DNA of 64,000 nt from Candidatus Methanoperedens sp. (GCA_026552955.1 JAPMTS010000011.1:1-64000), one strand, 5' to 3'. Numbered from the stretch's first letter, positions 1 to 64,000 are shown. Translations and numbers: made by a program. Notes: generated from the sequence alone by a model not told the origin.

Positions 1-56
1 TTTTCAAGTGGAAGTACAAGATGGATGAAATGCCAGGAAAGATCGAATCATTGTAA
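1..56 (+). CDS. 3' end of an unidentified coding sequence
   Basis: An open frame from the window edge ends at TAA 54-56 and reads FKWKYKMDEMPGKIESL at its C-terminus. It is hydrophilic and too short to assign to a family. It could be a chance open frame, although the stop falls just before the convergent small gene, which is typical of real gene ends in this window. Confidence 0.4.
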   Translation, partial: FKWKYKMDEMPGKIESL

Positions 57-58
57 CG

Positions 59-274
59 TTAATTTGGAATCGTTATACTAGCAACTGAATAGCCACTGTC
101 ATAGTGACCGCCACTACATTCATCTGCACATACATATAGACCTCCCTGGGCTGCTGCTGCTGGATCAGCAATGACAACTAGTGCAACTACTGCAAGTATG
201 ATACCTGCCACGATAACCAGCTTTGTCCTATATTCTTTAGAGACAGCTATTTTTATCAATTGTTCTTTTATCAA
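59..274 (-). CDS. small exported or membrane-anchored Cys-containing protein
   Basis: About 71 residues. A basic N-terminal segment is followed by one hydrophobic stretch (VIVAGIILAVVALVVIA) ending in an Ala-rich AAAAQ site, so the product is probably exported. The mature part is only about 28 residues and carries a C-x3-C pair (CADEC) followed by Gly, His and Tyr. I chose TTG at 272-274 because AGGAGG lies 7-9 bases upstream; the GTG at 281-283 would sit inside that ribosome site. No family is recognised. The neighbour at 388-903 is on the same strand and also carries a C-x3-C right after its signal (CVDQC), so the two may be related in role. Confidence 0.6.
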   Translation of the reverse strand: MIKEQLIKIAVSKEYRTKLVIVAGIILAVVALVVIADPAAAAQGGLYVCADECSGGHYDSGYSVASITIPN

Positions 275-323
275 AGTTTTCACCTCCTCTTCATTTTATC
301 TTTAATCTTGACTATTCAAAGCT

Positions 324-356
324 GTGCGGTCTTACCCTCGAAAGGTTAAACCGCAC
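324..356. other. hairpin 1 of a tandem pair
   Basis: GTGCGGT at 324-330 pairs perfectly with ACCGCAC at 350-356, and an inner ACC/GGT can extend the fold. It lies between two minus-strand genes for small exported proteins, so it may be a transcript-processing or attenuation element. Confidence 0.6.
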
Positions 357-380
357 GTAAACTAGCCCTGAGTAGTTTAC
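357..380. other. hairpin 2 of a tandem pair
   Basis: GTAAACTA at 357-364 is exactly complementary to TAGTTTAC at 373-380, with an 8-base loop. It directly abuts the first hairpin without a gap and lies just downstream of the stop of the 388-903 gene. Confidence 0.6.
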
Positions 381-387
381 TATCTAT

Positions 388-903
388 CTATTTTATAACA
401 GATCGGGGTGGTGCCCAATTTCTACTTCTAATCTGTGTATTTATGTTTCCTTCAGCTTCAATCCTTGATATCCTGTTTTCAGCCCAATCTCCTAAAAGCT
501 CGTTAAACTTTTCCCATCCAGCATTCGGATTTCGATTTTCTTCTGCTATTTCTTTTGGTGTAGCTGCACGTATGGTTGGGCCATTGTAACAATCAATTCC
601 GCCGTTACTACAGGAAGGAATAGAAGGTAAAATTGGTAAATCTGGTACAGGTTCATAAACCTGGACATCGCTTTTAATTTCGTCTTCTTGTGGCGGGGCA
701 GTTACAATAATAGTCTCACTTGGATATGTTACTCCATCAATGATAGTTACTTCGCCGCTGGTAGGACCGCTGGTAGTACATTGATCTACACATTTTTTTT
801 CCGGATCCTCCGAATCCACTGCATTTACTGTCATAACTGCATTTCCAAATATTGCCATAATAAGCAGTCCAACAGCTACAGCTCTTACAACATTTAATTT
901 CAT
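388..903 (-). CDS. exported hypothetical protein
   Basis: 171 residues starting at ATG 901-903, with AGGAGG about 8 bases upstream. A signal peptide occupies roughly residues 1-28 (MKLNVVRAVAVGLLIMAIF... ending VNA). The mature part begins with a C-x3-C (CVDQC), then a Thr/Ser/Pro-rich acidic linker and a second Cys pair with nine residues between the cysteines (CSNGGIDC lies within this part). The C-terminal 50 residues are charged and probably helical. No family is recognised. It is transcribed away from the 1059 gene, from a shared AT-rich intergenic region. Confidence 0.7.
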   Translation of the reverse strand: MKLNVVRAVAVGLLIMAIFGNAVMTVNAVDSEDPEKKCVDQCTTSGPTSGEVTIIDGVTYPSETIIVTAPPQEDEIKSDVQVYEPVPDLPILPSIPSCSNGGIDCYNGPTIRAATPKEIAEENRNPNAGWEKFNELLGDWAENRISRIEAEGNINTQIRSRNWAPPRSVIK

Positions 904-1058
904 TTTAATATTCCTCCTTTAAACCTTGACGATAAATCGTCAACCTATTCTTTACATGCGCATTAATATAAGCATTATCGTGATGGCATACTTATGGTAT
1001 ACGTATGGATAACTTTATTAAGGCAGACCAGGTTTTCAGTCCGGGGATTAAATAAAAA

Positions 1059-1634
1059 ATGGAAAAGCACCGCATCAACACTACAATCTCTGCAAAACAT
1101 TGGGAAATATTAAAAAAACATGCAGAAAAATATGAGAGCCAGCAAAGAACCCTTGAGATTGCCCTTGAAAGTTTGGAAAATCACTTGAAACAAAGCCCTG
1201 CATTATCCCCAGAAATGCAAGTCTGGCTTAGTATATGTGAACTTAACAATACCTGCCTTCTTAACAAAGCTCTTTTTCTGGAGCTAATTAGAACCGCGGA
1301 TGCTGAGCGATTCAATGAGTTATTAACTACACTGAAATTGGCGGAGTACTTGGTTGTTATTTATCAGCAGAAGCCCCTTAAAGAATGCAGTTTAAAAGAA
1401 GTCATGGATGGAATAGTTATTACTGGTAAGGCGTTAAAGTTCTTCGATGAACTAAAATACACAGACGACGGAAATTACTATACATTGAAAGTACATCATA
1501 GTGTGGTAATCCGTGGACTTGAGGGCTCTAAATCATTTAAATTGTTCTTTGAAAGCGTATTTGAGACCTATGAGGTAAAAACGGAGAGCATGATATCTGA
1601 AAACAGCATTTTTATGAAGGTGTTTAAAAAATAG
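1059..1634 (+). CDS. ribbon-helix-helix-type regulator family of Methanosarcinales
   Basis: 191 residues. The N-terminus (HRINTTISAKHWEILKKHA) looks like a ribbon-helix-helix strand plus helix as in CopG/Arc-type DNA-binding proteins, followed by an amphipathic helix (residues 25-45). The remaining 140 residues form an alpha/beta domain ending in SENSIFMKVFKK. The whole resembles a conserved family I recall from Methanosarcina genomes, usually annotated as hypothetical. A regulatory role is inference from the N-terminus only. It is divergently oriented to the 388-903 gene and could regulate it. Confidence 0.65.
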   Translation: MEKHRINTTISAKHWEILKKHAEKYESQQRTLEIALESLENHLKQSPALSPEMQVWLSICELNNTCLLNKALFLELIRTADAERFNELLTTLKLAEYLVVIYQQKPLKECSLKEVMDGIVITGKALKFFDELKYTDDGNYYTLKVHHSVVIRGLEGSKSFKLFFESVFETYEVKTESMISENSIFMKVFKK

Positions 1635-2033
1635 ATGAATAATTAAGGTCTGAAAACATTCGCATAAAACAAGACATTCTAAATATAAAGTATTTACTAT
1701 TCATATATTATTAAATATTTAAACAATTTTCATAATCAAACCATTTGAAAATCCCCCCTTCCCCGGATCGCCATCATTATAAAATAATGCAGGAAGTAAA
1801 TGTCATATATTAAACCTTATATGCAGTTTTCACGATGTTGCTATCTGAAAACAAGATCCAGAGGCAATATTCTATACTTTCGCTCATACATCGTATAATT
1901 ATATGAGCGGTTATTCAGATGATTTGATATGAAACATTGACAGCAGCATGATGTCGAGGACAGGTACACAACAGGAAAACATAACCTGCTTATTTAATAT
2001 ACATGATGCCTTCTCCAATAGATAGGTGGGAAT
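1635..2033. other. AT-rich intergenic region with one hairpin
   Basis: No convincing coding frame. A perfect 8-bp inverted repeat, CGCTCATA at 1881-1888 and TATGAGCG at 1902-1909, is the only clear structure. It sits about 125 bases before the NosD-like gene and could be a regulatory site or an end-of-transcript structure. Confidence 0.5.
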
Positions 2034-4484
2034 ATGATCAAGAAAAAATGTTGTGGCGTGCTCAGGATCGCGGTGGGAATGATTATTTTGGGATTATTGC
2101 TTGCAGGCAGTGCAAATGCAGCGACGATTACGGTGAACGCAAGTGGCGGTGGGGATTATTCGAGGATACAGGATGCGATAAAAGCTTCAAGCAATGGAGA
2201 TACTATTTTAGTGCAAAGCGGCACTTATTTCGAAAATGTGAAGGTAAATAAAAAGCTAACCCTTCGCGGTATCGGGATGCCTGTTGTGGATGCAAGAGGA
2301 AGCGGAAGTGCAATATCACTTTCTGCAAATGGAATTACTCTTGAGGGATTTACAGCGACAGGGGGTGGCTCATATCCAAATGCAGGGATCAAGGTCACTT
2401 CCAGTAACAACACACTGATCGGTAACGATGTCAGGTCGAACCATGGGAACGGCATTTTTCTTTCCTATTCCAACAACAACAAGCTGAGAGGGAACAATGC
2501 ATCAAACAATCGAAAAGATTATGAGGACACCATCGAAGCCGGCATCTATCTGTACTCTTCCAGCAAAAACACGCTCAACGGCAACACAGTATCGAAAAAC
2601 GCTGGCGATGAGGGCGGCTACGGCATCTATCTGGAATCTTCCAGCAAAAACACGCTCAACGGCAACAATGCTTCGAACAACTACGAAGGCATCTCTCTGG
2701 AATCTTCCAGCAACAACACACTGACCAGCAACAATGCCAACTCGAACCATGGGAACGGCATTTTTCTTTCCTATTCCAGCAACAACACGCTCAACGGCAA
2801 CACTGCATCGAACAACGGCGACGATGGGGACAGCTACGGCATCTATCTGTACTATTCCAGCAACAACACGATGACCGGAAACAAAGCATCTAACAACTGG
2901 AAAGGTATCTCTCTGTCCTCTTCCAACAAAAACACGTTCAAAGGCAATATTGCATCAAACAATGTATACTCAGGCATCATTCTGTTATCTTCCAGCAACA
3001 ACACGCTCAGCGGAAACATGATGACTGGGAATCAAGAAAATTTCAATTTAGATGGTTATACTGATTCAGATTTTGATAATCATATCGATAAAAGTAATCT
3101 TGTAGATGAAAGACCTATTTATTATATAATAAAATATTCAGATACAACATATGACTCTTCGACTAACCCTGGAACCTTCTATTGTATTAGCTGTGTAAAT
3201 GTGACGATAAAGAATCTAAATTTGAATAAAAATGGTAAAGGAGTGTTTTTCTGGAATACTTCTCAATCAAGAATACAAAATGTAAGTGCCTCGAACAATG
3301 GCGCCGGCATCTCTCTGTCCTCTTCCAGCAAAAACACGCTCAACGGAAACACTGCATCCAAAAACGAATACGATGGCATCCTTTTGTCCTCTTCCAGCAA
3401 AAACACGCTCAGCGGAAACATGATGACTGGAAATCAAAGAAATTTCAATTTATATGGAGATACTGATTCCGATTTTTATAATCATATCGACACAAGCAAT
3501 CTTGTAGACGGTAAACCCATATATTATAAAATAAAAACTTCAGATACAACTTATGATTCTTCGAGTATTGCTGGAACCTTCTATTGTATTAGCTGTGTAA
3601 ATGTGACTATAAAAAATCTGAATTTAAAAGGAATATATTTCTGGAATACTTCTCAATCAAGAATACAAAATGTAAATGCATCAAACAACGAGGCTGGCAT
3701 TTATCTGAAATCCTCCAGCAACAACACATTGAACAGGAACAATGCATCGAATAACAACAATGAAGGCATCTCTCTGTGGGATTCCAGCAACAATATACTG
3801 ACCGGGAACAATGTATCAAACAACCATGATGGTGGCATCTCTCTGTGGCATTCCAGCAACAATATACTGACCGGGAACAATGTATCAAACAACCATGATG
3901 GCGGCGGTGACTACAACAGCGGCGGCATCTATCTATCTTTCAGTAACAACAATAAGATATACAACAACATTTTTAACAACACTAATAATGTTAAATTCTG
4001 GTGGTCGATGCCAAAGAACAAATGGAACACAACCAGGCAGTCGGGCACCAACATCATCGGAGGACCTTATATCGGAGGCAACTTCTGGGCAAATCCAGAT
4101 GGAACAGGATTTAGCCAGACCTGCCCGGATGTGAATGGTGATGGAATATGTGAAAAAAGTTATATTCTAGATGCAAAAAATATCGATTATTTACCACTTG
4201 CGATAGATAAGATATCTCCAAAGAGCGTAAGCAACCTGAAGAATGTAAGTTATGCATCTTCGTATATCAACTGGACATGGAAAGACCCGAAGGATATTGA
4301 TTTTAAAAAAGTAATGGTGTTCATTGATGGTAAGTTGAAGAAGAATGTGTCAAAAGGAAAGAGGTTTTATAATGCCACCAATTTCACTGCGAATACAAGG
4401 CATACAATATCCACATGGACCGTGGACTGGAACGGAAACATCAATAAAACCTGGAAGAACAGTTCAGTATGGACGGCGAAATGA
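2034..4484 (+). CDS. exported NosD-like parallel beta-helix surface protein
   Basis: 816 residues. A signal peptide of about 29 residues ends in SANA. From residue 30 to about 650 the protein is a right-handed parallel beta-helix built of roughly 22-23-residue rungs with the consensus GI.L..SS.NTL.GN..SNN, the PbH1/NosD (CASH/pectin-lyase-fold) pattern. Two copies of a ~120-residue insert interrupt it (around residues 325-440 and 460-560), each with SGNMMTGNQ, NHID.SNLVD and TFYCISCVNVTIKN. The C-terminal 85 residues form an Ig/fibronectin-like module rich in NxS/T sequons (YINWTWKDP, DWNGN), as in Methanosarcina surface proteins. Probably extracellular, binding or modifying polysaccharide; no enzymatic residues can be assigned. 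A second methionine frame at 2003 is a shadow. Confidence 0.85.
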   Translation: MIKKKCCGVLRIAVGMIILGLLLAGSANAATITVNASGGGDYSRIQDAIKASSNGDTILVQSGTYFENVKVNKKLTLRGIGMPVVDARGSGSAISLSANGITLEGFTATGGGSYPNAGIKVTSSNNTLIGNDVRSNHGNGIFLSYSNNNKLRGNNASNNRKDYEDTIEAGIYLYSSSKNTLNGNTVSKNAGDEGGYGIYLESSSKNTLNGNNASNNYEGISLESSSNNTLTSNNANSNHGNGIFLSYSSNNTLNGNTASNNGDDGDSYGIYLYYSSNNTMTGNKASNNWKGISLSSSNKNTFKGNIASNNVYSGIILLSSSNNTLSGNMMTGNQENFNLDGYTDSDFDNHIDKSNLVDERPIYYIIKYSDTTYDSSTNPGTFYCISCVNVTIKNLNLNKNGKGVFFWNTSQSRIQNVSASNNGAGISLSSSSKNTLNGNTASKNEYDGILLSSSSKNTLSGNMMTGNQRNFNLYGDTDSDFYNHIDTSNLVDGKPIYYKIKTSDTTYDSSSIAGTFYCISCVNVTIKNLNLKGIYFWNTSQSRIQNVNASNNEAGIYLKSSSNNTLNRNNASNNNNEGISLWDSSNNILTGNNVSNNHDGGISLWHSSNNILTGNNVSNNHDGGGDYNSGGIYLSFSNNNKIYNNIFNNTNNVKFWWSMPKNKWNTTRQSGTNIIGGPYIGGNFWANPDGTGFSQTCPDVNGDGICEKSYILDAKNIDYLPLAIDKISPKSVSNLKNVSYASSYINWTWKDPKDIDFKKVMVFIDGKLKKNVSKGKRFYNATNFTANTRHTISTWTVDWNGNINKTWKNSSVWTAK
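3765..3902 (+). repeat. exact-length tandem duplication of a 69-bp beta-helix rung
   Basis: Bases 3765-3833 and 3834-3902 encode GISLWDSSNNILTGNNVS.. and GISLWHSSNNILTGNNVS.. with only isolated base differences. The near-identity at DNA level indicates a recent in-frame duplication within the NosD-like gene. Confidence 0.85.
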
Positions 4485-4695
4485 GCATAAACTGCATAAA
4501 ATCCCGAATTATACGACATGACTGGCATATAAGGCTAAATTATACGTCAGTTTAAAGTATTGTATTTATCATCTTTGTGTATTCAGAATGGGAGCAGAGA
4601 AAACAGAAGCAGTCGTCTGCTCAATCCTCCATAAGTCCAGGCCTGAAAATTCCTGATTAACAAGGTTTATGTAATATATCGAACACAGGGGTTTT

Positions 4696-5757
4696 ATGGT
4701 ACTGAGCATTGAAATATTAAATGCACTTGGAATAATTTTTGCTTCCTTCCTACTCGCATATATTTTGTTCATTGTTTTAAAGTGGTATGCTTCAAAGATA
4801 ACAAACCTGACAAAAACAACACTTGATGATGAAATACTAGCTGTGATTGAAAAATCCGTGCCAATCGGCATAATTCTGGTCGGATTCTACTTTGGTTTGG
4901 TATCTATGTCCTTCTTTGCTCAATATTCATCTTATTTGGAACCCATCTTTACAATCATAATAGTTCTTCTTTCAGCATACATAGTTGTCAAAATTGTAAA
5001 TACGGTCATAAAATGGTACAGCCAGCATATTCCTCTCAAAAATAAAATCGCGCTGGAACATTTTTTCCCAATTTTCAGAAATGTTATTAACCTTTTTATT
5101 TATATTGTTGCATTTATAATGATAGCGGATAAGCTGAATCTTGAAATATCTCCTCTTATAGCCACACTTGGTGTAGGAGGTATCACTGTTGCGCTGGCAC
5201 TTCAAGAATCGCTGACAAATTTTTTTGCGGGATTTTATATTTCAGTGGATAGACCTATAAAAGTTGGAGAGTTTGTGAAATTGGAGACTGGAGAGGAGGG
5301 ACATATAGAAGGAATAGGATGGAGAAGCTCAAAAATGCGGCTGCCGTCAAATAATATTATAGTGATACCTAATTCCAGGCTCGCTCAAAGCATTATAATA
5401 AATTATGACCGCCCCACAAGGGATATGGAACTTGTCATGGCCGTCGGCGTGAGTTATGATAGTGATCTTGAAAAAGTGGAAAGAGTTACAATTGAAGTTG
5501 CCAAAGATGTGCTTGCAAATACTATTGGGGGAGTAAAAGATTTTCAACCAATTATAAGATATAAAGAATTTGGTGACTCAAATATAATATTCTCGGTAAT
5601 CCTGCGGGTGAAAACTGCTATTGATAAGCCTCTTGTTACCCATGAACTCATAAAAGCCTTGAAGAAGAGATATGATGAGGAGGGAATCGAGATCTCCTGT
5701 CCTTTAAGGAAAATACATGTAAAGAATATACAAGATGTTCCTATATTAGTCCCATAG
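4696..5757 (+). CDS. MscS-family small-conductance mechanosensitive channel
   Basis: 353 residues. Four hydrophobic segments (about 5-27, 50-75, 82-102, 128-150) precede the conserved MscS pore helix and beta domain (residues 155-250), which include GVGGITVALALQESLTNFFAG, DRPIKVGEF and the NSRLAQS stretch. The C-terminal alpha/beta domain follows to residue 345. The protein releases solutes on osmotic downshift and lies in the cytoplasmic membrane. ATG 4696 is the first start after the intergenic gap. It stands alone, followed by a hairpin at 5764-5785. Confidence 0.9.
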   Translation: MVLSIEILNALGIIFASFLLAYILFIVLKWYASKITNLTKTTLDDEILAVIEKSVPIGIILVGFYFGLVSMSFFAQYSSYLEPIFTIIIVLLSAYIVVKIVNTVIKWYSQHIPLKNKIALEHFFPIFRNVINLFIYIVAFIMIADKLNLEISPLIATLGVGGITVALALQESLTNFFAGFYISVDRPIKVGEFVKLETGEEGHIEGIGWRSSKMRLPSNNIIVIPNSRLAQSIIINYDRPTRDMELVMAVGVSYDSDLEKVERVTIEVAKDVLANTIGGVKDFQPIIRYKEFGDSNIIFSVILRVKTAIDKPLVTHELIKALKKRYDEEGIEISCPLRKIHVKNIQDVPILVP

Positions 5758-5763
5758 TGGGTG

Positions 5764-5785
5764 TTTTGGGGGAACGCACCCAAAA
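5764..5785. terminator. hairpin after mscS
   Basis: TTTTGGG at 5764-5770 pairs with CCCAAAA at 5779-5785, seven bases after the mscS stop. There is no long T tract, so a terminator role is only probable. Confidence 0.45.
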
Positions 5786-5966
5786 GTGAGCTATGATCTG
5801 TGTAGTTCATAGATGACAATGAAAAACTAATACTGGTTAAATTGCTTTTTATCTGATGGCACCTGGGACATGAATGTTTGTACTACCCCATAAAGGTGAA
5901 TAGTTACAAAATTTTTTGCGTGAAATAGATAATATTGAAGGTCGATATCGTAAAGATAAGATATTT

Positions 5967-6188
5967 ATGAATGCGTTGAAATTGGGTTTATTGCTAATAT
6001 TTTTTGGACTTGTTACTATTTTCTTAGGAACATTCCTGTCAGCCCATCAAACAGATTTTGCCGGCCTTATAATGATAGGTCCCATTCCAATAGTATTTGG
6101 CACATCCCCGTTAATTACTATAGCTTCTATGGTTATTGGTCTTTTATTGATGATTGCTTTTTTTATTTCCGGGAGAAAATATGTTTGA
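5967..6188 (+). CDS. DUF131 (TIGR00304-type) membrane protein
   Basis: 73 residues with two hydrophobic helices and the signature IMIGPIPIVFG typical of the archaeal DUF131 family. An upstream TTG at 5916 could add 17 charged residues, but ATG 5967 matches the family's usual start. It overlaps the following DUF131 gene by 8 bases, so the two are translationally coupled. Function unknown. Confidence 0.7.
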   Translation: MNALKLGLLLIFFGLVTIFLGTFLSAHQTDFAGLIMIGPIPIVFGTSPLITIASMVIGLLLMIAFFISGRKYV

Positions 6189-6474
6189 ATGGAATTTCCT
6201 GATAACAATAGGCTTTATATCAGTTATCATTGGAACATTCATCGTGGTCTTCTGGACAATTGCTCAATCTCTTCAAAAGTGTGTGCCAGGGGAAGGAGAG
6301 ACATTTTCACCGGGCTCAAAAAGAGAATTAAAAGAAAGCATCAGGGGTGGCGCTGTGGTGATGATAGGCCCCATACCCATAGTTTTTGGATCTGATAAAA
6401 AATATGCGATGATCGCCATGATTCTTGCGATTGCCCTTATGCTGCTTTCAATAATATTTGTGATATTACTTTGA
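6181..6474 (+). CDS. DUF131 (TIGR00304-type) membrane protein, second copy
   Basis: 97 residues from ATG 6181. Hydrophobic segments lie at about 5-28 and 75-95; between them is a basic loop and the family motif GGAVVMIGPIPIVFGSDKK. It is a divergent paralogue of the preceding gene. The pairing of two DUF131 proteins suggests a heteromeric membrane complex, which is inference. The longer TTG start at 6154 lies well inside the upstream gene and is less likely. Confidence 0.75.
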   Translation: MFEWNFLITIGFISVIIGTFIVVFWTIAQSLQKCVPGEGETFSPGSKRELKESIRGGAVVMIGPIPIVFGSDKKYAMIAMILAIALMLLSIIFVILL

Positions 6475-6666
6475 TTATTTGAAGAACTGCGAAAACCGAA
6501 GCATTAACACGTTCATGATTCAGGACTTACTCAAATGTCGCTTTCATGCAAGACTGGAAACAGATACAGGCGATTGGTTGGACACAACAGTCAAAAAACA
6601 CTGCCCCTGGTGACAGCTTGCGTAGTAACAGGCCCAATAGTGGTCAACCTCATTTTTCAGCTATTT

Positions 6667-7737
6667 TTACTTTGTCAGTATATAGTAATTATTAAAGATA
6701 TCGTGAGGAAGTTTCTTGACCTCGACTTTTGTAAATCCTGCTTGATGTAACATTTCTCGTGCTCTTTCTTCACCCCACATCGCACCGAGTCCCTTTCCAT
6801 TCAAGGCAAGTGAAACCGTCATACAGTGCATACAGGAAACCGCGTACATAAACGGTCCAATAGGATGATCCATATTATTCTGCAAATGGCTGGATGCAGC
6901 AATATCCTGCATGAGGTAAATTCCATTATGCTTCAGCGCATGAGCAATTCCCGCCAGGACTTTTTCAGGATTGACCTGGTCGTGGATAGCGTCAAAGGTT
7001 GTGATAAAATCATACATCTCCTTTAGGTCCATCTTGGCGGCATCCTTTACTTCAAATCGGATATTAGTCAATCCATATTGAGCAGCTTCAGCTTTGGCGG
7101 AGTTAACTGCTTCCTTCGAAAAATCATATCCTGTAAACCTACTATTGGGAAATGTCTTTGCCATGAGATTGATGGCTCTGCCGCTGCCGCACCCTACATC
7201 CAGAACATCGATGCCTCTTTGCAGGCGTTCTTTTAGACCGGGTACCAGGGGAAGAATATGATCAAAAAGCGGCGCAACAATTGTCTGCCCGCTATCTTCA
7301 GCCATTATATGGTGAAATCGTTTGAACTCAGAGTATGGCACACCACCTCCATTCTGGAAGCATTCAATAATCCGATCTTCGACAGTTCCAATCATAGAAA
7401 TGTATTGCGCGAAAACTGACATGTTATTTGGTGCTGCATCACGTGTCATCCATGAAGCATGTTCCGGAGGAAGAGAGTATAACGCTCCTTCCGGATTATA
7501 TTCAATGATCCTGCCAACTACCAATGCGCCCAGCCATTCGCGAACATATCGTTCATTCAGTTTTGAAGCAAGAGCTATTTGTTCACTCGTGGAGGGGGGT
7601 AATTTACTCATTACATCGAATAATCCGGTTCTGTGACCAATAGAAGTCATTACTGCCAGCGCTCCACTGTTGAAAATTGTGATTAGTTTTTCGGCAAAAG
7701 CTTCAGATTTTGCTGCATCGAATGGTGTTTTTTCCAT
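6667..7737 (-). CDS. class I SAM-dependent methyltransferase with N-terminal winged helix
   Basis: 356 residues. Residues 25-90 form a winged-helix dimerisation-type domain (TSIGHRTGLFDVMSKLPPST), and residues 165-300 a Rossmann methyltransferase core with motif I VLDVGCGSGRA and the acidic strand-2 residue in FTGYDFS. The architecture matches the Rv2258c-like small-molecule methyltransferases. I chose ATG 7735-7737 because GGAGGAGG at 7742-7749 lies just upstream; the longer TTG start at 7770 would place that site inside the gene. Substrate unknown. Convergent with the DUF131 pair; it stands alone. Confidence 0.8.
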   Translation of the reverse strand: MEKTPFDAAKSEAFAEKLITIFNSGALAVMTSIGHRTGLFDVMSKLPPSTSEQIALASKLNERYVREWLGALVVGRIIEYNPEGALYSLPPEHASWMTRDAAPNNMSVFAQYISMIGTVEDRIIECFQNGGGVPYSEFKRFHHIMAEDSGQTIVAPLFDHILPLVPGLKERLQRGIDVLDVGCGSGRAINLMAKTFPNSRFTGYDFSKEAVNSAKAEAAQYGLTNIRFEVKDAAKMDLKEMYDFITTFDAIHDQVNPEKVLAGIAHALKHNGIYLMQDIAASSHLQNNMDHPIGPFMYAVSCMHCMTVSLALNGKGLGAMWGEERAREMLHQAGFTKVEVKKLPHDIFNNYYILTK

Positions 7738-8337
7738 GTTTTCCTCCTCCATGATGTTGTTGTTCAACAATTATGGATTTCATCTCAATCAGGATAAATA
7801 GTTTTTCCCAAATCATAGGGCTATTTTATCGCATGGGGGCATGATAACGAGCGTGTATTGCAATTCACTATACTCTGGACTTGAGGCATCTGGATGATCT
7901 TGGCGGTCTCCTGCAGGATACTACAATTTTTTGCTGTAAAATTGTACTATGGTAAAAAAGACAGAATTTTACAGGCTTCTTAAACCCTCAGAAGTATAAC
8001 TACCTGTCCAATATGAAGGGCGCAGTCCATAGAATGCAGACCTAATTTATGGTTGCGGAAAAGAAAGCTTAATTCTCCAGTTGAACTGATATGTGCATAC
8101 TAGTTCAAGTGCACCTTCTGGATATCTTCGTATTCCGTTTATTCCAGGAAATCTAGGTCATGACCATCCGTAATGTTCTTTTTTCAGGTGGAGAGATGTG
8201 ATTAAGATGCAAAAGAGCTTACAAAAAGCATGTGAGCGCTATCACGATAATGCAGGCAGGTCCCGGAAATTATCTGCGGAGAATACGATGCATGGAATAA
8301 CATAAATATGTGTGTGCATATTGAAACTATGCATACC
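7738..8337. other. 600-base region without a supportable gene
   Basis: All frames are short and broken. Fragments such as FIPGNLGHDHP near 8140-8170 look protein-like but cannot be extended. Together with the pseudogenes that follow, this looks like degraded accessory DNA. Confidence 0.5.
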
Positions 8338-8542
8338 ATGACACTATCTGTTCCCGATGACCTCCAAACAACATAATGAAATAAAATGGAGTGTCATTGT
8401 GAGAAATGCAATGTGGGAATATGCCAGAAAGATTCAGTTCGTTGATAGCATACTGGAAAAAAGCACATTAACAGAAAAAGAAGCCGATGATATCGGTAAA
8501 CTTATAAAAAAGTCTATACGAGAACAACATGATCTTAAGTGA
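8338..8542 (+). pseudogene. frameshifted VapB-type antitoxin
   Basis: From ATG 8338 the frame reads MTLSVPDDLQTT and stops at 8374. One base out of register, 8357-8542 encodes the rest of a typical archaeal VapB: IKWSVIVRNAMWEYARKI followed by the SILEKSTLTEKEADDIGKLIKKSI tail with its conserved spacing. MTLSVPDDL plus EIKWSVIVRNA is the normal N-terminal arrangement of this family, so a small indel near 8360-8375 split the gene. A PIN-toxin fragment follows 9 bases later, confirming the module. Confidence 0.7.
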
Positions 8543-8551
8543 GTCAGAAAA

Positions 8552-8653
8552 ATGAGACTTGTGATAGACACCAATATTATAATTTCTTCCTTAATATCGA
8601 ACTCCACACGCCGCTATATTCTGATGATTTCAAATATTGAATTTATATTTTGA
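8552..8653 (+). pseudogene. truncated PIN-domain (VapC-like) toxin
   Basis: ATG 8552 opens a 33-residue frame, MRLVIDTNIIISSLIS..., which is the first strand and helix of a PIN ribonuclease, with the first catalytic Asp in VIDTN. It stops at 8651 after NIEFIF, where intact homologues run to about 130 residues. The remaining acidic residues are missing, so no nuclease can be made. It is paired with the frameshifted antitoxin just upstream. Confidence 0.65.
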
Positions 8654-8688
8654 ATCTTAAGGATACGGTGACTATTGTCGCAAATGGT

Positions 8689-9123
8689 CTAGGGATAGTC
8701 CTTTTCCATAAGAGCCCTGATAATTTTCAGGAATATATTTGTCCAGGAGATGGTACACCAGACTTGATTCTTGAATAAAAATGCCATGATCAAGCCGATG
8801 ATGATTGACATAGTAATCGCCAGGATAGCTCTTGCTGCGCCAAGATCAAATCCTAAAACCCTTGCCGTATATATAATTGCTAATATATTGATTGCGGGTC
8901 CGGAATATAAAAACGTTGCTGCAGGGCCTATACCTGCTCCCCGTTTATATATCCCGGCGAAAAGTGGCAAAATAGTGCAGCTACAGACCGCAAGCAAGGT
9001 CCCGGAAATTGATGCGATGCTGTATGAAACGATTTTCTTAGTATTGCTGCTGAAGTACCTTATCACCGACTGCTTGGAAACAAACACGGCAACTGCCTCT
9101 GCAATAAAGAACGCAGGGATAAG
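8689..9123 (-). pseudogene. DUF318/ArsP-type permease fragment
   Basis: The frame encodes LIPAFFIAEAVAVFVSKQSVI, then the family's hallmark CSCTILPLFAGIYKRGAGIGPA and LYSGPAINILAI. This is the N-terminal half of the DUF318 (YraQ/ArsP) permeases, which normally have about 300 residues and eight membrane helices. Here the first residues are lost at about 9123, where a different reading frame takes over, and the protein ends after about 145 residues. The only candidate start inside is a GTG. I regard it as a broken gene. Confidence 0.65.
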
Positions 9124-9257
9124 TTGGCAATCATATCCAGTGCAGCCTTGCCGCGCTCTGTCAGCCTGTACAGCAAAAATGTGCCTTCACGTCCTTTCCA
9201 AAAGCGGCGTGCACCTGTCTCTCCTTTTTTTGAGGCAAATTGAATTCCCTGCAGCCA
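9124..9257 (-). pseudogene. 3' remnant of a winged-helix regulator fused to the permease remnant
   Basis: In the frame upstream of the permease fragment the sequence reads KKGETGARRFWKGREG, then TFLLYRLTERGKAALDMIAN, which resembles the wing and last helix of an archaeal HTH protein. An in-frame stop at 9258-9260 cuts its N-terminus. The change to permease sequence at about 9123 is abrupt and out of frame, indicating a deletion joining two neighbouring genes. Confidence 0.45.
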
Positions 9258-9359
9258 TTACTCGTGCATTTCGCCGATTTCATGATACCTTCATTGATTT
9301 CAATTAATTTAAAGTATGCTTTGAGGCTGCATGCCCAAAAAATGAGATACGGGGAGATT

Positions 9360-10295
9360 TCATTTCAGTATGCCCTTTACTATCACATCCACAGCCTCTT
9401 CTGGAGTAAGCCCATGTGCCATGAGCGTCTCAAGCTGTCTTTTATCCACACTTCCGATAGCAGCTTCATGGGTTACTTTGGCGAGGGGATGCGTGACATT
9501 CACAATAGGAATGGCTTTGGCAACAGCATTGTCCTTTATGATCTCCATACAATCCACATGACCTCTTGCACCTGCAGCGTTACCTTCAGTGATACCGGTT
9601 ACCTCTGCCTGGGCTCTATCCTCAATGGCGACCCTTGTTTTAATTAGACCTTTTGAATTTTCACCATCGAGCATGACCTTTTCTTTTATACTAATCCTAT
9701 CATCCCCATGACCGAACACTCTTGCTATCAACTCAATTACTGCATTTTCACCGGCTTTTACTGTATAATCTATTCCCAGTTTTCCAACTCTTCCTGTAAT
9801 CAATGAAAAATCTGCAAGATACCTCCCATTTTTGCCAACTTTTACAACTGCCTTCGGGATTACTTCTATTCCCCCGTACGGTCCATGATAATGGACCTCA
9901 GAATACGTCATCTGGGCATTTTCAGCAATCTCAACAACAGCGTCCATGATGTGCCTTACCTTCTCCGCCTTCGGGAAAATACAATGTGCAATAAAACGCG
10001 CAGCTGCACCGGTTTCAAGCTTTATGTCCATCCTGATCTCCTGTATCCCCTTTTTATGAAGTATACCAAAGCAAAGATGTACCGGATTTTTAATGATCGT
10101 ACCTTCGAGAACCCTGATCCTGGCAGCAATCCCTGTAGCGGTCTCTTCTGCTTTAATCTCTAACCCCTGCGTAGCCCTCGTACTCAATATCTTATTTCCG
10201 CTTGCAGCGAAGTGTGCAATATCTTCTCTTACAAGAATACTGTTATCTCCCCCGGCTTCTCCAAACACCTTCATTAATTCATCGAGTTCAGACAT
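9360..10295 (-). CDS. SufB/SufD-family Fe-S cluster scaffold protein
   Basis: 311 residues from ATG 10293-10295 (the first methionine of SELDELMK). Residues 60-290 form the SufBD beta-helix core, with the conserved C-terminal block HEAAIGSVDKRQLETLMAHGLTP..A. The conserved His in THEAAIG is present. With the adjacent SufC it makes a minimal archaeal SufBC system that assembles Fe-S clusters in the cytoplasm. The start overlaps the end of sufC by 8 bases, so the pair is coupled. At 311 residues it is nearer SufD or the short archaeal SufB-like proteins than bacterial SufB (about 480). Confidence 0.9.
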   Translation of the reverse strand: MSELDELMKVFGEAGGDNSILVREDIAHFAASGNKILSTRATQGLEIKAEETATGIAARIRVLEGTIIKNPVHLCFGILHKKGIQEIRMDIKLETGAAARFIAHCIFPKAEKVRHIMDAVVEIAENAQMTYSEVHYHGPYGGIEVIPKAVVKVGKNGRYLADFSLITGRVGKLGIDYTVKAGENAVIELIARVFGHGDDRISIKEKVMLDGENSKGLIKTRVAIEDRAQAEVTGITEGNAAGARGHVDCMEIIKDNAVAKAIPIVNVTHPLAKVTHEAAIGSVDKRQLETLMAHGLTPEEAVDVIVKGILK

Positions 10296-11004
10296 ATACA
10301 CACACTCCGGCAATACATACCTCGCATTTTCTTGATTTATAATATTGCGCGACCATCTCTGGATCTCCCGAGCAAATTATTTTACCATTGCATATCTGGG
10401 ATGCTCTATCTGCGATCTTCCCAATTTCCTCCCTGTGAGTAATTAAAAGCACTGCTGCCCCATTTTTCTTTAATACATTGATAACATTTATGATGTCCTG
10501 TATCGAGAGCATATCTATGCCAGAGTCGGGTTCGTCAAGGATAGCCAGTTTCGGCTCCAGTGCGACAATGGATGCAAGTTCGATCCTTTTTCTTTCACCG
10601 CCGCTTAGTGATTTATCCATCATCCTGGTTAGATATAGTTCTGGAGAAAGTCCCACCATTTCAAGATAATGGGAAGGATCTTTTTCTTTTTTCTTCAGAG
10701 TCAGATAATCCCTGACAGAAATACCTTCAAGCCTCACAGGCTCCTGCCATGCCAGAGTGATCCCGAGTTGCGCCCTTTCGTGGATTTTCAGATCATTAAT
10801 GATCTTCCCTTCAAATAATATCACTCCTGAAGTTGGAATGTAACTCTCACACCCCATAATCAGATAAGCAAGAGTGCTTTTACCGGTTCCATTTTTTCCG
10901 AGAATTGCATGAACTTCTTCAGATTTGATCGCAAGAGAAAGCCCGGAAAATATTTCCTTTTCTTTTACTCGATATGTTATGTTTTTGATCTCAAGTAAAG
11001 TCAT
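10288..11004 (-). CDS. sufC: SufC ABC-type ATPase
   Basis: 238 residues from ATG 11002-11004. Walker A GKNGTGKST, signature LSGGERKR and Walker B LAILDEPDSGID are all present, and the Asp-Ser-Gly-Ile-Asp D-loop is typical of SufC. It drives cluster assembly on SufB/D. The GGGAGG upstream lies about 12 bases from this ATG; an in-frame ATG at 11023-11025 is the alternative start. The C-terminal tail is unusual in carrying three cysteines (CEVCIAGVC). Confidence 0.9.
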   Translation of the reverse strand: MTLLEIKNITYRVKEKEIFSGLSLAIKSEEVHAILGKNGTGKSTLAYLIMGCESYIPTSGVILFEGKIINDLKIHERAQLGITLAWQEPVRLEGISVRDYLTLKKKEKDPSHYLEMVGLSPELYLTRMMDKSLSGGERKRIELASIVALEPKLAILDEPDSGIDMLSIQDIINVINVLKKNGAAVLLITHREEIGKIADRASQICNGKIICSGDPEMVAQYYKSRKCEVCIAGVCVYV

Positions 11005-11079
11005 TTCGCTCTGAAACCTCCCCATCAATGTAATTATTTTAGACTTTATTCTTTCTCATCTTCAGAATATATCATTATA

Positions 11080-11229
11080 TTATTTCAATTGTTCTTTAAG
11101 TAGTTGCTTTTGAGCTGCCATGGTAAGTATCGAATTGACAAGTTTCTTTCCCTCATCGATATCATTTACCATTCTGATAGTTACTTTTCCGCTCGCGAAA
11201 AAATTTACCTCGGGCCTTCCAAGACGTTG
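11080..11229 (-). pseudogene. remnant of a small TBP-half-like protein
   Basis: The minus strand is open over about 50 codons: RLGRPEVNFFASGKVTIRMV, then DIDEGKKLVNSILTMAAQKQ, ending at TAA 11080-11082. The pattern (hydrophobic strand, SGK turn, strand, helix) resembles one half-repeat of a TATA-binding-protein fold. There is no plausible start upstream: the frame meets a stop at 11245 inside the TATA-rich promoter of tatA. I treat it as a fragment; a short protein from the internal ATG is the alternative. Confidence 0.35.
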
Positions 11230-11243
11230 AAAAAAATATATAT
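11228..11243 (+). promoter_or_regulatory. TATA box of the tatA-molybdoenzyme operon
   Basis: The A-rich run followed by TATATATAC at 11235-11243 is a good archaeal BRE/TATA element. It would start transcription near 11265, about 95 bases before tatA. Inferred from sequence only. Confidence 0.5.
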
Positions 11244-11358
11244 ACTATTGTCATTAAACATGATTAGTATAATGCAGATTTGAAGTCCGGTAAACTCCCG
11301 CATTATTCTGAAAAAAAGGTGGATGGAATAGTATTGATCACTTAAATCCAGGAGTATT

Positions 11359-11523
11359 ATGATAGGAACACAGGAATTAATAATAATTCTAGCATTAGTT
11401 CTGCTGCTTTTTAGTGCGAGTAAGCTTCCTGAGCTTGTCCGCTCAATGGGAAAATCAGTTGGAGAATTCAAGAAAGCAAGAATTGAATCCGAAAAAGAAA
11501 TGAAAGAAAAATCCGAGGTATAA
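11359..11523 (+). CDS. tatA: TatA/E-type twin-arginine translocase subunit
   Basis: 54 residues: a short N-terminus, one membrane helix (ELIIILALVLLLF), the hinge SASKLPELVRSMGKSVGEFKK and a charged amphipathic tail. This is the TatA/TatE layout, slightly shorter than most. AGGAG lies 4-8 bases before ATG 11359. The stop TAA directly abuts the ATG of the ferredoxin subunit. Its place at the head of an operon encoding a Tat-signal molybdoenzyme suggests it serves that enzyme's export. TatC is not in the window. Confidence 0.85.
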   Translation: MIGTQELIIILALVLLLFSASKLPELVRSMGKSVGEFKKARIESEKEMKEKSEV

Positions 11524-12228
11524 ATGAGTGAAGATATTCTGAATTCCATGCAAAGGGAACTCAAAAGAGCCCTTGAAAAGCCTGTGAATGAAAGACACTG
11601 GATAATGGTTATAGATATTAAGAAATGCGTAGGATGCCAGGCATGCACGATCGCATGCGTATCCGAAAACAGGCTCCCGCCGGGTGTTGTGTACCGCCCC
11701 GTACTTGAAGAGGAGATTGGGAAGTATCCAAATGTTGGAAGGAGATTTACTCCAAGACCATGCATGCAATGTGACGCTCCACCATGCGTTCCTGTGTGTC
11801 CGGTAAATGCAACACACAAAGGTGAAGACGGAATAGTAGTAATTGATTATGAAAGGTGCATAGGATGCCGGTATTGCGTTGTCGCATGCCCATACAGCGC
11901 CAGGACATCTGACTTTGGTGAATATTATACCTCAAAAACACCGACGTTACAGGTATATGAACAAATACCCAATTTTGAATACGAAAAAAAGTGGGATAGA
12001 ATCAATGGGAAATCCCCCATAGGAAACGCACGGAAATGCCACTACTGCACCCACAGGCTAAATGAAGGAATGCTGCCTGCATGCGTAACAACATGCATAT
12101 CTCGGGTGAATTATTTTGGAGACAGGAATGATCCGCAAAGCACCGTTAGCAAATTAATCGCAAGTCCCCGGATAATGAGACTCAAGGAAGAAAAAGGGAC
12201 AGATCCACAGGTTTATTATCTTTTATAG
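11524..12228 (+). CDS. 4Fe-4S ferredoxin subunit of the molybdoenzyme complex
   Basis: 234 residues. Four cysteine clusters in the DmsB/PsrB/TtrB pattern are visible: [11 protein letters not shown] (about 37-47), [13 protein letters not shown] (about 80-92), [11 protein letters not shown] and [20 protein letters not shown]. It should carry four [4Fe-4S] clusters and pass electrons between the NrfD-type membrane subunit and the molybdopterin subunit. It has no signal of its own and is presumably exported together with the Tat-signal catalytic subunit. It begins immediately after the tatA stop. Confidence 0.9.
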
Positions 12229-12240
12229 GAGGGAAAAAGA

Positions 12241-13368
12241 ATGAAATTAGAAAAACCAATATTCTTCGCCGCGATAATTGCTCTGGTGATCGGAGCCTAT
12301 GGGGTTTTTATCAAATTGACTACAGGGAACCTTGATGCGAACATTGGAAGTTATATTCCATGGGGTTTAGGAGTTGCCGGATACGCCTACCTTATGGGAA
12401 TATCAGCTGGTTCGTTTCTCCTGGCAGCGGCAGGTTATGTATTTGAAATCAAAAGCCTTGAAAAAATAAGAAGGCTCGGACTTATAACCGCCCTATCCAC
12501 TGCAATACCGGGCATGATCCTGGTATTTTTGGACATAGGTCATCCTTTCAGGGTATTTACATCAATAATAAATTTGAACACGGAGTCAGTAATGGGCTGG
12601 ATGTTCATACTCTACCCGCTGTATTTGATAATACTTTTGTTGATGCTTTTTAAAACTTCAGATGATAGCAAAGATGTGAAAAAACTCGCTATCGCAGGAA
12701 TTATCGTGGCAATTGCTTTTGAGATCGGAGGCGGTGCTTTATACGGAGTAGTAGGCGCAAGGCCTTACTGGAACGCAGGGATACTGCCAATAATGTTCCT
12801 CACGTCATCTCTGCTTTCAGGGATTGCCTGTGTTGCCTTTGTAGCATACATCCTGCACCCTGAGGAACTAAGAAATAATGTCAGGACGCTTCGCAATTCG
12901 ATACTTGTGTTGATAGCAATATATGGCTTGCTCGAATTTTCAGATATTCTATCCATATATTATTCCAAGATCCCTGCAGATATAGCCAGTGTTAATCTCC
13001 TTCTTTTTGGGCCTTTTGCCTGGGTATTCTGGGGATTTTTCCTGATGGGAACTATCCTCATCCCTGCATTGCTGCTCATATTCAAGAAAACAGAAATATG
13101 GGCTTTAGCCCTGGCATCGGGTATGGTGGCGATATCATCATTAAGTACGAAACTGAATATTGTATTTCCCGGGCTTGCAGTCCCGGAACTTGCCGGGCTT
13201 GAGAGCGCATTTGTCAGCACGCGACTGACTTTTAGTTATTTTCCCAGCACAATAGAATGGTTAGAGTTCGTATTTACACTTGCACTGGCAACAGTACTGA
13301 TCATTATCTTGAACAGGATGCTGATAGAAAGAACATCAATGATAACATTATTTAAAGAGGCGATTTAA
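12241..13368 (+). CDS. NrfD/PsrC-family membrane quinone-interacting subunit
   Basis: 375 residues with about ten hydrophobic helices across the whole length and the NrfD-like IPWGLGVAGYAYLMGISAG near residues 40-60. These proteins anchor the complex and exchange electrons with membrane quinone (menaquinone or methanophenazine, not decidable here). AGGAGGG lies 7-13 bases upstream. The stop abuts the ATG of the catalytic subunit without a gap. Confidence 0.88.
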   Translation: MKLEKPIFFAAIIALVIGAYGVFIKLTTGNLDANIGSYIPWGLGVAGYAYLMGISAGSFLLAAAGYVFEIKSLEKIRRLGLITALSTAIPGMILVFLDIGHPFRVFTSIINLNTESVMGWMFILYPLYLIILLLMLFKTSDDSKDVKKLAIAGIIVAIAFEIGGGALYGVVGARPYWNAGILPIMFLTSSLLSGIACVAFVAYILHPEELRNNVRTLRNSILVLIAIYGLLEFSDILSIYYSKIPADIASVNLLLFGPFAWVFWGFFLMGTILIPALLLIFKKTEIWALALASGMVAISSLSTKLNIVFPGLAVPELAGLESAFVSTRLTFSYFPSTIEWLEFVFTLALATVLIIILNRMLIERTSMITLFKEAI

Positions 13369-16300
13369 ATGCAGATCACAAGAAGAGACTTCATAAGATC
13401 AACAGCAATAGCAGGAAGCGCAATACTGGGCAGTTCCCTGCTTTCCGGCCATAATGATTTACTCATGCAGCTTGCAAGAGCAGACCCACAGCGTTTCGCT
13501 TATGAGCTATCAAAACCTGAAAATATACTATATTCAAGCTGCCAGCAGTGCAATACAGGCTGCCCGATAAAGGTAAAGGTACTGGACGGGCATATCGCAA
13601 AGATCGACGGGAACCCGTATTCTCCGTGGAATCTTTACCCTCATATGAAATATTCTTTACCTCTTGAAGAGGCTGCGGTAATTGATGCAGGTCTTTGCCC
13701 CAAGGGACAGGCCGGGATACAGACCTACTATGACCCATACAGGATCACCAAAGTTTTAAAAAGGGCAGGGAAAAGGGGAGAGAACAAATGGACTACCATA
13801 GACTTTGACCAGGCAATAAATGAGGTCGTTAATGGAGGAAACCTTTTCAGCAACGTCCCCGGAGAGGAGAACCGATATGTAGAGGGTTTTAAAGATGTAG
13901 TCGCTCTTCGCGACCCCAAGGTATCCAAGGAAATGTCCTCCGAAATCGATAAGTTATGGCTTGAAAAGGATGCGGACAAAAAGAAAGAATTGATCCAGGC
14001 GTTCAAGGAGAAATTCAAATCAGACCTTGATAAGCTCATTGATCCTGAACATCCGGATCTGGGCCCGAAAAACAACCAGCTTGTCTTTATGTGGGGTCGA
14101 TTAAAAGGGGGCAGAAGCGACCTTATCAGAAGATTTACAAACGCATGCGGCACCGTGAATGCGCACGGCCATACCACTGTTTGCCAGGGATCGCTGTATT
14201 TTACCGGTAAAGCCATGAGCGAGCAGTACCTCTATGATGCAAAAGAGAAGAAATACAAATGGACAGGTGGGGACAAGTTCTATTTCCAGGCAGATGAAGC
14301 AAACTCAGAATTCATCATCTTTGTAGGAACTTCCCTTTTTGAGGGCAACTATGGCCCGACCAACAGGGCAATGAAGGTAATAGATGGATTAGACACAGGA
14401 AGACTTAAATTCGTGACGCTGAATCCAAGGTTCACAAAAGAAGCTTCCAAGGCATGGAAGTGGATCCCCACAAAACCAGGGACAGACGCCGCATTTGCAT
14501 GGGGGATGCTAAGGTGGATCATTGAAAATAAGAAATATGATGAGACCTACCTCAGGAATTCCAACAAAAAAGCAGCAGCAGATAATGGCGAGCCAACGTT
14601 CTCCAACTCCTCATGGCTTGTTGTCATAAAAGAGGGAAAACCGGGCAAGTTGTTATATGGATCTGACCTTGGTCTCCCTACGATAAAAAAGAAAGAGAAG
14701 ATCGGGGAAATTGAAGAGGAAGTTGAGATGGATCCACTCATCGTGCTGGTCGATGGAAAGACAGTTCCATTTGATCCATACGATGAGAATAACGCCGTTA
14801 CTGGAGATCTTTTTGTTTCCACGATGCTCAAAGACAAAGGTGGCCTGGATATAGAAGTGAAAAGCGCAATGCAGCTTGTGAAAGAGGAATCTGAGAAAAA
14901 GAGTATCAAAGAATGGGCAGAATCCTGCGGCGCCAAAGAAGAAGATCTTGTGGCAGTAGCCTCTGAATTCACGTCCCATGGCAAGAAAGCGGTCGTGGAC
15001 GTCCACAGGGGCGTTAGCCAGCACACCAATGGTTTCACCAATGTTGGCTCATGGATGCTCCTGAACACAATGCTTGGGAACAATAGCTGGCTTGGGGGCT
15101 CTTCGCAGCTTTCCACATACAGCACTGGAAGCGGAGCCTATGACATCGCAAAGCATCCTGGCAAGATCACAGCTTTCGGGATTAACAGCATCAGATATGG
15201 TATCAAATACGAAAATACTTCGATCTTTAATAATTACCCTGCGAAGCGTCCATGGTATTATTTGAGCAGTGATGTTTACCAGGAGATAATACCAAGCGCG
15301 GGAGATGCTTATCCATATCCTGTTAAGATCCTCATCAATTATATGGGCGCTCCAAATTATTCTTTGCCTGGAGGACAGACGAATACTGAGATACTCTCTG
15401 ATGTGAATAAGATCCCACTGTTCATATTCAATGATATTACAGTGGGCGTAACCTCGATGTATGCAGACTATATTTTCCCGGATGTCACCTATCTTGAGCG
15501 ATGGGAATTCTCGGGCTCACATCCAAGTATCATATACAAGGTACAGCCTGTGAGGAATCCTGTGGCTCCCCCGCTTGTTGATACAGTTAAGGTGTATGGT
15601 GAAGAAATGCCCATCAGTCTTGAGGCGATGCTTCATGGGATAGCAGAAAAGGCAAACCTTCCTGGATTCGGCAAAGATGGATTTGAGACCGGTGTTGACT
15701 TGAAACACCAGGATGATCTCTATATCAGGCAGACAGCCAACATTGCATTGAGCGCAAAAGCGCCTGATGCTTCAGATAGCGAGGTTGAGCTGTTCACAAA
15801 GGCGAGAAGACATCTTCCAAAGATAGTTTTTGATATCGATAGATGGCAGAGGATAGCCGGAAAGGACTGGAAGAAAGTGGTTTATGTATTGAACCGCGGA
15901 GGAGCCTTTGAAGACTTTGATGAAGGCAGGAAAGGCCAGGTTGATGGCTGGATAAAAAATACTTATAAGAAGTCAAACCAGAACCTGATAAATACATACC
16001 AGGAAAAAACAGCGACGACCAAGAATGCAATAACAGGCAAGGCATTTAATGGACTTCCATCATATATGCCAATAGCCGATTCCCAGGGCAATGCGCTGGT
16101 GTTTGGTCCGGAATATGATCTCCAGTTGATTACCCAGAGAGATATCACCCAGACAAAATCCAGGACGAATGTTGATTACTGGATGCTTGCACTATTGCCG
16201 GAGAATGCAATCCTGATAAGTGAGCAGGATGCACGAAGACTTGGACTTAATGATGGTGATACCGTAAAAGTGTCATCTCCCACAAATATTGATGGAGTAT

Positions 16301-16590
16301 GGGATTTGCAGGCTGCTGGAAAGAAGACTATGGTGGGGAAGTTAAAAGTTACCCAGACTATCTCACCGGGTGTTGTGACGTTCGTACTTGGTTTTGGCAA
16401 CTGGGCGAACGGCTCAAGGGACATAGAAATTGATGGAAATGTCATAAAAGGCGATGAGCGAAGAGGCAGGGGTATCCATGCCAATGCAGCCATGCTTCTT
16501 GATCCATACCTGAAAAATACGTGTCTCTCTGACCTTGCAGGCGGAAGCGCTGTGTTCTATGATACGAAAGTGAAGTTAGAAAAAGTTTGA
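13369..16590 (+). CDS. Tat-exported molybdopterin oxidoreductase, catalytic subunit (Ttr/Psr/Srr-like)
   Basis: 1073 residues. Tat signal TRRDFIRS at residues 4-11. A [4Fe-4S] site follows: C58-x2-C61-x3-C65 and C110 in CPKG. The likely Mo/W ligand is C272 in HTTVCQGS. The C-terminal molydopterin-dinucleotide-binding domain starts near residue 900. The length, and the charged insert at about residues 160-240, match the large tetrathionate/sulfur/arsenate-reductase branch of the DMSO-reductase family rather than formate dehydrogenase or nitrate reductase. The natural substrate cannot be read from sequence; sulfur compounds or metalloid oxyanions are most likely. Last gene of the operon. Confidence 0.9.
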   Translation: MQITRRDFIRSTAIAGSAILGSSLLSGHNDLLMQLARADPQRFAYELSKPENILYSSCQQCNTGCPIKVKVLDGHIAKIDGNPYSPWNLYPHMKYSLPLEEAAVIDAGLCPKGQAGIQTYYDPYRITKVLKRAGKRGENKWTTIDFDQAINEVVNGGNLFSNVPGEENRYVEGFKDVVALRDPKVSKEMSSEIDKLWLEKDADKKKELIQAFKEKFKSDLDKLIDPEHPDLGPKNNQLVFMWGRLKGGRSDLIRRFTNACGTVNAHGHTTVCQGSLYFTGKAMSEQYLYDAKEKKYKWTGGDKFYFQADEANSEFIIFVGTSLFEGNYGPTNRAMKVIDGLDTGRLKFVTLNPRFTKEASKAWKWIPTKPGTDAAFAWGMLRWIIENKKYDETYLRNSNKKAAADNGEPTFSNSSWLVVIKEGKPGKLLYGSDLGLPTIKKKEKIGEIEEEVEMDPLIVLVDGKTVPFDPYDENNAVTGDLFVSTMLKDKGGLDIEVKSAMQLVKEESEKKSIKEWAESCGAKEEDLVAVASEFTSHGKKAVVDVHRGVSQHTNGFTNVGSWMLLNTMLGNNSWLGGSSQLSTYSTGSGAYDIAKHPGKITAFGINSIRYGIKYENTSIFNNYPAKRPWYYLSSDVYQEIIPSAGDAYPYPVKILINYMGAPNYSLPGGQTNTEILSDVNKIPLFIFNDITVGVTSMYADYIFPDVTYLERWEFSGSHPSIIYKVQPVRNPVAPPLVDTVKVYGEEMPISLEAMLHGIAEKANLPGFGKDGFETGVDLKHQDDLYIRQTANIALSAKAPDASDSEVELFTKARRHLPKIVFDIDRWQRIAGKDWKKVVYVLNRGGAFEDFDEGRKGQVDGWIKNTYKKSNQNLINTYQEKTATTKNAITGKAFNGLPSYMPIADSQGNALVFGPEYDLQLITQRDITQTKSRTNVDYWMLALLPENAILISEQDARRLGLNDGDTVKVSSPTNIDGVWDLQAAGKKTMVGKLKVTQTISPGVVTFVLGFGNWANGSRDIEIDGNVIKGDERRGRGIHANAAMLLDPYLKNTCLSDLAGGSAVFYDTKVKLEKV

Positions 16591-16617
16591 GATAAAAAAT
16601 TAACACTTTATTCATTC

Positions 16618-16658
16618 GAACTGATACGAACTCCTGCTTCTGGAGTTTGTTTCGGTTC
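16618..16658. terminator. 17-bp hairpin after the molybdoenzyme operon
   Basis: GAACTGATACGAACTCC at 16618-16634 pairs with 16642-16658, with one mismatch and two G-U pairs, around a 7-base loop. T-rich runs follow at 16674-16695. It probably ends the operon, and the next TATA-like element (TATTATAAATAC, about 16700) would serve modA. It could instead act as a leader structure for modA. Confidence 0.6.
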
Positions 16659-16757
16659 TATAAGCTCGATGCTGTTTTCCATTTTTTTCATTTTTACGAG
16701 ATATTATAAATACTATTGATTCGCCAAATAGATTTCCTATTAAGGCGGAAGGAAACT

Positions 16758-17537
16758 ATGAATATTAATAACTTACTGTCAATTTTATTAATGACAATAA
16801 TAGTATCTGGCTGTTTATCTGAACAATTGAAAGAAAATGAGCCTTCGGAACTCACAGTAGCTGCAGCAGCAGATCTTTATAATCCATTCACAGAGATAGG
16901 CAAAATGTTTGAACATGAGACCGGGAACAAAGTAATTTTTTCTTCTGGCTCAACCGGGATTTTGGCCACACAAATTGAAGGCGGTGCACCTTTTGACATT
17001 TTTGCAGCCGCCGACATAGCATATATAGAGCGACTGAACGAAAAAGGATTGATAATAAATGATTCTATGCAACTCTATGCTCAGGGAAGGATCGTGCTGG
17101 CAGTAAACAGGAACTCGGGCTTGAGGATAGACAATCTTTCAGAACTTCGAGATCCCATGATCAAGAAGATAGCTATTGCAAATCCAGAGCATGCGCCTTA
17201 TGGTATAGCAGCAAAACAGGCGTTACAGAGTGCTGGGGTTTGGGAAGATATCCAGCCCAGGCTTGTATATGGAGAGAACGTCAGACAGACATTAATATAC
17301 ATTCAAAGAGGTGAAGTCGATGCCGGAATAGTTGCACTTTCGGTAGCCAACGTGCCTGAAATTAACTATGCCTTGGTCGATGACAACATGCATAAGCCCT
17401 TGAATCAGGCTTTAGGGATACTCAGTTCCACAAAAAAAGAAAAAACCGCAAGAGAGTTCATAGCATATGTTAATACTAATGGCAGGCCAATTATGAAAAA
17501 ATACGGTTTCCTCCTTCCTGGAGAGTTTACTGGTTGA
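16758..17537 (+). CDS. modA: ModA/WtpA-type molybdate or tungstate-binding lipoprotein
   Basis: 259 residues from ATG 16758, with GGCGGAAGGA just upstream. A lipobox (VSGCLS) follows a short hydrophobic signal, so the protein is probably lipid-anchored outside the membrane. The mature start ELTVAAAADLYNPFTEI, the oxyanion-loop FSSGSTGILATQIEGGAPFDIFAAAD and ENVRQTL are characteristic of ModA. It would deliver molybdate to ModB/ModC, but the downstream permease and ATPase genes are broken. It may serve another transporter or be on its way to loss. Confidence 0.88.
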   Translation: MNINNLLSILLMTIIVSGCLSEQLKENEPSELTVAAAADLYNPFTEIGKMFEHETGNKVIFSSGSTGILATQIEGGAPFDIFAAADIAYIERLNEKGLIINDSMQLYAQGRIVLAVNRNSGLRIDNLSELRDPMIKKIAIANPEHAPYGIAAKQALQSAGVWEDIQPRLVYGENVRQTLIYIQRGEVDAGIVALSVANVPEINYALVDDNMHKPLNQALGILSSTKKEKTAREFIAYVNTNGRPIMKKYGFLLPGEFTG

Positions 17538-17538
17538 T

Positions 17539-18027
17539 ATGGATTTATTTCCCCTCTCCTTAACAATAAAAGTCTCAATAATCGCAACTTCATTCGTTGC
17601 AGTTATTGGCGCTGCGATAGCCTATCTCATGGCAAGAAGAGACTTCCCGGGTAAAAATTTCCTGGATACCCTGATACTGCTCCCTCTCGTACTTCCTCCA
17701 ACTGTGACAGGTTATTATCTAATCGTGCTTTTTGGAAAAACAGGAATGATCGGCAAATACATCTATTCTTTTACAGGCTGGAGTATAGCGTTTACATGGC
17801 AGGCTACCGTTCTTGCCTCTGTAATTGTCTCAATGCCTTTCATGATCAAGATAGCCAGAGCTGCGATAGAGTCCGTCGATATCGAGCTTGAAAAAGTTGC
17901 CTTCACGCTGGGAAAATCAGAATGGAAAATCCTGCAGCTCGTGACGCTTCCACTTTCGAAAAAAGGAATTCTTGCTGCTTCCAGAACTATGCCTTATTCC
18001 TTCATCTCACCGTTGAGGAAAATATAA
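17539..18027 (+). pseudogene. modB: modB permease, C-terminus deleted
   Basis: The first ~148 codons are a good ModB, with membrane helices and the EAA loop region (VDIELEKVAFTLGKSEWKIL..VTLPLSKKGILAAS). Normal ModB continues with the final membrane helices (another 70-90 residues). Here, at about 17978-17985, the sequence switches to modC in a different frame and the modB frame ends 15 codons later at 18027. Without the last helices the permease should not work. Its start is 1 base after the modA stop. Confidence 0.8.
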
Positions 18028-18791
18028 CCTTCGGTCTTAAAAAACGTGAAGCTTTAAAGGAGATGCTTTCTTTCTTTGAAATGGAAGGACTTGAGAAACG
18101 TTATCCAAATCAGCTTTCAGGAGGACAGCAGCAGCGAGTTGCGCTCGCGAGGGCACTTATAATTAAGCCCGACATCATGCTGCTGGACGAACCTTTTTCT
18201 GCGCTTGATCATGCTATGAGAATGAGGCTTCGGCTCGACCTGAAAAAGATACAGAGCAAGTATGGGATTCCGATGTTACTGATTACCCATGATCCTATTG
18301 AAGCATACACCATGGCAGATAGTCTTATCGTTTACAGTTATGGCAGGGTTGAACAAATAGGACCGCCAAAAGAGGTTTTTAATAAACCAAAAAATAGAAG
18401 TGTGGCAAAACTTGCAGGCATAAATAATATTTTCAAGGGAATAGTTCTCGATATAGGGGATGAAGAAGTACTAATTCAAAGTCATGAAAAAATAATCGCT
18501 CCAAAAATATCTGGTTTAAAAATAGGGGACGAAATCACATGGTGCATACGGCCTGAGCAGGTAATGGTTCTGCGTGAAGACAAACCCCTTGGAAAAGCTG
18601 TATCTGAGAACCTTTTTTCCGGGAAAATTATTGAAATAATTCCCAAAGGTATGTCGTATTTACTTTTCTTCGAAGGCGTACTTAATCTTGAAATTGAAAT
18701 ACCAACGCATGCTTTTGAAAGGCTTCATCTCGAAAAAGGGAAAACTATTAGAGTATCTTTAAAAAAATCTGCAATACATACATTCGATTAA
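17980..18791 (+). pseudogene. modC: modC ATPase, N-terminus and Walker A deleted
   Basis: From about 17980 the reading frame is ModC: FQNYALFLHLTVEENITFGL (Q-loop region), LSGGQQQRVALARAL (signature), IMLLDEPFSALD (Walker B), the H-loop ITHDPIEAY and a C-terminal TOBE-like domain to 18791. The first ~75 residues, which in intact ModC hold the Walker A GxxGxGK[ST], are absent. The open frame can be extended upstream to 17922, but that part is the out-of-frame tail of modB. It cannot bind ATP normally. Confidence 0.8.
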
Positions 18792-18809
18792 CCCTATTTG
18801 TTATCAATC

Positions 18810-19385
18810 TTAAGGTTCTACTCTATAGTATGCTGACCCTGTGCAGGATTTACAAAAAATTTCCGGCCCTTTTCTTTCAGTCAGGCTTTCAGGGATCAGC
18901 TCACCGCATTTTTTGCATGGCACTATCCCGGATTTCTCGAAATTCTGACCTCTATTTGTTTCAACATCCTGGATAAGAAAATGTTTTTCCTCCATATCCA
19001 GTAATTGCATGCCAAGTTCCTCTTCCTCTTCATGGGAGAGCTTACCAAGCCGCATCATCCATTTATTCATTAGCATTGAATGCTTATTCGCATCATCCTT
19101 CAGTGCAATGCGCACGCCTTTTTTCGTCCTGACATCTCCAAGAGTAAGAGCAAGCTTTCCATAATCTTCAACAAAAGCGCTCCCATGTCCAAGGGTGCAG
19201 CCGGTCGCAGCCTGCATGGCATCTGCAAGGCATCGTGCTGTTTCGGATATCCCGATAAGATACTTATCTCCCTTTTTAGTGTTCAACCGCGAAAGTGCAA
19301 GTTCACTCATCCGCAACCCAAGAGCAATGCCAGGCGCCAGATGGCCGTGAAGTTCGACCGCAAGATTTACGATTTTCTTATCCAT
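18810..19385 (-). CDS. FmdE-family protein with C-terminal zinc ribbon
   Basis: 191 residues. The N-terminal FmdE domain has ELHGHLAPGIALGLRM (about 12-27), CTLGHGSAFVEDYGKLALT and the conserved Cys/His of its metal site. The C-terminal 45 residues carry a zinc ribbon, CKKCGEL...CKSC. FmdE was named for its co-purification with tungsten formylmethanofuran dehydrogenase, but its catalytic role is unsettled. Its place beside moeA and the modABC remnant supports a role in molybdenum or tungsten enzyme maturation. It is convergent with modC. Confidence 0.85.
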   Translation of the reverse strand: MDKKIVNLAVELHGHLAPGIALGLRMSELALSRLNTKKGDKYLIGISETARCLADAMQAATGCTLGHGSAFVEDYGKLALTLGDVRTKKGVRIALKDDANKHSMLMNKWMMRLGKLSHEEEEELGMQLLDMEEKHFLIQDVETNRGQNFEKSGIVPCKKCGELIPESLTERKGPEIFCKSCTGSAYYRVEP

Positions 19386-19412
19386 GTTTCTCCTGTTTAA
19401 TAGTTGATTTTC

Positions 19413-20594
19413 CTAGCTGAATAGATAAACTTCTACAACCTGGTCTTTTTTCATATCCTTATCTGTGATAACATATCCATCCACGATGGTAGATCGGGGG
19501 GATGCCGAAATGATCGCAGTCTCGTACTCCTTCTCAAACAGTTTCATACCTGAATTCTTGTACCCCATGGTGTTTGCCATGTCCTGTACTATTTTCACGA
19601 ATAGTATGTAACTAAAACCTTCTTCCTGGAGCAATACATCCTCATTTATCATAAGTTTGCATGTTGCTCTGGGTATTTTTGTGAAATAACTTCTTACCAC
19701 CATTTCAAGGGCTGCAAAAGCACCTGTGGGCTTACCCGGAAGGCTGAATACGGGAATGTCGTTGATTATTCCCACTGCTATCGGCTTACCGGGCCGTATC
19801 GCAACCCGGTGGAAAATGATTTCACCCGTTTCTGTGATTATATCTGCAACATAATCACGCTCACCAACTGATACGCCGCCCGTTGTAAACACAACATCGT
19901 ATTTTTTACAGGCTTGTAGCAGCATGTTCTTTGTTTTATCGTAGTCATCAGGAACTGTACCGATAAATTCAGATGCACAGCCCAGTTCCTTCATAAAACC
20001 CTGTATCAACACCGCGTTGGTATTTTTTATCATTCCGTTATGGATCTCTGTACCTGTGGAGATTATGCCTGTTCTAATCTTTTTGAATACCGGAACTTTT
20101 TCGATACCAAGGCTATATAAAAGCGCAGTGCTCTGGGGCATTATTCGGTGATTTTTCTCAAAAATCTTATCCCCTTTCCTGTAATCAGAGCCAGCACGGA
20201 ACACATTTTCCCATTTTCTTAATTTCTTGCCGGAAAGATGATTATTTTTAACCTCTGCATCCTCTTTCTTTAGTACAGCGTCCGCATCCTGCGGGAGTAA
20301 TGCGCCTGTAGCTATTGCCATCGCTTCACCGCCATTAAGATTTGCCATGCAATCGCCAGCATATGCACTGCCTGATATTTTCAGGGGATAGGGATCCTCG
20401 CAATGAACAGCAAACCCATCCATTGCAGCTATATCGAACTCAGGAGACATTGAATCTGCAAAGATGGTTTCACTGAGTTCTCTGCCTACAGACTCATTTA
20501 GTTCGACCAGTTCGGATTTCCGCCTGAAATAATATTGGTTCTTTAACGTGTTTATTTTTTCAAGCGCTTCGTTAAGTGATATTGGCGATTTCAT
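19413..20594 (-). CDS. moeA: MoeA molybdopterin molybdotransferase
   Basis: 393 residues from ATG 20592-20594; a GTG at 20601-20603 would add three residues. The protein inserts metal into adenylylated molybdopterin. Visible motifs: MDGFAVHCED (domain III), the MoCF-binding fold with TGTEI, TTGGVSVGERDY and SLPGKPTGAFAA. Domain IV occupies about residues 310-390. Length is normal for MoeA. It sits 27 bases downstream of the FmdE gene start (same strand) and next to the moaA remnant, so the cluster once carried several steps of Mo-cofactor synthesis. Confidence 0.9.
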   Translation of the reverse strand: MKSPISLNEALEKINTLKNQYYFRRKSELVELNESVGRELSETIFADSMSPEFDIAAMDGFAVHCEDPYPLKISGSAYAGDCMANLNGGEAMAIATGALLPQDADAVLKKEDAEVKNNHLSGKKLRKWENVFRAGSDYRKGDKIFEKNHRIMPQSTALLYSLGIEKVPVFKKIRTGIISTGTEIHNGMIKNTNAVLIQGFMKELGCASEFIGTVPDDYDKTKNMLLQACKKYDVVFTTGGVSVGERDYVADIITETGEIIFHRVAIRPGKPIAVGIINDIPVFSLPGKPTGAFAALEMVVRSYFTKIPRATCKLMINEDVLLQEEGFSYILFVKIVQDMANTMGYKNSGMKLFEKEYETAIISASPRSTIVDGYVITDKDMKKDQVVEVYLFS

Positions 20595-20624
20595 ATTTAG
20601 CACATAATCTGTTTGAGGTTATTT

Positions 20625-20942
20625 TTATAATATGGCTCTCAACTTTCCAGTCGAAGTTAAACGAAGTCTGTTGCAGTTTGCGCAAAAACTGGAAATATCT
20701 ATCGGCCTGACCAGTTCAACTTCAACCCCATCTATGAAATATTTTTTTCTCCGGTGCATCTGTCGTTCTTTAATAAACGTAGCTCTTGATTCAAGCGTTT
20801 TTTCCAAACAATTTATATCAACCATATACTGGCTTACATTTTTGAAATTCATGAGTTCGATTAGCTGCAATATCACATTTCCGTTATATCTATCTGCAAA
20901 ATGAATAGCATCGTCAATTTCAAACTCATGTTTAAATCGGCA
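20625..20942 (-). pseudogene. moaA: C-terminal remnant of MoaA (GTP 3',8-cyclase)
   Basis: The frame is open for about 105 codons without a plausible start. It contains RYNGNVILQLIELMNF, then ERQMHRRKKYFIDGVEVELV and FCANCNRLRLTSTGKLRAIL. FCANCNR.R.T..GKL is the C-terminal [4Fe-4S] site unique to MoaA. The N-terminal ~190 residues with the radical-SAM CxxxCxxC are absent, and the protein stops just before the third C-terminal cysteine (normally in KLRPCL). It is therefore broken at both ends. Confidence 0.8.
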
Positions 20943-20983
20943 TTAAAAATATTATAGGGGCTTCTTGCAGGCCCCTCATATTT

Positions 20984-23900
20984 CTATTTGGAATGTATTA
21001 CGATGCTTCCCCCTCCAAGCTCTATAGCATCATTCCCGGTATCCGATGATCCGATCTTATTGTCATAGAGTATTTCTTCATTGGCTTTGTTCCATATCTT
21101 TATCCTGAACCTGTCAGGTGTGCCATCAATAGCTGTGAGCATGAAACCATATTCGCCCATTCCATTGATAGTACCCGTGCCTTTGTACTGCGCGCGTGTG
21201 CCAGTAACAACAAGCCATTCATATGCTGTGCTATGGAAGTTGAGATTGGCGACCTCAAACTGGAATTCAGTGACCCCGATCGGGACTTGTGCTCCTTTCT
21301 GGTATTTGGAGTTAATGTTGATGTTTGCGTGCCCTGTGAGATTCGGATATGCCATATAAGCGCCAACGGGTGAGTTAATCCAGCCACCCCCTGTAACGAA
21401 TCCAGCATTGGGGTCATAAATTACCACATACATATAAGTTGCGGATCCGGCTCCGCCGTCATCATCAGTCACCGTCAATGTGACGGTATAGATTCCTGCA
21501 GTTGTGTAAATATGGCTTCCTTTTGCCGATGTCTCTGTTACCGTACCCTGACTGGTCGTGCCGTCACCCCAGTTCCATAATGTAGTATGGGTATCCGCGG
21601 TTCCGGGATCGGTAAACGTAGCGCTTGCCGCAACTGCGGTACCTGCAGATGTCGGATTAATGGGGGCGGTGATAGGACCAACAGTGGGAGCCACATTGAT
21701 TACCGTCACTGTTGCTGTATCCGTACTGACGCCACCATTGCCATCTGAAACCTGTAAGCCCACAGTAATAGTGGCATTACCATCCGGTGGTATTATGGCA
21801 GCAGTCACACCTGGATTCTCATATATACCATCATTGTCAAGATCCCATGCGTACGTAAGGGTGTCCCCATCCGGATCACTTGATCCTGAGGCGTCAAGTG
21901 TTACTGAAGAACCTTCATTTACCGTGTATGGGCCTCCTGCTTCAGGAACTGGTGGACTATTGGGTATGAACATTGCAACAAGATTTCTATCTTCTGTCAC
22001 CATAAATTGATAGGAAGGACTTGTAGATACCTGACTGCCATCTTCAGTCCAATTCCGGAAAATATAACCATAGACCGGTTGTGCTGTAACGGTTGCTTTC
22101 TGGCCGAAAGGATATTGACCTCCACCGGCAGGTTGGGGAGTTAGACCTGAAGGCGATGTTGATACAGATATTGTATATACGGGATTCTGTCCATTATAAA
22201 AAGCTTCGACTTCTTGAGGAGTTAATGCGCGATTCCATATGCGAACTTCATCAATAGATCCATTGAGATATTTTGAGTCATCAGGACCGCCAATTGTTAA
22301 ATTATTCTTATTGGATGAAATATTGGACGTCCCATTTTTGTTATTACTGAGATTGCCATTCAAATATATCTGTAACTGGGTCCCATTATATATTCCAACC
22401 AGATGAACCCAGGTAGTATTATTAGAAGGATAATTGATAGCAGAATCCACTCTATAGTTATTACCTGAAGTTCTCTGGTTGAATCTGAAAAAGGCTTTAC
22501 CACTCGAAGCAAGGGAAAGTTCATAGCCATTTGTAGCGTCATTGGCAGCCTTTTTCACAATATATTGTGTATCTCTTCTTGCAGGTCTTACCCATGCTTC
22601 AATTGTAATATTACCTGTAATGTTAAGACGTTCTCCATTTCCTGCATCAATATAATCATTGCCATCAAAGTATAACGCACCCCCAATTTTCCCTGTCGTT
22701 GGAGTGGGACACCCGGAACCTGAACATATCCCATCATTTCTATTACCGCTCCAGTCAAGGATATCATTATCAAATTTCCACCACCCAACAAGTGAACTAT
22801 TCTGTGTATACTCAGCCACAATATTTCTATGGCCTGTCACATTGAATTGATAGGCAGGATTCGTAGATACCTGGATTCCGTTTTCAGTCCAATGCCAGAA
22901 AGAATATCCACTAACAGGTTGTGCTGTAACGGTTACTTTCTCACCGTATAGATATTCACCTGCACCTGTAGGTTGAGGAGTGAGACCTGGAGGCAATGTG
23001 GATAAGGATATAGTATATACCGGTGCATATTCAGCTACAAGAGTTCTATTTCCTGTCACTGTGAATTGATAGGTAAGGTTTGTAGATACCAGATTTCCGT
23101 TTTCAGTCCATTTCTGGAAAGTATAACCATAGACCGGTTGTGCTGTAACGGTTGCAATCTGACCGGAAAGATATTGGCCTCCACCGGCAGGTTGAGGAGT
23201 TAGACCTGAAGGCGATGTTGATACAAATATAGTATATTCCGGATTCTGGGCATACTCAGCAACAAGATTTCTATCTCGTGTAATATTGAATTGATAGGCA
23301 GAGCTTGTCGATACCAGGATTCCGTTTTCTGTCCAATTCTGGAAAGTATAACCTAAGACATTCTGTGCTGAAACGGTTAAATTATGCCCCAGAGGGTATT
23401 CACCTGCACCTTCAGGTTCAGGAGTGAGACCTGGAGGCAATGTGGATAAGGATATAGTATAAGCCGTTCCTTTTGGACGAATTCTTGCCCTGATACTTTC
23501 AATTATGGGCGTTTGTGAAGAGTCAGTTGTGCTTAACGAACATCTTAAATAAGTATAATTGTTCTCAGATTTAATACTATAATTAGCCTTTGATGTAACA
23601 TTGGACTTCACTTCATCCCATGTAGTATTATCTGTACTGACCAAAATATCCACTTTAGTTGTTGAATTATCCCATATTCCATCACATCCTGATTCATTTA
23701 ACTCTTCCCATGGGCGAATAAGTGAAGAAAGATTACGGGTTACGGTTCCTGCCAGATAATGTTCATTATTCTGTATAGAGGCAAGGTCTGAAGCTGATAA
23801 TTTACGATTAAAAAATCTTACCTCATCTATAGTTCCATTGGTGTAATCCGGTCCTGTAGTTGATTCTTCAGTATCCTTCGCCCCAATGGCCAATAAACCG

Positions 23901-25264
23901 GTGTTTCCAGTACCTGTCGAGCAGTTGATGGGGTCGGATATAGATGCTACAGGATTTACGATATCGTCTACAAACAGACTACATGTGTTTCTCTCTCTTG
24001 TATAAGCAACAAAATGCCACAATCCATCCCTTCGTTCCTGTGTATCTTTCTCTGGAATCTCCGTACCGTTTACACTTTTATTATAAACAACGCCCTGTAT
24101 TATATTATCTTTAATCTCAACTTTCCACCATGAATCCGGTTCTACAGTGGCAGTGCTGCCTTTTCTTGTTATATCCGTGTCATTATTGTCAATTCCTGGA
24201 GCCAGTTTAAGATATAATGAAATCGTAAAATCATCAGGTAACCGGAAGTCTGCATGATCAGGGAAAATAACTTTATTTTTTTGTCCGTCAAAATGAATAG
24301 CCTGCCCATATTTGCCGGCTGTATAGGGATTGGTATATGCATCATTTAAATAAAGTTCGCCCAGGGGTACATTTGAGGTTTTTTCATTGTATATCGTTGA
24401 TCTGTTTCGTTCGTATATTGTTGCTCCATCATCTTCATCGAACCTGGTGTATAATGCATAATCGGAAATTGTTTGTTCCAGTTCCGCATTACCTGTGGCT
24501 TTGACGTCTGTAGCTTGAGAAAATGTTACATTTCCGCCCCAGTTAAAGGGGCCAATTATGTCCCATGTCCTGATATCAATAATGACATTTCCGGTCAATT
24601 TATTAAGTGCTTCTTTCTTGAATTTTAATCGAATTTCACCATTATTGTCTATCCCAAAATCGTAATCATCCGGGAAAAGATATGTTACATCCTGATATAC
24701 AGTTCCGCCCTCAGTATATTCCCTGAGTGTGTCGTCATGGACGGATATATGTTCCTCCCCCGCATTGAATTCAAATCTATCATATTTAATTTTATGTTTA
24801 TCTATGTATTTATTTTTGGGTTTGTCGGATTTCAAACTATAATGAAGATCTATAAATGCGTCTGTTAGATTGATGGGTTTTTGTTTACTCTCCAATTCTG
24901 ATTTTGAATATGTTAGAGAATAACTGATCGAATTTTGTTTCAATTTAAATTTTGTCTTATATTTTGGAATACTCAGAGTAGTATCATCTACCTGGAAATC
25001 AGCCGTCGTTTCATTTTCAGAATATCGATAAGGCCAACTTCCATTGGAAATATTCAATTCATCTTTCGGTGTCCATGTACCATCCCATTTAAGAAAATTC
25101 AAATCTCCGCTTATTATTTCCCTCGACCCATCGTCGTAAGTGATTACATTATATCCATTATGATATTCCGTAGCTTGCGCCAAAGCAGGGATCCAGAGAA
25201 ACTGAATGAACAAAAGACCTATGCCAAATATAAATAATGGTCTCGAAATCGCAGGCAATAACAC
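20984..25264 (-). CDS. giant exported LamG / PKD surface protein
   Basis: 1426 residues with a signal peptide ending WIPALA|QA. Order of parts: N-terminal ~250 residues without a recognised fold; a LamG/concanavalin-like domain (about 255-500); a linker with an F5/8-like strand pattern; three ~75-residue repeats of the type YTISLSTLPPGLTPxPxGxGEY...WTENG...LVAEY; a second LamG domain (WKFDNDILDWSGNRNDG...); a fourth such repeat; two PKD domains (PVPEAGGPYTVNEGSS..., then ...LWNWGDGTTSQGTV); and a C-terminal ~135-residue domain of the post-COAP-1 type (FVTGGGWINSPVGAYMAYP, NFHSTAYEWLVVTGTRAQY). No membrane anchor is visible. Probably a secreted adhesin or matrix protein. The start codon is GTG 25262-25264. 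Confidence 0.85.
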   Translation of the reverse strand: MLLPAISRPLFIFGIGLLFIQFLWIPALAQATEYHNGYNVITYDDGSREIISGDLNFLKWDGTWTPKDELNISNGSWPYRYSENETTADFQVDDTTLSIPKYKTKFKLKQNSISYSLTYSKSELESKQKPINLTDAFIDLHYSLKSDKPKNKYIDKHKIKYDRFEFNAGEEHISVHDDTLREYTEGGTVYQDVTYLFPDDYDFGIDNNGEIRLKFKKEALNKLTGNVIIDIRTWDIIGPFNWGGNVTFSQATDVKATGNAELEQTISDYALYTRFDEDDGATIYERNRSTIYNEKTSNVPLGELYLNDAYTNPYTAGKYGQAIHFDGQKNKVIFPDHADFRLPDDFTISLYLKLAPGIDNNDTDITRKGSTATVEPDSWWKVEIKDNIIQGVVYNKSVNGTEIPEKDTQERRDGLWHFVAYTRERNTCSLFVDDIVNPVASISDPINCSTGTGNTGLLAIGAKDTEESTTGPDYTNGTIDEVRFFNRKLSASDLASIQNNEHYLAGTVTRNLSSLIRPWEELNESGCDGIWDNSTTKVDILVSTDNTTWDEVKSNVTSKANYSIKSENNYTYLRCSLSTTDSSQTPIIESIRARIRPKGTAYTISLSTLPPGLTPEPEGAGEYPLGHNLTVSAQNVLGYTFQNWTENGILVSTSSAYQFNITRDRNLVAEYAQNPEYTIFVSTSPSGLTPQPAGGGQYLSGQIATVTAQPVYGYTFQKWTENGNLVSTNLTYQFTVTGNRTLVAEYAPVYTISLSTLPPGLTPQPTGAGEYLYGEKVTVTAQPVSGYSFWHWTENGIQVSTNPAYQFNVTGHRNIVAEYTQNSSLVGWWKFDNDILDWSGNRNDGICSGSGCPTPTTGKIGGALYFDGNDYIDAGNGERLNITGNITIEAWVRPARRDTQYIVKKAANDATNGYELSLASSGKAFFRFNQRTSGNNYRVDSAINYPSNNTTWVHLVGIYNGTQLQIYLNGNLSNNKNGTSNISSNKNNLTIGGPDDSKYLNGSIDEVRIWNRALTPQEVEAFYNGQNPVYTISVSTSPSGLTPQPAGGGQYPFGQKATVTAQPVYGYIFRNWTEDGSQVSTSPSYQFMVTEDRNLVAMFIPNSPPVPEAGGPYTVNEGSSVTLDASGSSDPDGDTLTYAWDLDNDGIYENPGVTAAIIPPDGNATITVGLQVSDGNGGVSTDTATVTVINVAPTVGPITAPINPTSAGTAVAASATFTDPGTADTHTTLWNWGDGTTSQGTVTETSAKGSHIYTTAGIYTVTLTVTDDDGGAGSATYMYVVIYDPNAGFVTGGGWINSPVGAYMAYPNLTGHANININSKYQKGAQVPIGVTEFQFEVANLNFHSTAYEWLVVTGTRAQYKGTGTINGMGEYGFMLTAIDGTPDRFRIKIWNKANEEILYDNKIGSSDTGNDAIELGGGSIVIHSK

Positions 25265-25464
25265 TTCATTTTTTTTTTCAAACCTACATTTTTTTCGTGC
25301 ATAACGATTACACCTTTAATCCTAATCTACACACAAATTTCACTTATTTAAAGTTTTACATGCTCATTTAATATGAAATGTCTGCAACTATCGTTTATTT
25401 TTTATGAATGTGATATATCAGTTCAAATCCCTTCCCTGATTCGAAAAGATCTTTCTGGCCGAAA

Positions 25465-25878
25465 TCACACATCTGTTCCTGCTTCGATATTTTGGTGATG
25501 ATCAGTGGGGCTTTGCATTTGATATTTATGCAAATGAAAATAATCGCCCCCCTCCTTGACCTTCTTGAAAAAAGAACAAGACCTGCAGGATAATTGCCTT
25601 TTGGCAAAATGTCCCTGCATTTTTTTTCCGCAATAAGTACCTGAAATTGCCCAGCATATCCTGCCGCCGTTTTTTCCTCCATTCAATCCATCCGCCGAAG
25701 TATCTATTGAGGTGGAACATATACCGGATTTTTCCGCTTTTTCCCCACCAGGCTCTCTGCCACATTCCAGAAACTCCCAGCAATTCATCTTGACTGATGG
25801 ATTTTGTATTATTTTGCTATTCGAAAAAATGTTACTCGATCTTAATAATCTTACTCTTTCGAGTAATGTTACTGACAT
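25465..25878 (-). CDS. two-CW-domain protein
   Basis: 137 residues from ATG 25876-25878, with GGGAGG nine bases upstream. The central part, MNCWEFLECGREPGGEKAEK then GGRICWAISGTYCGKKMQGH and CRSCSFF, is the two-CW pattern (paired Cys-Trp motifs plus further cysteines), thought to bind a metal or Fe-S centre. In many genomes these small proteins accompany methyl-accepting or sensor proteins; no such partner is nearby. The last ~25 residues look random, and the +1 frame over the same bases (KAPLIITKISKQEQMCDFGQ...) looks equally protein-like, so the C-terminus may be frameshifted. Confidence 0.7.
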   Translation of the reverse strand: MSVTLLERVRLLRSSNIFSNSKIIQNPSVKMNCWEFLECGREPGGEKAEKSGICSTSIDTSADGLNGGKNGGRICWAISGTYCGKKMQGHFAKRQLSCRSCSFFKKVKEGGDYFHLHKYQMQSPTDHHQNIEAGTDV

Positions 25879-26129
25879 AACCCAATTCCTCCCTATACTT
25901 TCCTTAGTATATATCAACAGCATCAGGATAAATAAATATTACTGTAAAATATTAAAAAACGAAATATTCGGAACGGAAAACTATTAGATTATATGTTTTT
26001 TATAATTAAATATTGATTATAAAGATATCAATAGAAAGGTTTAAGGTTAATAATGTCGTACAAGGGGCGCACGTCTGCGAGGTTTTAAGAGAATTGCCAT
26101 TAATTGAGGGATATTTTTCGTCAGTGATT

Positions 26130-26146
26130 GGTAGCATTTATTTAAG
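26130..26146 (+). promoter_or_regulatory. TATA element of the tRNA-Lys / rpo transcript
   Basis: CATTTATTTAAG lies 20-30 bases before the tRNA 5' end, the spacing expected of an archaeal TATA box. Confidence 0.5.
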
Positions 26147-26165
26147 ATTCGTGGATAATATGGTT

Positions 26166-26254
26166 GGGCTCGTAGCTCAGTCAGGCAGAGCACCGGGCTT
26201 TTATTCAAATGAGAAGAAACCCGATGGTCGAGGGTTCAAATCCCTCCGAGCCCG
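26166..26254 (+). tRNA. tRNA-Lys(UUU) with a 15-base anticodon-loop intron
   Basis: Acceptor stem GGGCTCG/CGAGCCC with discriminator G, D-arm GCTC...GAGC, and T-arm GAGGG TTCAAAT CCCTC all fold. The anticodon stem is GGG/CCC plus C-G. The anticodon TTT is at 26200-26202. Between A37 (26203) and A38 (26219) lie 15 extra bases, the canonical archaeal intron position, giving an unspliced length of 89. The outermost anticodon-stem pair would be C27-A43. CCA is not encoded. The gene ends 18 bases before rpoH, so it may share a transcript. Confidence 0.85.
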
Positions 26255-26272
26255 TCTGTCCGGGAGGTAATT

Positions 26273-26530
26273 GTGAAAGAGAAAGAGAATACCGGCAGGG
26301 AATTCAATCCCCTTAAACATAGAATGGTACCGAATCACGAAATATTAAGTGAAGACGAAGTTAAGAATTTGTTATTAGAATATAATGTAGAAAAAGAGCA
26401 ATTGCCTAAAATCCGTGCAATAGATCCTACTGTGGCGGCAGCAAAAGCTAAAGTTGGAGATGTAATGCGGATCACCCGGGAAAGCAAAACCGCAGGTATC
26501 GCTTATTATTATCGTATGGTAATCGCGTAA
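26273..26530 (+). CDS. rpoH: RNA polymerase subunit Rpo5 (RpoH)
   Basis: 85 residues from GTG 26273, preceded by GGGAGG. The C-terminal core HRMVPNHEILSEDEVKNLL, then KIRAIDPTVAAAKAKVGDVMRI, is the archaeal/eukaryotic Rpb5 C-terminal domain; archaea lack the Rpb5 jaw domain, so the length is normal. It stabilises DNA entry in the polymerase jaw. First gene of the rpoH-B2-B1-A1-A2 operon. Confidence 0.95.
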   Translation: MKEKENTGREFNPLKHRMVPNHEILSEDEVKNLLLEYNVEKEQLPKIRAIDPTVAAAKAKVGDVMRITRESKTAGIAYYYRMVIA

Positions 26531-26548
26531 GCTGTAAATAGAGGTAAT

Positions 26549-28141
26549 ATGTTGGACAGAAGGGTACTATCAAAAACGTATTTTACAAGTAATAAAATTG
26601 TTAGACATCATGTAGATTCTTTTAATGATTTTCTGGATCATGGTCTTCAGAAAGTCATTGAAGAGCAGAGAATTATTGAAACCGAAATTGAGGGGACCTA
26701 TGTTAAACTCAAAAAGATAAGAGTAGGTTTCCCCGTTGTGAGAGAAGCAGATGGGGCTGTTGATAAACTCCATCCAACTGAAGCAAGGCTTAGAAATATT
26801 ACATATGCTGCACCTCTTTTTCTGAGTATGGCCATTGTAACGCCTGAGGGTGAGAAAGAAGAAAAAGAAGCTGAGATCGGCTTACTTCCGATAATGATAT
26901 GGTCAAAAGCATGCAACCTTATAGGTTTGTCACATAAGGAAATGATCGAACTGGGAGAAGACCCCCAGGATCCTGGTGGATTTTTCATAGTAAACGGTAC
27001 CGAACGCGTTATAACTACACTTGAGGACCTTGCGCCGAATAAGATCCTCGTGGAAATGGAAGAACGATACGGTGAGAATATCGAAGTTGCCAAGGTTTTT
27101 TCACAGCGCAGGGGCTACCGCGCCCTTGTCGTAGTTGAGAGAAACAAAAAGTCGATCCTTGAAGTTTCATTCCCATCCATATCAGGCAGGATAAATTTTA
27201 TCACTCTTATGAGGGCTCTTGGTATTGAGACCGATCAGGATATTGTCAATGCCGTATCCGATGATCCTGAGATCATCAAATTCATGCTTGAGAACCTTGA
27301 AGAAGCCGAAGCCGCCAACAAAACCGAAGCAATGGAGAAAATCGGGTTGAGAGTAGCTTCCGGGCAATCCAGGGATTACCAGGTCAAAAGAGCGAATTAT
27401 GTTATAGACCGGTATTTATTGCCCCATCTTGGGAACGATGAAATCCACAGGATCATTAAAGCACAGTTCATTGGCCGCATGGCTCAGGCTTGTTTTGAAC
27501 TGGCGCTCGGGAAAAGAGGCAGTGATGATAAAGACCACTATGCAAATAAGAGGCTGAAATTATCAGGCGAATTGATCGAAGACCTGTTCAGGGTATCTTT
27601 CAACAGGCTCACCCGTGATATCAAATACCAGCTGGAAAGAGCAAGCATGAGGAACAGAGACCTGAATGTAACTACTATTGTACGATCCGATGTGCTTACT
27701 GAACGTCTTGTACATGCTCTTGCCACAGGCAACTGGGTAGGGGGAAGGACAGGTGTGTCGCAACTGCTTGACCGCACGGATTATATTGCCACATTGTCCC
27801 ATTTAAGAAGGGTCATTTCACCTTTATCAAGAGCACAACCGCATTTTGAGGCAAGGGACTTGCATCCCACCCAGTGGGGAAGAGTCTGTCCATCAGAAAC
27901 TCCTGAAGGCCCAAATTGCGGACTGGTGAAAAACTTTGCGCAGCTAGTTGAGATATCAACGGCTGCAGGGAATGAATCGCAGCTTAAGAAAATGCTCCTG
28001 GAAATGGGTACTGCTCCGATCATACCCCAGCTTCTTGGAATGGAAGAAGTCCCAACAACCTATGCCACGGAATTGGAAGCGCTTGAAGAAGCTGAAGAAA
28101 CAAAAATAATGCCGGAAGAGGAGGCTGAATCATTTGAGTAA
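26549..28141 (+). CDS. rpoB2: RNA polymerase subunit Rpo2N (RpoB'')
   Basis: 530 residues: the N-terminal half of the beta-like subunit (protrusion, lobe, fork). Conserved stretches include [20 protein letters not shown] and the fork region [24 protein letters not shown]. The split between B'' and B' occurs at the usual euryarchaeal place. Its end overlaps rpoB1 by 8 bases, ensuring coupled synthesis. Confidence 0.95.
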
Positions 28142-29948
28142 GGCAAGAGTTTTTTTAAACGGTGAACTTATTGGTACTATTGCTAATCCGAAAGAACTTG
28201 TCCATAATTTAAGAAAAAAAAGAAGAATGGGTGAGATCAAAAAACAGGTAAATGTAATATTCTATGAGGATACGAATGAGATAATCATAAACTCGGATCA
28301 GGGAAGAGCAAGACGCCCGGCAATAATTGTTGAAAATGGCAAGACGCTGGTAACACCCGACCATATTGAACGCCTGAAAAAGAAGGAGATCACTTTTGAT
28401 AGCCTTACAGAAGCAGGTTTGATCGAGTATCTGGATGCTGAAGAAGAAGAAAATGCATTCATAGCAATAGATGAAAAGAATTTGAATACCAAACATACTC
28501 ATCTTGAGATGGATCCGTCTTTGATCCTGGGAATTTGTACAGGTATGGTCCCGTTCCCGGAACACAATGCATCGCCAAGGAACACGATGGGTGCAGGCAT
28601 GGTCAAACAGTGTCTTGGCATGTCAACACCGAACATGAAATTAAGACCGGATACAAGAGCACATGTATTGCATTATCCCCAGAAAGCGCTCACTTCGACC
28701 CAGACCGCCGAAGCGATCGGTTTTGATACCCGTCCGGCAGGACAGAATTTCGTTGTTGCAGTATTATCGTATGAAGGGTATAATATTGAAGATGCCCTTG
28801 TGATCAATAAAGGTGCGATCGAACGCGGTCTTGGAAGAAGTCATTTCTTCAGGACAAATGAAGGGGAAGAACGAAAATATCCCGGAGGCCAGGAAGATAA
28901 ATTCGAGATCCCTGATACGGAAGTAAGGGGCGCCAGGACTGCAGAAGTATATAATCACCTGGATGGAGATGGTCTTGTCAATCCCGAAATACCGGTCGGT
29001 CCTAATGATGTCCTGATCGGAAAGACGAGCCCCCCAAGGTTCCTTGAAGAGCCCACTGAACTGGGATTGAGCCCGGTGCAGCGCAGAGAGAGTTCTGTAA
29101 CGATGCGTTCAAATGAGAAGGGTATCGTAGATACAGTAATACTTACCGAATCCGAGAACGGTTCAAGGCTTGCAAAAGTAAGGACGCGTGATTACAGGAT
29201 ACCGGAGATAGGGGATAAATTCGCTTCACGGCACGGCCAGAAAGGTGTGATCGGTCTTATAGTGCCTTATGAGGATATGCCTTTTACCGAGAACGGCCTG
29301 GTTCCTGACCTGATCATTAATCCCCATGCTATCCCTTCAAGAATGACGGTAGGTCACGTTCTTGAGATGATAGGCGGCAAAGTTGGCGGGCTTGAAGGGC
29401 GCAGGATCGATGGTACTGCTTTCTCAGGTGAATCCGAAGATGATTTGACCTCATCACTTTCGAAATTTGGATTTTCAAATACGGGAAAAGAAGTTTTTTA
29501 TGACGGCATAACCGGCAATAAGATCCAGGCAGATATTTTTGTCGGAGTCATCCTGTACCAGAAACTATACCATATGGTGTCATCAAAAATGCATGCCAGG
29601 TCACGAGGACCTGTACAGGTATTGACCAGGCAGCCAACTGAAGGCAGGGCAAGAGAAGGAGGCTTGAGGTTTGGAGAAATGGAACGAGACGTTCTTATTG
29701 GGCATGGTGCTGCAATGGCCCTCAAGGAAAGATTGCTTGATGAATCAGACCGTGTCATGGAATATGTTTGTTCTCACTGTGGCATGATAGCCACACTTGA
29801 TAAACGGAGAAATACTACCATTTGCCATGACTGTGGCGCGGAAACGGATATACACCCTGTCGAGATGAGCTATGCTTTTAAATTGCTCCTTGATGAAATA
29901 ATTTCACTGGGTGTAGCCCCGAGGCTGGAATTAGAAGATGCTGTGTAG
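28134..29948 (+). CDS. rpoB1: RNA polymerase subunit Rpo2C (RpoB')
   Basis: 604 residues: the C-terminal half of the beta-like subunit. It contains the hybrid-binding [33 protein letters not shown], the clamp region [14 protein letters not shown] and a zinc site [19 protein letters not shown] near the end. It forms the catalytic core with RpoB'', A' and A''. The start lies inside the end of rpoB2. Confidence 0.95.
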
Positions 29949-29957
29949 GTGAAAATT

Positions 29958-33739
<3,782 letters not shown>

Positions 33740-33741
33740 GT

Positions 33742-34032
33742 ATGGAAACTGATTTAAATAAAATATTTCGAAGCGTTTTATCAACAGGAAAAGTTGTCAT
33801 AGGCACACGACAGGCTATCGATGCTGTAAAAAACCAAAAGGCACAGATGGTTGTTTTATCCTCGAATTGCCTGGAGAAAACAAGAAATGAATTAAAAGGC
33901 ATACCTGCAATAAATTATGCCGGAAACGGTTATGACCTCGGGATTGCATGTGGAAAGCCATTTTCAATTACTGCTTTTGCAGTTCTGGAGCCAGGTGATT
34001 CCGGAATACTCTCGTTAAAGGAGAATGAATGA
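33742..34032 (+). CDS. rpl30e: ribosomal protein L30e
   Basis: 96 residues with the L7Ae/L30e fold: GKVVIGTRQAIDAVKNQKAQMVVLSSNC and the C-terminal GYDLGIACGKPFSI. It belongs to the large subunit and binds kink-turns. Its end overlaps nusA by 4 bases. This order (rpoA2-rpl30e-nusA-rps12-rps7) is standard in Euryarchaeota. Confidence 0.93.
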   Translation: METDLNKIFRSVLSTGKVVIGTRQAIDAVKNQKAQMVVLSSNCLEKTRNELKGIPAINYAGNGYDLGIACGKPFSITAFAVLEPGDSGILSLKENE

Positions 34033-34460
34033 GTGAAGTGAAATTAAGTATGGATGGAATAAGATACATCGCGTTATTTGAACAAATAACAGGTGCCGGA
34101 GCAAAAGATTGCTACGAAGATCCCGAAAACAACCGGCTATTGTTCGTTGTCAGGAATGGTGATATGGGCCTTGCCATCGGAAAAGGCGGAGAACATATCA
34201 ATAATGTAAAAAAGGCTATTGGTAAATCGATAGAGATAATCGAATATTCCGATGATCCTGTGGTATTCGTGAAAAATGCATTTCATCCAATTATTCTAAA
34301 AAATATAACTATTAAGATTAATGATGGCAAGCGCATAGCTTATGTAGAAGTTCCAACTAAAGAGAAGGGGCTTGCCATCGGGAGAGACGGTAAGAATATT
34401 GAAAAAGTAAAAAAGCTCTCCTTAAGGCATCATAATATAAACGACGTAATAATTCAATGA
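34029..34460 (+). CDS. nusA: NusA-like transcription factor (KH domains)
   Basis: 143 residues containing only the two KH domains of NusA, with the RNA-binding loops GKGGEHI (about 54-60) and GRDGKNI (about 117-123). The archaeal family lacks the N-terminal polymerase-binding and S1 domains, so the short length is normal. It links transcription elongation with ribosomal RNA or operon control. Confidence 0.93.
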   Translation: MSEVKLSMDGIRYIALFEQITGAGAKDCYEDPENNRLLFVVRNGDMGLAIGKGGEHINNVKKAIGKSIEIIEYSDDPVVFVKNAFHPIILKNITIKINDGKRIAYVEVPTKEKGLAIGRDGKNIEKVKKLSLRHHNINDVIIQ

Positions 34461-34490
34461 TTAAAATTATATATTGGAGGAAAAAACTAC

Positions 34491-34919
34491 ATGGGAAAAG
34501 GATTATACGCGGCTCGTAAATTGGAGAGCGTTGACAAGAGTAATAGATGGAGCGACGGAGATTTCGCAAGACGAGCCCTTAATTTGGATATAAAGGCCGA
34601 CCCACTGGGAGGCGCCCCGCAGGCAAGGGGTATCGCCCTTGAGAAAGTCGGGATCGAAGCAAAACAGCCAAACTCAGGGATCAGAAAATGCATAAGGCTT
34701 CAGCTCATCAAGAACGGCAAACAGATAACAGCTTTCTGTCCCCTGGACGGAGCCATTAATTTCATTGACGAACATGATGAAGTGGTCGTGGAACGAATTG
34801 GCGGGAAAATGGGGGGAGCTATGGGAGATATTCCGGGTGTCCGCTGGAAAGTCATATCTGTAAATAATGTTGACCTGAGGCAAATGGCACTTGGCAAGAA
34901 GGCAAAACCGGTGAGATAA
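34491..34919 (+). CDS. rps12: ribosomal protein S12 (uS12)
   Basis: 142 residues. The decoding-site loop [19 protein letters not shown] is present in the archaeal form, followed by [19 protein letters not shown] and a short C-terminal tail. TTGGAGG lies 10-16 bases upstream of ATG 34491. One base separates it from rps7. Confidence 0.95.
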
Positions 34920-34920
34920 T

Positions 34921-35481
34921 ATGCAAAAATTATTTGGAAAATGGGATTTTACGGAAGTTGAAGTCAAAGACCCAAGCGTTAAGGGTTATATAAATCTTAC
35001 GCCGACAGTTGTCCCGCATTCAGGAGGCAAGAACGCGAAACAGCAGTTTGCCAAGTCCAACCTGAACATTGTGGAGAGACTTATCAATAAAGTCATGCGT
35101 GAAGAACATAACACAGGCGCCAAGATCACTGTCACAACGATCATAATGGAAGCATTTGAAACAATTAACAAGAAAACCAATCAGAATCCGATACAGGTTC
35201 TTGTGAATGCTATTACAAATGCCGGGCCAAGAGAGGAAACCGTCAGATTGCAATACGGCGGTATCGCTGTTCCAAAATCAGTTGATACTGCTCCGCAGCG
35301 AAGAGTGGATACCGCTCTTCGCCTTATCTCTGAGGGAGCCCAGAAAGCATCTTTCGGCACCAAGAAAACATTATCCAGTGCGCTGGCAGAAGAGATCATC
35401 GCTGCAGCGAACCATGACGTAAAAGGATATGCCATGGGCAAGAAAGACAATATCGAAAGGGTTGCAAAAGCAGCGCGGTAA
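34921..35481 (+). CDS. rps7: ribosomal protein S7 (uS7)
   Basis: 186 residues with the archaeal S7 signature ([18 protein letters not shown], then [18 protein letters not shown]) and the C-terminus [20 protein letters not shown]. Head of the small subunit. Its stop is the first base of a strong terminator hairpin, so the polymerase/str transcript probably ends here rather than running into fusA. Confidence 0.95.
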
Positions 35482-35517
35482 ATCGCATAACTTTGGTTGT
35501 GTGATTCCTTTTTTTTT
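35481..35517 (+). terminator. hairpin plus T9 terminator after rps7
   Basis: Bases 35481-35491 pair over 11 base pairs (two G-U) with 35496-35506 around a TTTG loop, and nine T follow at 35509-35517. This is the clearest terminator in the window and it overlaps the last base of the rps7 stop codon. Confidence 0.8.
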
Positions 35518-35525
35518 GTCACCGA

Positions 35526-35546
35526 CCACGCTTTAGAAAAGCGTGG
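35526..35546. repeat. perfect 9-bp hairpin, possible IS200/IS605-type end
   Basis: CCACGCTTT at 35526-35534 and AAAGCGTGG at 35538-35546 enclose a 3-base loop. Short hairpins of this kind mark the ends of IS200/IS605 elements, and a degraded transposase of that family lies at 36295-36504. Assignment as an element end is inference. Confidence 0.4.
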
Positions 35547-35731
35547 CATCAGGGGGATGCTCGTGTGTTTAGTATTTCAATCGGTTTGGCTATTTTCATG
35601 GTTCTTTTCAGGCGCATAAAAAAGACAAGTTATTAAAGCATAACACCAATTGAATAAAATAAGATTATAAATACAAATGCTTTTGAACTTTACAGATTTC
35701 AGTTATATTTAAATAATCAGGAATGTAAGTT

Positions 35732-35935
35732 ATGATTATGTCTGAAGTTGATTTTGAGAGAAGAATTTTCCATGAACTTGATTCTATCAAAGCTGAGTTA
35801 AAAGATATCAGAGAGCACATGGTAGATGCGGATACAATTCTCACTGAAGAAGAAAGAAATTTTGTCGAAGAAAGCTTCAAACATGAAAAGCAAGGAAAAC
35901 TAGTTTCTCTATCCGATTTTAAGACGAAATTGTAA
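35732..35935 (+). CDS. RelB-like antitoxin
   Basis: 67 residues: SEVDFERRIFHELDSIKAEL, followed by DIREHMVDADTILTEEERNF, and a C-terminal tail SLSDFKTKL. The helical N-terminus and the short toxin-wrapping C-terminus fit the archaeal RelB-like antitoxins that precede RelE. Start ATG 35732 has a second ATG two codons on. Six bases separate it from the relE frame. The toxin partner is broken, so this antitoxin is now an orphan here. Confidence 0.7.
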   Translation: MIMSEVDFERRIFHELDSIKAELKDIREHMVDADTILTEEERNFVEESFKHEKQGKLVSLSDFKTKL

Positions 35936-35941
35936 ATTGAC

Positions 35942-36199
35942 ATGTTTGAGATTCTTCTAGATATTCCTGCACAAAAATTTTTGAAGAAACTTGATGAGCA
36001 TACTGCTTTAAGAATTATAGAATCTATTGAAAAACTTGCTCAAGATCCAATACCACATGATTCAAAAAGAGTCATATGAATAAAAGAAAAAGTCTTTAGA
36101 ATTAGAGTTGGAAAGTTTCGAGTCCTCTATAGGGTTGATTACAAAAATCTTCTATTAGTTGTTATCAAGATTGATACTCGAGAGAGTTCATATAACTAA
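35942..36199 (+). pseudogene. RelE-type toxin with an in-frame TGA
   Basis: The frame reads MFEILLDIPAQKFLKKLDEH...DPIPHDSKRVI, then TGA at 36077-36079, then IKEKVFRIRVGKFRVLYRVD, ending SSYN and TAA at 36197-36199. Both halves are good RelE (KRxxGxxKVFRIRVGKFRVLYRV is the hallmark strand region), and the TGA replaces a position that is usually Gly, one base from GGA. The truncated 45-residue product lacks the catalytic strands. It is a nonsense-inactivated toxin. Confidence 0.8.
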
Positions 36200-36294
36200 T
36201 ATCTCATAAAATTGATGTGCGCCTATTCTTTTCGGGATGTTTTTATAGTTTTTCATCTCCTATAGGAGCATAAATCCCCTATCGTCTGCAGTCA

Positions 36295-36504
36295 CTAAAC
36301 CCCGTACTTAAGTATGAGGCCAGTAGCAGTCGGTTTTGAATTATGTTTATCTTGTGTTTGGATGTATTTCTCTACAACTTCCCAAGCATTCCCAACAGAT
36401 CCATGATAGCAGCTTGGCCCCCACAAATGCTCATCACAAAACTCCTTGAGATGTGGAAATTCTTTCCTCAATATCCAATTCTTGACATGTCTTGCAAAGG
36501 ATAC
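36295..36504 (-). pseudogene. C-terminal remnant of an IS200-like Y1 transposase
   Basis: About 69 codons on the minus strand: VSFARHVKNWILRKEFPHLK, then CDEHLWGPSCYHGSVGNAWE and VVEKYIQTQ. HLW.PSC..GSVG...VVEKYI.Q is the end of IS200/IS605 TnpA, with the catalytic Tyr in EKYI. Stops precede it, and the N-terminal HUH region is missing. It marks an old mobile-element insertion between rps7 and fusA. Confidence 0.7.
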
Positions 36505-36693
36505 CTTCAGTTATCAATGCTCCTTCACCATCCCGGCTGAAATATCTGGTTCATATGGGCTGTTGGTGCTGATATTCTGAAGAATTGTAACCATGGTTTT
36601 GTAGGTTCCATAAGTGGTTTCTTGATTTTCAAAGTGTTTATATAGGATTGAATAATAGAGCAATAAAAATTTTAAATATAAGAGGTTAATCAT

Positions 36694-38883
36694 ATGGGCA
36701 GACGAAAAAAAATGGTTGAACATGTCACTGAACTGATGGATAAACCAGAGTTTATCCGAAATATCGGTACAGTTGCACATATTGACCATGGAAAAACAAC
36801 ATTTTCAGATAATCTACTTGCCGGTGCAGGCATGATCTCATCAGAACTGGCTGGCGAGCAATTATTTATGGATTCTGATGAAGAAGAACAAAGACGTGGA
36901 ATTACTATTGACTCTGCAACTGTTTCAATGGTGCATAGTTATGAAGGACAGGAATATCTTATCAACCTTATCGATACACCAGGACACGTTGACTTTGGCG
37001 GCGACGTAACTCGCGCCATGAGGGCCGTGGACGGGGCAGTTGTGCTTGTTGATGCTGTCGAAGGTCCGATGCCACAGACTGAAACCGTTCTGCGTCAGGC
37101 GCTTCGTGAAAATGTAACACCGATTCTTTTCATCAACAAGGTTGACCGACTAATTAATGAGATAAAGCTTACACCTGCTGATATGCAGATGCGATTGGGG
37201 CTTGTTATTGATAAAGTCAATAAGATCGTTAAAGGCCTGAAACCGGGCGAATATGAAAGACTGAAGCTTGATCCTGCAGCCGGCAAAGTTGCATTCGGAT
37301 CCGCATTAAATAACTGGGCGATAAGCATTCCCTATATGAAAAAGACTGGCATCGGGTTTAAAGAAATAATCGAATTATGCCAGGCCGATAAGCAGAATGA
37401 ACTTGCTTTGAAATGTCCGCTTCATGTAGTAATGAATGATATGATTATAAGATTCCTGCCAAGCCCTGTTAAGGCACAACAGGAAAGAATAAAAGTCATC
37501 TGGCATGGAGATAAAGAAAGCGAGATCGGAAAATCCATGATAAACGTTGACAGGAATGGCAAGATAGCGTTAATGATAACTGATATTACCACCGACCCGC
37601 ATGCGGGTGAAATAGCAAGTGGCAGGCTTTTCTCAGGTACTCTGGAAAGGGGCAAGGAAGTTTTTATTTCAGGAATGCCAAATGCTAACAGGATACAGTC
37701 TGTGGGTATATTCATGGGTCCTGAAAGAATTGAATGTGATAATATCCCTGCCGGAAATATCGTAGCAGTAACCGGTTTAAGTGATGCGATCGTAGGTTCT
37801 ACAGCCTCAGGCGATAAGAGTATGACTCCATTTGAGAGCATAAGGCATGTCAGTGAACCTGTTATGACCGTTGCTGTTGAAGCTAAACACATGAAAGACC
37901 TGCCAAAACTTGTTGAAGTTTTAAGACAGGTCGCAAAAGAAGATCCCACCCTTAAAGTAATGATAAACCAGGAAACTGGTGAACATCTGCTTGCAGGAAT
38001 GGGTGAACTTCATCTTGAAGTAGTAGCAGGCAGGATCAAGCGTGACAAACATGTTGATATCACGACATCCAAACCGCTTGTAGTCTATAGGGAAACGATC
38101 ACCAGTCACGTCGGGCCTGTTGAAGGAAAATCCCCCAACCGCCATAACAGGTTTTATGTTGAAGTTGAACCTCTGAACCCGGCAATAATTGAACTTATCA
38201 AGAATAATGAGGTTTCAATGAGACAGGGAGAAGTGGAGCGCAGGGATACGCTGATGAAAGCTGGAATGTCTAAGGATGAAGCCAAGAGTATTGCCCATAT
38301 TTTTGAAACAAATATGTATATTGATATGACCAAAGGTATCCAGTACCTGCATGAAACAATGGAACTCATCCTGGAAGGATTTGAGGAGGTCATGAAGGCT
38401 GGACCGTTATCCCGTGAACCTGTGATGGGAGTTAAAGTGAAATTGATGGATGCAAAGCTCCATGAAGACGCTGTCCACAGGGGACCCGCACAGGTCATTC
38501 CCGCATCAAGACAGGCGATCCAGGCAGCGATGCTCATGGCCGGGGCTACCCTTCTTGAACCATTCCAGAAAGTGTTCATCCACGTCCCGCATGACCAGAT
38601 GGGCGGCGCAATGCGTGAAATGCAGGGAAGGCGAGGCTCTATTCTTGATATGCAATCAGAAGGCGACATGACCATTATCGAATCAAAAGCACCCGTTGCA
38701 CAATTGTTCGGGTTCTCCGGGGATATCCGCTCCGCTACTGAAGGCAGGGCCATGTGGAGTACTGAATTCGTAGGATTTGAACCAATCCCGGGGAATATGC
38801 TCAATGAGATCGTGATGGCTATCAGGCAAAGGAAAGGACTTAAACTCGAATTGCCAAAACCAAGTGATTTTATAAGTCCGTGA
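36694..38883 (+). CDS. fusA: translation elongation factor EF-2
   Basis: 729 residues. G domain motifs [19 protein letters not shown] and NKVDR; the diphthamide site [11 protein letters not shown], with the modifiable His at residue 595; C-terminal domain V ending [14 protein letters not shown]. Catalyses ribosomal translocation. AGAGGTTAATC precedes ATG 36694, and its own TATA-like element lies about 36655-36680, consistent with separate transcription after the inserted region. Confidence 0.96.
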
Positions 38884-38995
38884 TGCAGACCCCGAATTTA
38901 ATTTCAGGCATAATGGGACTTTCAACGGAAGGTTTAAAAACAAAAACAACAATACGAACACAAAACAATCTTCAATAAATATTAGGAGAAATATT

Positions 38996-40264
38996 ATGGC
39001 AGAAAAACCACATTTAAATTTAGCAGTTATCGGGCATATCGACCACGGGAAATCAACCCTCGTAGGAAGATTATTGTTTGAAACTGGTGCGGTACCACCA
39101 CACATCATAGAAAAGTATAGGGAAGAAGCAAAAGCCAAAGGTAAAGAATCCTTCGTCTTTGCATGGGTCATGGACTCACTCAAGGAAGAGAGGGATAGAG
39201 GTATCACGATTGATGTCGCTCACCAGCGATTTGATACCGCAAAATATTATTTTACTATAGTTGACTGCCCTGGCCACAGGGATTTCGTAAAGAACATGAT
39301 TACAGGTGCCTCACAGGCAGATGCAGCCATACTTGTATGCGCTGGCAAAGAAGGCGTCCAGTCACAAACCAAAGAACACGTATTCCTTTCAAGAACCCTT
39401 GGTATTACACAGTTGATCATAGCCATCAACAAGATGGATGAAGTCAACTATGATAAAGCAAGATTTGACGCAGTTAAAGCCGAGCTCAGCACACTTCTCA
39501 AAATGGTGGGGTATAAACCCGATGATATTAATTTCATTCCCACATCGGCTTTTAAGGGCGATAACCTTGCAAAGTTAAGCGAGAATACAAAATGGTATAC
39601 AGGACCCACATTGCTTGCGGCTCTTGACTTGTTGAAACTGCCGGAGAAACCCGTGACATTACCACTTCGCATTCCTGTCCAGGATGCTTACACTATTTCC
39701 GGTATCGGAACAGTTCCGGTGGGAAGGGTTGAGACCGGAAGGATGAAACCCGGTGATAAAATAATATTCATGCCGGCCAAAGCTGTCGGTGAAGTAAAAT
39801 CCATTGAAATGCATCACCAGGAGATCAAAGAAGCGCTTCCCGGAGACAACATCGGATGGAACGTAAGAGGTGTTGAGAAGAAAGATATCAGGCGCGGTGA
39901 CGTCTGCGGACCTACCGACAGACCCCCGGCAGTTGCAGAAGAATTCACCGCCCAGATAGTAGTATTACAGCACCCTTCAGCAATTACCATTGGTTATACG
40001 CCAGTTTTGCACTGCCACACTGCGCAGGTTGCAGGAACGATCACAGCAATTTTAAAGAAACTTGATCCAAAGACAGGCCAGACAGCTGCAGAAAATCCCG
40101 ATTTCATAAAAGCCGGGGATGCCGCTATCGTGACGATCAAACCAGCAAAACCGCTGTGTATCGAGAAAGTAAAAGAGATTCCCCAGCTCGGTCGCTTTGC
40201 GATTCGTGATATGGGAATGACAATTGCAGCTGGCATGGTCCAGGACATTAAATTGAGAATTTAA
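38996..40264 (+). CDS. tuf: translation elongation factor EF-1alpha
   Basis: 422 residues with [24 protein letters not shown] and NKMDEV (G1, G3, G4) and the archaeal C-terminal beta-barrel domains. Brings aminoacyl-tRNA to the ribosome. TTAGGAGAAAT precedes the ATG. Downstream rps10 follows after 34 bases. Confidence 0.96.
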
Positions 40265-40298
40265 AAATCTCAATTTTCACAATAAAACGGTGTAATTT

Positions 40299-40610
40299 AT
40301 GGTTCAGAAAGCAAGAATACGTTTATCTGGAACAAGTCCCATCACCCTTGATGGAATATGTTCCCAGGTAAAAGATATCGCAGTTAAGACCGGAGTAAGC
40401 ATTTGCGGCCCGGTTCCCCTGCCTACCAAGAAATTAGTTGTGCCATGCAGGAAAAGCCCTGATGGTGAAGGAAGTTCAACATGGGATCACTGGGAGATGA
40501 GAGTCCATAAGAGGCTCATTGACCTTGATGCTGATGAAAGGGCGCTGCGCCAGTTAATGCGCATACAGGTTCCCAAGGATATCAGTATTGAGATTGTTCT
40601 TACCAGTTAA
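40299..40610 (+). CDS. rps10: ribosomal protein S10 (uS10)
   Basis: 103 residues; [40 protein letters not shown] and [18 protein letters not shown]-like C-terminal motif ([17 protein letters not shown]) mark S10. Last gene of the fusA-tuf-rps10 group, followed by T tracts. Confidence 0.95.
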
Positions 40611-40631
40611 TTTTTTTCCTGTTTTTTTTAG
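40611..40631. terminator. T-tract terminator between convergent genes
   Basis: Two T runs (TTTTTTT and TTTTTTTT) follow rps10 directly with no hairpin, a common archaeal termination signal. The convergent gene at 40636 ends on the other side. Confidence 0.6.
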
Positions 40632-40635
40632 TTGA

Positions 40636-41205
40636 TTAAATCTTCCATTTGCCATCATGTTGTTTACGAAGTTCTAAATGTATTTCACCAGATACATATT
40701 TTACACTGGCAGATACCATATTCTGTGAAATATCATCTTCCCCTGGTTCAAGACTGAATATATATGGATCGTTGATATTTTTAAAATTACTTCTATATTC
40801 TTCAAGTATTTTCATGGAATCATAACCTTTCCTTTTCCAATAATCTTGAGAATTATCCGTCATCATTAGTTCCAAAGCTGAATCGTCCCCATTCGAAATA
40901 GCTTCAACTACGGCCAGAACGGATTCTTTCGGGTCAGAAAGATTATATATGAGATTCTTATGCCCGGAATCCCATTTTACTTTGCCGGGTCTCAAGAATG
41001 CCTTATATCCTTCTGAAGTATTGATTATTTCAACATCGATCATAACTGAATACTCATTTCTGAGATCTTCTTCAAGCTTAAGGTCAGGACGCTTTTCACC
41101 TAATAAATAATATAATGCTGTACTTATTACTAATAACAGAAGCAATGCCCCCAATACTGTAACTATTATTGTCCCCATCCTCTTTGTTATATCTGTCATT
41201 GGCAT
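40636..41205 (-). CDS. membrane-anchored protein with extracytoplasmic domain
   Basis: 189 residues. One N-terminal membrane helix (about 11-33, IIVTVLGALLLLLVISTALY) is followed by an alpha/beta domain of about 150 residues; its second half, with SVLAVVEAISNGDDSALELM and the final strands, resembles an NTF2-like cone, which is a guess. No family is recognised. It is divergent from the pilin-like operon and separated from it by about 120 AT-rich bases; a link in function is possible. Confidence 0.65.
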   Translation of the reverse strand: MPMTDITKRMGTIIVTVLGALLLLLVISTALYYLLGEKRPDLKLEEDLRNEYSVMIDVEIINTSEGYKAFLRPGKVKWDSGHKNLIYNLSDPKESVLAVVEAISNGDDSALELMMTDNSQDYWKRKGYDSMKILEEYRSNFKNINDPYIFSLEPGEDDISQNMVSASVKYVSGEIHLELRKQHDGKWKI

Positions 41206-41329
41206 TCCTATTATTTTTTTTTAAATATTTATCTACTTATTGTATGAAAAATTTTACATTTTAATCTTACACAATCCTTAATATATCTTAAGCTAATTAT
41301 ACCTTATCATCATACTTGTGAGTATAATA

Positions 41330-41839
41330 ATGATAAAAAAAGAGATCAATAATTGTGAAGGACTGATCAGCATAGACTACATAGTGGGTATTTCAATATT
41401 TATTCTCTCTGTCTTTTTCCTTTTCAATATACTGACAAGCATGTTCATTCCCTTCGAATCTACATCAGATGAAGTAAAAGCAATGTCTAACAGGATAGGC
41501 GCGATACTTGTGGAGAGCCAGAGTGGGCTTATAACAAATGGATTAAGTCCAAATATCATTGATCCAGTCAGAGTTTCCGAGTTCAATGAATCTCTTAATA
41601 ATCCATTGGAATTTGATGCCAAGATGGCAGAACTGGGACTTCATTCAAATGAAACAAAATATAAATTGAATATTTCTTTAAATTATATAAATGGTAGCAT
41701 TTATATGTCCGGATCCAGTCCCATGCTTTTGGGAGGGTCGCTTTCTGACCAATTCACTAATGTGGCAAAGACATCTCGCATTGTATATCTGCCATCTGAT
41801 TCCAGGATGCTTATGCTTGAGGTGAAGGTGTGGCTATGA
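41330..41839 (+). CDS. type IV pilin-like protein 1
   Basis: 169 residues from ATG 41330 (a GTG at 41318 is possible). A short charged N-terminus is followed by CEGLISIDYIVGISIFILSV: Gly, then a hydrophobic helix with an acidic residue at +5, the class III signal layout of archaeal pilins. The ectodomain is about 130 residues with NxS/T sites. First of six consecutive genes with such N-termini. TATATC at 41281-41287 is a candidate TATA box. Confidence 0.7.
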   Translation: MIKKEINNCEGLISIDYIVGISIFILSVFFLFNILTSMFIPFESTSDEVKAMSNRIGAILVESQSGLITNGLSPNIIDPVRVSEFNESLNNPLEFDAKMAELGLHSNETKYKLNISLNYINGSIYMSGSSPMLLGGSLSDQFTNVAKTSRIVYLPSDSRMLMLEVKVWL

Positions 41840-42399
41840 TCAATGATTCAAATGCACAAATATACACCCTTGAAGGAATCGCAACTGCAATACTTATGAT
41901 AGGTGTTGTAATATTCATAGTAAAAGCGGCGCCGCTTACACCCCTTACGGCATCGTATCTTCACCAGAGCGTGGAGGAACAGATAGAAACATGGGGAAAC
42001 GATTTGCTGACGGTTATGGACTATGTTCCGGAGGTTAGTTTAAATTCACAGCTCAAGCAAAGTATTATTGACTGGAAAGGACAGGAGTTTGATGGCCAGG
42101 CACAGGTTATACCTCAAACAGTAAATTTAACCGCAAGTTCTTTAAAAGAGGTCTTTGGAAATTCCGGAATAGCATACAACCTTGAGCTTTCCTTTTCCAC
42201 ACCTTCAGGAATTTCAACAAGAGCGATGTTATGGAATGGAAGACCTTCTGATAATGCGGTGATAGCAAGCAGGAAAATAATTCTCCATGATGAAGATATG
42301 AGCACGAATCCCACTCTTTCTGCGATCATACCTGATATGGACACGTTCACAAAATTTTACAATATGGTTGATGTGAGGTTAACATTATGGTGGATCTAA
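41836..42399 (+). CDS. type IV pilin-like protein 2 (DUF7288-like)
   Basis: 187 residues. ATG 41836 gives the classical ATGA overlap with the preceding stop; GTG 41830 is the alternative. The N-terminus NAQIYTLEGIATAILMIGVV, followed by LTPLTASYLHQSVEEQ, closely follows the haloarchaeal DUF7288 pattern (AQAHTLE plus hydrophobic helix plus TPLTAS). Those genes sit in archaeal pilus clusters beside a PilB/TadA ATPase, which is not seen here. Confidence 0.75.
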   Translation: MINDSNAQIYTLEGIATAILMIGVVIFIVKAAPLTPLTASYLHQSVEEQIETWGNDLLTVMDYVPEVSLNSQLKQSIIDWKGQEFDGQAQVIPQTVNLTASSLKEVFGNSGIAYNLELSFSTPSGISTRAMLWNGRPSDNAVIASRKIILHDEDMSTNPTLSAIIPDMDTFTKFYNMVDVRLTLWWI

Positions 42400-44048
42400 A
42401 ATCGAATGAAAGCGGGCAGTTGATGCTCCTTACCGGTTTATTGATCATTCTGCAGGTAATAATTTACACGACTTTACTTAACAATTTGATATTTACGAAT
42501 AACATGCCTTCAAGCGGACTTGACATATCCAAATATGATATTCGGGAAATAAGGTCATTGACTGAGGTAGATATTAAGAAGGCAGCTAACTATGCCAATA
42601 CCAGTGTTTCTGATCCTACCAACCAGACCTTGGTAGAGAATTATTTTATGAGTTACATATACAATTATTCCAATTCAGTAAATAAAATGTATTCGAACAG
42701 GGGTGCATCTGTTGAAATTTTGCTTAATAATGTGACATTCAACATGACCACAAGCAAATTAACCGCCAATAAATATTTCATAGAACGAAGAATCGAAACA
42801 TTTCCCGTTGGTTCTCTCATAATACCAATGGATGGGAACCAGACAAATATGATGAAAACATATGGGCTGATATTTAAAATTGTAGATGATACAAATGCTT
42901 CGGGACTGAGCAGTATCCGTATTCCAGTATATGAGTTATTACAGAATCCGGTAAACAGTACCGTTCCTGGTTTTTACAGTTCGATCTACACAGATAATAA
43001 TGCCTCTATCACTGTTGACAACATTGTGCAATACAGGAACTATTCAGGGGGACCTTTCGTAATAAGTAACAGTTCTATCAATGAAATTTCAAGGCAGATG
43101 ATTTTGGACGAAGCTTCAAACAAGGGCATCACGGTCCATGAATTAAAGGAACAATACACACATAATTACACGGTAAAAATGGTCGTTCCCCCCAGAGTTG
43201 CGTTTTTTGCAAGCTCAAATGTTGAACTGATGCAGCAGTATTATATCAATAGCGATGTCCCTGTTACGCAGCTTAACCAGACAGAAATAACAGGAGGAAA
43301 TCTGACACAGTTCGACATACTGACAATACCACATGAAGATATGACTGGTTTCCCTAATATCATCAATCCCATCGTAGGGTGGGTTGCAAATGGGGGAGTA
43401 ACACATATTGAATGTGCTGGAACGGATACTATGGATGATGCCATTGAAGCAAATGCAATTGCCGGGCCTGCAAAACCATGGTATGGGTTTATAGGCATCA
43501 CCAGATCAGATGAATTACCCAATGGTACAAATATCCCCTATCCCGGAATCAAGCTGCTGGACAATTCAACACTTTCATATAACAACTCTCCACCAATGCC
43601 GCTTTCCGGATTATCAGACCCGGGCGCGCCATATAATCCATTGACCCAGTCAAGTATAACAAATGGGACTTACGGTACAAACAACGGATTGACAAAGGCA
43701 TTTTCCCTTCGCAATGCCGGTGAAGTTAATCCTGCCACGAATATTCTGGGGTATGCCGTAAAATCCGATGGAACTGTCTTGAACGGGGATTATGACGATG
43801 ATGGAATCAGCGAACCGCAGCTGATGTATCTTGAAGCGCCATACGATAATGGGCTTGTTATTTATGTAGCAGGGCATAACCTGTCTGAACGCAATCCCAG
43901 TGGTGAGAGGTTAATATTTGAATCCTTTTTTGCAGCTTCGATGCGAAATCAGGAGATCACCGTCGTTTCTGCAAAAAATATAAATGTTACTATAAAATAT
44001 TCTGATGGAAAAATGAATTATTCTGATACTTTCCTCATCAACATATGA
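42387..44048 (+). CDS. type IV pilin-like protein 3 with amidotransferase-like ectodomain
   Basis: 553 residues. N-terminus NESGQLMLLTGLLIILQVII, a pilin-type helix following Gly. An ectodomain with many NxS/T sites follows. From about residue 270 a Rossmann-like segment, PPRVAFFASSNVELMQQYY, FDILTIPHEDM and WVANGGVTHIECAGTD, resembles the flavodoxin/class I glutamine-amidotransferase-like fold (DUF4350-type) with a Cys after the strand. The C-terminal part includes YDDDGISEPQLMYLEAPYDN and HNLSE. Overlaps the previous gene by 13 bases. Confidence 0.7.
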   Translation: MVDLKSNESGQLMLLTGLLIILQVIIYTTLLNNLIFTNNMPSSGLDISKYDIREIRSLTEVDIKKAANYANTSVSDPTNQTLVENYFMSYIYNYSNSVNKMYSNRGASVEILLNNVTFNMTTSKLTANKYFIERRIETFPVGSLIIPMDGNQTNMMKTYGLIFKIVDDTNASGLSSIRIPVYELLQNPVNSTVPGFYSSIYTDNNASITVDNIVQYRNYSGGPFVISNSSINEISRQMILDEASNKGITVHELKEQYTHNYTVKMVVPPRVAFFASSNVELMQQYYINSDVPVTQLNQTEITGGNLTQFDILTIPHEDMTGFPNIINPIVGWVANGGVTHIECAGTDTMDDAIEANAIAGPAKPWYGFIGITRSDELPNGTNIPYPGIKLLDNSTLSYNNSPPMPLSGLSDPGAPYNPLTQSSITNGTYGTNNGLTKAFSLRNAGEVNPATNILGYAVKSDGTVLNGDYDDDGISEPQLMYLEAPYDNGLVIYVAGHNLSERNPSGERLIFESFFAASMRNQEITVVSAKNINVTIKYSDGKMNYSDTFLINI

Positions 44049-44057
44049 TGTGAGACC

Positions 44058-45827
44058 ATGACATTTTCAAACATTTTAAAAAATGAATCTGGCGCCAGCA
44101 CTGTAATTGAGACAGTACTCCTTTTTGCCATTTCCGTTATTTTCCTTGGTATTATTTATACTTCATTCCAGGGATTGAATGATAGACAGACCGAGATAGT
44201 GATGAAGGAACAATACCTTTCAATTGGTAATGATATTGCCAATAAGATATCAGACATGACCATTTATGCAAAAGCAAGTCTTTCAGATGGGGCGACAATT
44301 AATATCCAATCTGATATTTATATGCCATTACTAATTGCTGATAATCCTTATTCAGTTAAAATGGCCACCGGTAAAATAATATTTGAGTCAACGGGCGGCC
44401 CATACGTTAAGGTAAATATTCCCATAAGCAATGATATCAATATTGCTGATAATAGTACAATATTCAGTACAGGTGATACATTTGAATTGATGTATGATTC
44501 GCAAAGTGGAGCAATCTTTTTTTCAGAGGGTGGAGTCATCCCCCCACCCGATTTTAATGCGCCCACAATTTCGTTCATATCACCCGATGAAGAAGAAATC
44601 ATCAGTAATACCACATTTATAAATGTCTCAACATGGGATGATGTAGGCGTTACTAAAGTGCAATATTATGTAGATGAAATTTATCAATACACTTCGGGGG
44701 AAGATTGGTTATGGGATACAACAACAATGTCTGATGGGACCTATAATGTAACTGCTATTGCATACGATTCAGCAGGCCATTCAAAAGCTGCGACACGGAA
44801 ATTTACATTAAACAATGGGATATCTTTTCCCCCGGCAATAACTATCATTTCTCCGACAGATAATGAATCCACTGATTTTCGAAGGCCAGTAATAAAATTC
44901 AAGATAACGGATGATATCGGGATAGATTTTGGCTCGATCATTCTTTTAGTTGATGGCGTTAACAGGATATCAAATGTGACTTTTTCAACTGTTAACACCA
45001 AATTAACCACCCTGACCTACATTCCTTCGAGTAATATGAACATCTCTGATCATAGTGTAGAAGTGCATGTTAATGATACGGATGGGACAATTCATGAAAC
45101 CGTAGCTTATTGGGATTTTACCATCGATGCCATAATAGATTCAGATAATCCCGCAGTATCGATAGATTGGCCGGGAATGGATTCTGACCTGGTGCCCGGC
45201 AGTGTGGTAAAAATGACATATACTGCCTCAGACGCAAGTTCCGGCATTGACAATATTACCCTTAATGTGACACGTAATGATGGTTTGTTCTATACTCATT
45301 TTCAACAGGTTGCAGAATATCCCATTATTATTAAGAATACCGGTTCAATAAGCTGGCCATTTGACCCTGATATTTTAATTGAGGGCAAGAATTATACCTA
45401 TAATATGAAAGTTTATGATAGAAGCGGAAAAAACAAAAGTGCCACTGCCGGGCCTTTCAAAGTCCTGTCGACAGGGCAGGCAAGTAAATTAGTTGAGGAT
45501 ACTGGCAGTGTGTCAGTTGCAGGCACTCAGGTGAATAACATCCAGATAAAGAAAAGCAGTGGCACTGTATCTCTTTCGAAAATCACTGTTATTTGGACTC
45601 CAACAAACAGTTCACAAAAAATTACACGTATTGATATTGACGGCAGTACATATTGGAATGGCAATAGTGAATCTGGGATTGTATTGACTTTAACATCACC
45701 ATATACTGTGAGGAGTTCATTTAAATCAATTGATTTGAGTTTTAATTATAGTATGTCAGGTAAAGCATTCACCATTGTTTTCCAGATGAGCGATTCAACA
45801 ACAAAGACCATTACATTTAATACTTGA
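44058..45827 (+). CDS. type IV pilin-like protein 4 with Ig-like domains
   Basis: 589 residues. Pilin-type N-terminus NESGASTVIETVLLFAISVI with Glu at +5 of the helix. A pilin-like head (to about 155) precedes three Ig-like domains of ~90-110 residues, beginning near PTISFISPDEEEI, PAITIISPTDNES and PAVSIDWPGMDSD, as in archaeal and bacterial cell-surface proteins. A final beta-rich domain follows. The length is extreme for a pilin, suggesting a tip or adhesive minor subunit. Confidence 0.7.
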   Translation: MTFSNILKNESGASTVIETVLLFAISVIFLGIIYTSFQGLNDRQTEIVMKEQYLSIGNDIANKISDMTIYAKASLSDGATINIQSDIYMPLLIADNPYSVKMATGKIIFESTGGPYVKVNIPISNDINIADNSTIFSTGDTFELMYDSQSGAIFFSEGGVIPPPDFNAPTISFISPDEEEIISNTTFINVSTWDDVGVTKVQYYVDEIYQYTSGEDWLWDTTTMSDGTYNVTAIAYDSAGHSKAATRKFTLNNGISFPPAITIISPTDNESTDFRRPVIKFKITDDIGIDFGSIILLVDGVNRISNVTFSTVNTKLTTLTYIPSSNMNISDHSVEVHVNDTDGTIHETVAYWDFTIDAIIDSDNPAVSIDWPGMDSDLVPGSVVKMTYTASDASSGIDNITLNVTRNDGLFYTHFQQVAEYPIIIKNTGSISWPFDPDILIEGKNYTYNMKVYDRSGKNKSATAGPFKVLSTGQASKLVEDTGSVSVAGTQVNNIQIKKSSGTVSLSKITVIWTPTNSSQKITRIDIDGSTYWNGNSESGIVLTLTSPYTVRSSFKSIDLSFNYSMSGKAFTIVFQMSDSTTKTITFNT

Positions 45828-46546
45828 TGAATATGAGAAATTTTATAAGATCAGAACGGGCGGTTTCAGAGGCGTTAAGTTTCCTTATGATGATGGGACT
45901 ATTACTGGCCTCTGGTGCCGGGATCTTCATAGTCGGGAAACCTTTGATCGAAAATTCACAAAGATCTGTTCATTTCCTGGAGATGGATCAGAGCTTTGCG
46001 CTCTTAGCCCAGAACCTGGATAAGGTCGGGTATGACCGCGGGCCTTTGAGGGTAACTGAATTGAAAGAAAAAGACGGGACGATATCAATAGTCCGGGAAA
46101 GCATGATAACCATTGATGGAATACCTTTTTCAATGGGTTCTCTTGAATATACATATGAGAATAAAACTATTGCTTATGAAAATGGCGGCCTGTGGACAAA
46201 ATACTCAAATGGCGCCGTAATAATGAAAGGAAAACCAAGAATTTCCCTGGGAAATGTTACGACCATACCCATTATTGAACTTATGGGGGATGCTTCCCTC
46301 GGCGGAGAAGGACTATTCAGGGTGAGTGCAAAGGGCTATTCATCAACATTCACTACTATAACGCCTGCAGGCGGCACGATTCAATTAGTTATCAAGAGTA
46401 ACTATTACAGGGGCTGGGCAAGTTATCTTTCCGATGAGGGCGCCTTGGATATAAGTCTTGATGATGCAAACCAGACAGTCTATTCCAATATTACGGCAAA
46501 TACATTGAATATCTATCAAAATCAGGTTCTCATTAAAATATTGTGA
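45827..46546 (+). CDS. type IV pilin-like protein 5 (DUF7289-like)
   Basis: 239 residues from ATG 45827, one base overlapping the previous stop (TGATG). N-terminus RSERAVSEALSFLMMMGLLL, close to the archaeal DUF7289/archaellin-like pattern (ravSe followed by a hydrophobic helix). The ectodomain is beta-rich, with GNVTTIPIIELMGDASLGGE and SNYYRGWASYLSDEGALD. The last motif recurs in the next gene as SDYYKAWKKYIEERTEAD, so the two are paralogues. Confidence 0.72.
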   Translation: MNMRNFIRSERAVSEALSFLMMMGLLLASGAGIFIVGKPLIENSQRSVHFLEMDQSFALLAQNLDKVGYDRGPLRVTELKEKDGTISIVRESMITIDGIPFSMGSLEYTYENKTIAYENGGLWTKYSNGAVIMKGKPRISLGNVTTIPIIELMGDASLGGEGLFRVSAKGYSSTFTTITPAGGTIQLVIKSNYYRGWASYLSDEGALDISLDDANQTVYSNITANTLNIYQNQVLIKIL

Positions 46547-46549
46547 GTT

Positions 46550-47908
46550 ATGAATACATCAAATATCAAGAGTTTCAAATCCGAAGATGCAGTTTCCGAG
46601 GTAATTGGTTATTCCCTCTTATTGGCGATTCTAGTAGTTTCGGTGGCATTTACCGTTGTTCTTTCCTATCCTGAACTTGCATATATGAAAGAATCTTCTT
46701 ATGATGAAATCGCATCCCAATCATTATCTGTATTTGCTTCAAAGAACAGTATGGCGGCATTTGGTATGTCACCCTCCCAACTCACGAGGATCGAACTCAA
46801 TGGCGCAACTTTGATCGCGAGAAATGATTCAAACAACTGGATTAAAATTGAGGTGATAAATTCATCCGGATATTCTTTAGTAATTCTAAATCAGTCATTT
46901 GGCAGTGTAGATTACAAATTTGGCGACACTCTGATCTCTTATGAAGGAGGAGGATTGTTCCGAAAATATCATTCGAATGATTCTTTGATGATCTCTCCCC
47001 CACAGTTCCATTATAACGGTGAAACACTTACTCTTCCTCTGATCATTGTGAATAATTCAGTATCAACAGGAGGAAAAGGAGTAGTCAATATTTATTCCAA
47101 ATCCGCTAACCTGCCTGTTACTATCTACCCCAATCTGACATCAGATCAAAAGCTGGTGAATCCATTAAGCAACAAGCAAATAAAAATCAGGTTAAAAAGT
47201 GATTACTACAAAGCATGGAAAAAATATATAGAGGAGAGAACAGAAGCAGATACTTTGGTAAATGACGTTACACATGAAGTCGTGGTCTCGCTTAATTCGA
47301 AAACTTCTGATGAGTTTTCGAACTTAGTGATGCCGATTGAAATAATGGGCATGAATTATACAAATACTACTCCGTTGAACAAATTTGCTTTTGATTTGAG
47401 AAATGTTGACAATAACTTGAATATGATTATGCGGGCGCCTGATCCTGATTCAGATGATTTTATATTACAAATACAAAAAAGAGGAGGAATGGGTACAACA
47501 GGCGTGGATATAACAGTAACTTACATGGATGAGTCATGGAAGTCGGAAACTGAAGCATTGATTTGGGGAAGTAATGCGACTATTGATCTACTGAATGTAT
47601 CTTCGATGGCATATTATATATCTTCAACGGCATCAACAACATGGCTCAACGAAACTCCCCCATTTAATGGAACATACGACAATGCAGGAAATGATGGTCC
47701 GGTAAATCTCAGCGTAATTATTCAGCATTATATGAAAAAATTAAGTGAGGATGGTTCTTTTAGCCTATATGTCGGAGAAAAAACTCCGGTAAAATGGATG
47801 GGGTTCACAGAAAGCGGATCAAGTTATGTTCTTGATTATGATATAAAACCACCCCGACTCACCTATTTGCATATCGTACAACATGATGTAGATATTGGGT
47901 TCAGCTAA
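46550..47908 (+). CDS. type IV pilin-like protein 6 (DUF7289-like)
   Basis: 452 residues. N-terminus KSEDAVSEVIGYSLLLAILV, again Glu at +5. Its first 230 residues parallel the preceding protein (SYEGGGLFRKY against AYENGGLWTKY; LKSDYYKAWKKYIEE against IKSNYYRGWASYLSD). The extra C-terminal ~200 residues form a second beta-rich domain with no family recognised. Last gene of the cluster, convergent with rpl11. Confidence 0.72.
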   Translation: MNTSNIKSFKSEDAVSEVIGYSLLLAILVVSVAFTVVLSYPELAYMKESSYDEIASQSLSVFASKNSMAAFGMSPSQLTRIELNGATLIARNDSNNWIKIEVINSSGYSLVILNQSFGSVDYKFGDTLISYEGGGLFRKYHSNDSLMISPPQFHYNGETLTLPLIIVNNSVSTGGKGVVNIYSKSANLPVTIYPNLTSDQKLVNPLSNKQIKIRLKSDYYKAWKKYIEERTEADTLVNDVTHEVVVSLNSKTSDEFSNLVMPIEIMGMNYTNTTPLNKFAFDLRNVDNNLNMIMRAPDPDSDDFILQIQKRGGMGTTGVDITVTYMDESWKSETEALIWGSNATIDLLNVSSMAYYISSTASTTWLNETPPFNGTYDNAGNDGPVNLSVIIQHYMKKLSEDGSFSLYVGEKTPVKWMGFTESGSSYVLDYDIKPPRLTYLHIVQHDVDIGFS

Positions 47909-47962
47909 ACGAAAAAACAATAGTATTTCGATATCCAGATCAAGTAATAAAGAACAAAAAAA

Positions 47963-48445
47963 TCATTTCGGCTCGGAGAATTCCGAGTCGAATTTACCGC
48001 TATTTATGGCCGCTATTGCTTCCTTGGGTTTTAATCCTTCAAAGGTTACACCCAGGGGAACACATGAACCCACGATCTCTTTTACTGAACCTTTTAATGA
48101 TTTTGCCAGAGTATCGCTCTGTTTCATCTTAGCGATCTTTATGGCCTGTTTTGCCGTGATATTGCCAACAGTTTGAGTATTCGGTGTACCTGAACCCTTT
48201 TCGATGCCAGCCTCTTTTATTATGAGCGCCGATGTCGGGGGAGTTCCCACAGTTATTGTGAATTGTTTCTTATCATCAATAATTACTTTGATAGGTACCT
48301 GCATTCCCTTGAAAGCAGCTGTCTGTTCATTTATCTTATCTATTATTGCCTTTACATTTACGCCAAGCGGCCCTAGTGAAGGACCCAATGGCGGACCTGC
48401 GGATGCTGAACCGCCGGAAACCAATGCTTCTACAACGCTAACCAT
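47963..48445 (-). CDS. rpl11: ribosomal protein L11 (uL11)
   Basis: 160 residues: VEALVSGGSASAGPPLGPSL at the N-terminus, the rRNA-binding C-terminal domain after KGSGTPNTQTVGNITAKQAI, and a short acidic tail. Part of the GTPase-associated centre. In many archaea L1, L10 and L12 follow; here the next downstream DNA is the convergent pilin-like operon, so that set is elsewhere. Confidence 0.95.
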   Translation of the reverse strand: MVSVVEALVSGGSASAGPPLGPSLGPLGVNVKAIIDKINEQTAAFKGMQVPIKVIIDDKKQFTITVGTPPTSALIIKEAGIEKGSGTPNTQTVGNITAKQAIKIAKMKQSDTLAKSLKGSVKEIVGSCVPLGVTFEGLKPKEAIAAINSGKFDSEFSEPK

Positions 48446-48466
48446 TTTTACTATCTCCTGTTATTA

Positions 48467-48934
48467 TTATTTCTCTTCTTCTTCTCGTTTCAATATGCGA
48501 ACATTATCACCGCGAACTGTTACAGGGATGGGGACCATCGCCTCGAACAATTCAACCGTAATCTCTTCATGAGTTGAATCAATCCTTTTAACTCTTGCTT
48601 TTTCTCCCTTGAAGGGACCGGATATCAGTTCCACAATACTTCCTTCGGTAATTCCCGTAACTGATAGTTTGGGGATAAGGAAATGTGAAATTTCCTCAAA
48701 ACTGGATTGGCCTTTGATCATTGCCCTGGCATGGGGAACATTCTGAATGACCTCATCTACCGCTTCCGGACTTGCCGCTTCCACAAGAACATAGCCTTTT
48801 AATTCATCAGGGGCAAGGACTGCATGAACTCCCAGATGTTCTTTTTTGGCAACTTTCTCTATAAGATTCGCCACCGTCCGTTCCTGATTCGCTGTTGTCT
48901 TGATAACAAATATGGCGGCAGCTTCCTCGTTCAT
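48467..48934 (-). CDS. spt5: transcription elongation factor Spt5 (NusG family)
   Basis: 155 residues from ATG 48932-48934, which overlaps the secE stop as ATGA; an ATG 9 bases upstream is the alternative. NGN domain IFVIKTTANQERTVANLIEK and KOW domain ISGPFKGEKARVKRID. Binds the polymerase clamp and raises processivity. Confidence 0.93.
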   Translation of the reverse strand: MNEEAAAIFVIKTTANQERTVANLIEKVAKKEHLGVHAVLAPDELKGYVLVEAASPEAVDEVIQNVPHARAMIKGQSSFEEISHFLIPKLSVTGITEGSIVELISGPFKGEKARVKRIDSTHEEITVELFEAMVPIPVTVRGDNVRILKREEEEK

Positions 48935-49128
48935 GTAAACCATCCCGGCATTACTGTTATTAAAATATAAATGATAAAACCTATGAATCCTACCAAAAGT
49001 ATTCCTGCACCTGCTACTTTTGCAATCACTGAAAATTCCTCTTTTGAGGGTTTCCTGGTGAGCTTGAGCACCCTGATATATTCACTCAATTTCAGAGAAA
49101 TATTCCCAATTTCTTTATCTTCGAACAA
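48931..49128 (-). CDS. secE: preprotein translocase subunit SecE (Sec61 gamma)
   Basis: 65 residues: an amphipathic N-terminal helix LSEYIRVLKLTRKPSKEEF then one membrane helix, the usual archaeal SecE layout. The only in-frame start is TTG 49126-49128; a stop lies three codons upstream. The secE-spt5-rpl11 order is conserved in archaea. Confidence 0.88.
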   Translation of the reverse strand: MFEDKEIGNISLKLSEYIRVLKLTRKPSKEEFSVIAKVAGAGILLVGFIGFIIYILITVMPGWFT

Positions 49129-49239
49129 TATTTTTCACATCCATGATTTTAATGATTACAATGATAAATATAAAAGCTATCCTAAAATAATAGCAGTCTA
49201 TAATTATACTCCACATAAAAATAGTTTTCGATTAAGTTA

Positions 49240-50112
49240 TTAATCGATCTGATCCATCAGATATTCAGTTATGCCGATGGTGACATCCACCCCGCACGCC
49301 TCAAAGATGCCTTTTCCTGAGGGCGTTCCATTGATCTCAAGGACATAAGACCTGTCACCTTCGATAATATCCACACCCGCATAGGAGGTTCCAATAACTT
49401 TTGCGGCTTTCAGGCTTAATCTTTCCTGTTCGGCCGTCAATTTGCAGGATTTTGCATTACCACCCTGGCTCAGGTTATTGATCCAGCTCCCGTGTGGCGC
49501 TATCCTGTAAATTGAACCTGACACTTTATTATTCACAACAAATACCCTGATGTCCCTGCCGGGATTAGGGATAAACTCCTGTAAATATACAAAACCGTCT
49601 TTTTCAAGCAGCCCATTGAGTTTTTGCATTCCCATTTCATCGTTTTTCACGCATTCTACCCCAATCCCCTTATACCCAAACACAGGCTTCACAACGGCGC
49701 GCCCGAAAGACACCAATGCCAGAAGCGCTTCCTCCCGGCTATTTGTCACCAGGGTTCGTGGAGTTTCGATCCCATTCTTGCGGAACATATAACTTGATAC
49801 ATATTTATTGGCTGATCTCATTATGGAAACAGGTGAATTGATGACGGCAATCCCAAGCTCTTCAAGCTGGCAGAGAATATCGAATCTGAAAGAAACATCA
49901 TTTCGTGTCGCAGGCCCAAGGTCTCTCACGATAATAGCGTCAAGTGTTGTAAGATCTTTTTTTCCCGAATAAAATTTACCCGATGAAAGATCTGAAGTCG
50001 CTTCACTGAAGCTAAAAGTCAGGGCCTGCGCCCCGGATCGAGTAACGGAATTAGAAAGGGCAATGCCAGTCCAATCTGTCGGATCTGTTACCAGGATACC
50101 TATCCTTTTCAT
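49240..50112 (-). CDS. mptN: RimK-family ATP-grasp ligase, MptN-like
   Basis: 290 residues of the RimK ATP-grasp fold: RIGILVTDPTDWTGIAL, the ATP-binding VVKPVFGYKGIGV and a Mg/ATP site near YVLEINGTPSGKG. Methanogen members (MJ0620, MptN) add glutamate to tetrahydromethanopterin to form tetrahydrosarcinapterin. That assignment rests on similarity and fits the taxonomic context; coenzyme F420 ligase CofF is the closest alternative. Its start overlaps the end of the DUF434 gene by 4 bases. Confidence 0.8.
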   Translation of the reverse strand: MKRIGILVTDPTDWTGIALSNSVTRSGAQALTFSFSEATSDLSSGKFYSGKKDLTTLDAIIVRDLGPATRNDVSFRFDILCQLEELGIAVINSPVSIMRSANKYVSSYMFRKNGIETPRTLVTNSREEALLALVSFGRAVVKPVFGYKGIGVECVKNDEMGMQKLNGLLEKDGFVYLQEFIPNPGRDIRVFVVNNKVSGSIYRIAPHGSWINNLSQGGNAKSCKLTAEQERLSLKAAKVIGTSYAGVDIIEGDRSYVLEINGTPSGKGIFEACGVDVTIGITEYLMDQID

Positions 50113-50774
50113 AATACTCCCTGAATTCTTCCCGCTTCTGCAATCTTTGTTTTAAGATAAGGGATTTCGCATATCATGCAAAAAAGAAAATTTACGACTT
50201 TTTCGGCGGCATCTATTATCACACCGTCACTTGAAGCCACAATATAATGAGAAACTTTCAAATCATGATCTACCTGTCTTGAAGTATTGGCATTTCCTTT
50301 CAATCCTGATCTCACAATTTTTTCAAAAAGCATTTTCGCAAGCTCACCACTTTTACTGATCTGGGAATCAAAGATGAAAAATACGTGTGAAGGGCTTTTC
50401 TCTTTCAAGAACGATAAAATCAATTCTATGGCCTTATAGGTATTCTGTGAAGTCCTGAAATTCCTGGATACTCCCTTTATGTCCCTTATAACCCCGTCAT
50501 CACACAGGATTGCCTTTTTCTCAAGGATACTTTCCATCCCGATAATGATATTATACCCGTCAATTATGATATCCTCCCCTCGAATATTATCGCAGGGCAG
50601 GAATTTTTGTCGTCTTTTTTCGCAGATAGAACCCGCGATTACTGTCCTTGAAAGAATATGCCTTGAATCCCCATCCAGCCTGTAGTGATCGCACACGAAT
50701 CCCACAGCACTTTTAGGCGGGTATCCGTTGTCAAGAAGATACCTGATATCGACGGCTGCTTTCTTTAAGCTCAT
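50109..50774 (-). CDS. DUF434-domain protein
   Basis: 221 residues. The N-terminal part, AAVDIRYLLDNGYPPKSAVG plus FVCDHYRLD, is the archaeal DUF434 domain. The middle contains DIIIDGYNIIIGMESILEKK and FFIFDSQISKSGE, consistent with an alpha/beta nuclease-like or PIN-like fold that also holds aspartates. Function unknown. It sits between pelA and mptN with 4-base overlaps on each side, so it is made with them. Confidence 0.8.
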   Translation of the reverse strand: MSLKKAAVDIRYLLDNGYPPKSAVGFVCDHYRLDGDSRHILSRTVIAGSICEKRRQKFLPCDNIRGEDIIIDGYNIIIGMESILEKKAILCDDGVIRDIKGVSRNFRTSQNTYKAIELILSFLKEKSPSHVFFIFDSQISKSGELAKMLFEKIVRSGLKGNANTSRQVDHDLKVSHYIVASSDGVIIDAAEKVVNFLFCMICEIPYLKTKIAEAGRIQGVL

Positions 50775-51817
50775 GGGTTCACCCGGAAACGCAAAAGTGC
50801 CGCTATACCTCCCAGTGATTCCAGCTTCTTTCCAGGCTCAAACTCAGTGCTAAAAACAACTATTTTTCCCTGGGAATGTTCCACATCTTTTAGAAATCCA
50901 TCAATTGATTTTCCTTCGCGTTCGGTGCGAAGCAGTTCATCCGTTATCAACAGGGTATGTACGGCACCAAGGTCCTGCGCATTCCTGACATCCGCCATCC
51001 CATAAGATACTTTCCCGTTGATCGATATCTCTTTCATCAATTCCTCGATGAACAATGCTTCCCGCCCAATTCTTGATTCTTCCACTATCCTGTCTACCGC
51101 ACCTCTTCGAAGCACCTCCTGGAATCCGGATACCCCTATTGAAGTCGTATCCTCAAGAACAGTTTTCTTTGAAAGTTCAGGTTCCTTTTTTCTAATGAAC
51201 TCAAAAAAATCCTCTTTTGTGAACCCGGGTCCTGCAAGTATGACCGCATCAACTTTTTCTGCCGCCCATTTTAACTGAGAAGCAAGTTCTCCGAAGAATT
51301 CGTTGCGTGTATTACCCTCGCCTTTTCCCAGTGATTGCCGAAGCGATGATGATTCTTCAACCCCGAACTGCCTTACAAGTCCTATGGATGCTTCTCCCTC
51401 TTCTATTGTGGCAATAATTACTTTTGGACGCATGGATGCGATTTGGGCTTCTTTGATCCTTTCTAATTGATCGCTCTTCCATTGCTTTATTATGGAAATT
51501 TCGCTGCCCTCTTCTATATTTATTGTATGGTATGCCCCCGTATCAATTCCATCAATTATAGTCCCGTGCACACGCAGGCGGTTTGAGAACTTGTGGAATT
51601 CTACTTTCTCGACCTGGATCCCGAGACGCACTGTTTTTTTATCGGCTTTTTCAGGCCTGAGTTTATCCGTAGCCCCCTCAATACGCCTTTTTGTGAACGC
51701 AAAAACGATGTCCTGGGGTTCCAGGATGTATTTAAGATGCCACATATCATCCAAGGATTCTATTGTTAGTGATATTTCACCTTCATTTCCCCGCAAATTC
51801 TTTTTCAGTAGCTTCAT
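50771..51817 (-). CDS. pelA: mRNA surveillance protein pelota (aPelota/Dom34)
   Basis: 348 residues in three domains: the Sm-like N-terminal (MWHLKYILEPQDIVFAFTKR), central eRF1 domain 2 (IASMRPKVIIATIEEGEASI) and C-terminal eRF1 domain 3 (GKVSYGMADVRNAQDLGAVH). It recognises stalled ribosomes with empty A sites. The GGQ motif of true release factors is absent, as expected. First gene of pelA-DUF434-mptN. Confidence 0.94.
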   Translation of the reverse strand: MKLLKKNLRGNEGEISLTIESLDDMWHLKYILEPQDIVFAFTKRRIEGATDKLRPEKADKKTVRLGIQVEKVEFHKFSNRLRVHGTIIDGIDTGAYHTINIEEGSEISIIKQWKSDQLERIKEAQIASMRPKVIIATIEEGEASIGLVRQFGVEESSSLRQSLGKGEGNTRNEFFGELASQLKWAAEKVDAVILAGPGFTKEDFFEFIRKKEPELSKKTVLEDTTSIGVSGFQEVLRRGAVDRIVEESRIGREALFIEELMKEISINGKVSYGMADVRNAQDLGAVHTLLITDELLRTEREGKSIDGFLKDVEHSQGKIVVFSTEFEPGKKLESLGGIAALLRFRVNP

Positions 51818-51821
51818 TTCA

Positions 51822-52346
51822 TCACCATAATTTACGGATCACATAAAATAAGATAAGTATCAAAATAATCACAGCCAACCATATCACCTTTTCGGAAATT
51901 GTCTGTTTTAGTGCGGGTGCACTGATGTTATCCAGGTCTGAGGTCTCAACAGGTATTATTTTGATAATTCTTGGCGCGGGCATGTCAGGATCAATGTATT
52001 GGTACACAGGAAAAAAAGACACCAGCTTTGCATCTCTTGAACCTGAATATATATTGTCGACTTTAAGGGATAGTATTGTCCGGTTCATCTTAATGTATGT
52101 AAAATTACCTTTCAGTTTTGTGATCTCACTTTTTACGACCTTGTTATCTGATTCTAATTCAAGCCAGACTGACCCATCATTGCTTACACTTTTTAATAGT
52201 ATTATATATCCCTGGGAAAGACCATAGGAATCTCCTGTTGTAAGGTAAAAACCTGTCCCGTTAAGTATGATATCACTTGCTGCTGATCCTGAAAATGCAA
52301 GAATCACCAGGGATAATGCTAATGTTGATACATTTCGTCCCATCAT
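51822..52346 (-). CDS. exported protein with C-terminal membrane anchor
   Basis: 174 residues: signal peptide ending SGSAAS, an all-beta domain of about 120 residues (DIILNGTGFYLTTGDSYGLS, then YIILLKSVSNDGSVWLELE), and a C-terminal membrane helix (VIWLAVIILILILFYVI) with a short basic tail. The layout resembles small Methanosarcina S-layer-associated proteins. It starts 4 bases before pelA, so it may be co-transcribed, and is divergent from the 52409 gene. Confidence 0.75.
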   Translation of the reverse strand: MMGRNVSTLALSLVILAFSGSAASDIILNGTGFYLTTGDSYGLSQGYIILLKSVSNDGSVWLELESDNKVVKSEITKLKGNFTYIKMNRTILSLKVDNIYSGSRDAKLVSFFPVYQYIDPDMPAPRIIKIIPVETSDLDNISAPALKQTISEKVIWLAVIILILILFYVIRKLW

Positions 52347-52369
52347 TTGTTTTCATTAACTTTATACAC

Positions 52370-52381
52370 ATCCTTATATAT
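52370..52381 (+). promoter_or_regulatory. TATA element of the 52409 gene
   Basis: CTTATATATTTG centres about 33 bases before ATG 52409, which would give an almost leaderless transcript, common in archaea. The opposite strand may serve the divergent 52346 gene. Confidence 0.45.
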
Positions 52382-52408
52382 TTGCTTTGCATCTCACAAA
52401 TCATAAAT

Positions 52409-52660
52409 ATGGTTATTTCAGTCAGGGTATGCTCAGGAAGGACGCAATTTGAAGTGAGCACCAACATCATTATAGATTTGAACAAGGCAAGCTGCCTTTT
52501 CAATCCTAAAGTGTCAACAAAACACTTATTATTGCTGACATATAAAGGAGTAGACGTTTCGATGTATCCAAGCGGCAGAATGCTTATCAAAGCAAAAAGC
52601 AAAGAAGAATCCCTTGAAGTAGCAAGGGACATTTTGGCGGATCTGGGGATTAGTATCTAA
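52409..52660 (+). CDS. small TBP-half-like protein
   Basis: 83 residues from ATG 52409 (MVISVRVCSGRTQFEVSTNI). The order strand, helix with FNPKV, strand LLLLTYKGVDV, turn YPSGRMLIKA and helix SKEESLEVARDILADLG mirrors one repeat of the TATA-binding protein (ILIFSSGK.V.TGAKS...A). True TBP has two such repeats of about 90 residues, so this would be a single half. DNA binding is inference. The longer open frame upstream crosses the promoter and is not translated. Confidence 0.7.
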   Translation: MVISVRVCSGRTQFEVSTNIIIDLNKASCLFNPKVSTKHLLLLTYKGVDVSMYPSGRMLIKAKSKEESLEVARDILADLGISI

Positions 52661-52714
52661 TTTGGTATCTAACTTGTTACCAAAAACTATTAATCATGAT
52701 AAAATAAAATAATA

Positions 52715-53040
52715 CTTTACCATATCACGAACGTGTTTGATATGGTGCACGCTATGATGAGCTAGCATGGAATCGGCAGAAAAGCCATAGTGGAAATATA
52801 ATTAATATTTCCAGGTTCCTGGGCGTAATTGTCCTGTGGCCATACACGGTCTAAAAGGAAATGGCTCGACTGGGATTTCACCTGTTGGGTGCTATGAGAA
52901 AGCGCATGGAGCGCAATTTGCAGAAAAGCAAATACAAAAGTCTGTATTGCAAGGGTCCTGCAGGCCCGGGGAAAATTTTCCCTGGGGTCAGCTCATCAAC
53001 CCGCTAATTATTCCAATCAACGTATGAAAAAAACCACTGG
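52715..53040. ncRNA. candidate structured RNA or mobile remnant
   Basis: A GC-richer block in AT-rich surroundings, densely palindromic: 52721-52727/52738-52744 around CACG-AA-CGTG; GGAAATAT/ATATTTCC at 52792-52812; CCAGGTTCCTGG at 52811-52822; and GGGAAAATTTTCCC near 52969-52982. A TATA-like run (AATAAAATAATAC) precedes it. The 63-codon frame at 52836-53027 shows no recognisable protein. Strand and boundaries are not determined. The AATCGGCAGAAAAGCCATAG at 52771-52790 weakly recalls sequence flanking group II intron ORFs. Confidence 0.3.
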
Positions 53041-53073
53041 ACCCTAATTTTGGCCAAAAAAAACTGTTTTCAA

Positions 53074-53601
53074 TTATTGTATCAGTCCGAATTCCATATT
53101 GCGAATGATATTATTTTCATCTTTGAACCGGTATTCCCTCTGGTTCCGATTGCCTCTCCGGACTAATATATTCTCCCGGGACATCCTTGCAAGGTAGGTT
53201 GATACGGTGCTAAGACCTATCTTCCCGTAAACAGACTCATATTGTTTTTTAACATCAAGCGATGTGAACCAGATCCTGGGATATTCAAATCTCAAGAACA
53301 TCTCCAATCGCTCTTTTAAGGTCAATATCTGGGATTCATTGACACTGTTCTTGATAGAAATCCCGGGTGTGATCTGGGCTCTTGTTTTTGAAGCAGAAAG
53401 TATGAATTTTATTGCGGAAATTACCGGGAATTCACCTTCGAACTCAGCATCTGCTCTTGTTCCATCATCCTTGACAAGATGTACCTGCACTTCATCAGCC
53501 TCTATTGAATCAAGATACGCAGCTGCAAGTTCGATGCAATCAGCACCTTTATAATTTATGCTGCCTGCATTTTTTCCTTCGATTTCAAGCCTTATTTTCA
53601 T
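53074..53601 (-). CDS. two-domain protein with C-terminal winged helix
   Basis: 175 residues from ATG 53599-53601 (MKIRLEIEG), preceded by GAGGATT. Residues 1-80 are an alpha/beta domain with GADCIELAAAYLDSIEADEV. Residues 100-165 look like a winged helix: FTSLDVKKQYESVYGKIGLS, TVSTYLARMSRENILVRRGN, then REYRF. No family name is recognised. The winged helix suggests DNA binding, but no target can be named. It stands alone between the structured stretch and the AT-rich acs upstream region. Confidence 0.65.
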   Translation of the reverse strand: MKIRLEIEGKNAGSINYKGADCIELAAAYLDSIEADEVQVHLVKDDGTRADAEFEGEFPVISAIKFILSASKTRAQITPGISIKNSVNESQILTLKERLEMFLRFEYPRIWFTSLDVKKQYESVYGKIGLSTVSTYLARMSRENILVRRGNRNQREYRFKDENNIIRNMEFGLIQ

Positions 53602-54140
53602 AATCCTCAAAAAATTGAAGACTGCCCGCCCATCGAGACGGACAGTTTTACATCCGGATTTCCCCTCCGATGTTTCCTTCTGGTGAAATAGTGTTCATCT
53701 TGTGAACGACATTGTGAATAGATGTAATTATTAGTATATAAACCTTTCAATTGAAACAATGGTTCAAGGCCATGTATATAAAATAAAAACACCTAATTGC
53801 TTATTTTTAGTAAATATTATATATTAAAAATTTTTCCTAAAATTCAGGTATTATTATTATTCAATATTTAATTTCAGGCTATGATTTTGTTCAAATTGTT
53901 TTTCCAGTGGAAACGAAGGGGTGCACATTATTTTAGCTTAACACACTTATTTACAATTATTTTAAGAAAATATTGTCAATAATGCTCGTATTATAAAATT
54001 TTAATGAGCTATCGAGCTTCACAGGCACAATGCGCAAAAATCTCTTAATATTCAGCTTTTGATCCGATATATCGAAATTCTAAGAGAAAAACTGGACAAA
54101 CTATTTTAATTATAATGCTAAATTACGCAGGTGAACCACT
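53602..54140. other. AT-rich intergenic region upstream of acs
   Basis: About 540 bases, strongly AT-rich, with many TATA-like runs (for example TATTATATATTAAAAA near 53814-53830) and no credible coding frame. It probably holds the promoters of the divergent winged-helix gene and of acs; no specific operator is visible. Confidence 0.5.
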
Positions 54141-56111
54141 ATGGATGAAACCACAATAGAATCTTTACAAAAGGAAAAAAGGATCTTTGATCCACCCCCT
54201 GAATTCAGCAAAAAAGCGCATATAAAAAGTTTTGATGAATATAAGGAAATATATAAGCGATCGGTCGATGATCCCGCATCATTCTGGGTGGAAAAAGCGC
54301 ATCAGCTTGAATGGTTCAAGAAATGGGAAAGAATATATTCATGGGATCCGGAAAAAGCCATTTGCCGCTGGTTCGAAGGGGGAAAGCTGAACGCATCATA
54401 CAATTGCCTTGACAGGCACCTTTCCACGCACGGTGACAGGATAGCTATCATCTGGGAGGGGGATGGCGGCGAAAATCAACGGTTCACATATAAACAATTA
54501 TACATAGAAGTCTGCAAATTTGCGAACGTGTTAAAGAACAAAGGAGTGAAAAAAGGGGATAGAATAGCGATTTATCTTCCCATGATACCTCAGCTTGTAA
54601 TTTCTATGCTGGCATGCGCAAGGATCGGAGCCATTCACAACATTGTATTTGCGGGATTTAGCGCGAATTCACTCAAGGACCGCATCCATGACAGCTCATG
54701 TACATTCGTGATCACGGCTGATGCTGGTTATAGGGGAGGGAAAACTTTTGCGCTCAAAGAAAATGTGGACAGGGCTATAAACAGTAATGACAAAAACTCT
54801 GTGAACACGATTATTGTTTATGAACGCACTGGCACTGAAATTAATATGAAAGAAGGTCGCGATTTCTGGTGGAATGATGAAATGAAAAATGCAAGTGATG
54901 AATGTAAACCGGAAATTATGGACGCTGAAGATCCACTGTTCATCCTCTACACAAGCGGAAGTACCGGAAAGCCAAAAGGTGTGCTTCACACTACCGGGGG
55001 ATATTTATTGTATTCTATGCAGACCTTCAAATGGATATTTGATTATCGCGATGAAGATATATACTGGTGCACCGCGGATATAGGATGGATAACCGGTCAC
55101 AGTTACATTGTGTATGGTCCTCTTGCAAGCGGAGCAACGAGCCTGATGTTTGAAGGGGTCCCGAACTATCCCAAACCTGACCGGTTCTGGGAACTTGTGG
55201 AAAAATTCAAGGTCACGATCTTCTATACGGCCCCCACGGCGATCAGGGCGCTTGAACGAAGCGGGGATGAATGGCCAAAAGGAAGGGATCTTTCAAGCTT
55301 GCGGCTTCTTGGATCAGTAGGTGAGCCCATAAATCCCGAAGCCTGGATGTGGTACTATAATGTTATCGGAAACAAGCGATGTCCTATTGTGGATACATGG
55401 TGGCAGACCGAGACCGGGGGCATCCTGATAACTCCACTTCCCGGAGCGACACCCCTTAAGCCCGGTTCTGCAACGTTTCCTTTTCCTGGAATAGATCCGA
55501 TAGTAATGAAAGCGGATGGAACCGAAGCAGGGATCAATGAAGGGGGGCAGCTTGTGATAAGGAAGCCCTGGCCCGGGATGATGAGGACAGTATATGGAAG
55601 CCACCAGCGATTTATTGAGAAGTACTTCACCCAGTTCCCGGGACTTTACCAGACCGGTGACAGTGCACGCAAAGACGAGGATGGCTATTTCTGGATAATG
55701 GGAAGGATCGATGATGTGATCAAAGTTTCGGGACACAGGCTCGGAACTGCGGAGATAGAAAGCTCTCTTGTGTCCCATAATTCAGTCGCTGAAGCGGCTG
55801 TTGTGGGTTATCCCCATAATATCAAAGGAGAAGCGATATACGCCTTCGTCACGCTTAAAGAAAATGTGACAAAGACAAATGATCTGAAGGCTGAACTTGT
55901 CACCCATGTCAGGAATTCAATTGGCCCCATCGCAAAACCTGAGAAGCTTCAATTTGCAGATGCACTTCCGAAGACTCGCTCCGGGAAGATCATGAGGCGC
56001 ATATTGAGGAAAATTGCCTCCGGGGATATCCATGACCTCGGGGATATCACTACGCTGGCTGACCCTTCGGTCGTGGAACTGCTTGTTGAAGAAAGAGAAC
56101 AAGACCGATAA
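54141..56111 (+). CDS. acs: acetyl-CoA synthetase, AMP-forming
   Basis: 656 residues, the normal length. ACAS N-terminal region, the P-loop-like [12 protein letters not shown] (about 270-281), WWQTETGG, the adenylate-binding [22 protein letters not shown] region, and the C-terminal catalytic Lys in [10 protein letters not shown], the acetylation site of the family. Converts acetate, ATP and CoA to acetyl-CoA in the cytoplasm. AGGTGAACC precedes ATG 54141. Followed by valS after 33 bases on the same strand. Confidence 0.95.
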
Positions 56112-56144
56112 TTCTATTAATCATGCAATTAATCAAAGCGGAAC

Positions 56145-58700
56145 ATGGAACTTCCGAAAGAATACGATTATAACACCCTTGAAGAAAAATGGCTGGATAC
56201 ATGGCAAGATTCCATGTACTACTTCGACCGGGACTCGAAAAAACCCCAGTTCATAATCGACACGCCCCCACCATATCCTACCGGGAATTTCCATATAGGC
56301 AATGCTCTTAACTGGTGTTATATCGATTTTGTGGCGCGCTACAAAAGGATGCGGGGCTTCAATGTGATGTTCCCCGAAGGCTGGGACTGTCACGGGCTTC
56401 CCACCGAAGTGAAAGTGGAAGAAAAATTCAATATCACCAAAAGCCAGGTCTCAAGGGAAGAATTCCGCCAAATGTGTGTGGAACTGACAGAAACAAATAT
56501 CGGGCGTATGAGAAAGAGCTTGCGGCGCCTTGGGTTTTCCATCGACTGGAGCAATGAATACATAACGATGGAGCCAGCCTATTTCGGAAAGACCCAGAAG
56601 TCATTTGTTCAGATGTACCATAGCGGCATGATATACCAGCAAAACCATCCTGTGAACTGGTGCCCGCGCTGTGAGACCGCCATTGCTTTTGCTGAAGTCG
56701 AATATGATGCACGCAGCACGGTCTTAAATTATCTTAATTTTGATCATTTGAAAATCGCAACAACAAGGCCTGAACTTCTTGCTGCATGTGTGGCCGTTGC
56801 CGTCAATCCCGATGATGAACGGTATCGTGAATCTGTGAACACAGAGATCAAAGTGCCAGTTTTCGGGCATATTGTCAGGGTCATTTCTGATAAGAGCGTT
56901 GATCCCGCTTTTGGCACAGGCGTTGTCATGATATGCACTTTCGGTGATAAACAGGACGTTCGATGGTGGGTCGAACATAAGCTTCCGCTCAGGAAAGCCA
57001 TTGATAAGACCGGGAAAATGACAGAACTCGCCGGGAAATATGCCGGAATGAGCACAGCACAATGCAAGAAAGCCATAATCGAAGACATGCAAAAAAGCGG
57101 GATACTCTTCAAACAGACAGAACTTCCCCAGAATGTGGGATTATGCTGGCGCTGCAAGACAGCCATTGAAATACTCTCGGAACGGCAGTGGTTCGTTAAA
57201 ATAATTCATGATGATATACTGAATACGGCAAATGAGGTAACCTGGGTCCCTGATTATATGAAGGTTCGGCTTGAGAACTGGACAGGTACCATGGAATGGG
57301 ACTGGTGCATATCAAGGCAGAGAATATTCGCAACACCTATCCCGGCATGGTATTGTTCTGGTTGCGGGAAAACAAAAGTGGCAAAAGAGGAGTGGCTGCC
57401 TCTTGACCCTACACAGACCCAGCCCCCCGAATCATGCGAATGCGGTCATAATGAATTCAGGGGAGAGGCAGATGTCCTTGATACCTGGATGGACTCATCA
57501 ATTTCCGCACTTATTGTATCGGGCTGGCAGAGCGACCATCCCCTGCTCCTGCCGGCACAGCTTCGCCCCCAGGGATATGATATCATCCGCACATGGTCTT
57601 TTTACACTATTTTAAGGGCAAAGGCGCTTCTTGATAAAAGACCATGGGATACCATCCTGCTAAACGGCATGGTGCTTGGTGAAGACGGACACAAAATGAG
57701 TAAATCCCGCAATAATTTCGTCATACCTGAAGAAGTCATCACAAAGCATGGTGCGGATGCTTTCAGGCAGTGGGCGGCCATTGGCGGTACGACCGGCTCT
57801 GACATAATATTCTCATGGAAAGATGTGGTTGCAGGCTCGCGGTTCCTGCAGAAACTCTGGAGTATCGTGCGGTTCTCATTGCCGCATATTTCTAAAAATT
57901 CTGCAACTCTGACGCCAATTGACCTGTGGCTCCTCAGTAAGTTGAATGGCCTTATTAAAGAAACAACACAAAAGATGGACGCATACCAGTTCGATGAGAC
58001 ATTCAAGGCCATACGCGGATTTGCATGGGATGTCCTTGCTGATAACTATATTGAACTTGCAAAATCAAGACTTTATGGGGAAGGTGAAAGAAAGAAAGCG
58101 GCTGCATATACGCTTTATGTCGCCATTGAGACTCTTTCACGGCTTCTTGCGCCCTTCCTTCCTTATTTCACAGAGGAGATCTATTCACATATCAGGAAGG
58201 AAAGCGTCCACCTCCAGCCATGGCCAGAGGTTGACGAATCGCTTATCAATGCAGAAGCAGAAGCAAGAGGTGAATTGATAAAAGAGATGACTTCTGTCAT
58301 AAGACGGTATAAAGCAGAACACGGCATGCCTTTAAATGCCCCCCTGAAAGAAATAGAGATATATTCCTCCATACCCGATGCATCCGATATTGCAGGAGCT
58401 GCCAATTCACCTATTAAACTCAAATCCGGGGCGCCGGATTTTGAAATTGTGCCAAAAGAGATAAAACCCAATATGAAAGTTCTCGGGAAGACTTACAGGA
58501 GCAGGGCAAAATCAATTGCAGAAGCGCTCATCCATGCAGATGTGAACCTTGCAGAATCAGGAAATATTACCCTGAATGTGGGCGGTGAGGAAATTATTCT
58601 TGATGCCTCCTGTTTTACTCTTGAAAAGGAAAGGCTGTTGAAAGGGAAAGCAGTGGATGTCCTTGAAGTTGGGACTTCAACGATCGTGATTATGCGTTAG
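56145..58700 (+). CDS. valS: valyl-tRNA synthetase
   Basis: 851 residues, class Ia. HIGH motif [17 protein letters not shown] near residue 45; the CP1 editing domain in the middle ([19 protein letters not shown]); zinc-type cysteines ([14 protein letters not shown]...CECG); KMSKS in [10 protein letters not shown] near residue 520; a short C-terminal anticodon-binding domain without the long coiled coil of bacterial ValS. Its stop overlaps the convergent 58697 gene by 4 bases. Confidence 0.95.
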
Positions 58701-59065
58701 GATATATTCTTTTTCTCATTCTTTGAATATATCATCTTGTACCATTCATAAGCAAGGGTAACAAGGAATACCAGCACCATAAATTCAAAGATACTTGATA
58801 TATGCACAAATAAAGAACTATTGGTCAAATAATAAAGCGATACGATGAAATCCAGAAATTGGTGAGCGGCCTGGGAGGCACCTGCTAGAAACGTATATTG
58901 CCAGTTCTTTACGAGGAAGTTCTTATTGAGAAAAACACGGGCTTTTATAAGGTCAATATCTATATGTTGCCATTTCTTCCAGATCCTTATTACTAAATAA
59001 AGACCGATCACTCCTATGAGAGCTGAACCGCCAGAATGTAATGTTATTAATGAAATATTTGCCAT
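58697..59065 (-). CDS. small integral membrane protein
   Basis: 122 residues with about three hydrophobic segments (6-27, 50-70, 80-105) and polar loops. It ends in a charged tail ([10 protein letters not shown]). No family is recognised. The gene lies between valS and thi4 and is convergent with valS. Confidence 0.6.
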
Positions 59066-59208
59066 GTTTTGCTCTCTTTGATTTATTTTGTCACCTAATA
59101 ATATTTATCCATATTCTAATTCACACTTCAATTTAACTGAGTGTGAAAAAAGTGTGGTGTCAGAAAAGTTTATAGTTGGCAGAAGCCCTATTACAGCAAG
59201 GTGAAATT

Positions 59209-60039
59209 ATGACGAATATCAGCGAAATACATGTTACAAAAACGATAGTTAATGAATTCCTGGATGATTTTACAAAGAATATCCTTGACAGCGATGTTGT
59301 TGTTGTGGGCTCAGGACCATGTGGCGCCGCAGCAGCAAAATATTGCGCCCAAAAAGGTCTTAAGACCGTTATGATCGAGAGAAATCTCTACGCAGGCGGC
59401 GGTATGTGGCAGGGCGGCTATCTAATGCCCAAGAACACCGTGGGCGCGCCTGCGAACAAGATACTTGAAGAATGCGGCGTAAACCTTAAGGATGCGGGAA
59501 ATGGCCTGTATGTCTGCGATTCTTTTGAAATGGTCTCAAAGATGCTGGCAAGTGCCTGCGATGCTGGAGTAAAGCTTTTGAACTCCACAAATGTAGACGA
59601 TATCATCCTGAAAGAAGACCATGTTGACGGTGTCGTCATCCAGTGGTTCCCGGCAAAGCAAATGCCTCCTTTCATGACCTGCATGGATCCTATAGCGATA
59701 AGGTCTAAAGTTGTAATTGATGCAACAGGGCACGATTCATTCCTTGTTAAGCGCTTAAGTGAACAGAGATCAGGCATTCCTATTCCAAAAGGATGCGGTT
59801 CGCTCTGGGTAGATGAAGCAGAGAAACAGACAGTTGAACTCACTCATGAAATCTATCCGGGTCTCATTGTCGCAGGAATGTCGGCAACCTCAACATACGG
59901 CGCGCCGCGCATGGGCCCGATATTCGGTGGTATGCTGCTTGCAGGAAAGAAAGCGGCAGAACTTGCTTACGATAAGATCATGGGCGTCAAAGGCATAAAA
60001 GTCAACAGCCGTGCCCCCGATGTCCTGGTAACAGAATAG
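59209..60039 (+). CDS. thi4: Thi4-family thiazole synthase
   Basis: 276 residues from ATG 59209, with AGGTGAAATT upstream; the longer frame from 59176 lacks such a site. FAD/NAD-type Rossmann motif VVVVGSGPCGAAAAKYCA, IERNLYAGGGMWQGG, and C-terminal GLIVAGMSATSTYGAPRMGP with FGGMLLAGKKAAE. It makes the thiamine thiazole from NAD and glycine. The position FMTCMDPIAIRSK has Cys where, as I recall, several methanogen enzymes have His and use free sulfide; Cys would fit the yeast-like suicide type. Confidence 0.9.
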   Translation: MTNISEIHVTKTIVNEFLDDFTKNILDSDVVVVGSGPCGAAAAKYCAQKGLKTVMIERNLYAGGGMWQGGYLMPKNTVGAPANKILEECGVNLKDAGNGLYVCDSFEMVSKMLASACDAGVKLLNSTNVDDIILKEDHVDGVVIQWFPAKQMPPFMTCMDPIAIRSKVVIDATGHDSFLVKRLSEQRSGIPIPKGCGSLWVDEAEKQTVELTHEIYPGLIVAGMSATSTYGAPRMGPIFGGMLLAGKKAAELAYDKIMGVKGIKVNSRAPDVLVTE

Positions 60040-60086
60040 ATCTGTAATGGGGCGAAAGCCCGAACTTTTTTTCATTTTTAGAGATT

Positions 60087-60563
60087 TCACGCGACAATAT
60101 AGTTTGATTTGAGTTTATGTACCGCATCTGCGAGTTTTTCTCCCATTTCAAGAGCATTTGCTTTATCCGCTTCCCCCGGCATACCTTTAACCGCCAGACC
60201 TGGTTTTATGAACTGGGGATTTAATACGTCTGCCAATTTTTCCAGTGATGCAAGCGCAGCAGCCTGCCTCCCCTGTCCTGTTGTAAAAAGTAATAGAGGT
60301 TTACCACTTACTTTCTCTTTTCTTTGATAGAGTTCCTCAAAGAGATTTTTAATTTCTCCTTCCATATACTCAGTAGCAGAATGTGAACCAATCGCATAAC
60401 CATTGAATGAAACCGCATCATCTGGTTTGACATTCCTTGCTCTTTTCACATCAACTTCTATACCCTTCACTTTTCTCATCCCTTCTGCTATCACCTGTGC
60501 AAGTTTTTCAGTACTCCCTGTTCCAGATGCATACGTTATTAGAATTTTTTTGTTATTAGCCAC
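60087..60563 (-). CDS. flavodoxin
   Basis: 158 residues from GTG 60561-60563, with GGAGATG upstream. FMN-phosphate loop TYASGTGSTEKLA, then GYAIGSHSATEYMEGEIKNL and LLFTTGQGRQAAALASLEKL, the flavodoxin fold of FMN-binding electron carriers. It may equally be a flavodoxin-domain protein of the WrbA-like kind, but the length suits flavodoxin. Partner unknown. Confidence 0.85.
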   Translation of the reverse strand: MANNKKILITYASGTGSTEKLAQVIAEGMRKVKGIEVDVKRARNVKPDDAVSFNGYAIGSHSATEYMEGEIKNLFEELYQRKEKVSGKPLLLFTTGQGRQAAALASLEKLADVLNPQFIKPGLAVKGMPGEADKANALEMGEKLADAVHKLKSNYIVA

Positions 60564-60700
60564 AAGATCATCTCCTGTTATGATTGTATCCAGAGTATTG
60601 ATACAGAACTATAAACACTTTTTCTTATCTTGCACATGAGAATTGTCACGGACTCCCTGACAAGTCAGGTGGTCTTCTCTACCCCCTGGAATAATTTGAT

Positions 60701-61879
60701 TCAAATCAATTTCATTCTTTTTCCCACGTTCTCAAAAATCGCAATTGCCTCATCCAGATCTTCTCTTGTATGCTGAGCTGTCACATTTATCCTCACCCTG
60801 GCCTTATCCTTTGCCACAAGAGGGAAAACAATAGGCTTGGCAAATAGACCTTCCTCGAAAAGTTGTCTGGAAAGTTCCATCGCTTCTTTGCTCTCTCCTG
60901 CCATAACAGGAGTAATGGGTGTCTGGCTGTACCCTATATCAAAACCAAGGTCAATCATGGCTGTCTTGAAATACCGGGTATTTTCCCATAGCTGCTGCAG
61001 GTGCTCTGGCTCGTCCTGTATCATCCTGATTGCTTCCATCGTCGCTGCTGCAACTGATGGCGGGTGAGCTGTGGTAAAGATGAAGCTGCGAGCTGTGTTA
61101 ATAAGATAATCCCTCACATCCTTCCGACCTGCGATATAACCGCCCAGGCTGCCAAAAGCTTTGCTCAGAGTGCCCATATCAATATCCACCTTCCCTTCAA
61201 GGCCAAAATGGTCAACGATACCCCTTCCGTCCTTTCCAAGTACTCCATCGCCGTGCGCATCATCCACCATTACCATTGCATCATATTCCTCTGCCAGTTC
61301 CACTATCCTGTCAAGAGGTGCAATATCCCCGTCCATGCTGAAAACCCCATCAGTAACGATGAGCCGTCGCCTTGCTTCTTTTGCCTCCATAAGCACTTTT
61401 TTCAAGCCTTCCATATCCAGGTGAGGATATACAAAGCGTTTTGATTTCGTCAGCCTCACCCCATCGATAATGCTGCCGTGATTGAGTTCATCGCTGATAA
61501 TGGCATCCTCTTCGCCCATCAGGGCCTGGATAGTGCCCCTGTTTGCGGCAATCCCTGCAACGAACACAAGAGCAGCTTGCGTATGTTTATATTCAGCCAG
61601 CATCTCCTCAAGCTGGATATGTATTTCCATAGTTCCTGCAATTTGCCGCACTGCTCCGGCGCCGAATCCCCATGTATCTATGGCTTTTTTTGCAGCTTCT
61701 CTCAACCGATTATGATTTGCAAAACCCAGGTAATTATTCGTACACATAATAATTACTTCTTTCCCGTTCAGGACAACACGGTTCTTTTGTTCTGTGCCAA
61801 GCACAGGAAGTTCTGTGAAAAGATTCTTATCCTTCAGGTCCTGGATCATTCCTTTTAAGAAATCCATTTTATTGCTCAT
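60701..61879 (-). CDS. kbl: glycine C-acetyltransferase (2-amino-3-ketobutyrate CoA ligase)
   Basis: 392 residues, alpha-oxoamine synthase family of PLP enzymes. TNNYLGFANHNRLREAAKKA, GSIIDGVRLTKSKRFVYPH, VMVDDAHGDGVLGKDGRG (PLP ring contact), and the Schiff-base Lys in TLSKAFGSLGGYI. It splits 2-amino-3-oxobutyrate with CoA into glycine and acetyl-CoA. GGGGTGAAAATGA precedes ATG 61877-61879. Divergent from tdh, which makes its substrate. Confidence 0.94.
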   Translation of the reverse strand: MSNKMDFLKGMIQDLKDKNLFTELPVLGTEQKNRVVLNGKEVIIMCTNNYLGFANHNRLREAAKKAIDTWGFGAGAVRQIAGTMEIHIQLEEMLAEYKHTQAALVFVAGIAANRGTIQALMGEEDAIISDELNHGSIIDGVRLTKSKRFVYPHLDMEGLKKVLMEAKEARRRLIVTDGVFSMDGDIAPLDRIVELAEEYDAMVMVDDAHGDGVLGKDGRGIVDHFGLEGKVDIDMGTLSKAFGSLGGYIAGRKDVRDYLINTARSFIFTTAHPPSVAAATMEAIRMIQDEPEHLQQLWENTRYFKTAMIDLGFDIGYSQTPITPVMAGESKEAMELSRQLFEEGLFAKPIVFPLVAKDKARVRINVTAQHTREDLDEAIAIFENVGKRMKLI

Positions 61880-61910
61880 TCATTTTCACCCCTTTTAATG
61901 AGTATCTCTG

Positions 61911-61954
61911 ACAAACTATATATCTTGTAGAACTGGATAACTAATATAGTTTGT
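61911..61954. promoter_or_regulatory. perfect 11-bp inverted repeat between kbl and tdh
   Basis: ACAAACTATAT at 61911-61921 is exactly complementary to ATATAGTTTGT at 61944-61954, with a 22-base spacer. It sits in the middle of the divergent kbl/tdh intergenic region, and TATA-like sequence lies in each arm. Likely a shared operator; the regulator is not identified. Confidence 0.65.
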
Positions 61955-61964
61955 AGGGGGAATT

Positions 61965-62996
61965 ATGAAAGCTGTTAGAAAGACAAAAGAAGGACAAGGG
62001 CTTGAACTTGTGGATATCCCTGTTCCTGAATGCCAGGATCATGAAGTATTAGTGAAGGTAAAAGCATGTTCCATGTGCGGCACCGATGTTCATATTTATA
62101 ACTGGGAACACCCCTGGTCAGAGGGAAGGATCAAACCTCCCAGGACTATCGGCCATGAGATATGCGGGGAAGTGATAGAAATAGGAGATGATGTCACCCT
62201 TGTCAATGAAGGTGACATCGTTTCTGCTGAGTCGCACATCTTTGATGGCAAATGTATGCAGTGCAGGATGGGAAATATGCATATCTGTGAAAATCTAAAG
62301 TTCTTCGGAGTGGATGTTGACGGATTCTTTGCCGAATTTGCCGTCATTCCAGAAACAAATGTCTGGAAAAATCCCCCCGATATGTCATTTGAGATAGCGA
62401 CCCTTCAGGAATCAATCGGGAACAGCGTGTATATAGTTTTCAGTAATGATGTGACCGCAAAGACAGTCGCGGTTTTCGGGGGCGGCCCAACGGCTCTTTT
62501 TGCCATCGGCATCTTAAGGGCAGCAGGCGCAACATGTATAATTTCGGTTGCGGGCTCAAGCCAGCATCTTGATATTGCAAAAAAGATGGGTGCGGATATT
62601 GTAATAAACAGGCATGAGAAAGACCCTGTGCAGGAAATCCTGGATATGACCGGAGGCAAGGGAGCAGATGTTTTTCTAGAGATGTCGGGCAGCGGAAATG
62701 CTCTCAATCAAGGTCTTAAAGCATTGCGACCCAGAGGGAGAGCCTCTATCTTGGGGCTACCCACAAAAGATGTAAGCATCGACATATCCAAAGATCTCGT
62801 GATGAAAGATATAACGGTTCGGGGTGTATACGGCAGGAAGGTCTGGGATACATGGATAACTACATCAAGGCTTCTTTCGACCGGAAAATTCGATCCTTCT
62901 CCTGTTATTACTCACAGAATAAAGCTTGATGAATTCGAGGTAGGGTTCGATGCCATGAAATCCGGCAATTCGGGAAAGGTCGTGATGTTCCCCTGA
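61965..62996 (+). CDS. tdh: threonine 3-dehydrogenase
   Basis: 343 residues, zinc medium-chain dehydrogenase. Catalytic zinc ligands CSMCGTD and GHE; NAD-binding GGGPTALFAIGILRAAG; ETNVWK... region. Structural-zinc site reads DGKCMQCRMGNMHIC, where the first Cys of the usual four is replaced by Asp. It oxidises L-threonine to 2-amino-3-oxobutyrate, which Kbl then cleaves to glycine and acetyl-CoA. GGGGGAATT precedes the ATG. Confidence 0.93.
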   Translation: MKAVRKTKEGQGLELVDIPVPECQDHEVLVKVKACSMCGTDVHIYNWEHPWSEGRIKPPRTIGHEICGEVIEIGDDVTLVNEGDIVSAESHIFDGKCMQCRMGNMHICENLKFFGVDVDGFFAEFAVIPETNVWKNPPDMSFEIATLQESIGNSVYIVFSNDVTAKTVAVFGGGPTALFAIGILRAAGATCIISVAGSSQHLDIAKKMGADIVINRHEKDPVQEILDMTGGKGADVFLEMSGSGNALNQGLKALRPRGRASILGLPTKDVSIDISKDLVMKDITVRGVYGRKVWDTWITTSRLLSTGKFDPSPVITHRIKLDEFEVGFDAMKSGNSGKVVMFP

Positions 62997-63071
62997 ATTT
63001 CACTGCCGATTCTGGTTGTTGGGAGGTGCTCTGGATAATAAATGAATACAACGAAATTTTATGATTTTTCA

Positions 63072-63136
63072 GACAGGATTTACAGGATCAACAGGATTGG
63101 ATTGAAAAGTTATCCTGTAAATCCTGTTATCCTGTC
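63072..63136. repeat. ACAGGAT dispersed inverted repeat
   Basis: The left arm (63072-63097) contains three ACAGGAT units and the right arm (63112-63136) three complementary ATCCTGT units, separated by a 14-base AT-rich stretch. Very similar 'acaggatttacaggatcaacaggat' sequence recurs in many archaeal and bacterial genomes, from memory. Probably a small mobile or palindromic repeat between tdh and lipA. Confidence 0.6.
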
Positions 63137-63207
63137 GAATTGTGCTTCTGCTTGTAATTTTTTATGAAAATAAGTGTCTATTTTGCTTATAATTAAAAAA
63201 CAAAGAA

Positions 63208-64000
63208 TTATATCGAATTTGCTACAGGCTCAGTAGATGGGATGGGCATATACGAACTCCTGACAAGAGGACCGCTAACTACCAAGAGAAATCCCATGTC
63301 CTGCGCTTTCCTTTTATAATATGCAAAATGCTCAGGGTGCAAATACTCTTTAACCTCCATCTGGTATTTTGTAGGTCTTAAGTATTGACCCAGGGTTATG
63401 ATATCTACACCCGCATTCTTCAAATCATGCATTGTTCTTAGTATCATTTCTTCCGTCTCCCCCAGCCCGAGCATAAGAGACGATTTGGTATAGATGGAAG
63501 AAGACATTTGCTTTATATATTTCAGAACTTCCAGGGATAAACGATAACCTGCCCTTTTATCCCTGGCCAGAGTCTGAAATTCCTCAGTTGTCTCTATATT
63601 ATGCGCAATAATATCAGGACTGACCATCACAATCTTTTCCAGGCTCCGAATATCTCCCTGAAAATCAGGGATTAAAGCCTCTATAGTTATATTCATGTTC
63701 AAATCTTTTATTGCCCTGATGCAATTTGCAACGTGGACGGCACCGCCATCGATGAGATCATCCCTATCCACTGATGTCAATATAACGTGTTTTAGTCCAA
63801 TATTTTCAACTGCTGCAGCTATCCTTTCTGGTTCTGAGGCGTCCAGAGGTTCCCCGATCCTCCCCTTTTTCACCGCGCAGAATCTGCAGTTTCTGGAACA
63901 GACAGACCCCATGATCATAAAGGTAGCTGTGCCCCTGCTCCAGCATTCCCCAACATTGGGGCAATTCGCACTCTGGCATACGGTGTTCAAACCGTGATCT
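63208..64000 (-). CDS. lipA: lipoyl synthase (5' end outside the window)
   Basis: The frame is open past the window edge (DHGLNTVCQSANCPNVGECW). Both cysteine sets are seen: CQSANCPNVGEC (auxiliary cluster) and radical-SAM CSRNCRFC; VILTSVDRDDLIDGGA and TKSSLMLGLGETEEMILRTM also mark LipA. The normal C-terminus is present, ending in SSYMP. It inserts sulfur into octanoyl groups to make lipoate. Archaeal LipA is patchily distributed; partner lipoate-dependent enzymes are not in the window. Confidence 0.92.
   Translation of the reverse strand, partial: DHGLNTVCQSANCPNVGECWSRGTATFMIMGSVCSRNCRFCAVKKGRIGEPLDASEPERIAAAVENIGLKHVILTSVDRDDLIDGGAVHVANCIRAIKDLNMNITIEALIPDFQGDIRSLEKIVMVSPDIIAHNIETTEEFQTLARDKRAGYRLSLEVLKYIKQMSSSIYTKSSLMLGLGETEEMILRTMHDLKNAGVDIITLGQYLRPTKYQMEVKEYLHPEHFAYYKRKAQDMGFLLVVSGPLVRSSYMPIPSTEPVANSI

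Follow-up and report, generated by a model that had tools for sequence, protein, structure and literature searches.

A six-gene pilin operon with modular subunits in Candidatus Methanoperedens occupies the chromosomal slot of a shorter version kept by close relatives

The window analyzed here, a stretch of 64,000 nucleotides from Candidatus Methanoperedens sp. (GCA_026552955.1, JAPMTS010000011.1:1-64000), belongs to a 2.48-Mb genome in 54 contigs that is 95% complete. Six plus-strand open reading frames follow one another within it, with neighbors either overlapping by 4 to 13 nt or separated by 3 to 9 nt. A preliminary description had read positions 41318 to 47908 as six overlapping or nearly abutting pilin-like genes, and the open reading frames, Pfam matches, and conserved residues confirmed this. 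Four of the genes had strong curated Pfam matches: pilin 1 to DUF7287 (41318 to 41839, 173 amino acids [aa]; E = 3.7e-23; predicted cleavage CEG/LISIDY, with Asp at +5), pilin 2 to DUF7288 (41830 to 42399, 189 aa; E = 1.7e-40; predicted cleavage SNA/QIYTLEG), and both pilin 5 (45824 to 46546, 240 aa; E = 2.6e-19; predicted cleavage ERA/VSEALS) and pilin 6 (46550 to 47908, 452 aa; E = 3.9e-22; predicted cleavage EDA/VSEVIG) to DUF7289. The C terminus of pilin 6 also resembles DUF7308, at a score under the curated cutoff (E = 2.5e-5). A fifth assignment, DUF7266 at the N terminus of pilin 4 (44058 to 45827, 589 aa), was marginal, just over the cutoff at 29.3 versus 27.6 bits (E = 8e-7); this protein also carries Ig-like repeats (Big_7/Big_13), with Big_7 matching in three stretches (E = 2e-11).

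The remaining gene, encoding the 553-aa pilin 3 (42387 to 44048; predicted cleavage ESG/QLMLL), had no Pfam match and was placed by position as a long form of DUF7261. Long forms of pilin 3 were found by profile search, and DUF7261 was matched at the N terminus by shorter orthologues and by two long forms from Archaeoglobi; one of these matches exceeded the curated cutoff, and the rest were weak. The preliminary description credited the whole cluster with very large ectodomains, which held for three proteins (553, 589, and 452 aa) but not for the other three (173, 189, and 240 aa).

Signal type was read from conserved residues in family alignments of about 60 homologues each (42 for pilin 6). 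Wherever an aligned sequence had a residue at −1 of the predicted cleavage site, it was Gly or Ala (40 to 61 sequences per family), and a hydrophobic helix followed the site. Gln occupied +1 in 57 of 61 DUF7287, 61 of 61 DUF7288, and 59 of 59 pilin 3 homologues with a residue at that position, and Val was found at +1 in most aligned rows of the last three families. These N termini look like class III (prepilin) signals rather than ordinary Sec signals, as had been proposed. A second proposal, that all six proteins carry an acidic residue near +5, proved mostly wrong. Only the DUF7287 protein has one exactly at +5, an Asp conserved in its family; the acidic residue lies at +6 in DUF7288 (Glu in 63 of 63) and in the DUF7266 protein of the window, at +3 in both DUF7289 proteins, and nowhere near +5 in the 553-aa pilin 3.

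The ectodomain of pilin 3 had no match in Pfam or PDB profile searches, and its assignment comes from structure prediction. AlphaFold2 models of the whole protein (pLDDT 70, pTM 0.63) and of residues 250 to 553 alone (pLDDT 65, pTM 0.68) both contained an alpha/beta domain, and the best solved Foldseek matches were to class I glutamine amidotransferase-like proteins, ThuA-like proteins, the Pdx2 glutaminase, and GH42 beta-galactosidases, with E values of 1e-7 to 1e-4 and a probability of 1.0 for the domain-only model. At the moderate confidence of these models, the ectodomain is predicted to have a class I glutamine amidotransferase (GATase1)/ThuA-like fold spanning approximately residues 269 to 520 (43191 to 43946, plus strand). 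Judged by topology in the predicted model, C343 follows a strand (residues 338 to 342) and precedes a helix (347 to 355), the position of a nucleophile elbow. This cysteine was invariant in 17 sequences, as were H316, D350, E354, and W365; H497 was kept in 16 of the 17, and residue 501 was variable. No sequence profile matched the ectodomain, so it is at most a possible enzyme. Relatives of pilin 3 in named genomes came from Methanoperedens metagenome-assembled genomes (82% identity, FeB_1), ANME-2 cluster archaea, Ferroglobus, and Geoglobus. An association of long forms with iron reduction, as in FeB_1, Ferroglobus, and Geoglobus, was considered and set aside, as most Methanoperedens have the short form only.

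Compared with the 553 and 589 aa of the window proteins, the third and fourth pilins of most Methanoperedens and Methanosarcinaceae are approximately 250 to 300 and 155 to 160 aa long, and the pilin 4 counterparts in short cassettes are mostly 154 to 160 aa, reaching 181 aa at most. In two Archaeoglobi relatives (L076 and L087) it is the third pilin, not the fourth, that carries an Ig-like repeat, which suggests mobility of Ig modules among the cassette's pilins. Three ANME-2 loci (L125, L126, and L127) encode a protein of 620 to 675 aa in which a DUF7288-like start precedes the same amidotransferase-like ectodomain, so this module appears to move between pilin families. These are additional pilin loci of the ANME-2 relatives, with genes in the order DUF7289-DUF7266-DUF7287, seen whole in L125 and L127. 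Elsewhere in the window are a 1,426-aa surface-type protein with laminin-G-like, InlB-repeat, and PKD domains (20984 to 25264, minus strand) and an 816-aa NosD/right-handed beta-helix protein (2034 to 4484, plus strand).

The six-gene layout itself is already known biology. DUF7288 was present in 262 of 394 sampled genomes of the phylum, and the order DUF7287-DUF7288-[DUF7261]-DUF7266-DUF7289 was fixed across approximately 50 related loci. The preliminary characterization of the ectodomains as unusual applies to the two genes with added modules, within a layout that is ordinary in the phylum. Its attribution of the genes to a DUF7288/DUF7289-type pilus cluster was sound: the cassette is a conserved set of pilins with class III-type signals that includes a DUF7289 minor pilin, and corresponds to the pilin set of the PilB4-type euryarchaeal type IV pilus (clade 2, exemplified by the Haloferax HVO_1160 locus in Fig. 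4B of Makarova et al. 2016, PMC4858521). We infer that DUF7289 corresponds to arCOG02911. In one proposal, PilB4/PilC4 build a pilus-like structure from two pilins of relatively large size (PMC4371748).

The cassette occupies a slot between rps10 and rpl11. Upstream, the order EF-2, EF-1A, rps10 (36694 to 40610, plus strand) was identical in the window and in G435, G436, G434, G458, G457, G439, and G337; downstream lie rpl11 and spt5/nusG (47963 to 48943, minus strand). A long cassette fills this slot in the window species and G435, and a short cassette fills exactly the same slot in G436, G434, and G458. BLASTN against these last three genomes gave approximately 88% identity up to positions 40617 to 40638 and 89% from positions 47955 to 47963, with no DNA similarity between the flanks, while the match to G435 was unbroken at 87%. 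In a tree of EF-2 plus EF-1A, the window species and G435 fell beside G436, G434, and G458. The whole rps10-rpl11 interval (40639 to 47954) differs from its counterpart in sister species: the entire long operon has replaced the short version retained there by close relatives.

Beside the long cassette is a divergently transcribed gene (40636 to 41205, minus strand) for a 189-aa protein with one N-terminal membrane helix, separated from pilin 1 by an AT-rich intergenic region (41206 to 41317) that is alignable between six genomes and is probably a divergent promoter region. Homologues of the divergent membrane protein (186 to 189 aa, 41 to 89% identical) were found beside the long cassette in all six Methanoperedens genomes carrying one, and none was seen beside a short cassette except in G455, which has both cassettes. 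It had no Pfam match over the cutoff; weak matches to TMEM131, ERGIC, and FliL fell under it and were discarded. Across 31 genomes of the genus, the long third pilin occurred in these six, the other matches were short, and one genome had neither form.

In a cassette tree, the long lineage grouped with ANME-2 (100/100) and the short lineage with Methanosarcinaceae, well separated from each other. An approximately unbiased (AU) test rejected grouping by shared slot (p = 6e-6), for a group named after the tree had been seen. The long and short cassettes are ancient, distinct lineages. GC content did not mark the long cassette as foreign (0.386, versus 0.387 for the short cassette of G436), and no viral contig relatives were found that would link it to mobile elements.

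An ancestor that held both cassettes, with each species losing one or the other, would produce the same pattern without any new gain of the long form. This is possible, if somewhat doubtful. In locus L118 of G455 the short and long cassettes lie back to back around the gene for the divergent membrane protein, and G441 has the long cassette only, beside a KaiC-like gene and a large open reading frame as in G455. Against such sorting, the five species checked on both sides of the slot have exactly one cassette each, with sharp boundaries, and in the outgroup species G439, G457, and G337 it is the short cassette that follows rps10. The arrangement in G455 by itself is compatible with acquisition from elsewhere as well as with the sorting of two old copies.

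Whole-genome searches with PF00437 and PF00482 placed no ATPase or platform gene in the window or its contig (contig 40). In other lineages a motor does adjoin the cassette: an ATPase-TadC pair was found next to it in 10 loci, haloarchaeal except for one Archaeoglobi-like locus, L077 (L068 to L070, L074, L075, L077, L079, L080, L083, and L084), and an ATPase in L085. Neither ATPase nor TadC lay next to the cassette in the Methanosarcinales loci compared. In the PilB4 clade, motor and pilins can be encoded apart, and motor modules and pilin sets are exchangeable (Makarova et al. 2016, PMC4858521), so the absence of a motor in cis does not exclude membership of the PilB4 type.

Counting PF00437 matches above 80 bits, the genome encodes four ATPases, one belonging to the archaellum (contig 10) and the others located on contigs 48, 46, and 28. 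A fifth, weak match on contig 1 lies in an open reading frame with a start unlike that of a pilus ATPase. The preliminary description had proposed that the pilins borrow a machine from elsewhere, and a search for a pilus ATPase in the rest of the genome, which it had also suggested, lends support to that idea by recovering three nonarchaellum ATPase/TadC modules, of which that on contig 48 is closest to cassette-linked ATPases. The contig 48 module (MinD-ATPase771-TadC652) has no pilin genes alongside, and modules of this type were present in all five other Methanoperedens genomes examined. In a quick tree of 75 ATPases, the contig 48 enzyme joined the cassette-adjacent ATPase of L077 and then the linked haloarchaeal clade (SH-aLRT 91 to 92), a moderately supported placement that would make it a member of the cassette-linked clade. 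MinD also adjoins the same long cassette in the ANME-2 relatives L057, L058, and L123. Together, this phylogeny and context make the contig 48 module the likely motor of the six-pilin set.

Use of the contig 46 or contig 28 motor instead, or of several motors shared with PilA-type filaments into which the six pilins would mix, is unlikely. The exchangeability of motors and pilin sets described above would allow it, a separate PilA-type pilin gene is present on contig 5, and the contig 46 module adjoins DUF7289-like genes, its ATPase grouping with others that do so. The ATPase tree nevertheless puts the contig 48 enzyme, not that of contig 46 or 28, nearest the cassette-linked ATPases, and the contig 48 module lacks adjoining pilins of its own. 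Contig 28 (L009) encodes a 784-aa ATPase and a 647-aa TadC-like protein, also with no adjoining pilins; this TadC-like protein is not reached by the Pfam T2SSF model in its own genome. Beside the contig 46 ATPase/TadC module is another modular pilin candidate, an 804-aa protein with a pilin-like N terminus and an NHL/SMP-30 beta-propeller-like region (L008:3465-5879). No prepilin peptidase (PF01478 or PF06847) was matched in the 95%-complete assembly; among 31 Methanoperedens genomes, 24 have a PF01478 match.

The GspH-I-J-K tip complex of secretion pseudopili is a multipilin set in which one large subunit lacks an acidic residue near +5. The window cassette recalls it, with one such large subunit of its own and no obvious small PilA-type major pilin among the six (the smallest has 173 aa). 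GspK has also been described as modular (PMC8179133). In place of an extended adhesive filament, a short pseudopilus with a large-domain tip that drives exoproteins across the S-layer is nonetheless improbable. Archaea have no outer membrane secretin for it to serve. In haloarchaea, moreover, ATPase/TadC systems whose pilin sets are related to this one produce adhesive filaments (Makarova et al. 2016, PMC4858521, citing work in H. salinarum).

We consider it probable that the window encodes a PilB4-type pilin cassette, assembled in trans into the tip or priming complex of an adhesive pilus, with modules that are exchanged as a block. In such a system the six proteins would be inserted in the membrane, cut at the conserved Gly or Ala by a prepilin peptidase, and polymerized by an ATPase/TadC motor from another locus, for which the MinD-ATPase-TadC module of contig 48 is the best candidate. 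The resulting assembly would be the pilus tip or priming complex, perhaps with the shaft as well. In pilins 3 and 4, a small pilin part would carry the amidotransferase/ThuA-like domain and the Ig-like repeats, respectively, outside the cell, where the displayed modules could bind a surface, a polymer, or a partner cell. Placement of the large modules at the tip is proposed by analogy with bacterial modular pilins, in which such modules act as tip adhesins (PMC8179133), and adhesion is the favored function. The long cassette, together with its own divergent membrane protein, would have replaced the short cassette in the ancestor of the window species and its sister, a swap that would change the displayed modules as one block while the motor stays.

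A more ambitious version of this proposal is quite unlikely to hold in all its parts. It would have pilin 3 display a functional, cysteine-dependent amidotransferase-like domain, for example one that modifies glycans or peptides, at the pilus tip; exchange of long and short cassettes respecify the surface, mineral, or syntrophic partner; and the long cassette be shared with ANME-2 through horizontal exchange or ancient descent.

Little is understood of how anaerobic methanotrophs attach themselves to partners and to metal oxides, and the literature searched yielded almost no information about their type IV pili. Exchangeable modular pilins at a fixed locus would provide named genes for attachment specificity, and would carry the bacterial concept of modular pilins over to archaea, with a module that may be enzyme-like. 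The window operon is of a known six-gene pilus-subunit kind; its novelty lies in the modular pilins and in the clean replacement of one operon by another, neither of which was found described in the literature searched.

Comparison with known systems separates the ordinary from the distinctive features of this locus. PilB4-type loci share with it a multipilin set that includes a duplicated pilin of variable length, along with related ATPase/TadC proteins, and the haloarchaeal loci compared have identical DUF families in identical order after ATPase-TadC. The window cassette differs in having no motor in cis, large extra domains on pilins 3 and 4, and an extra divergent membrane protein, and in being swapped as a block. 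With the class I glutamine amidotransferase-like superfamily (ThuA-like proteins, Pdx2, and the GH42 middle domain), the pilin 3 domain shares the predicted fold and a cysteine between strand and helix at the elbow, but it has no detectable sequence similarity to these proteins and is predicted to be displayed at the surface on a pilin. Bacterial modular pilins, such as Streptococcus sanguinis PilB with its vWA module (PMC8179133), similarly combine a small pilin module with a bulky functional one, which probably sits at the tip. In contrast to these, the window proteins have an archaeal class III-type signal, one carries a predicted amidotransferase/ThuA-like module, and several modular pilins are encoded inside one conserved six-gene operon.
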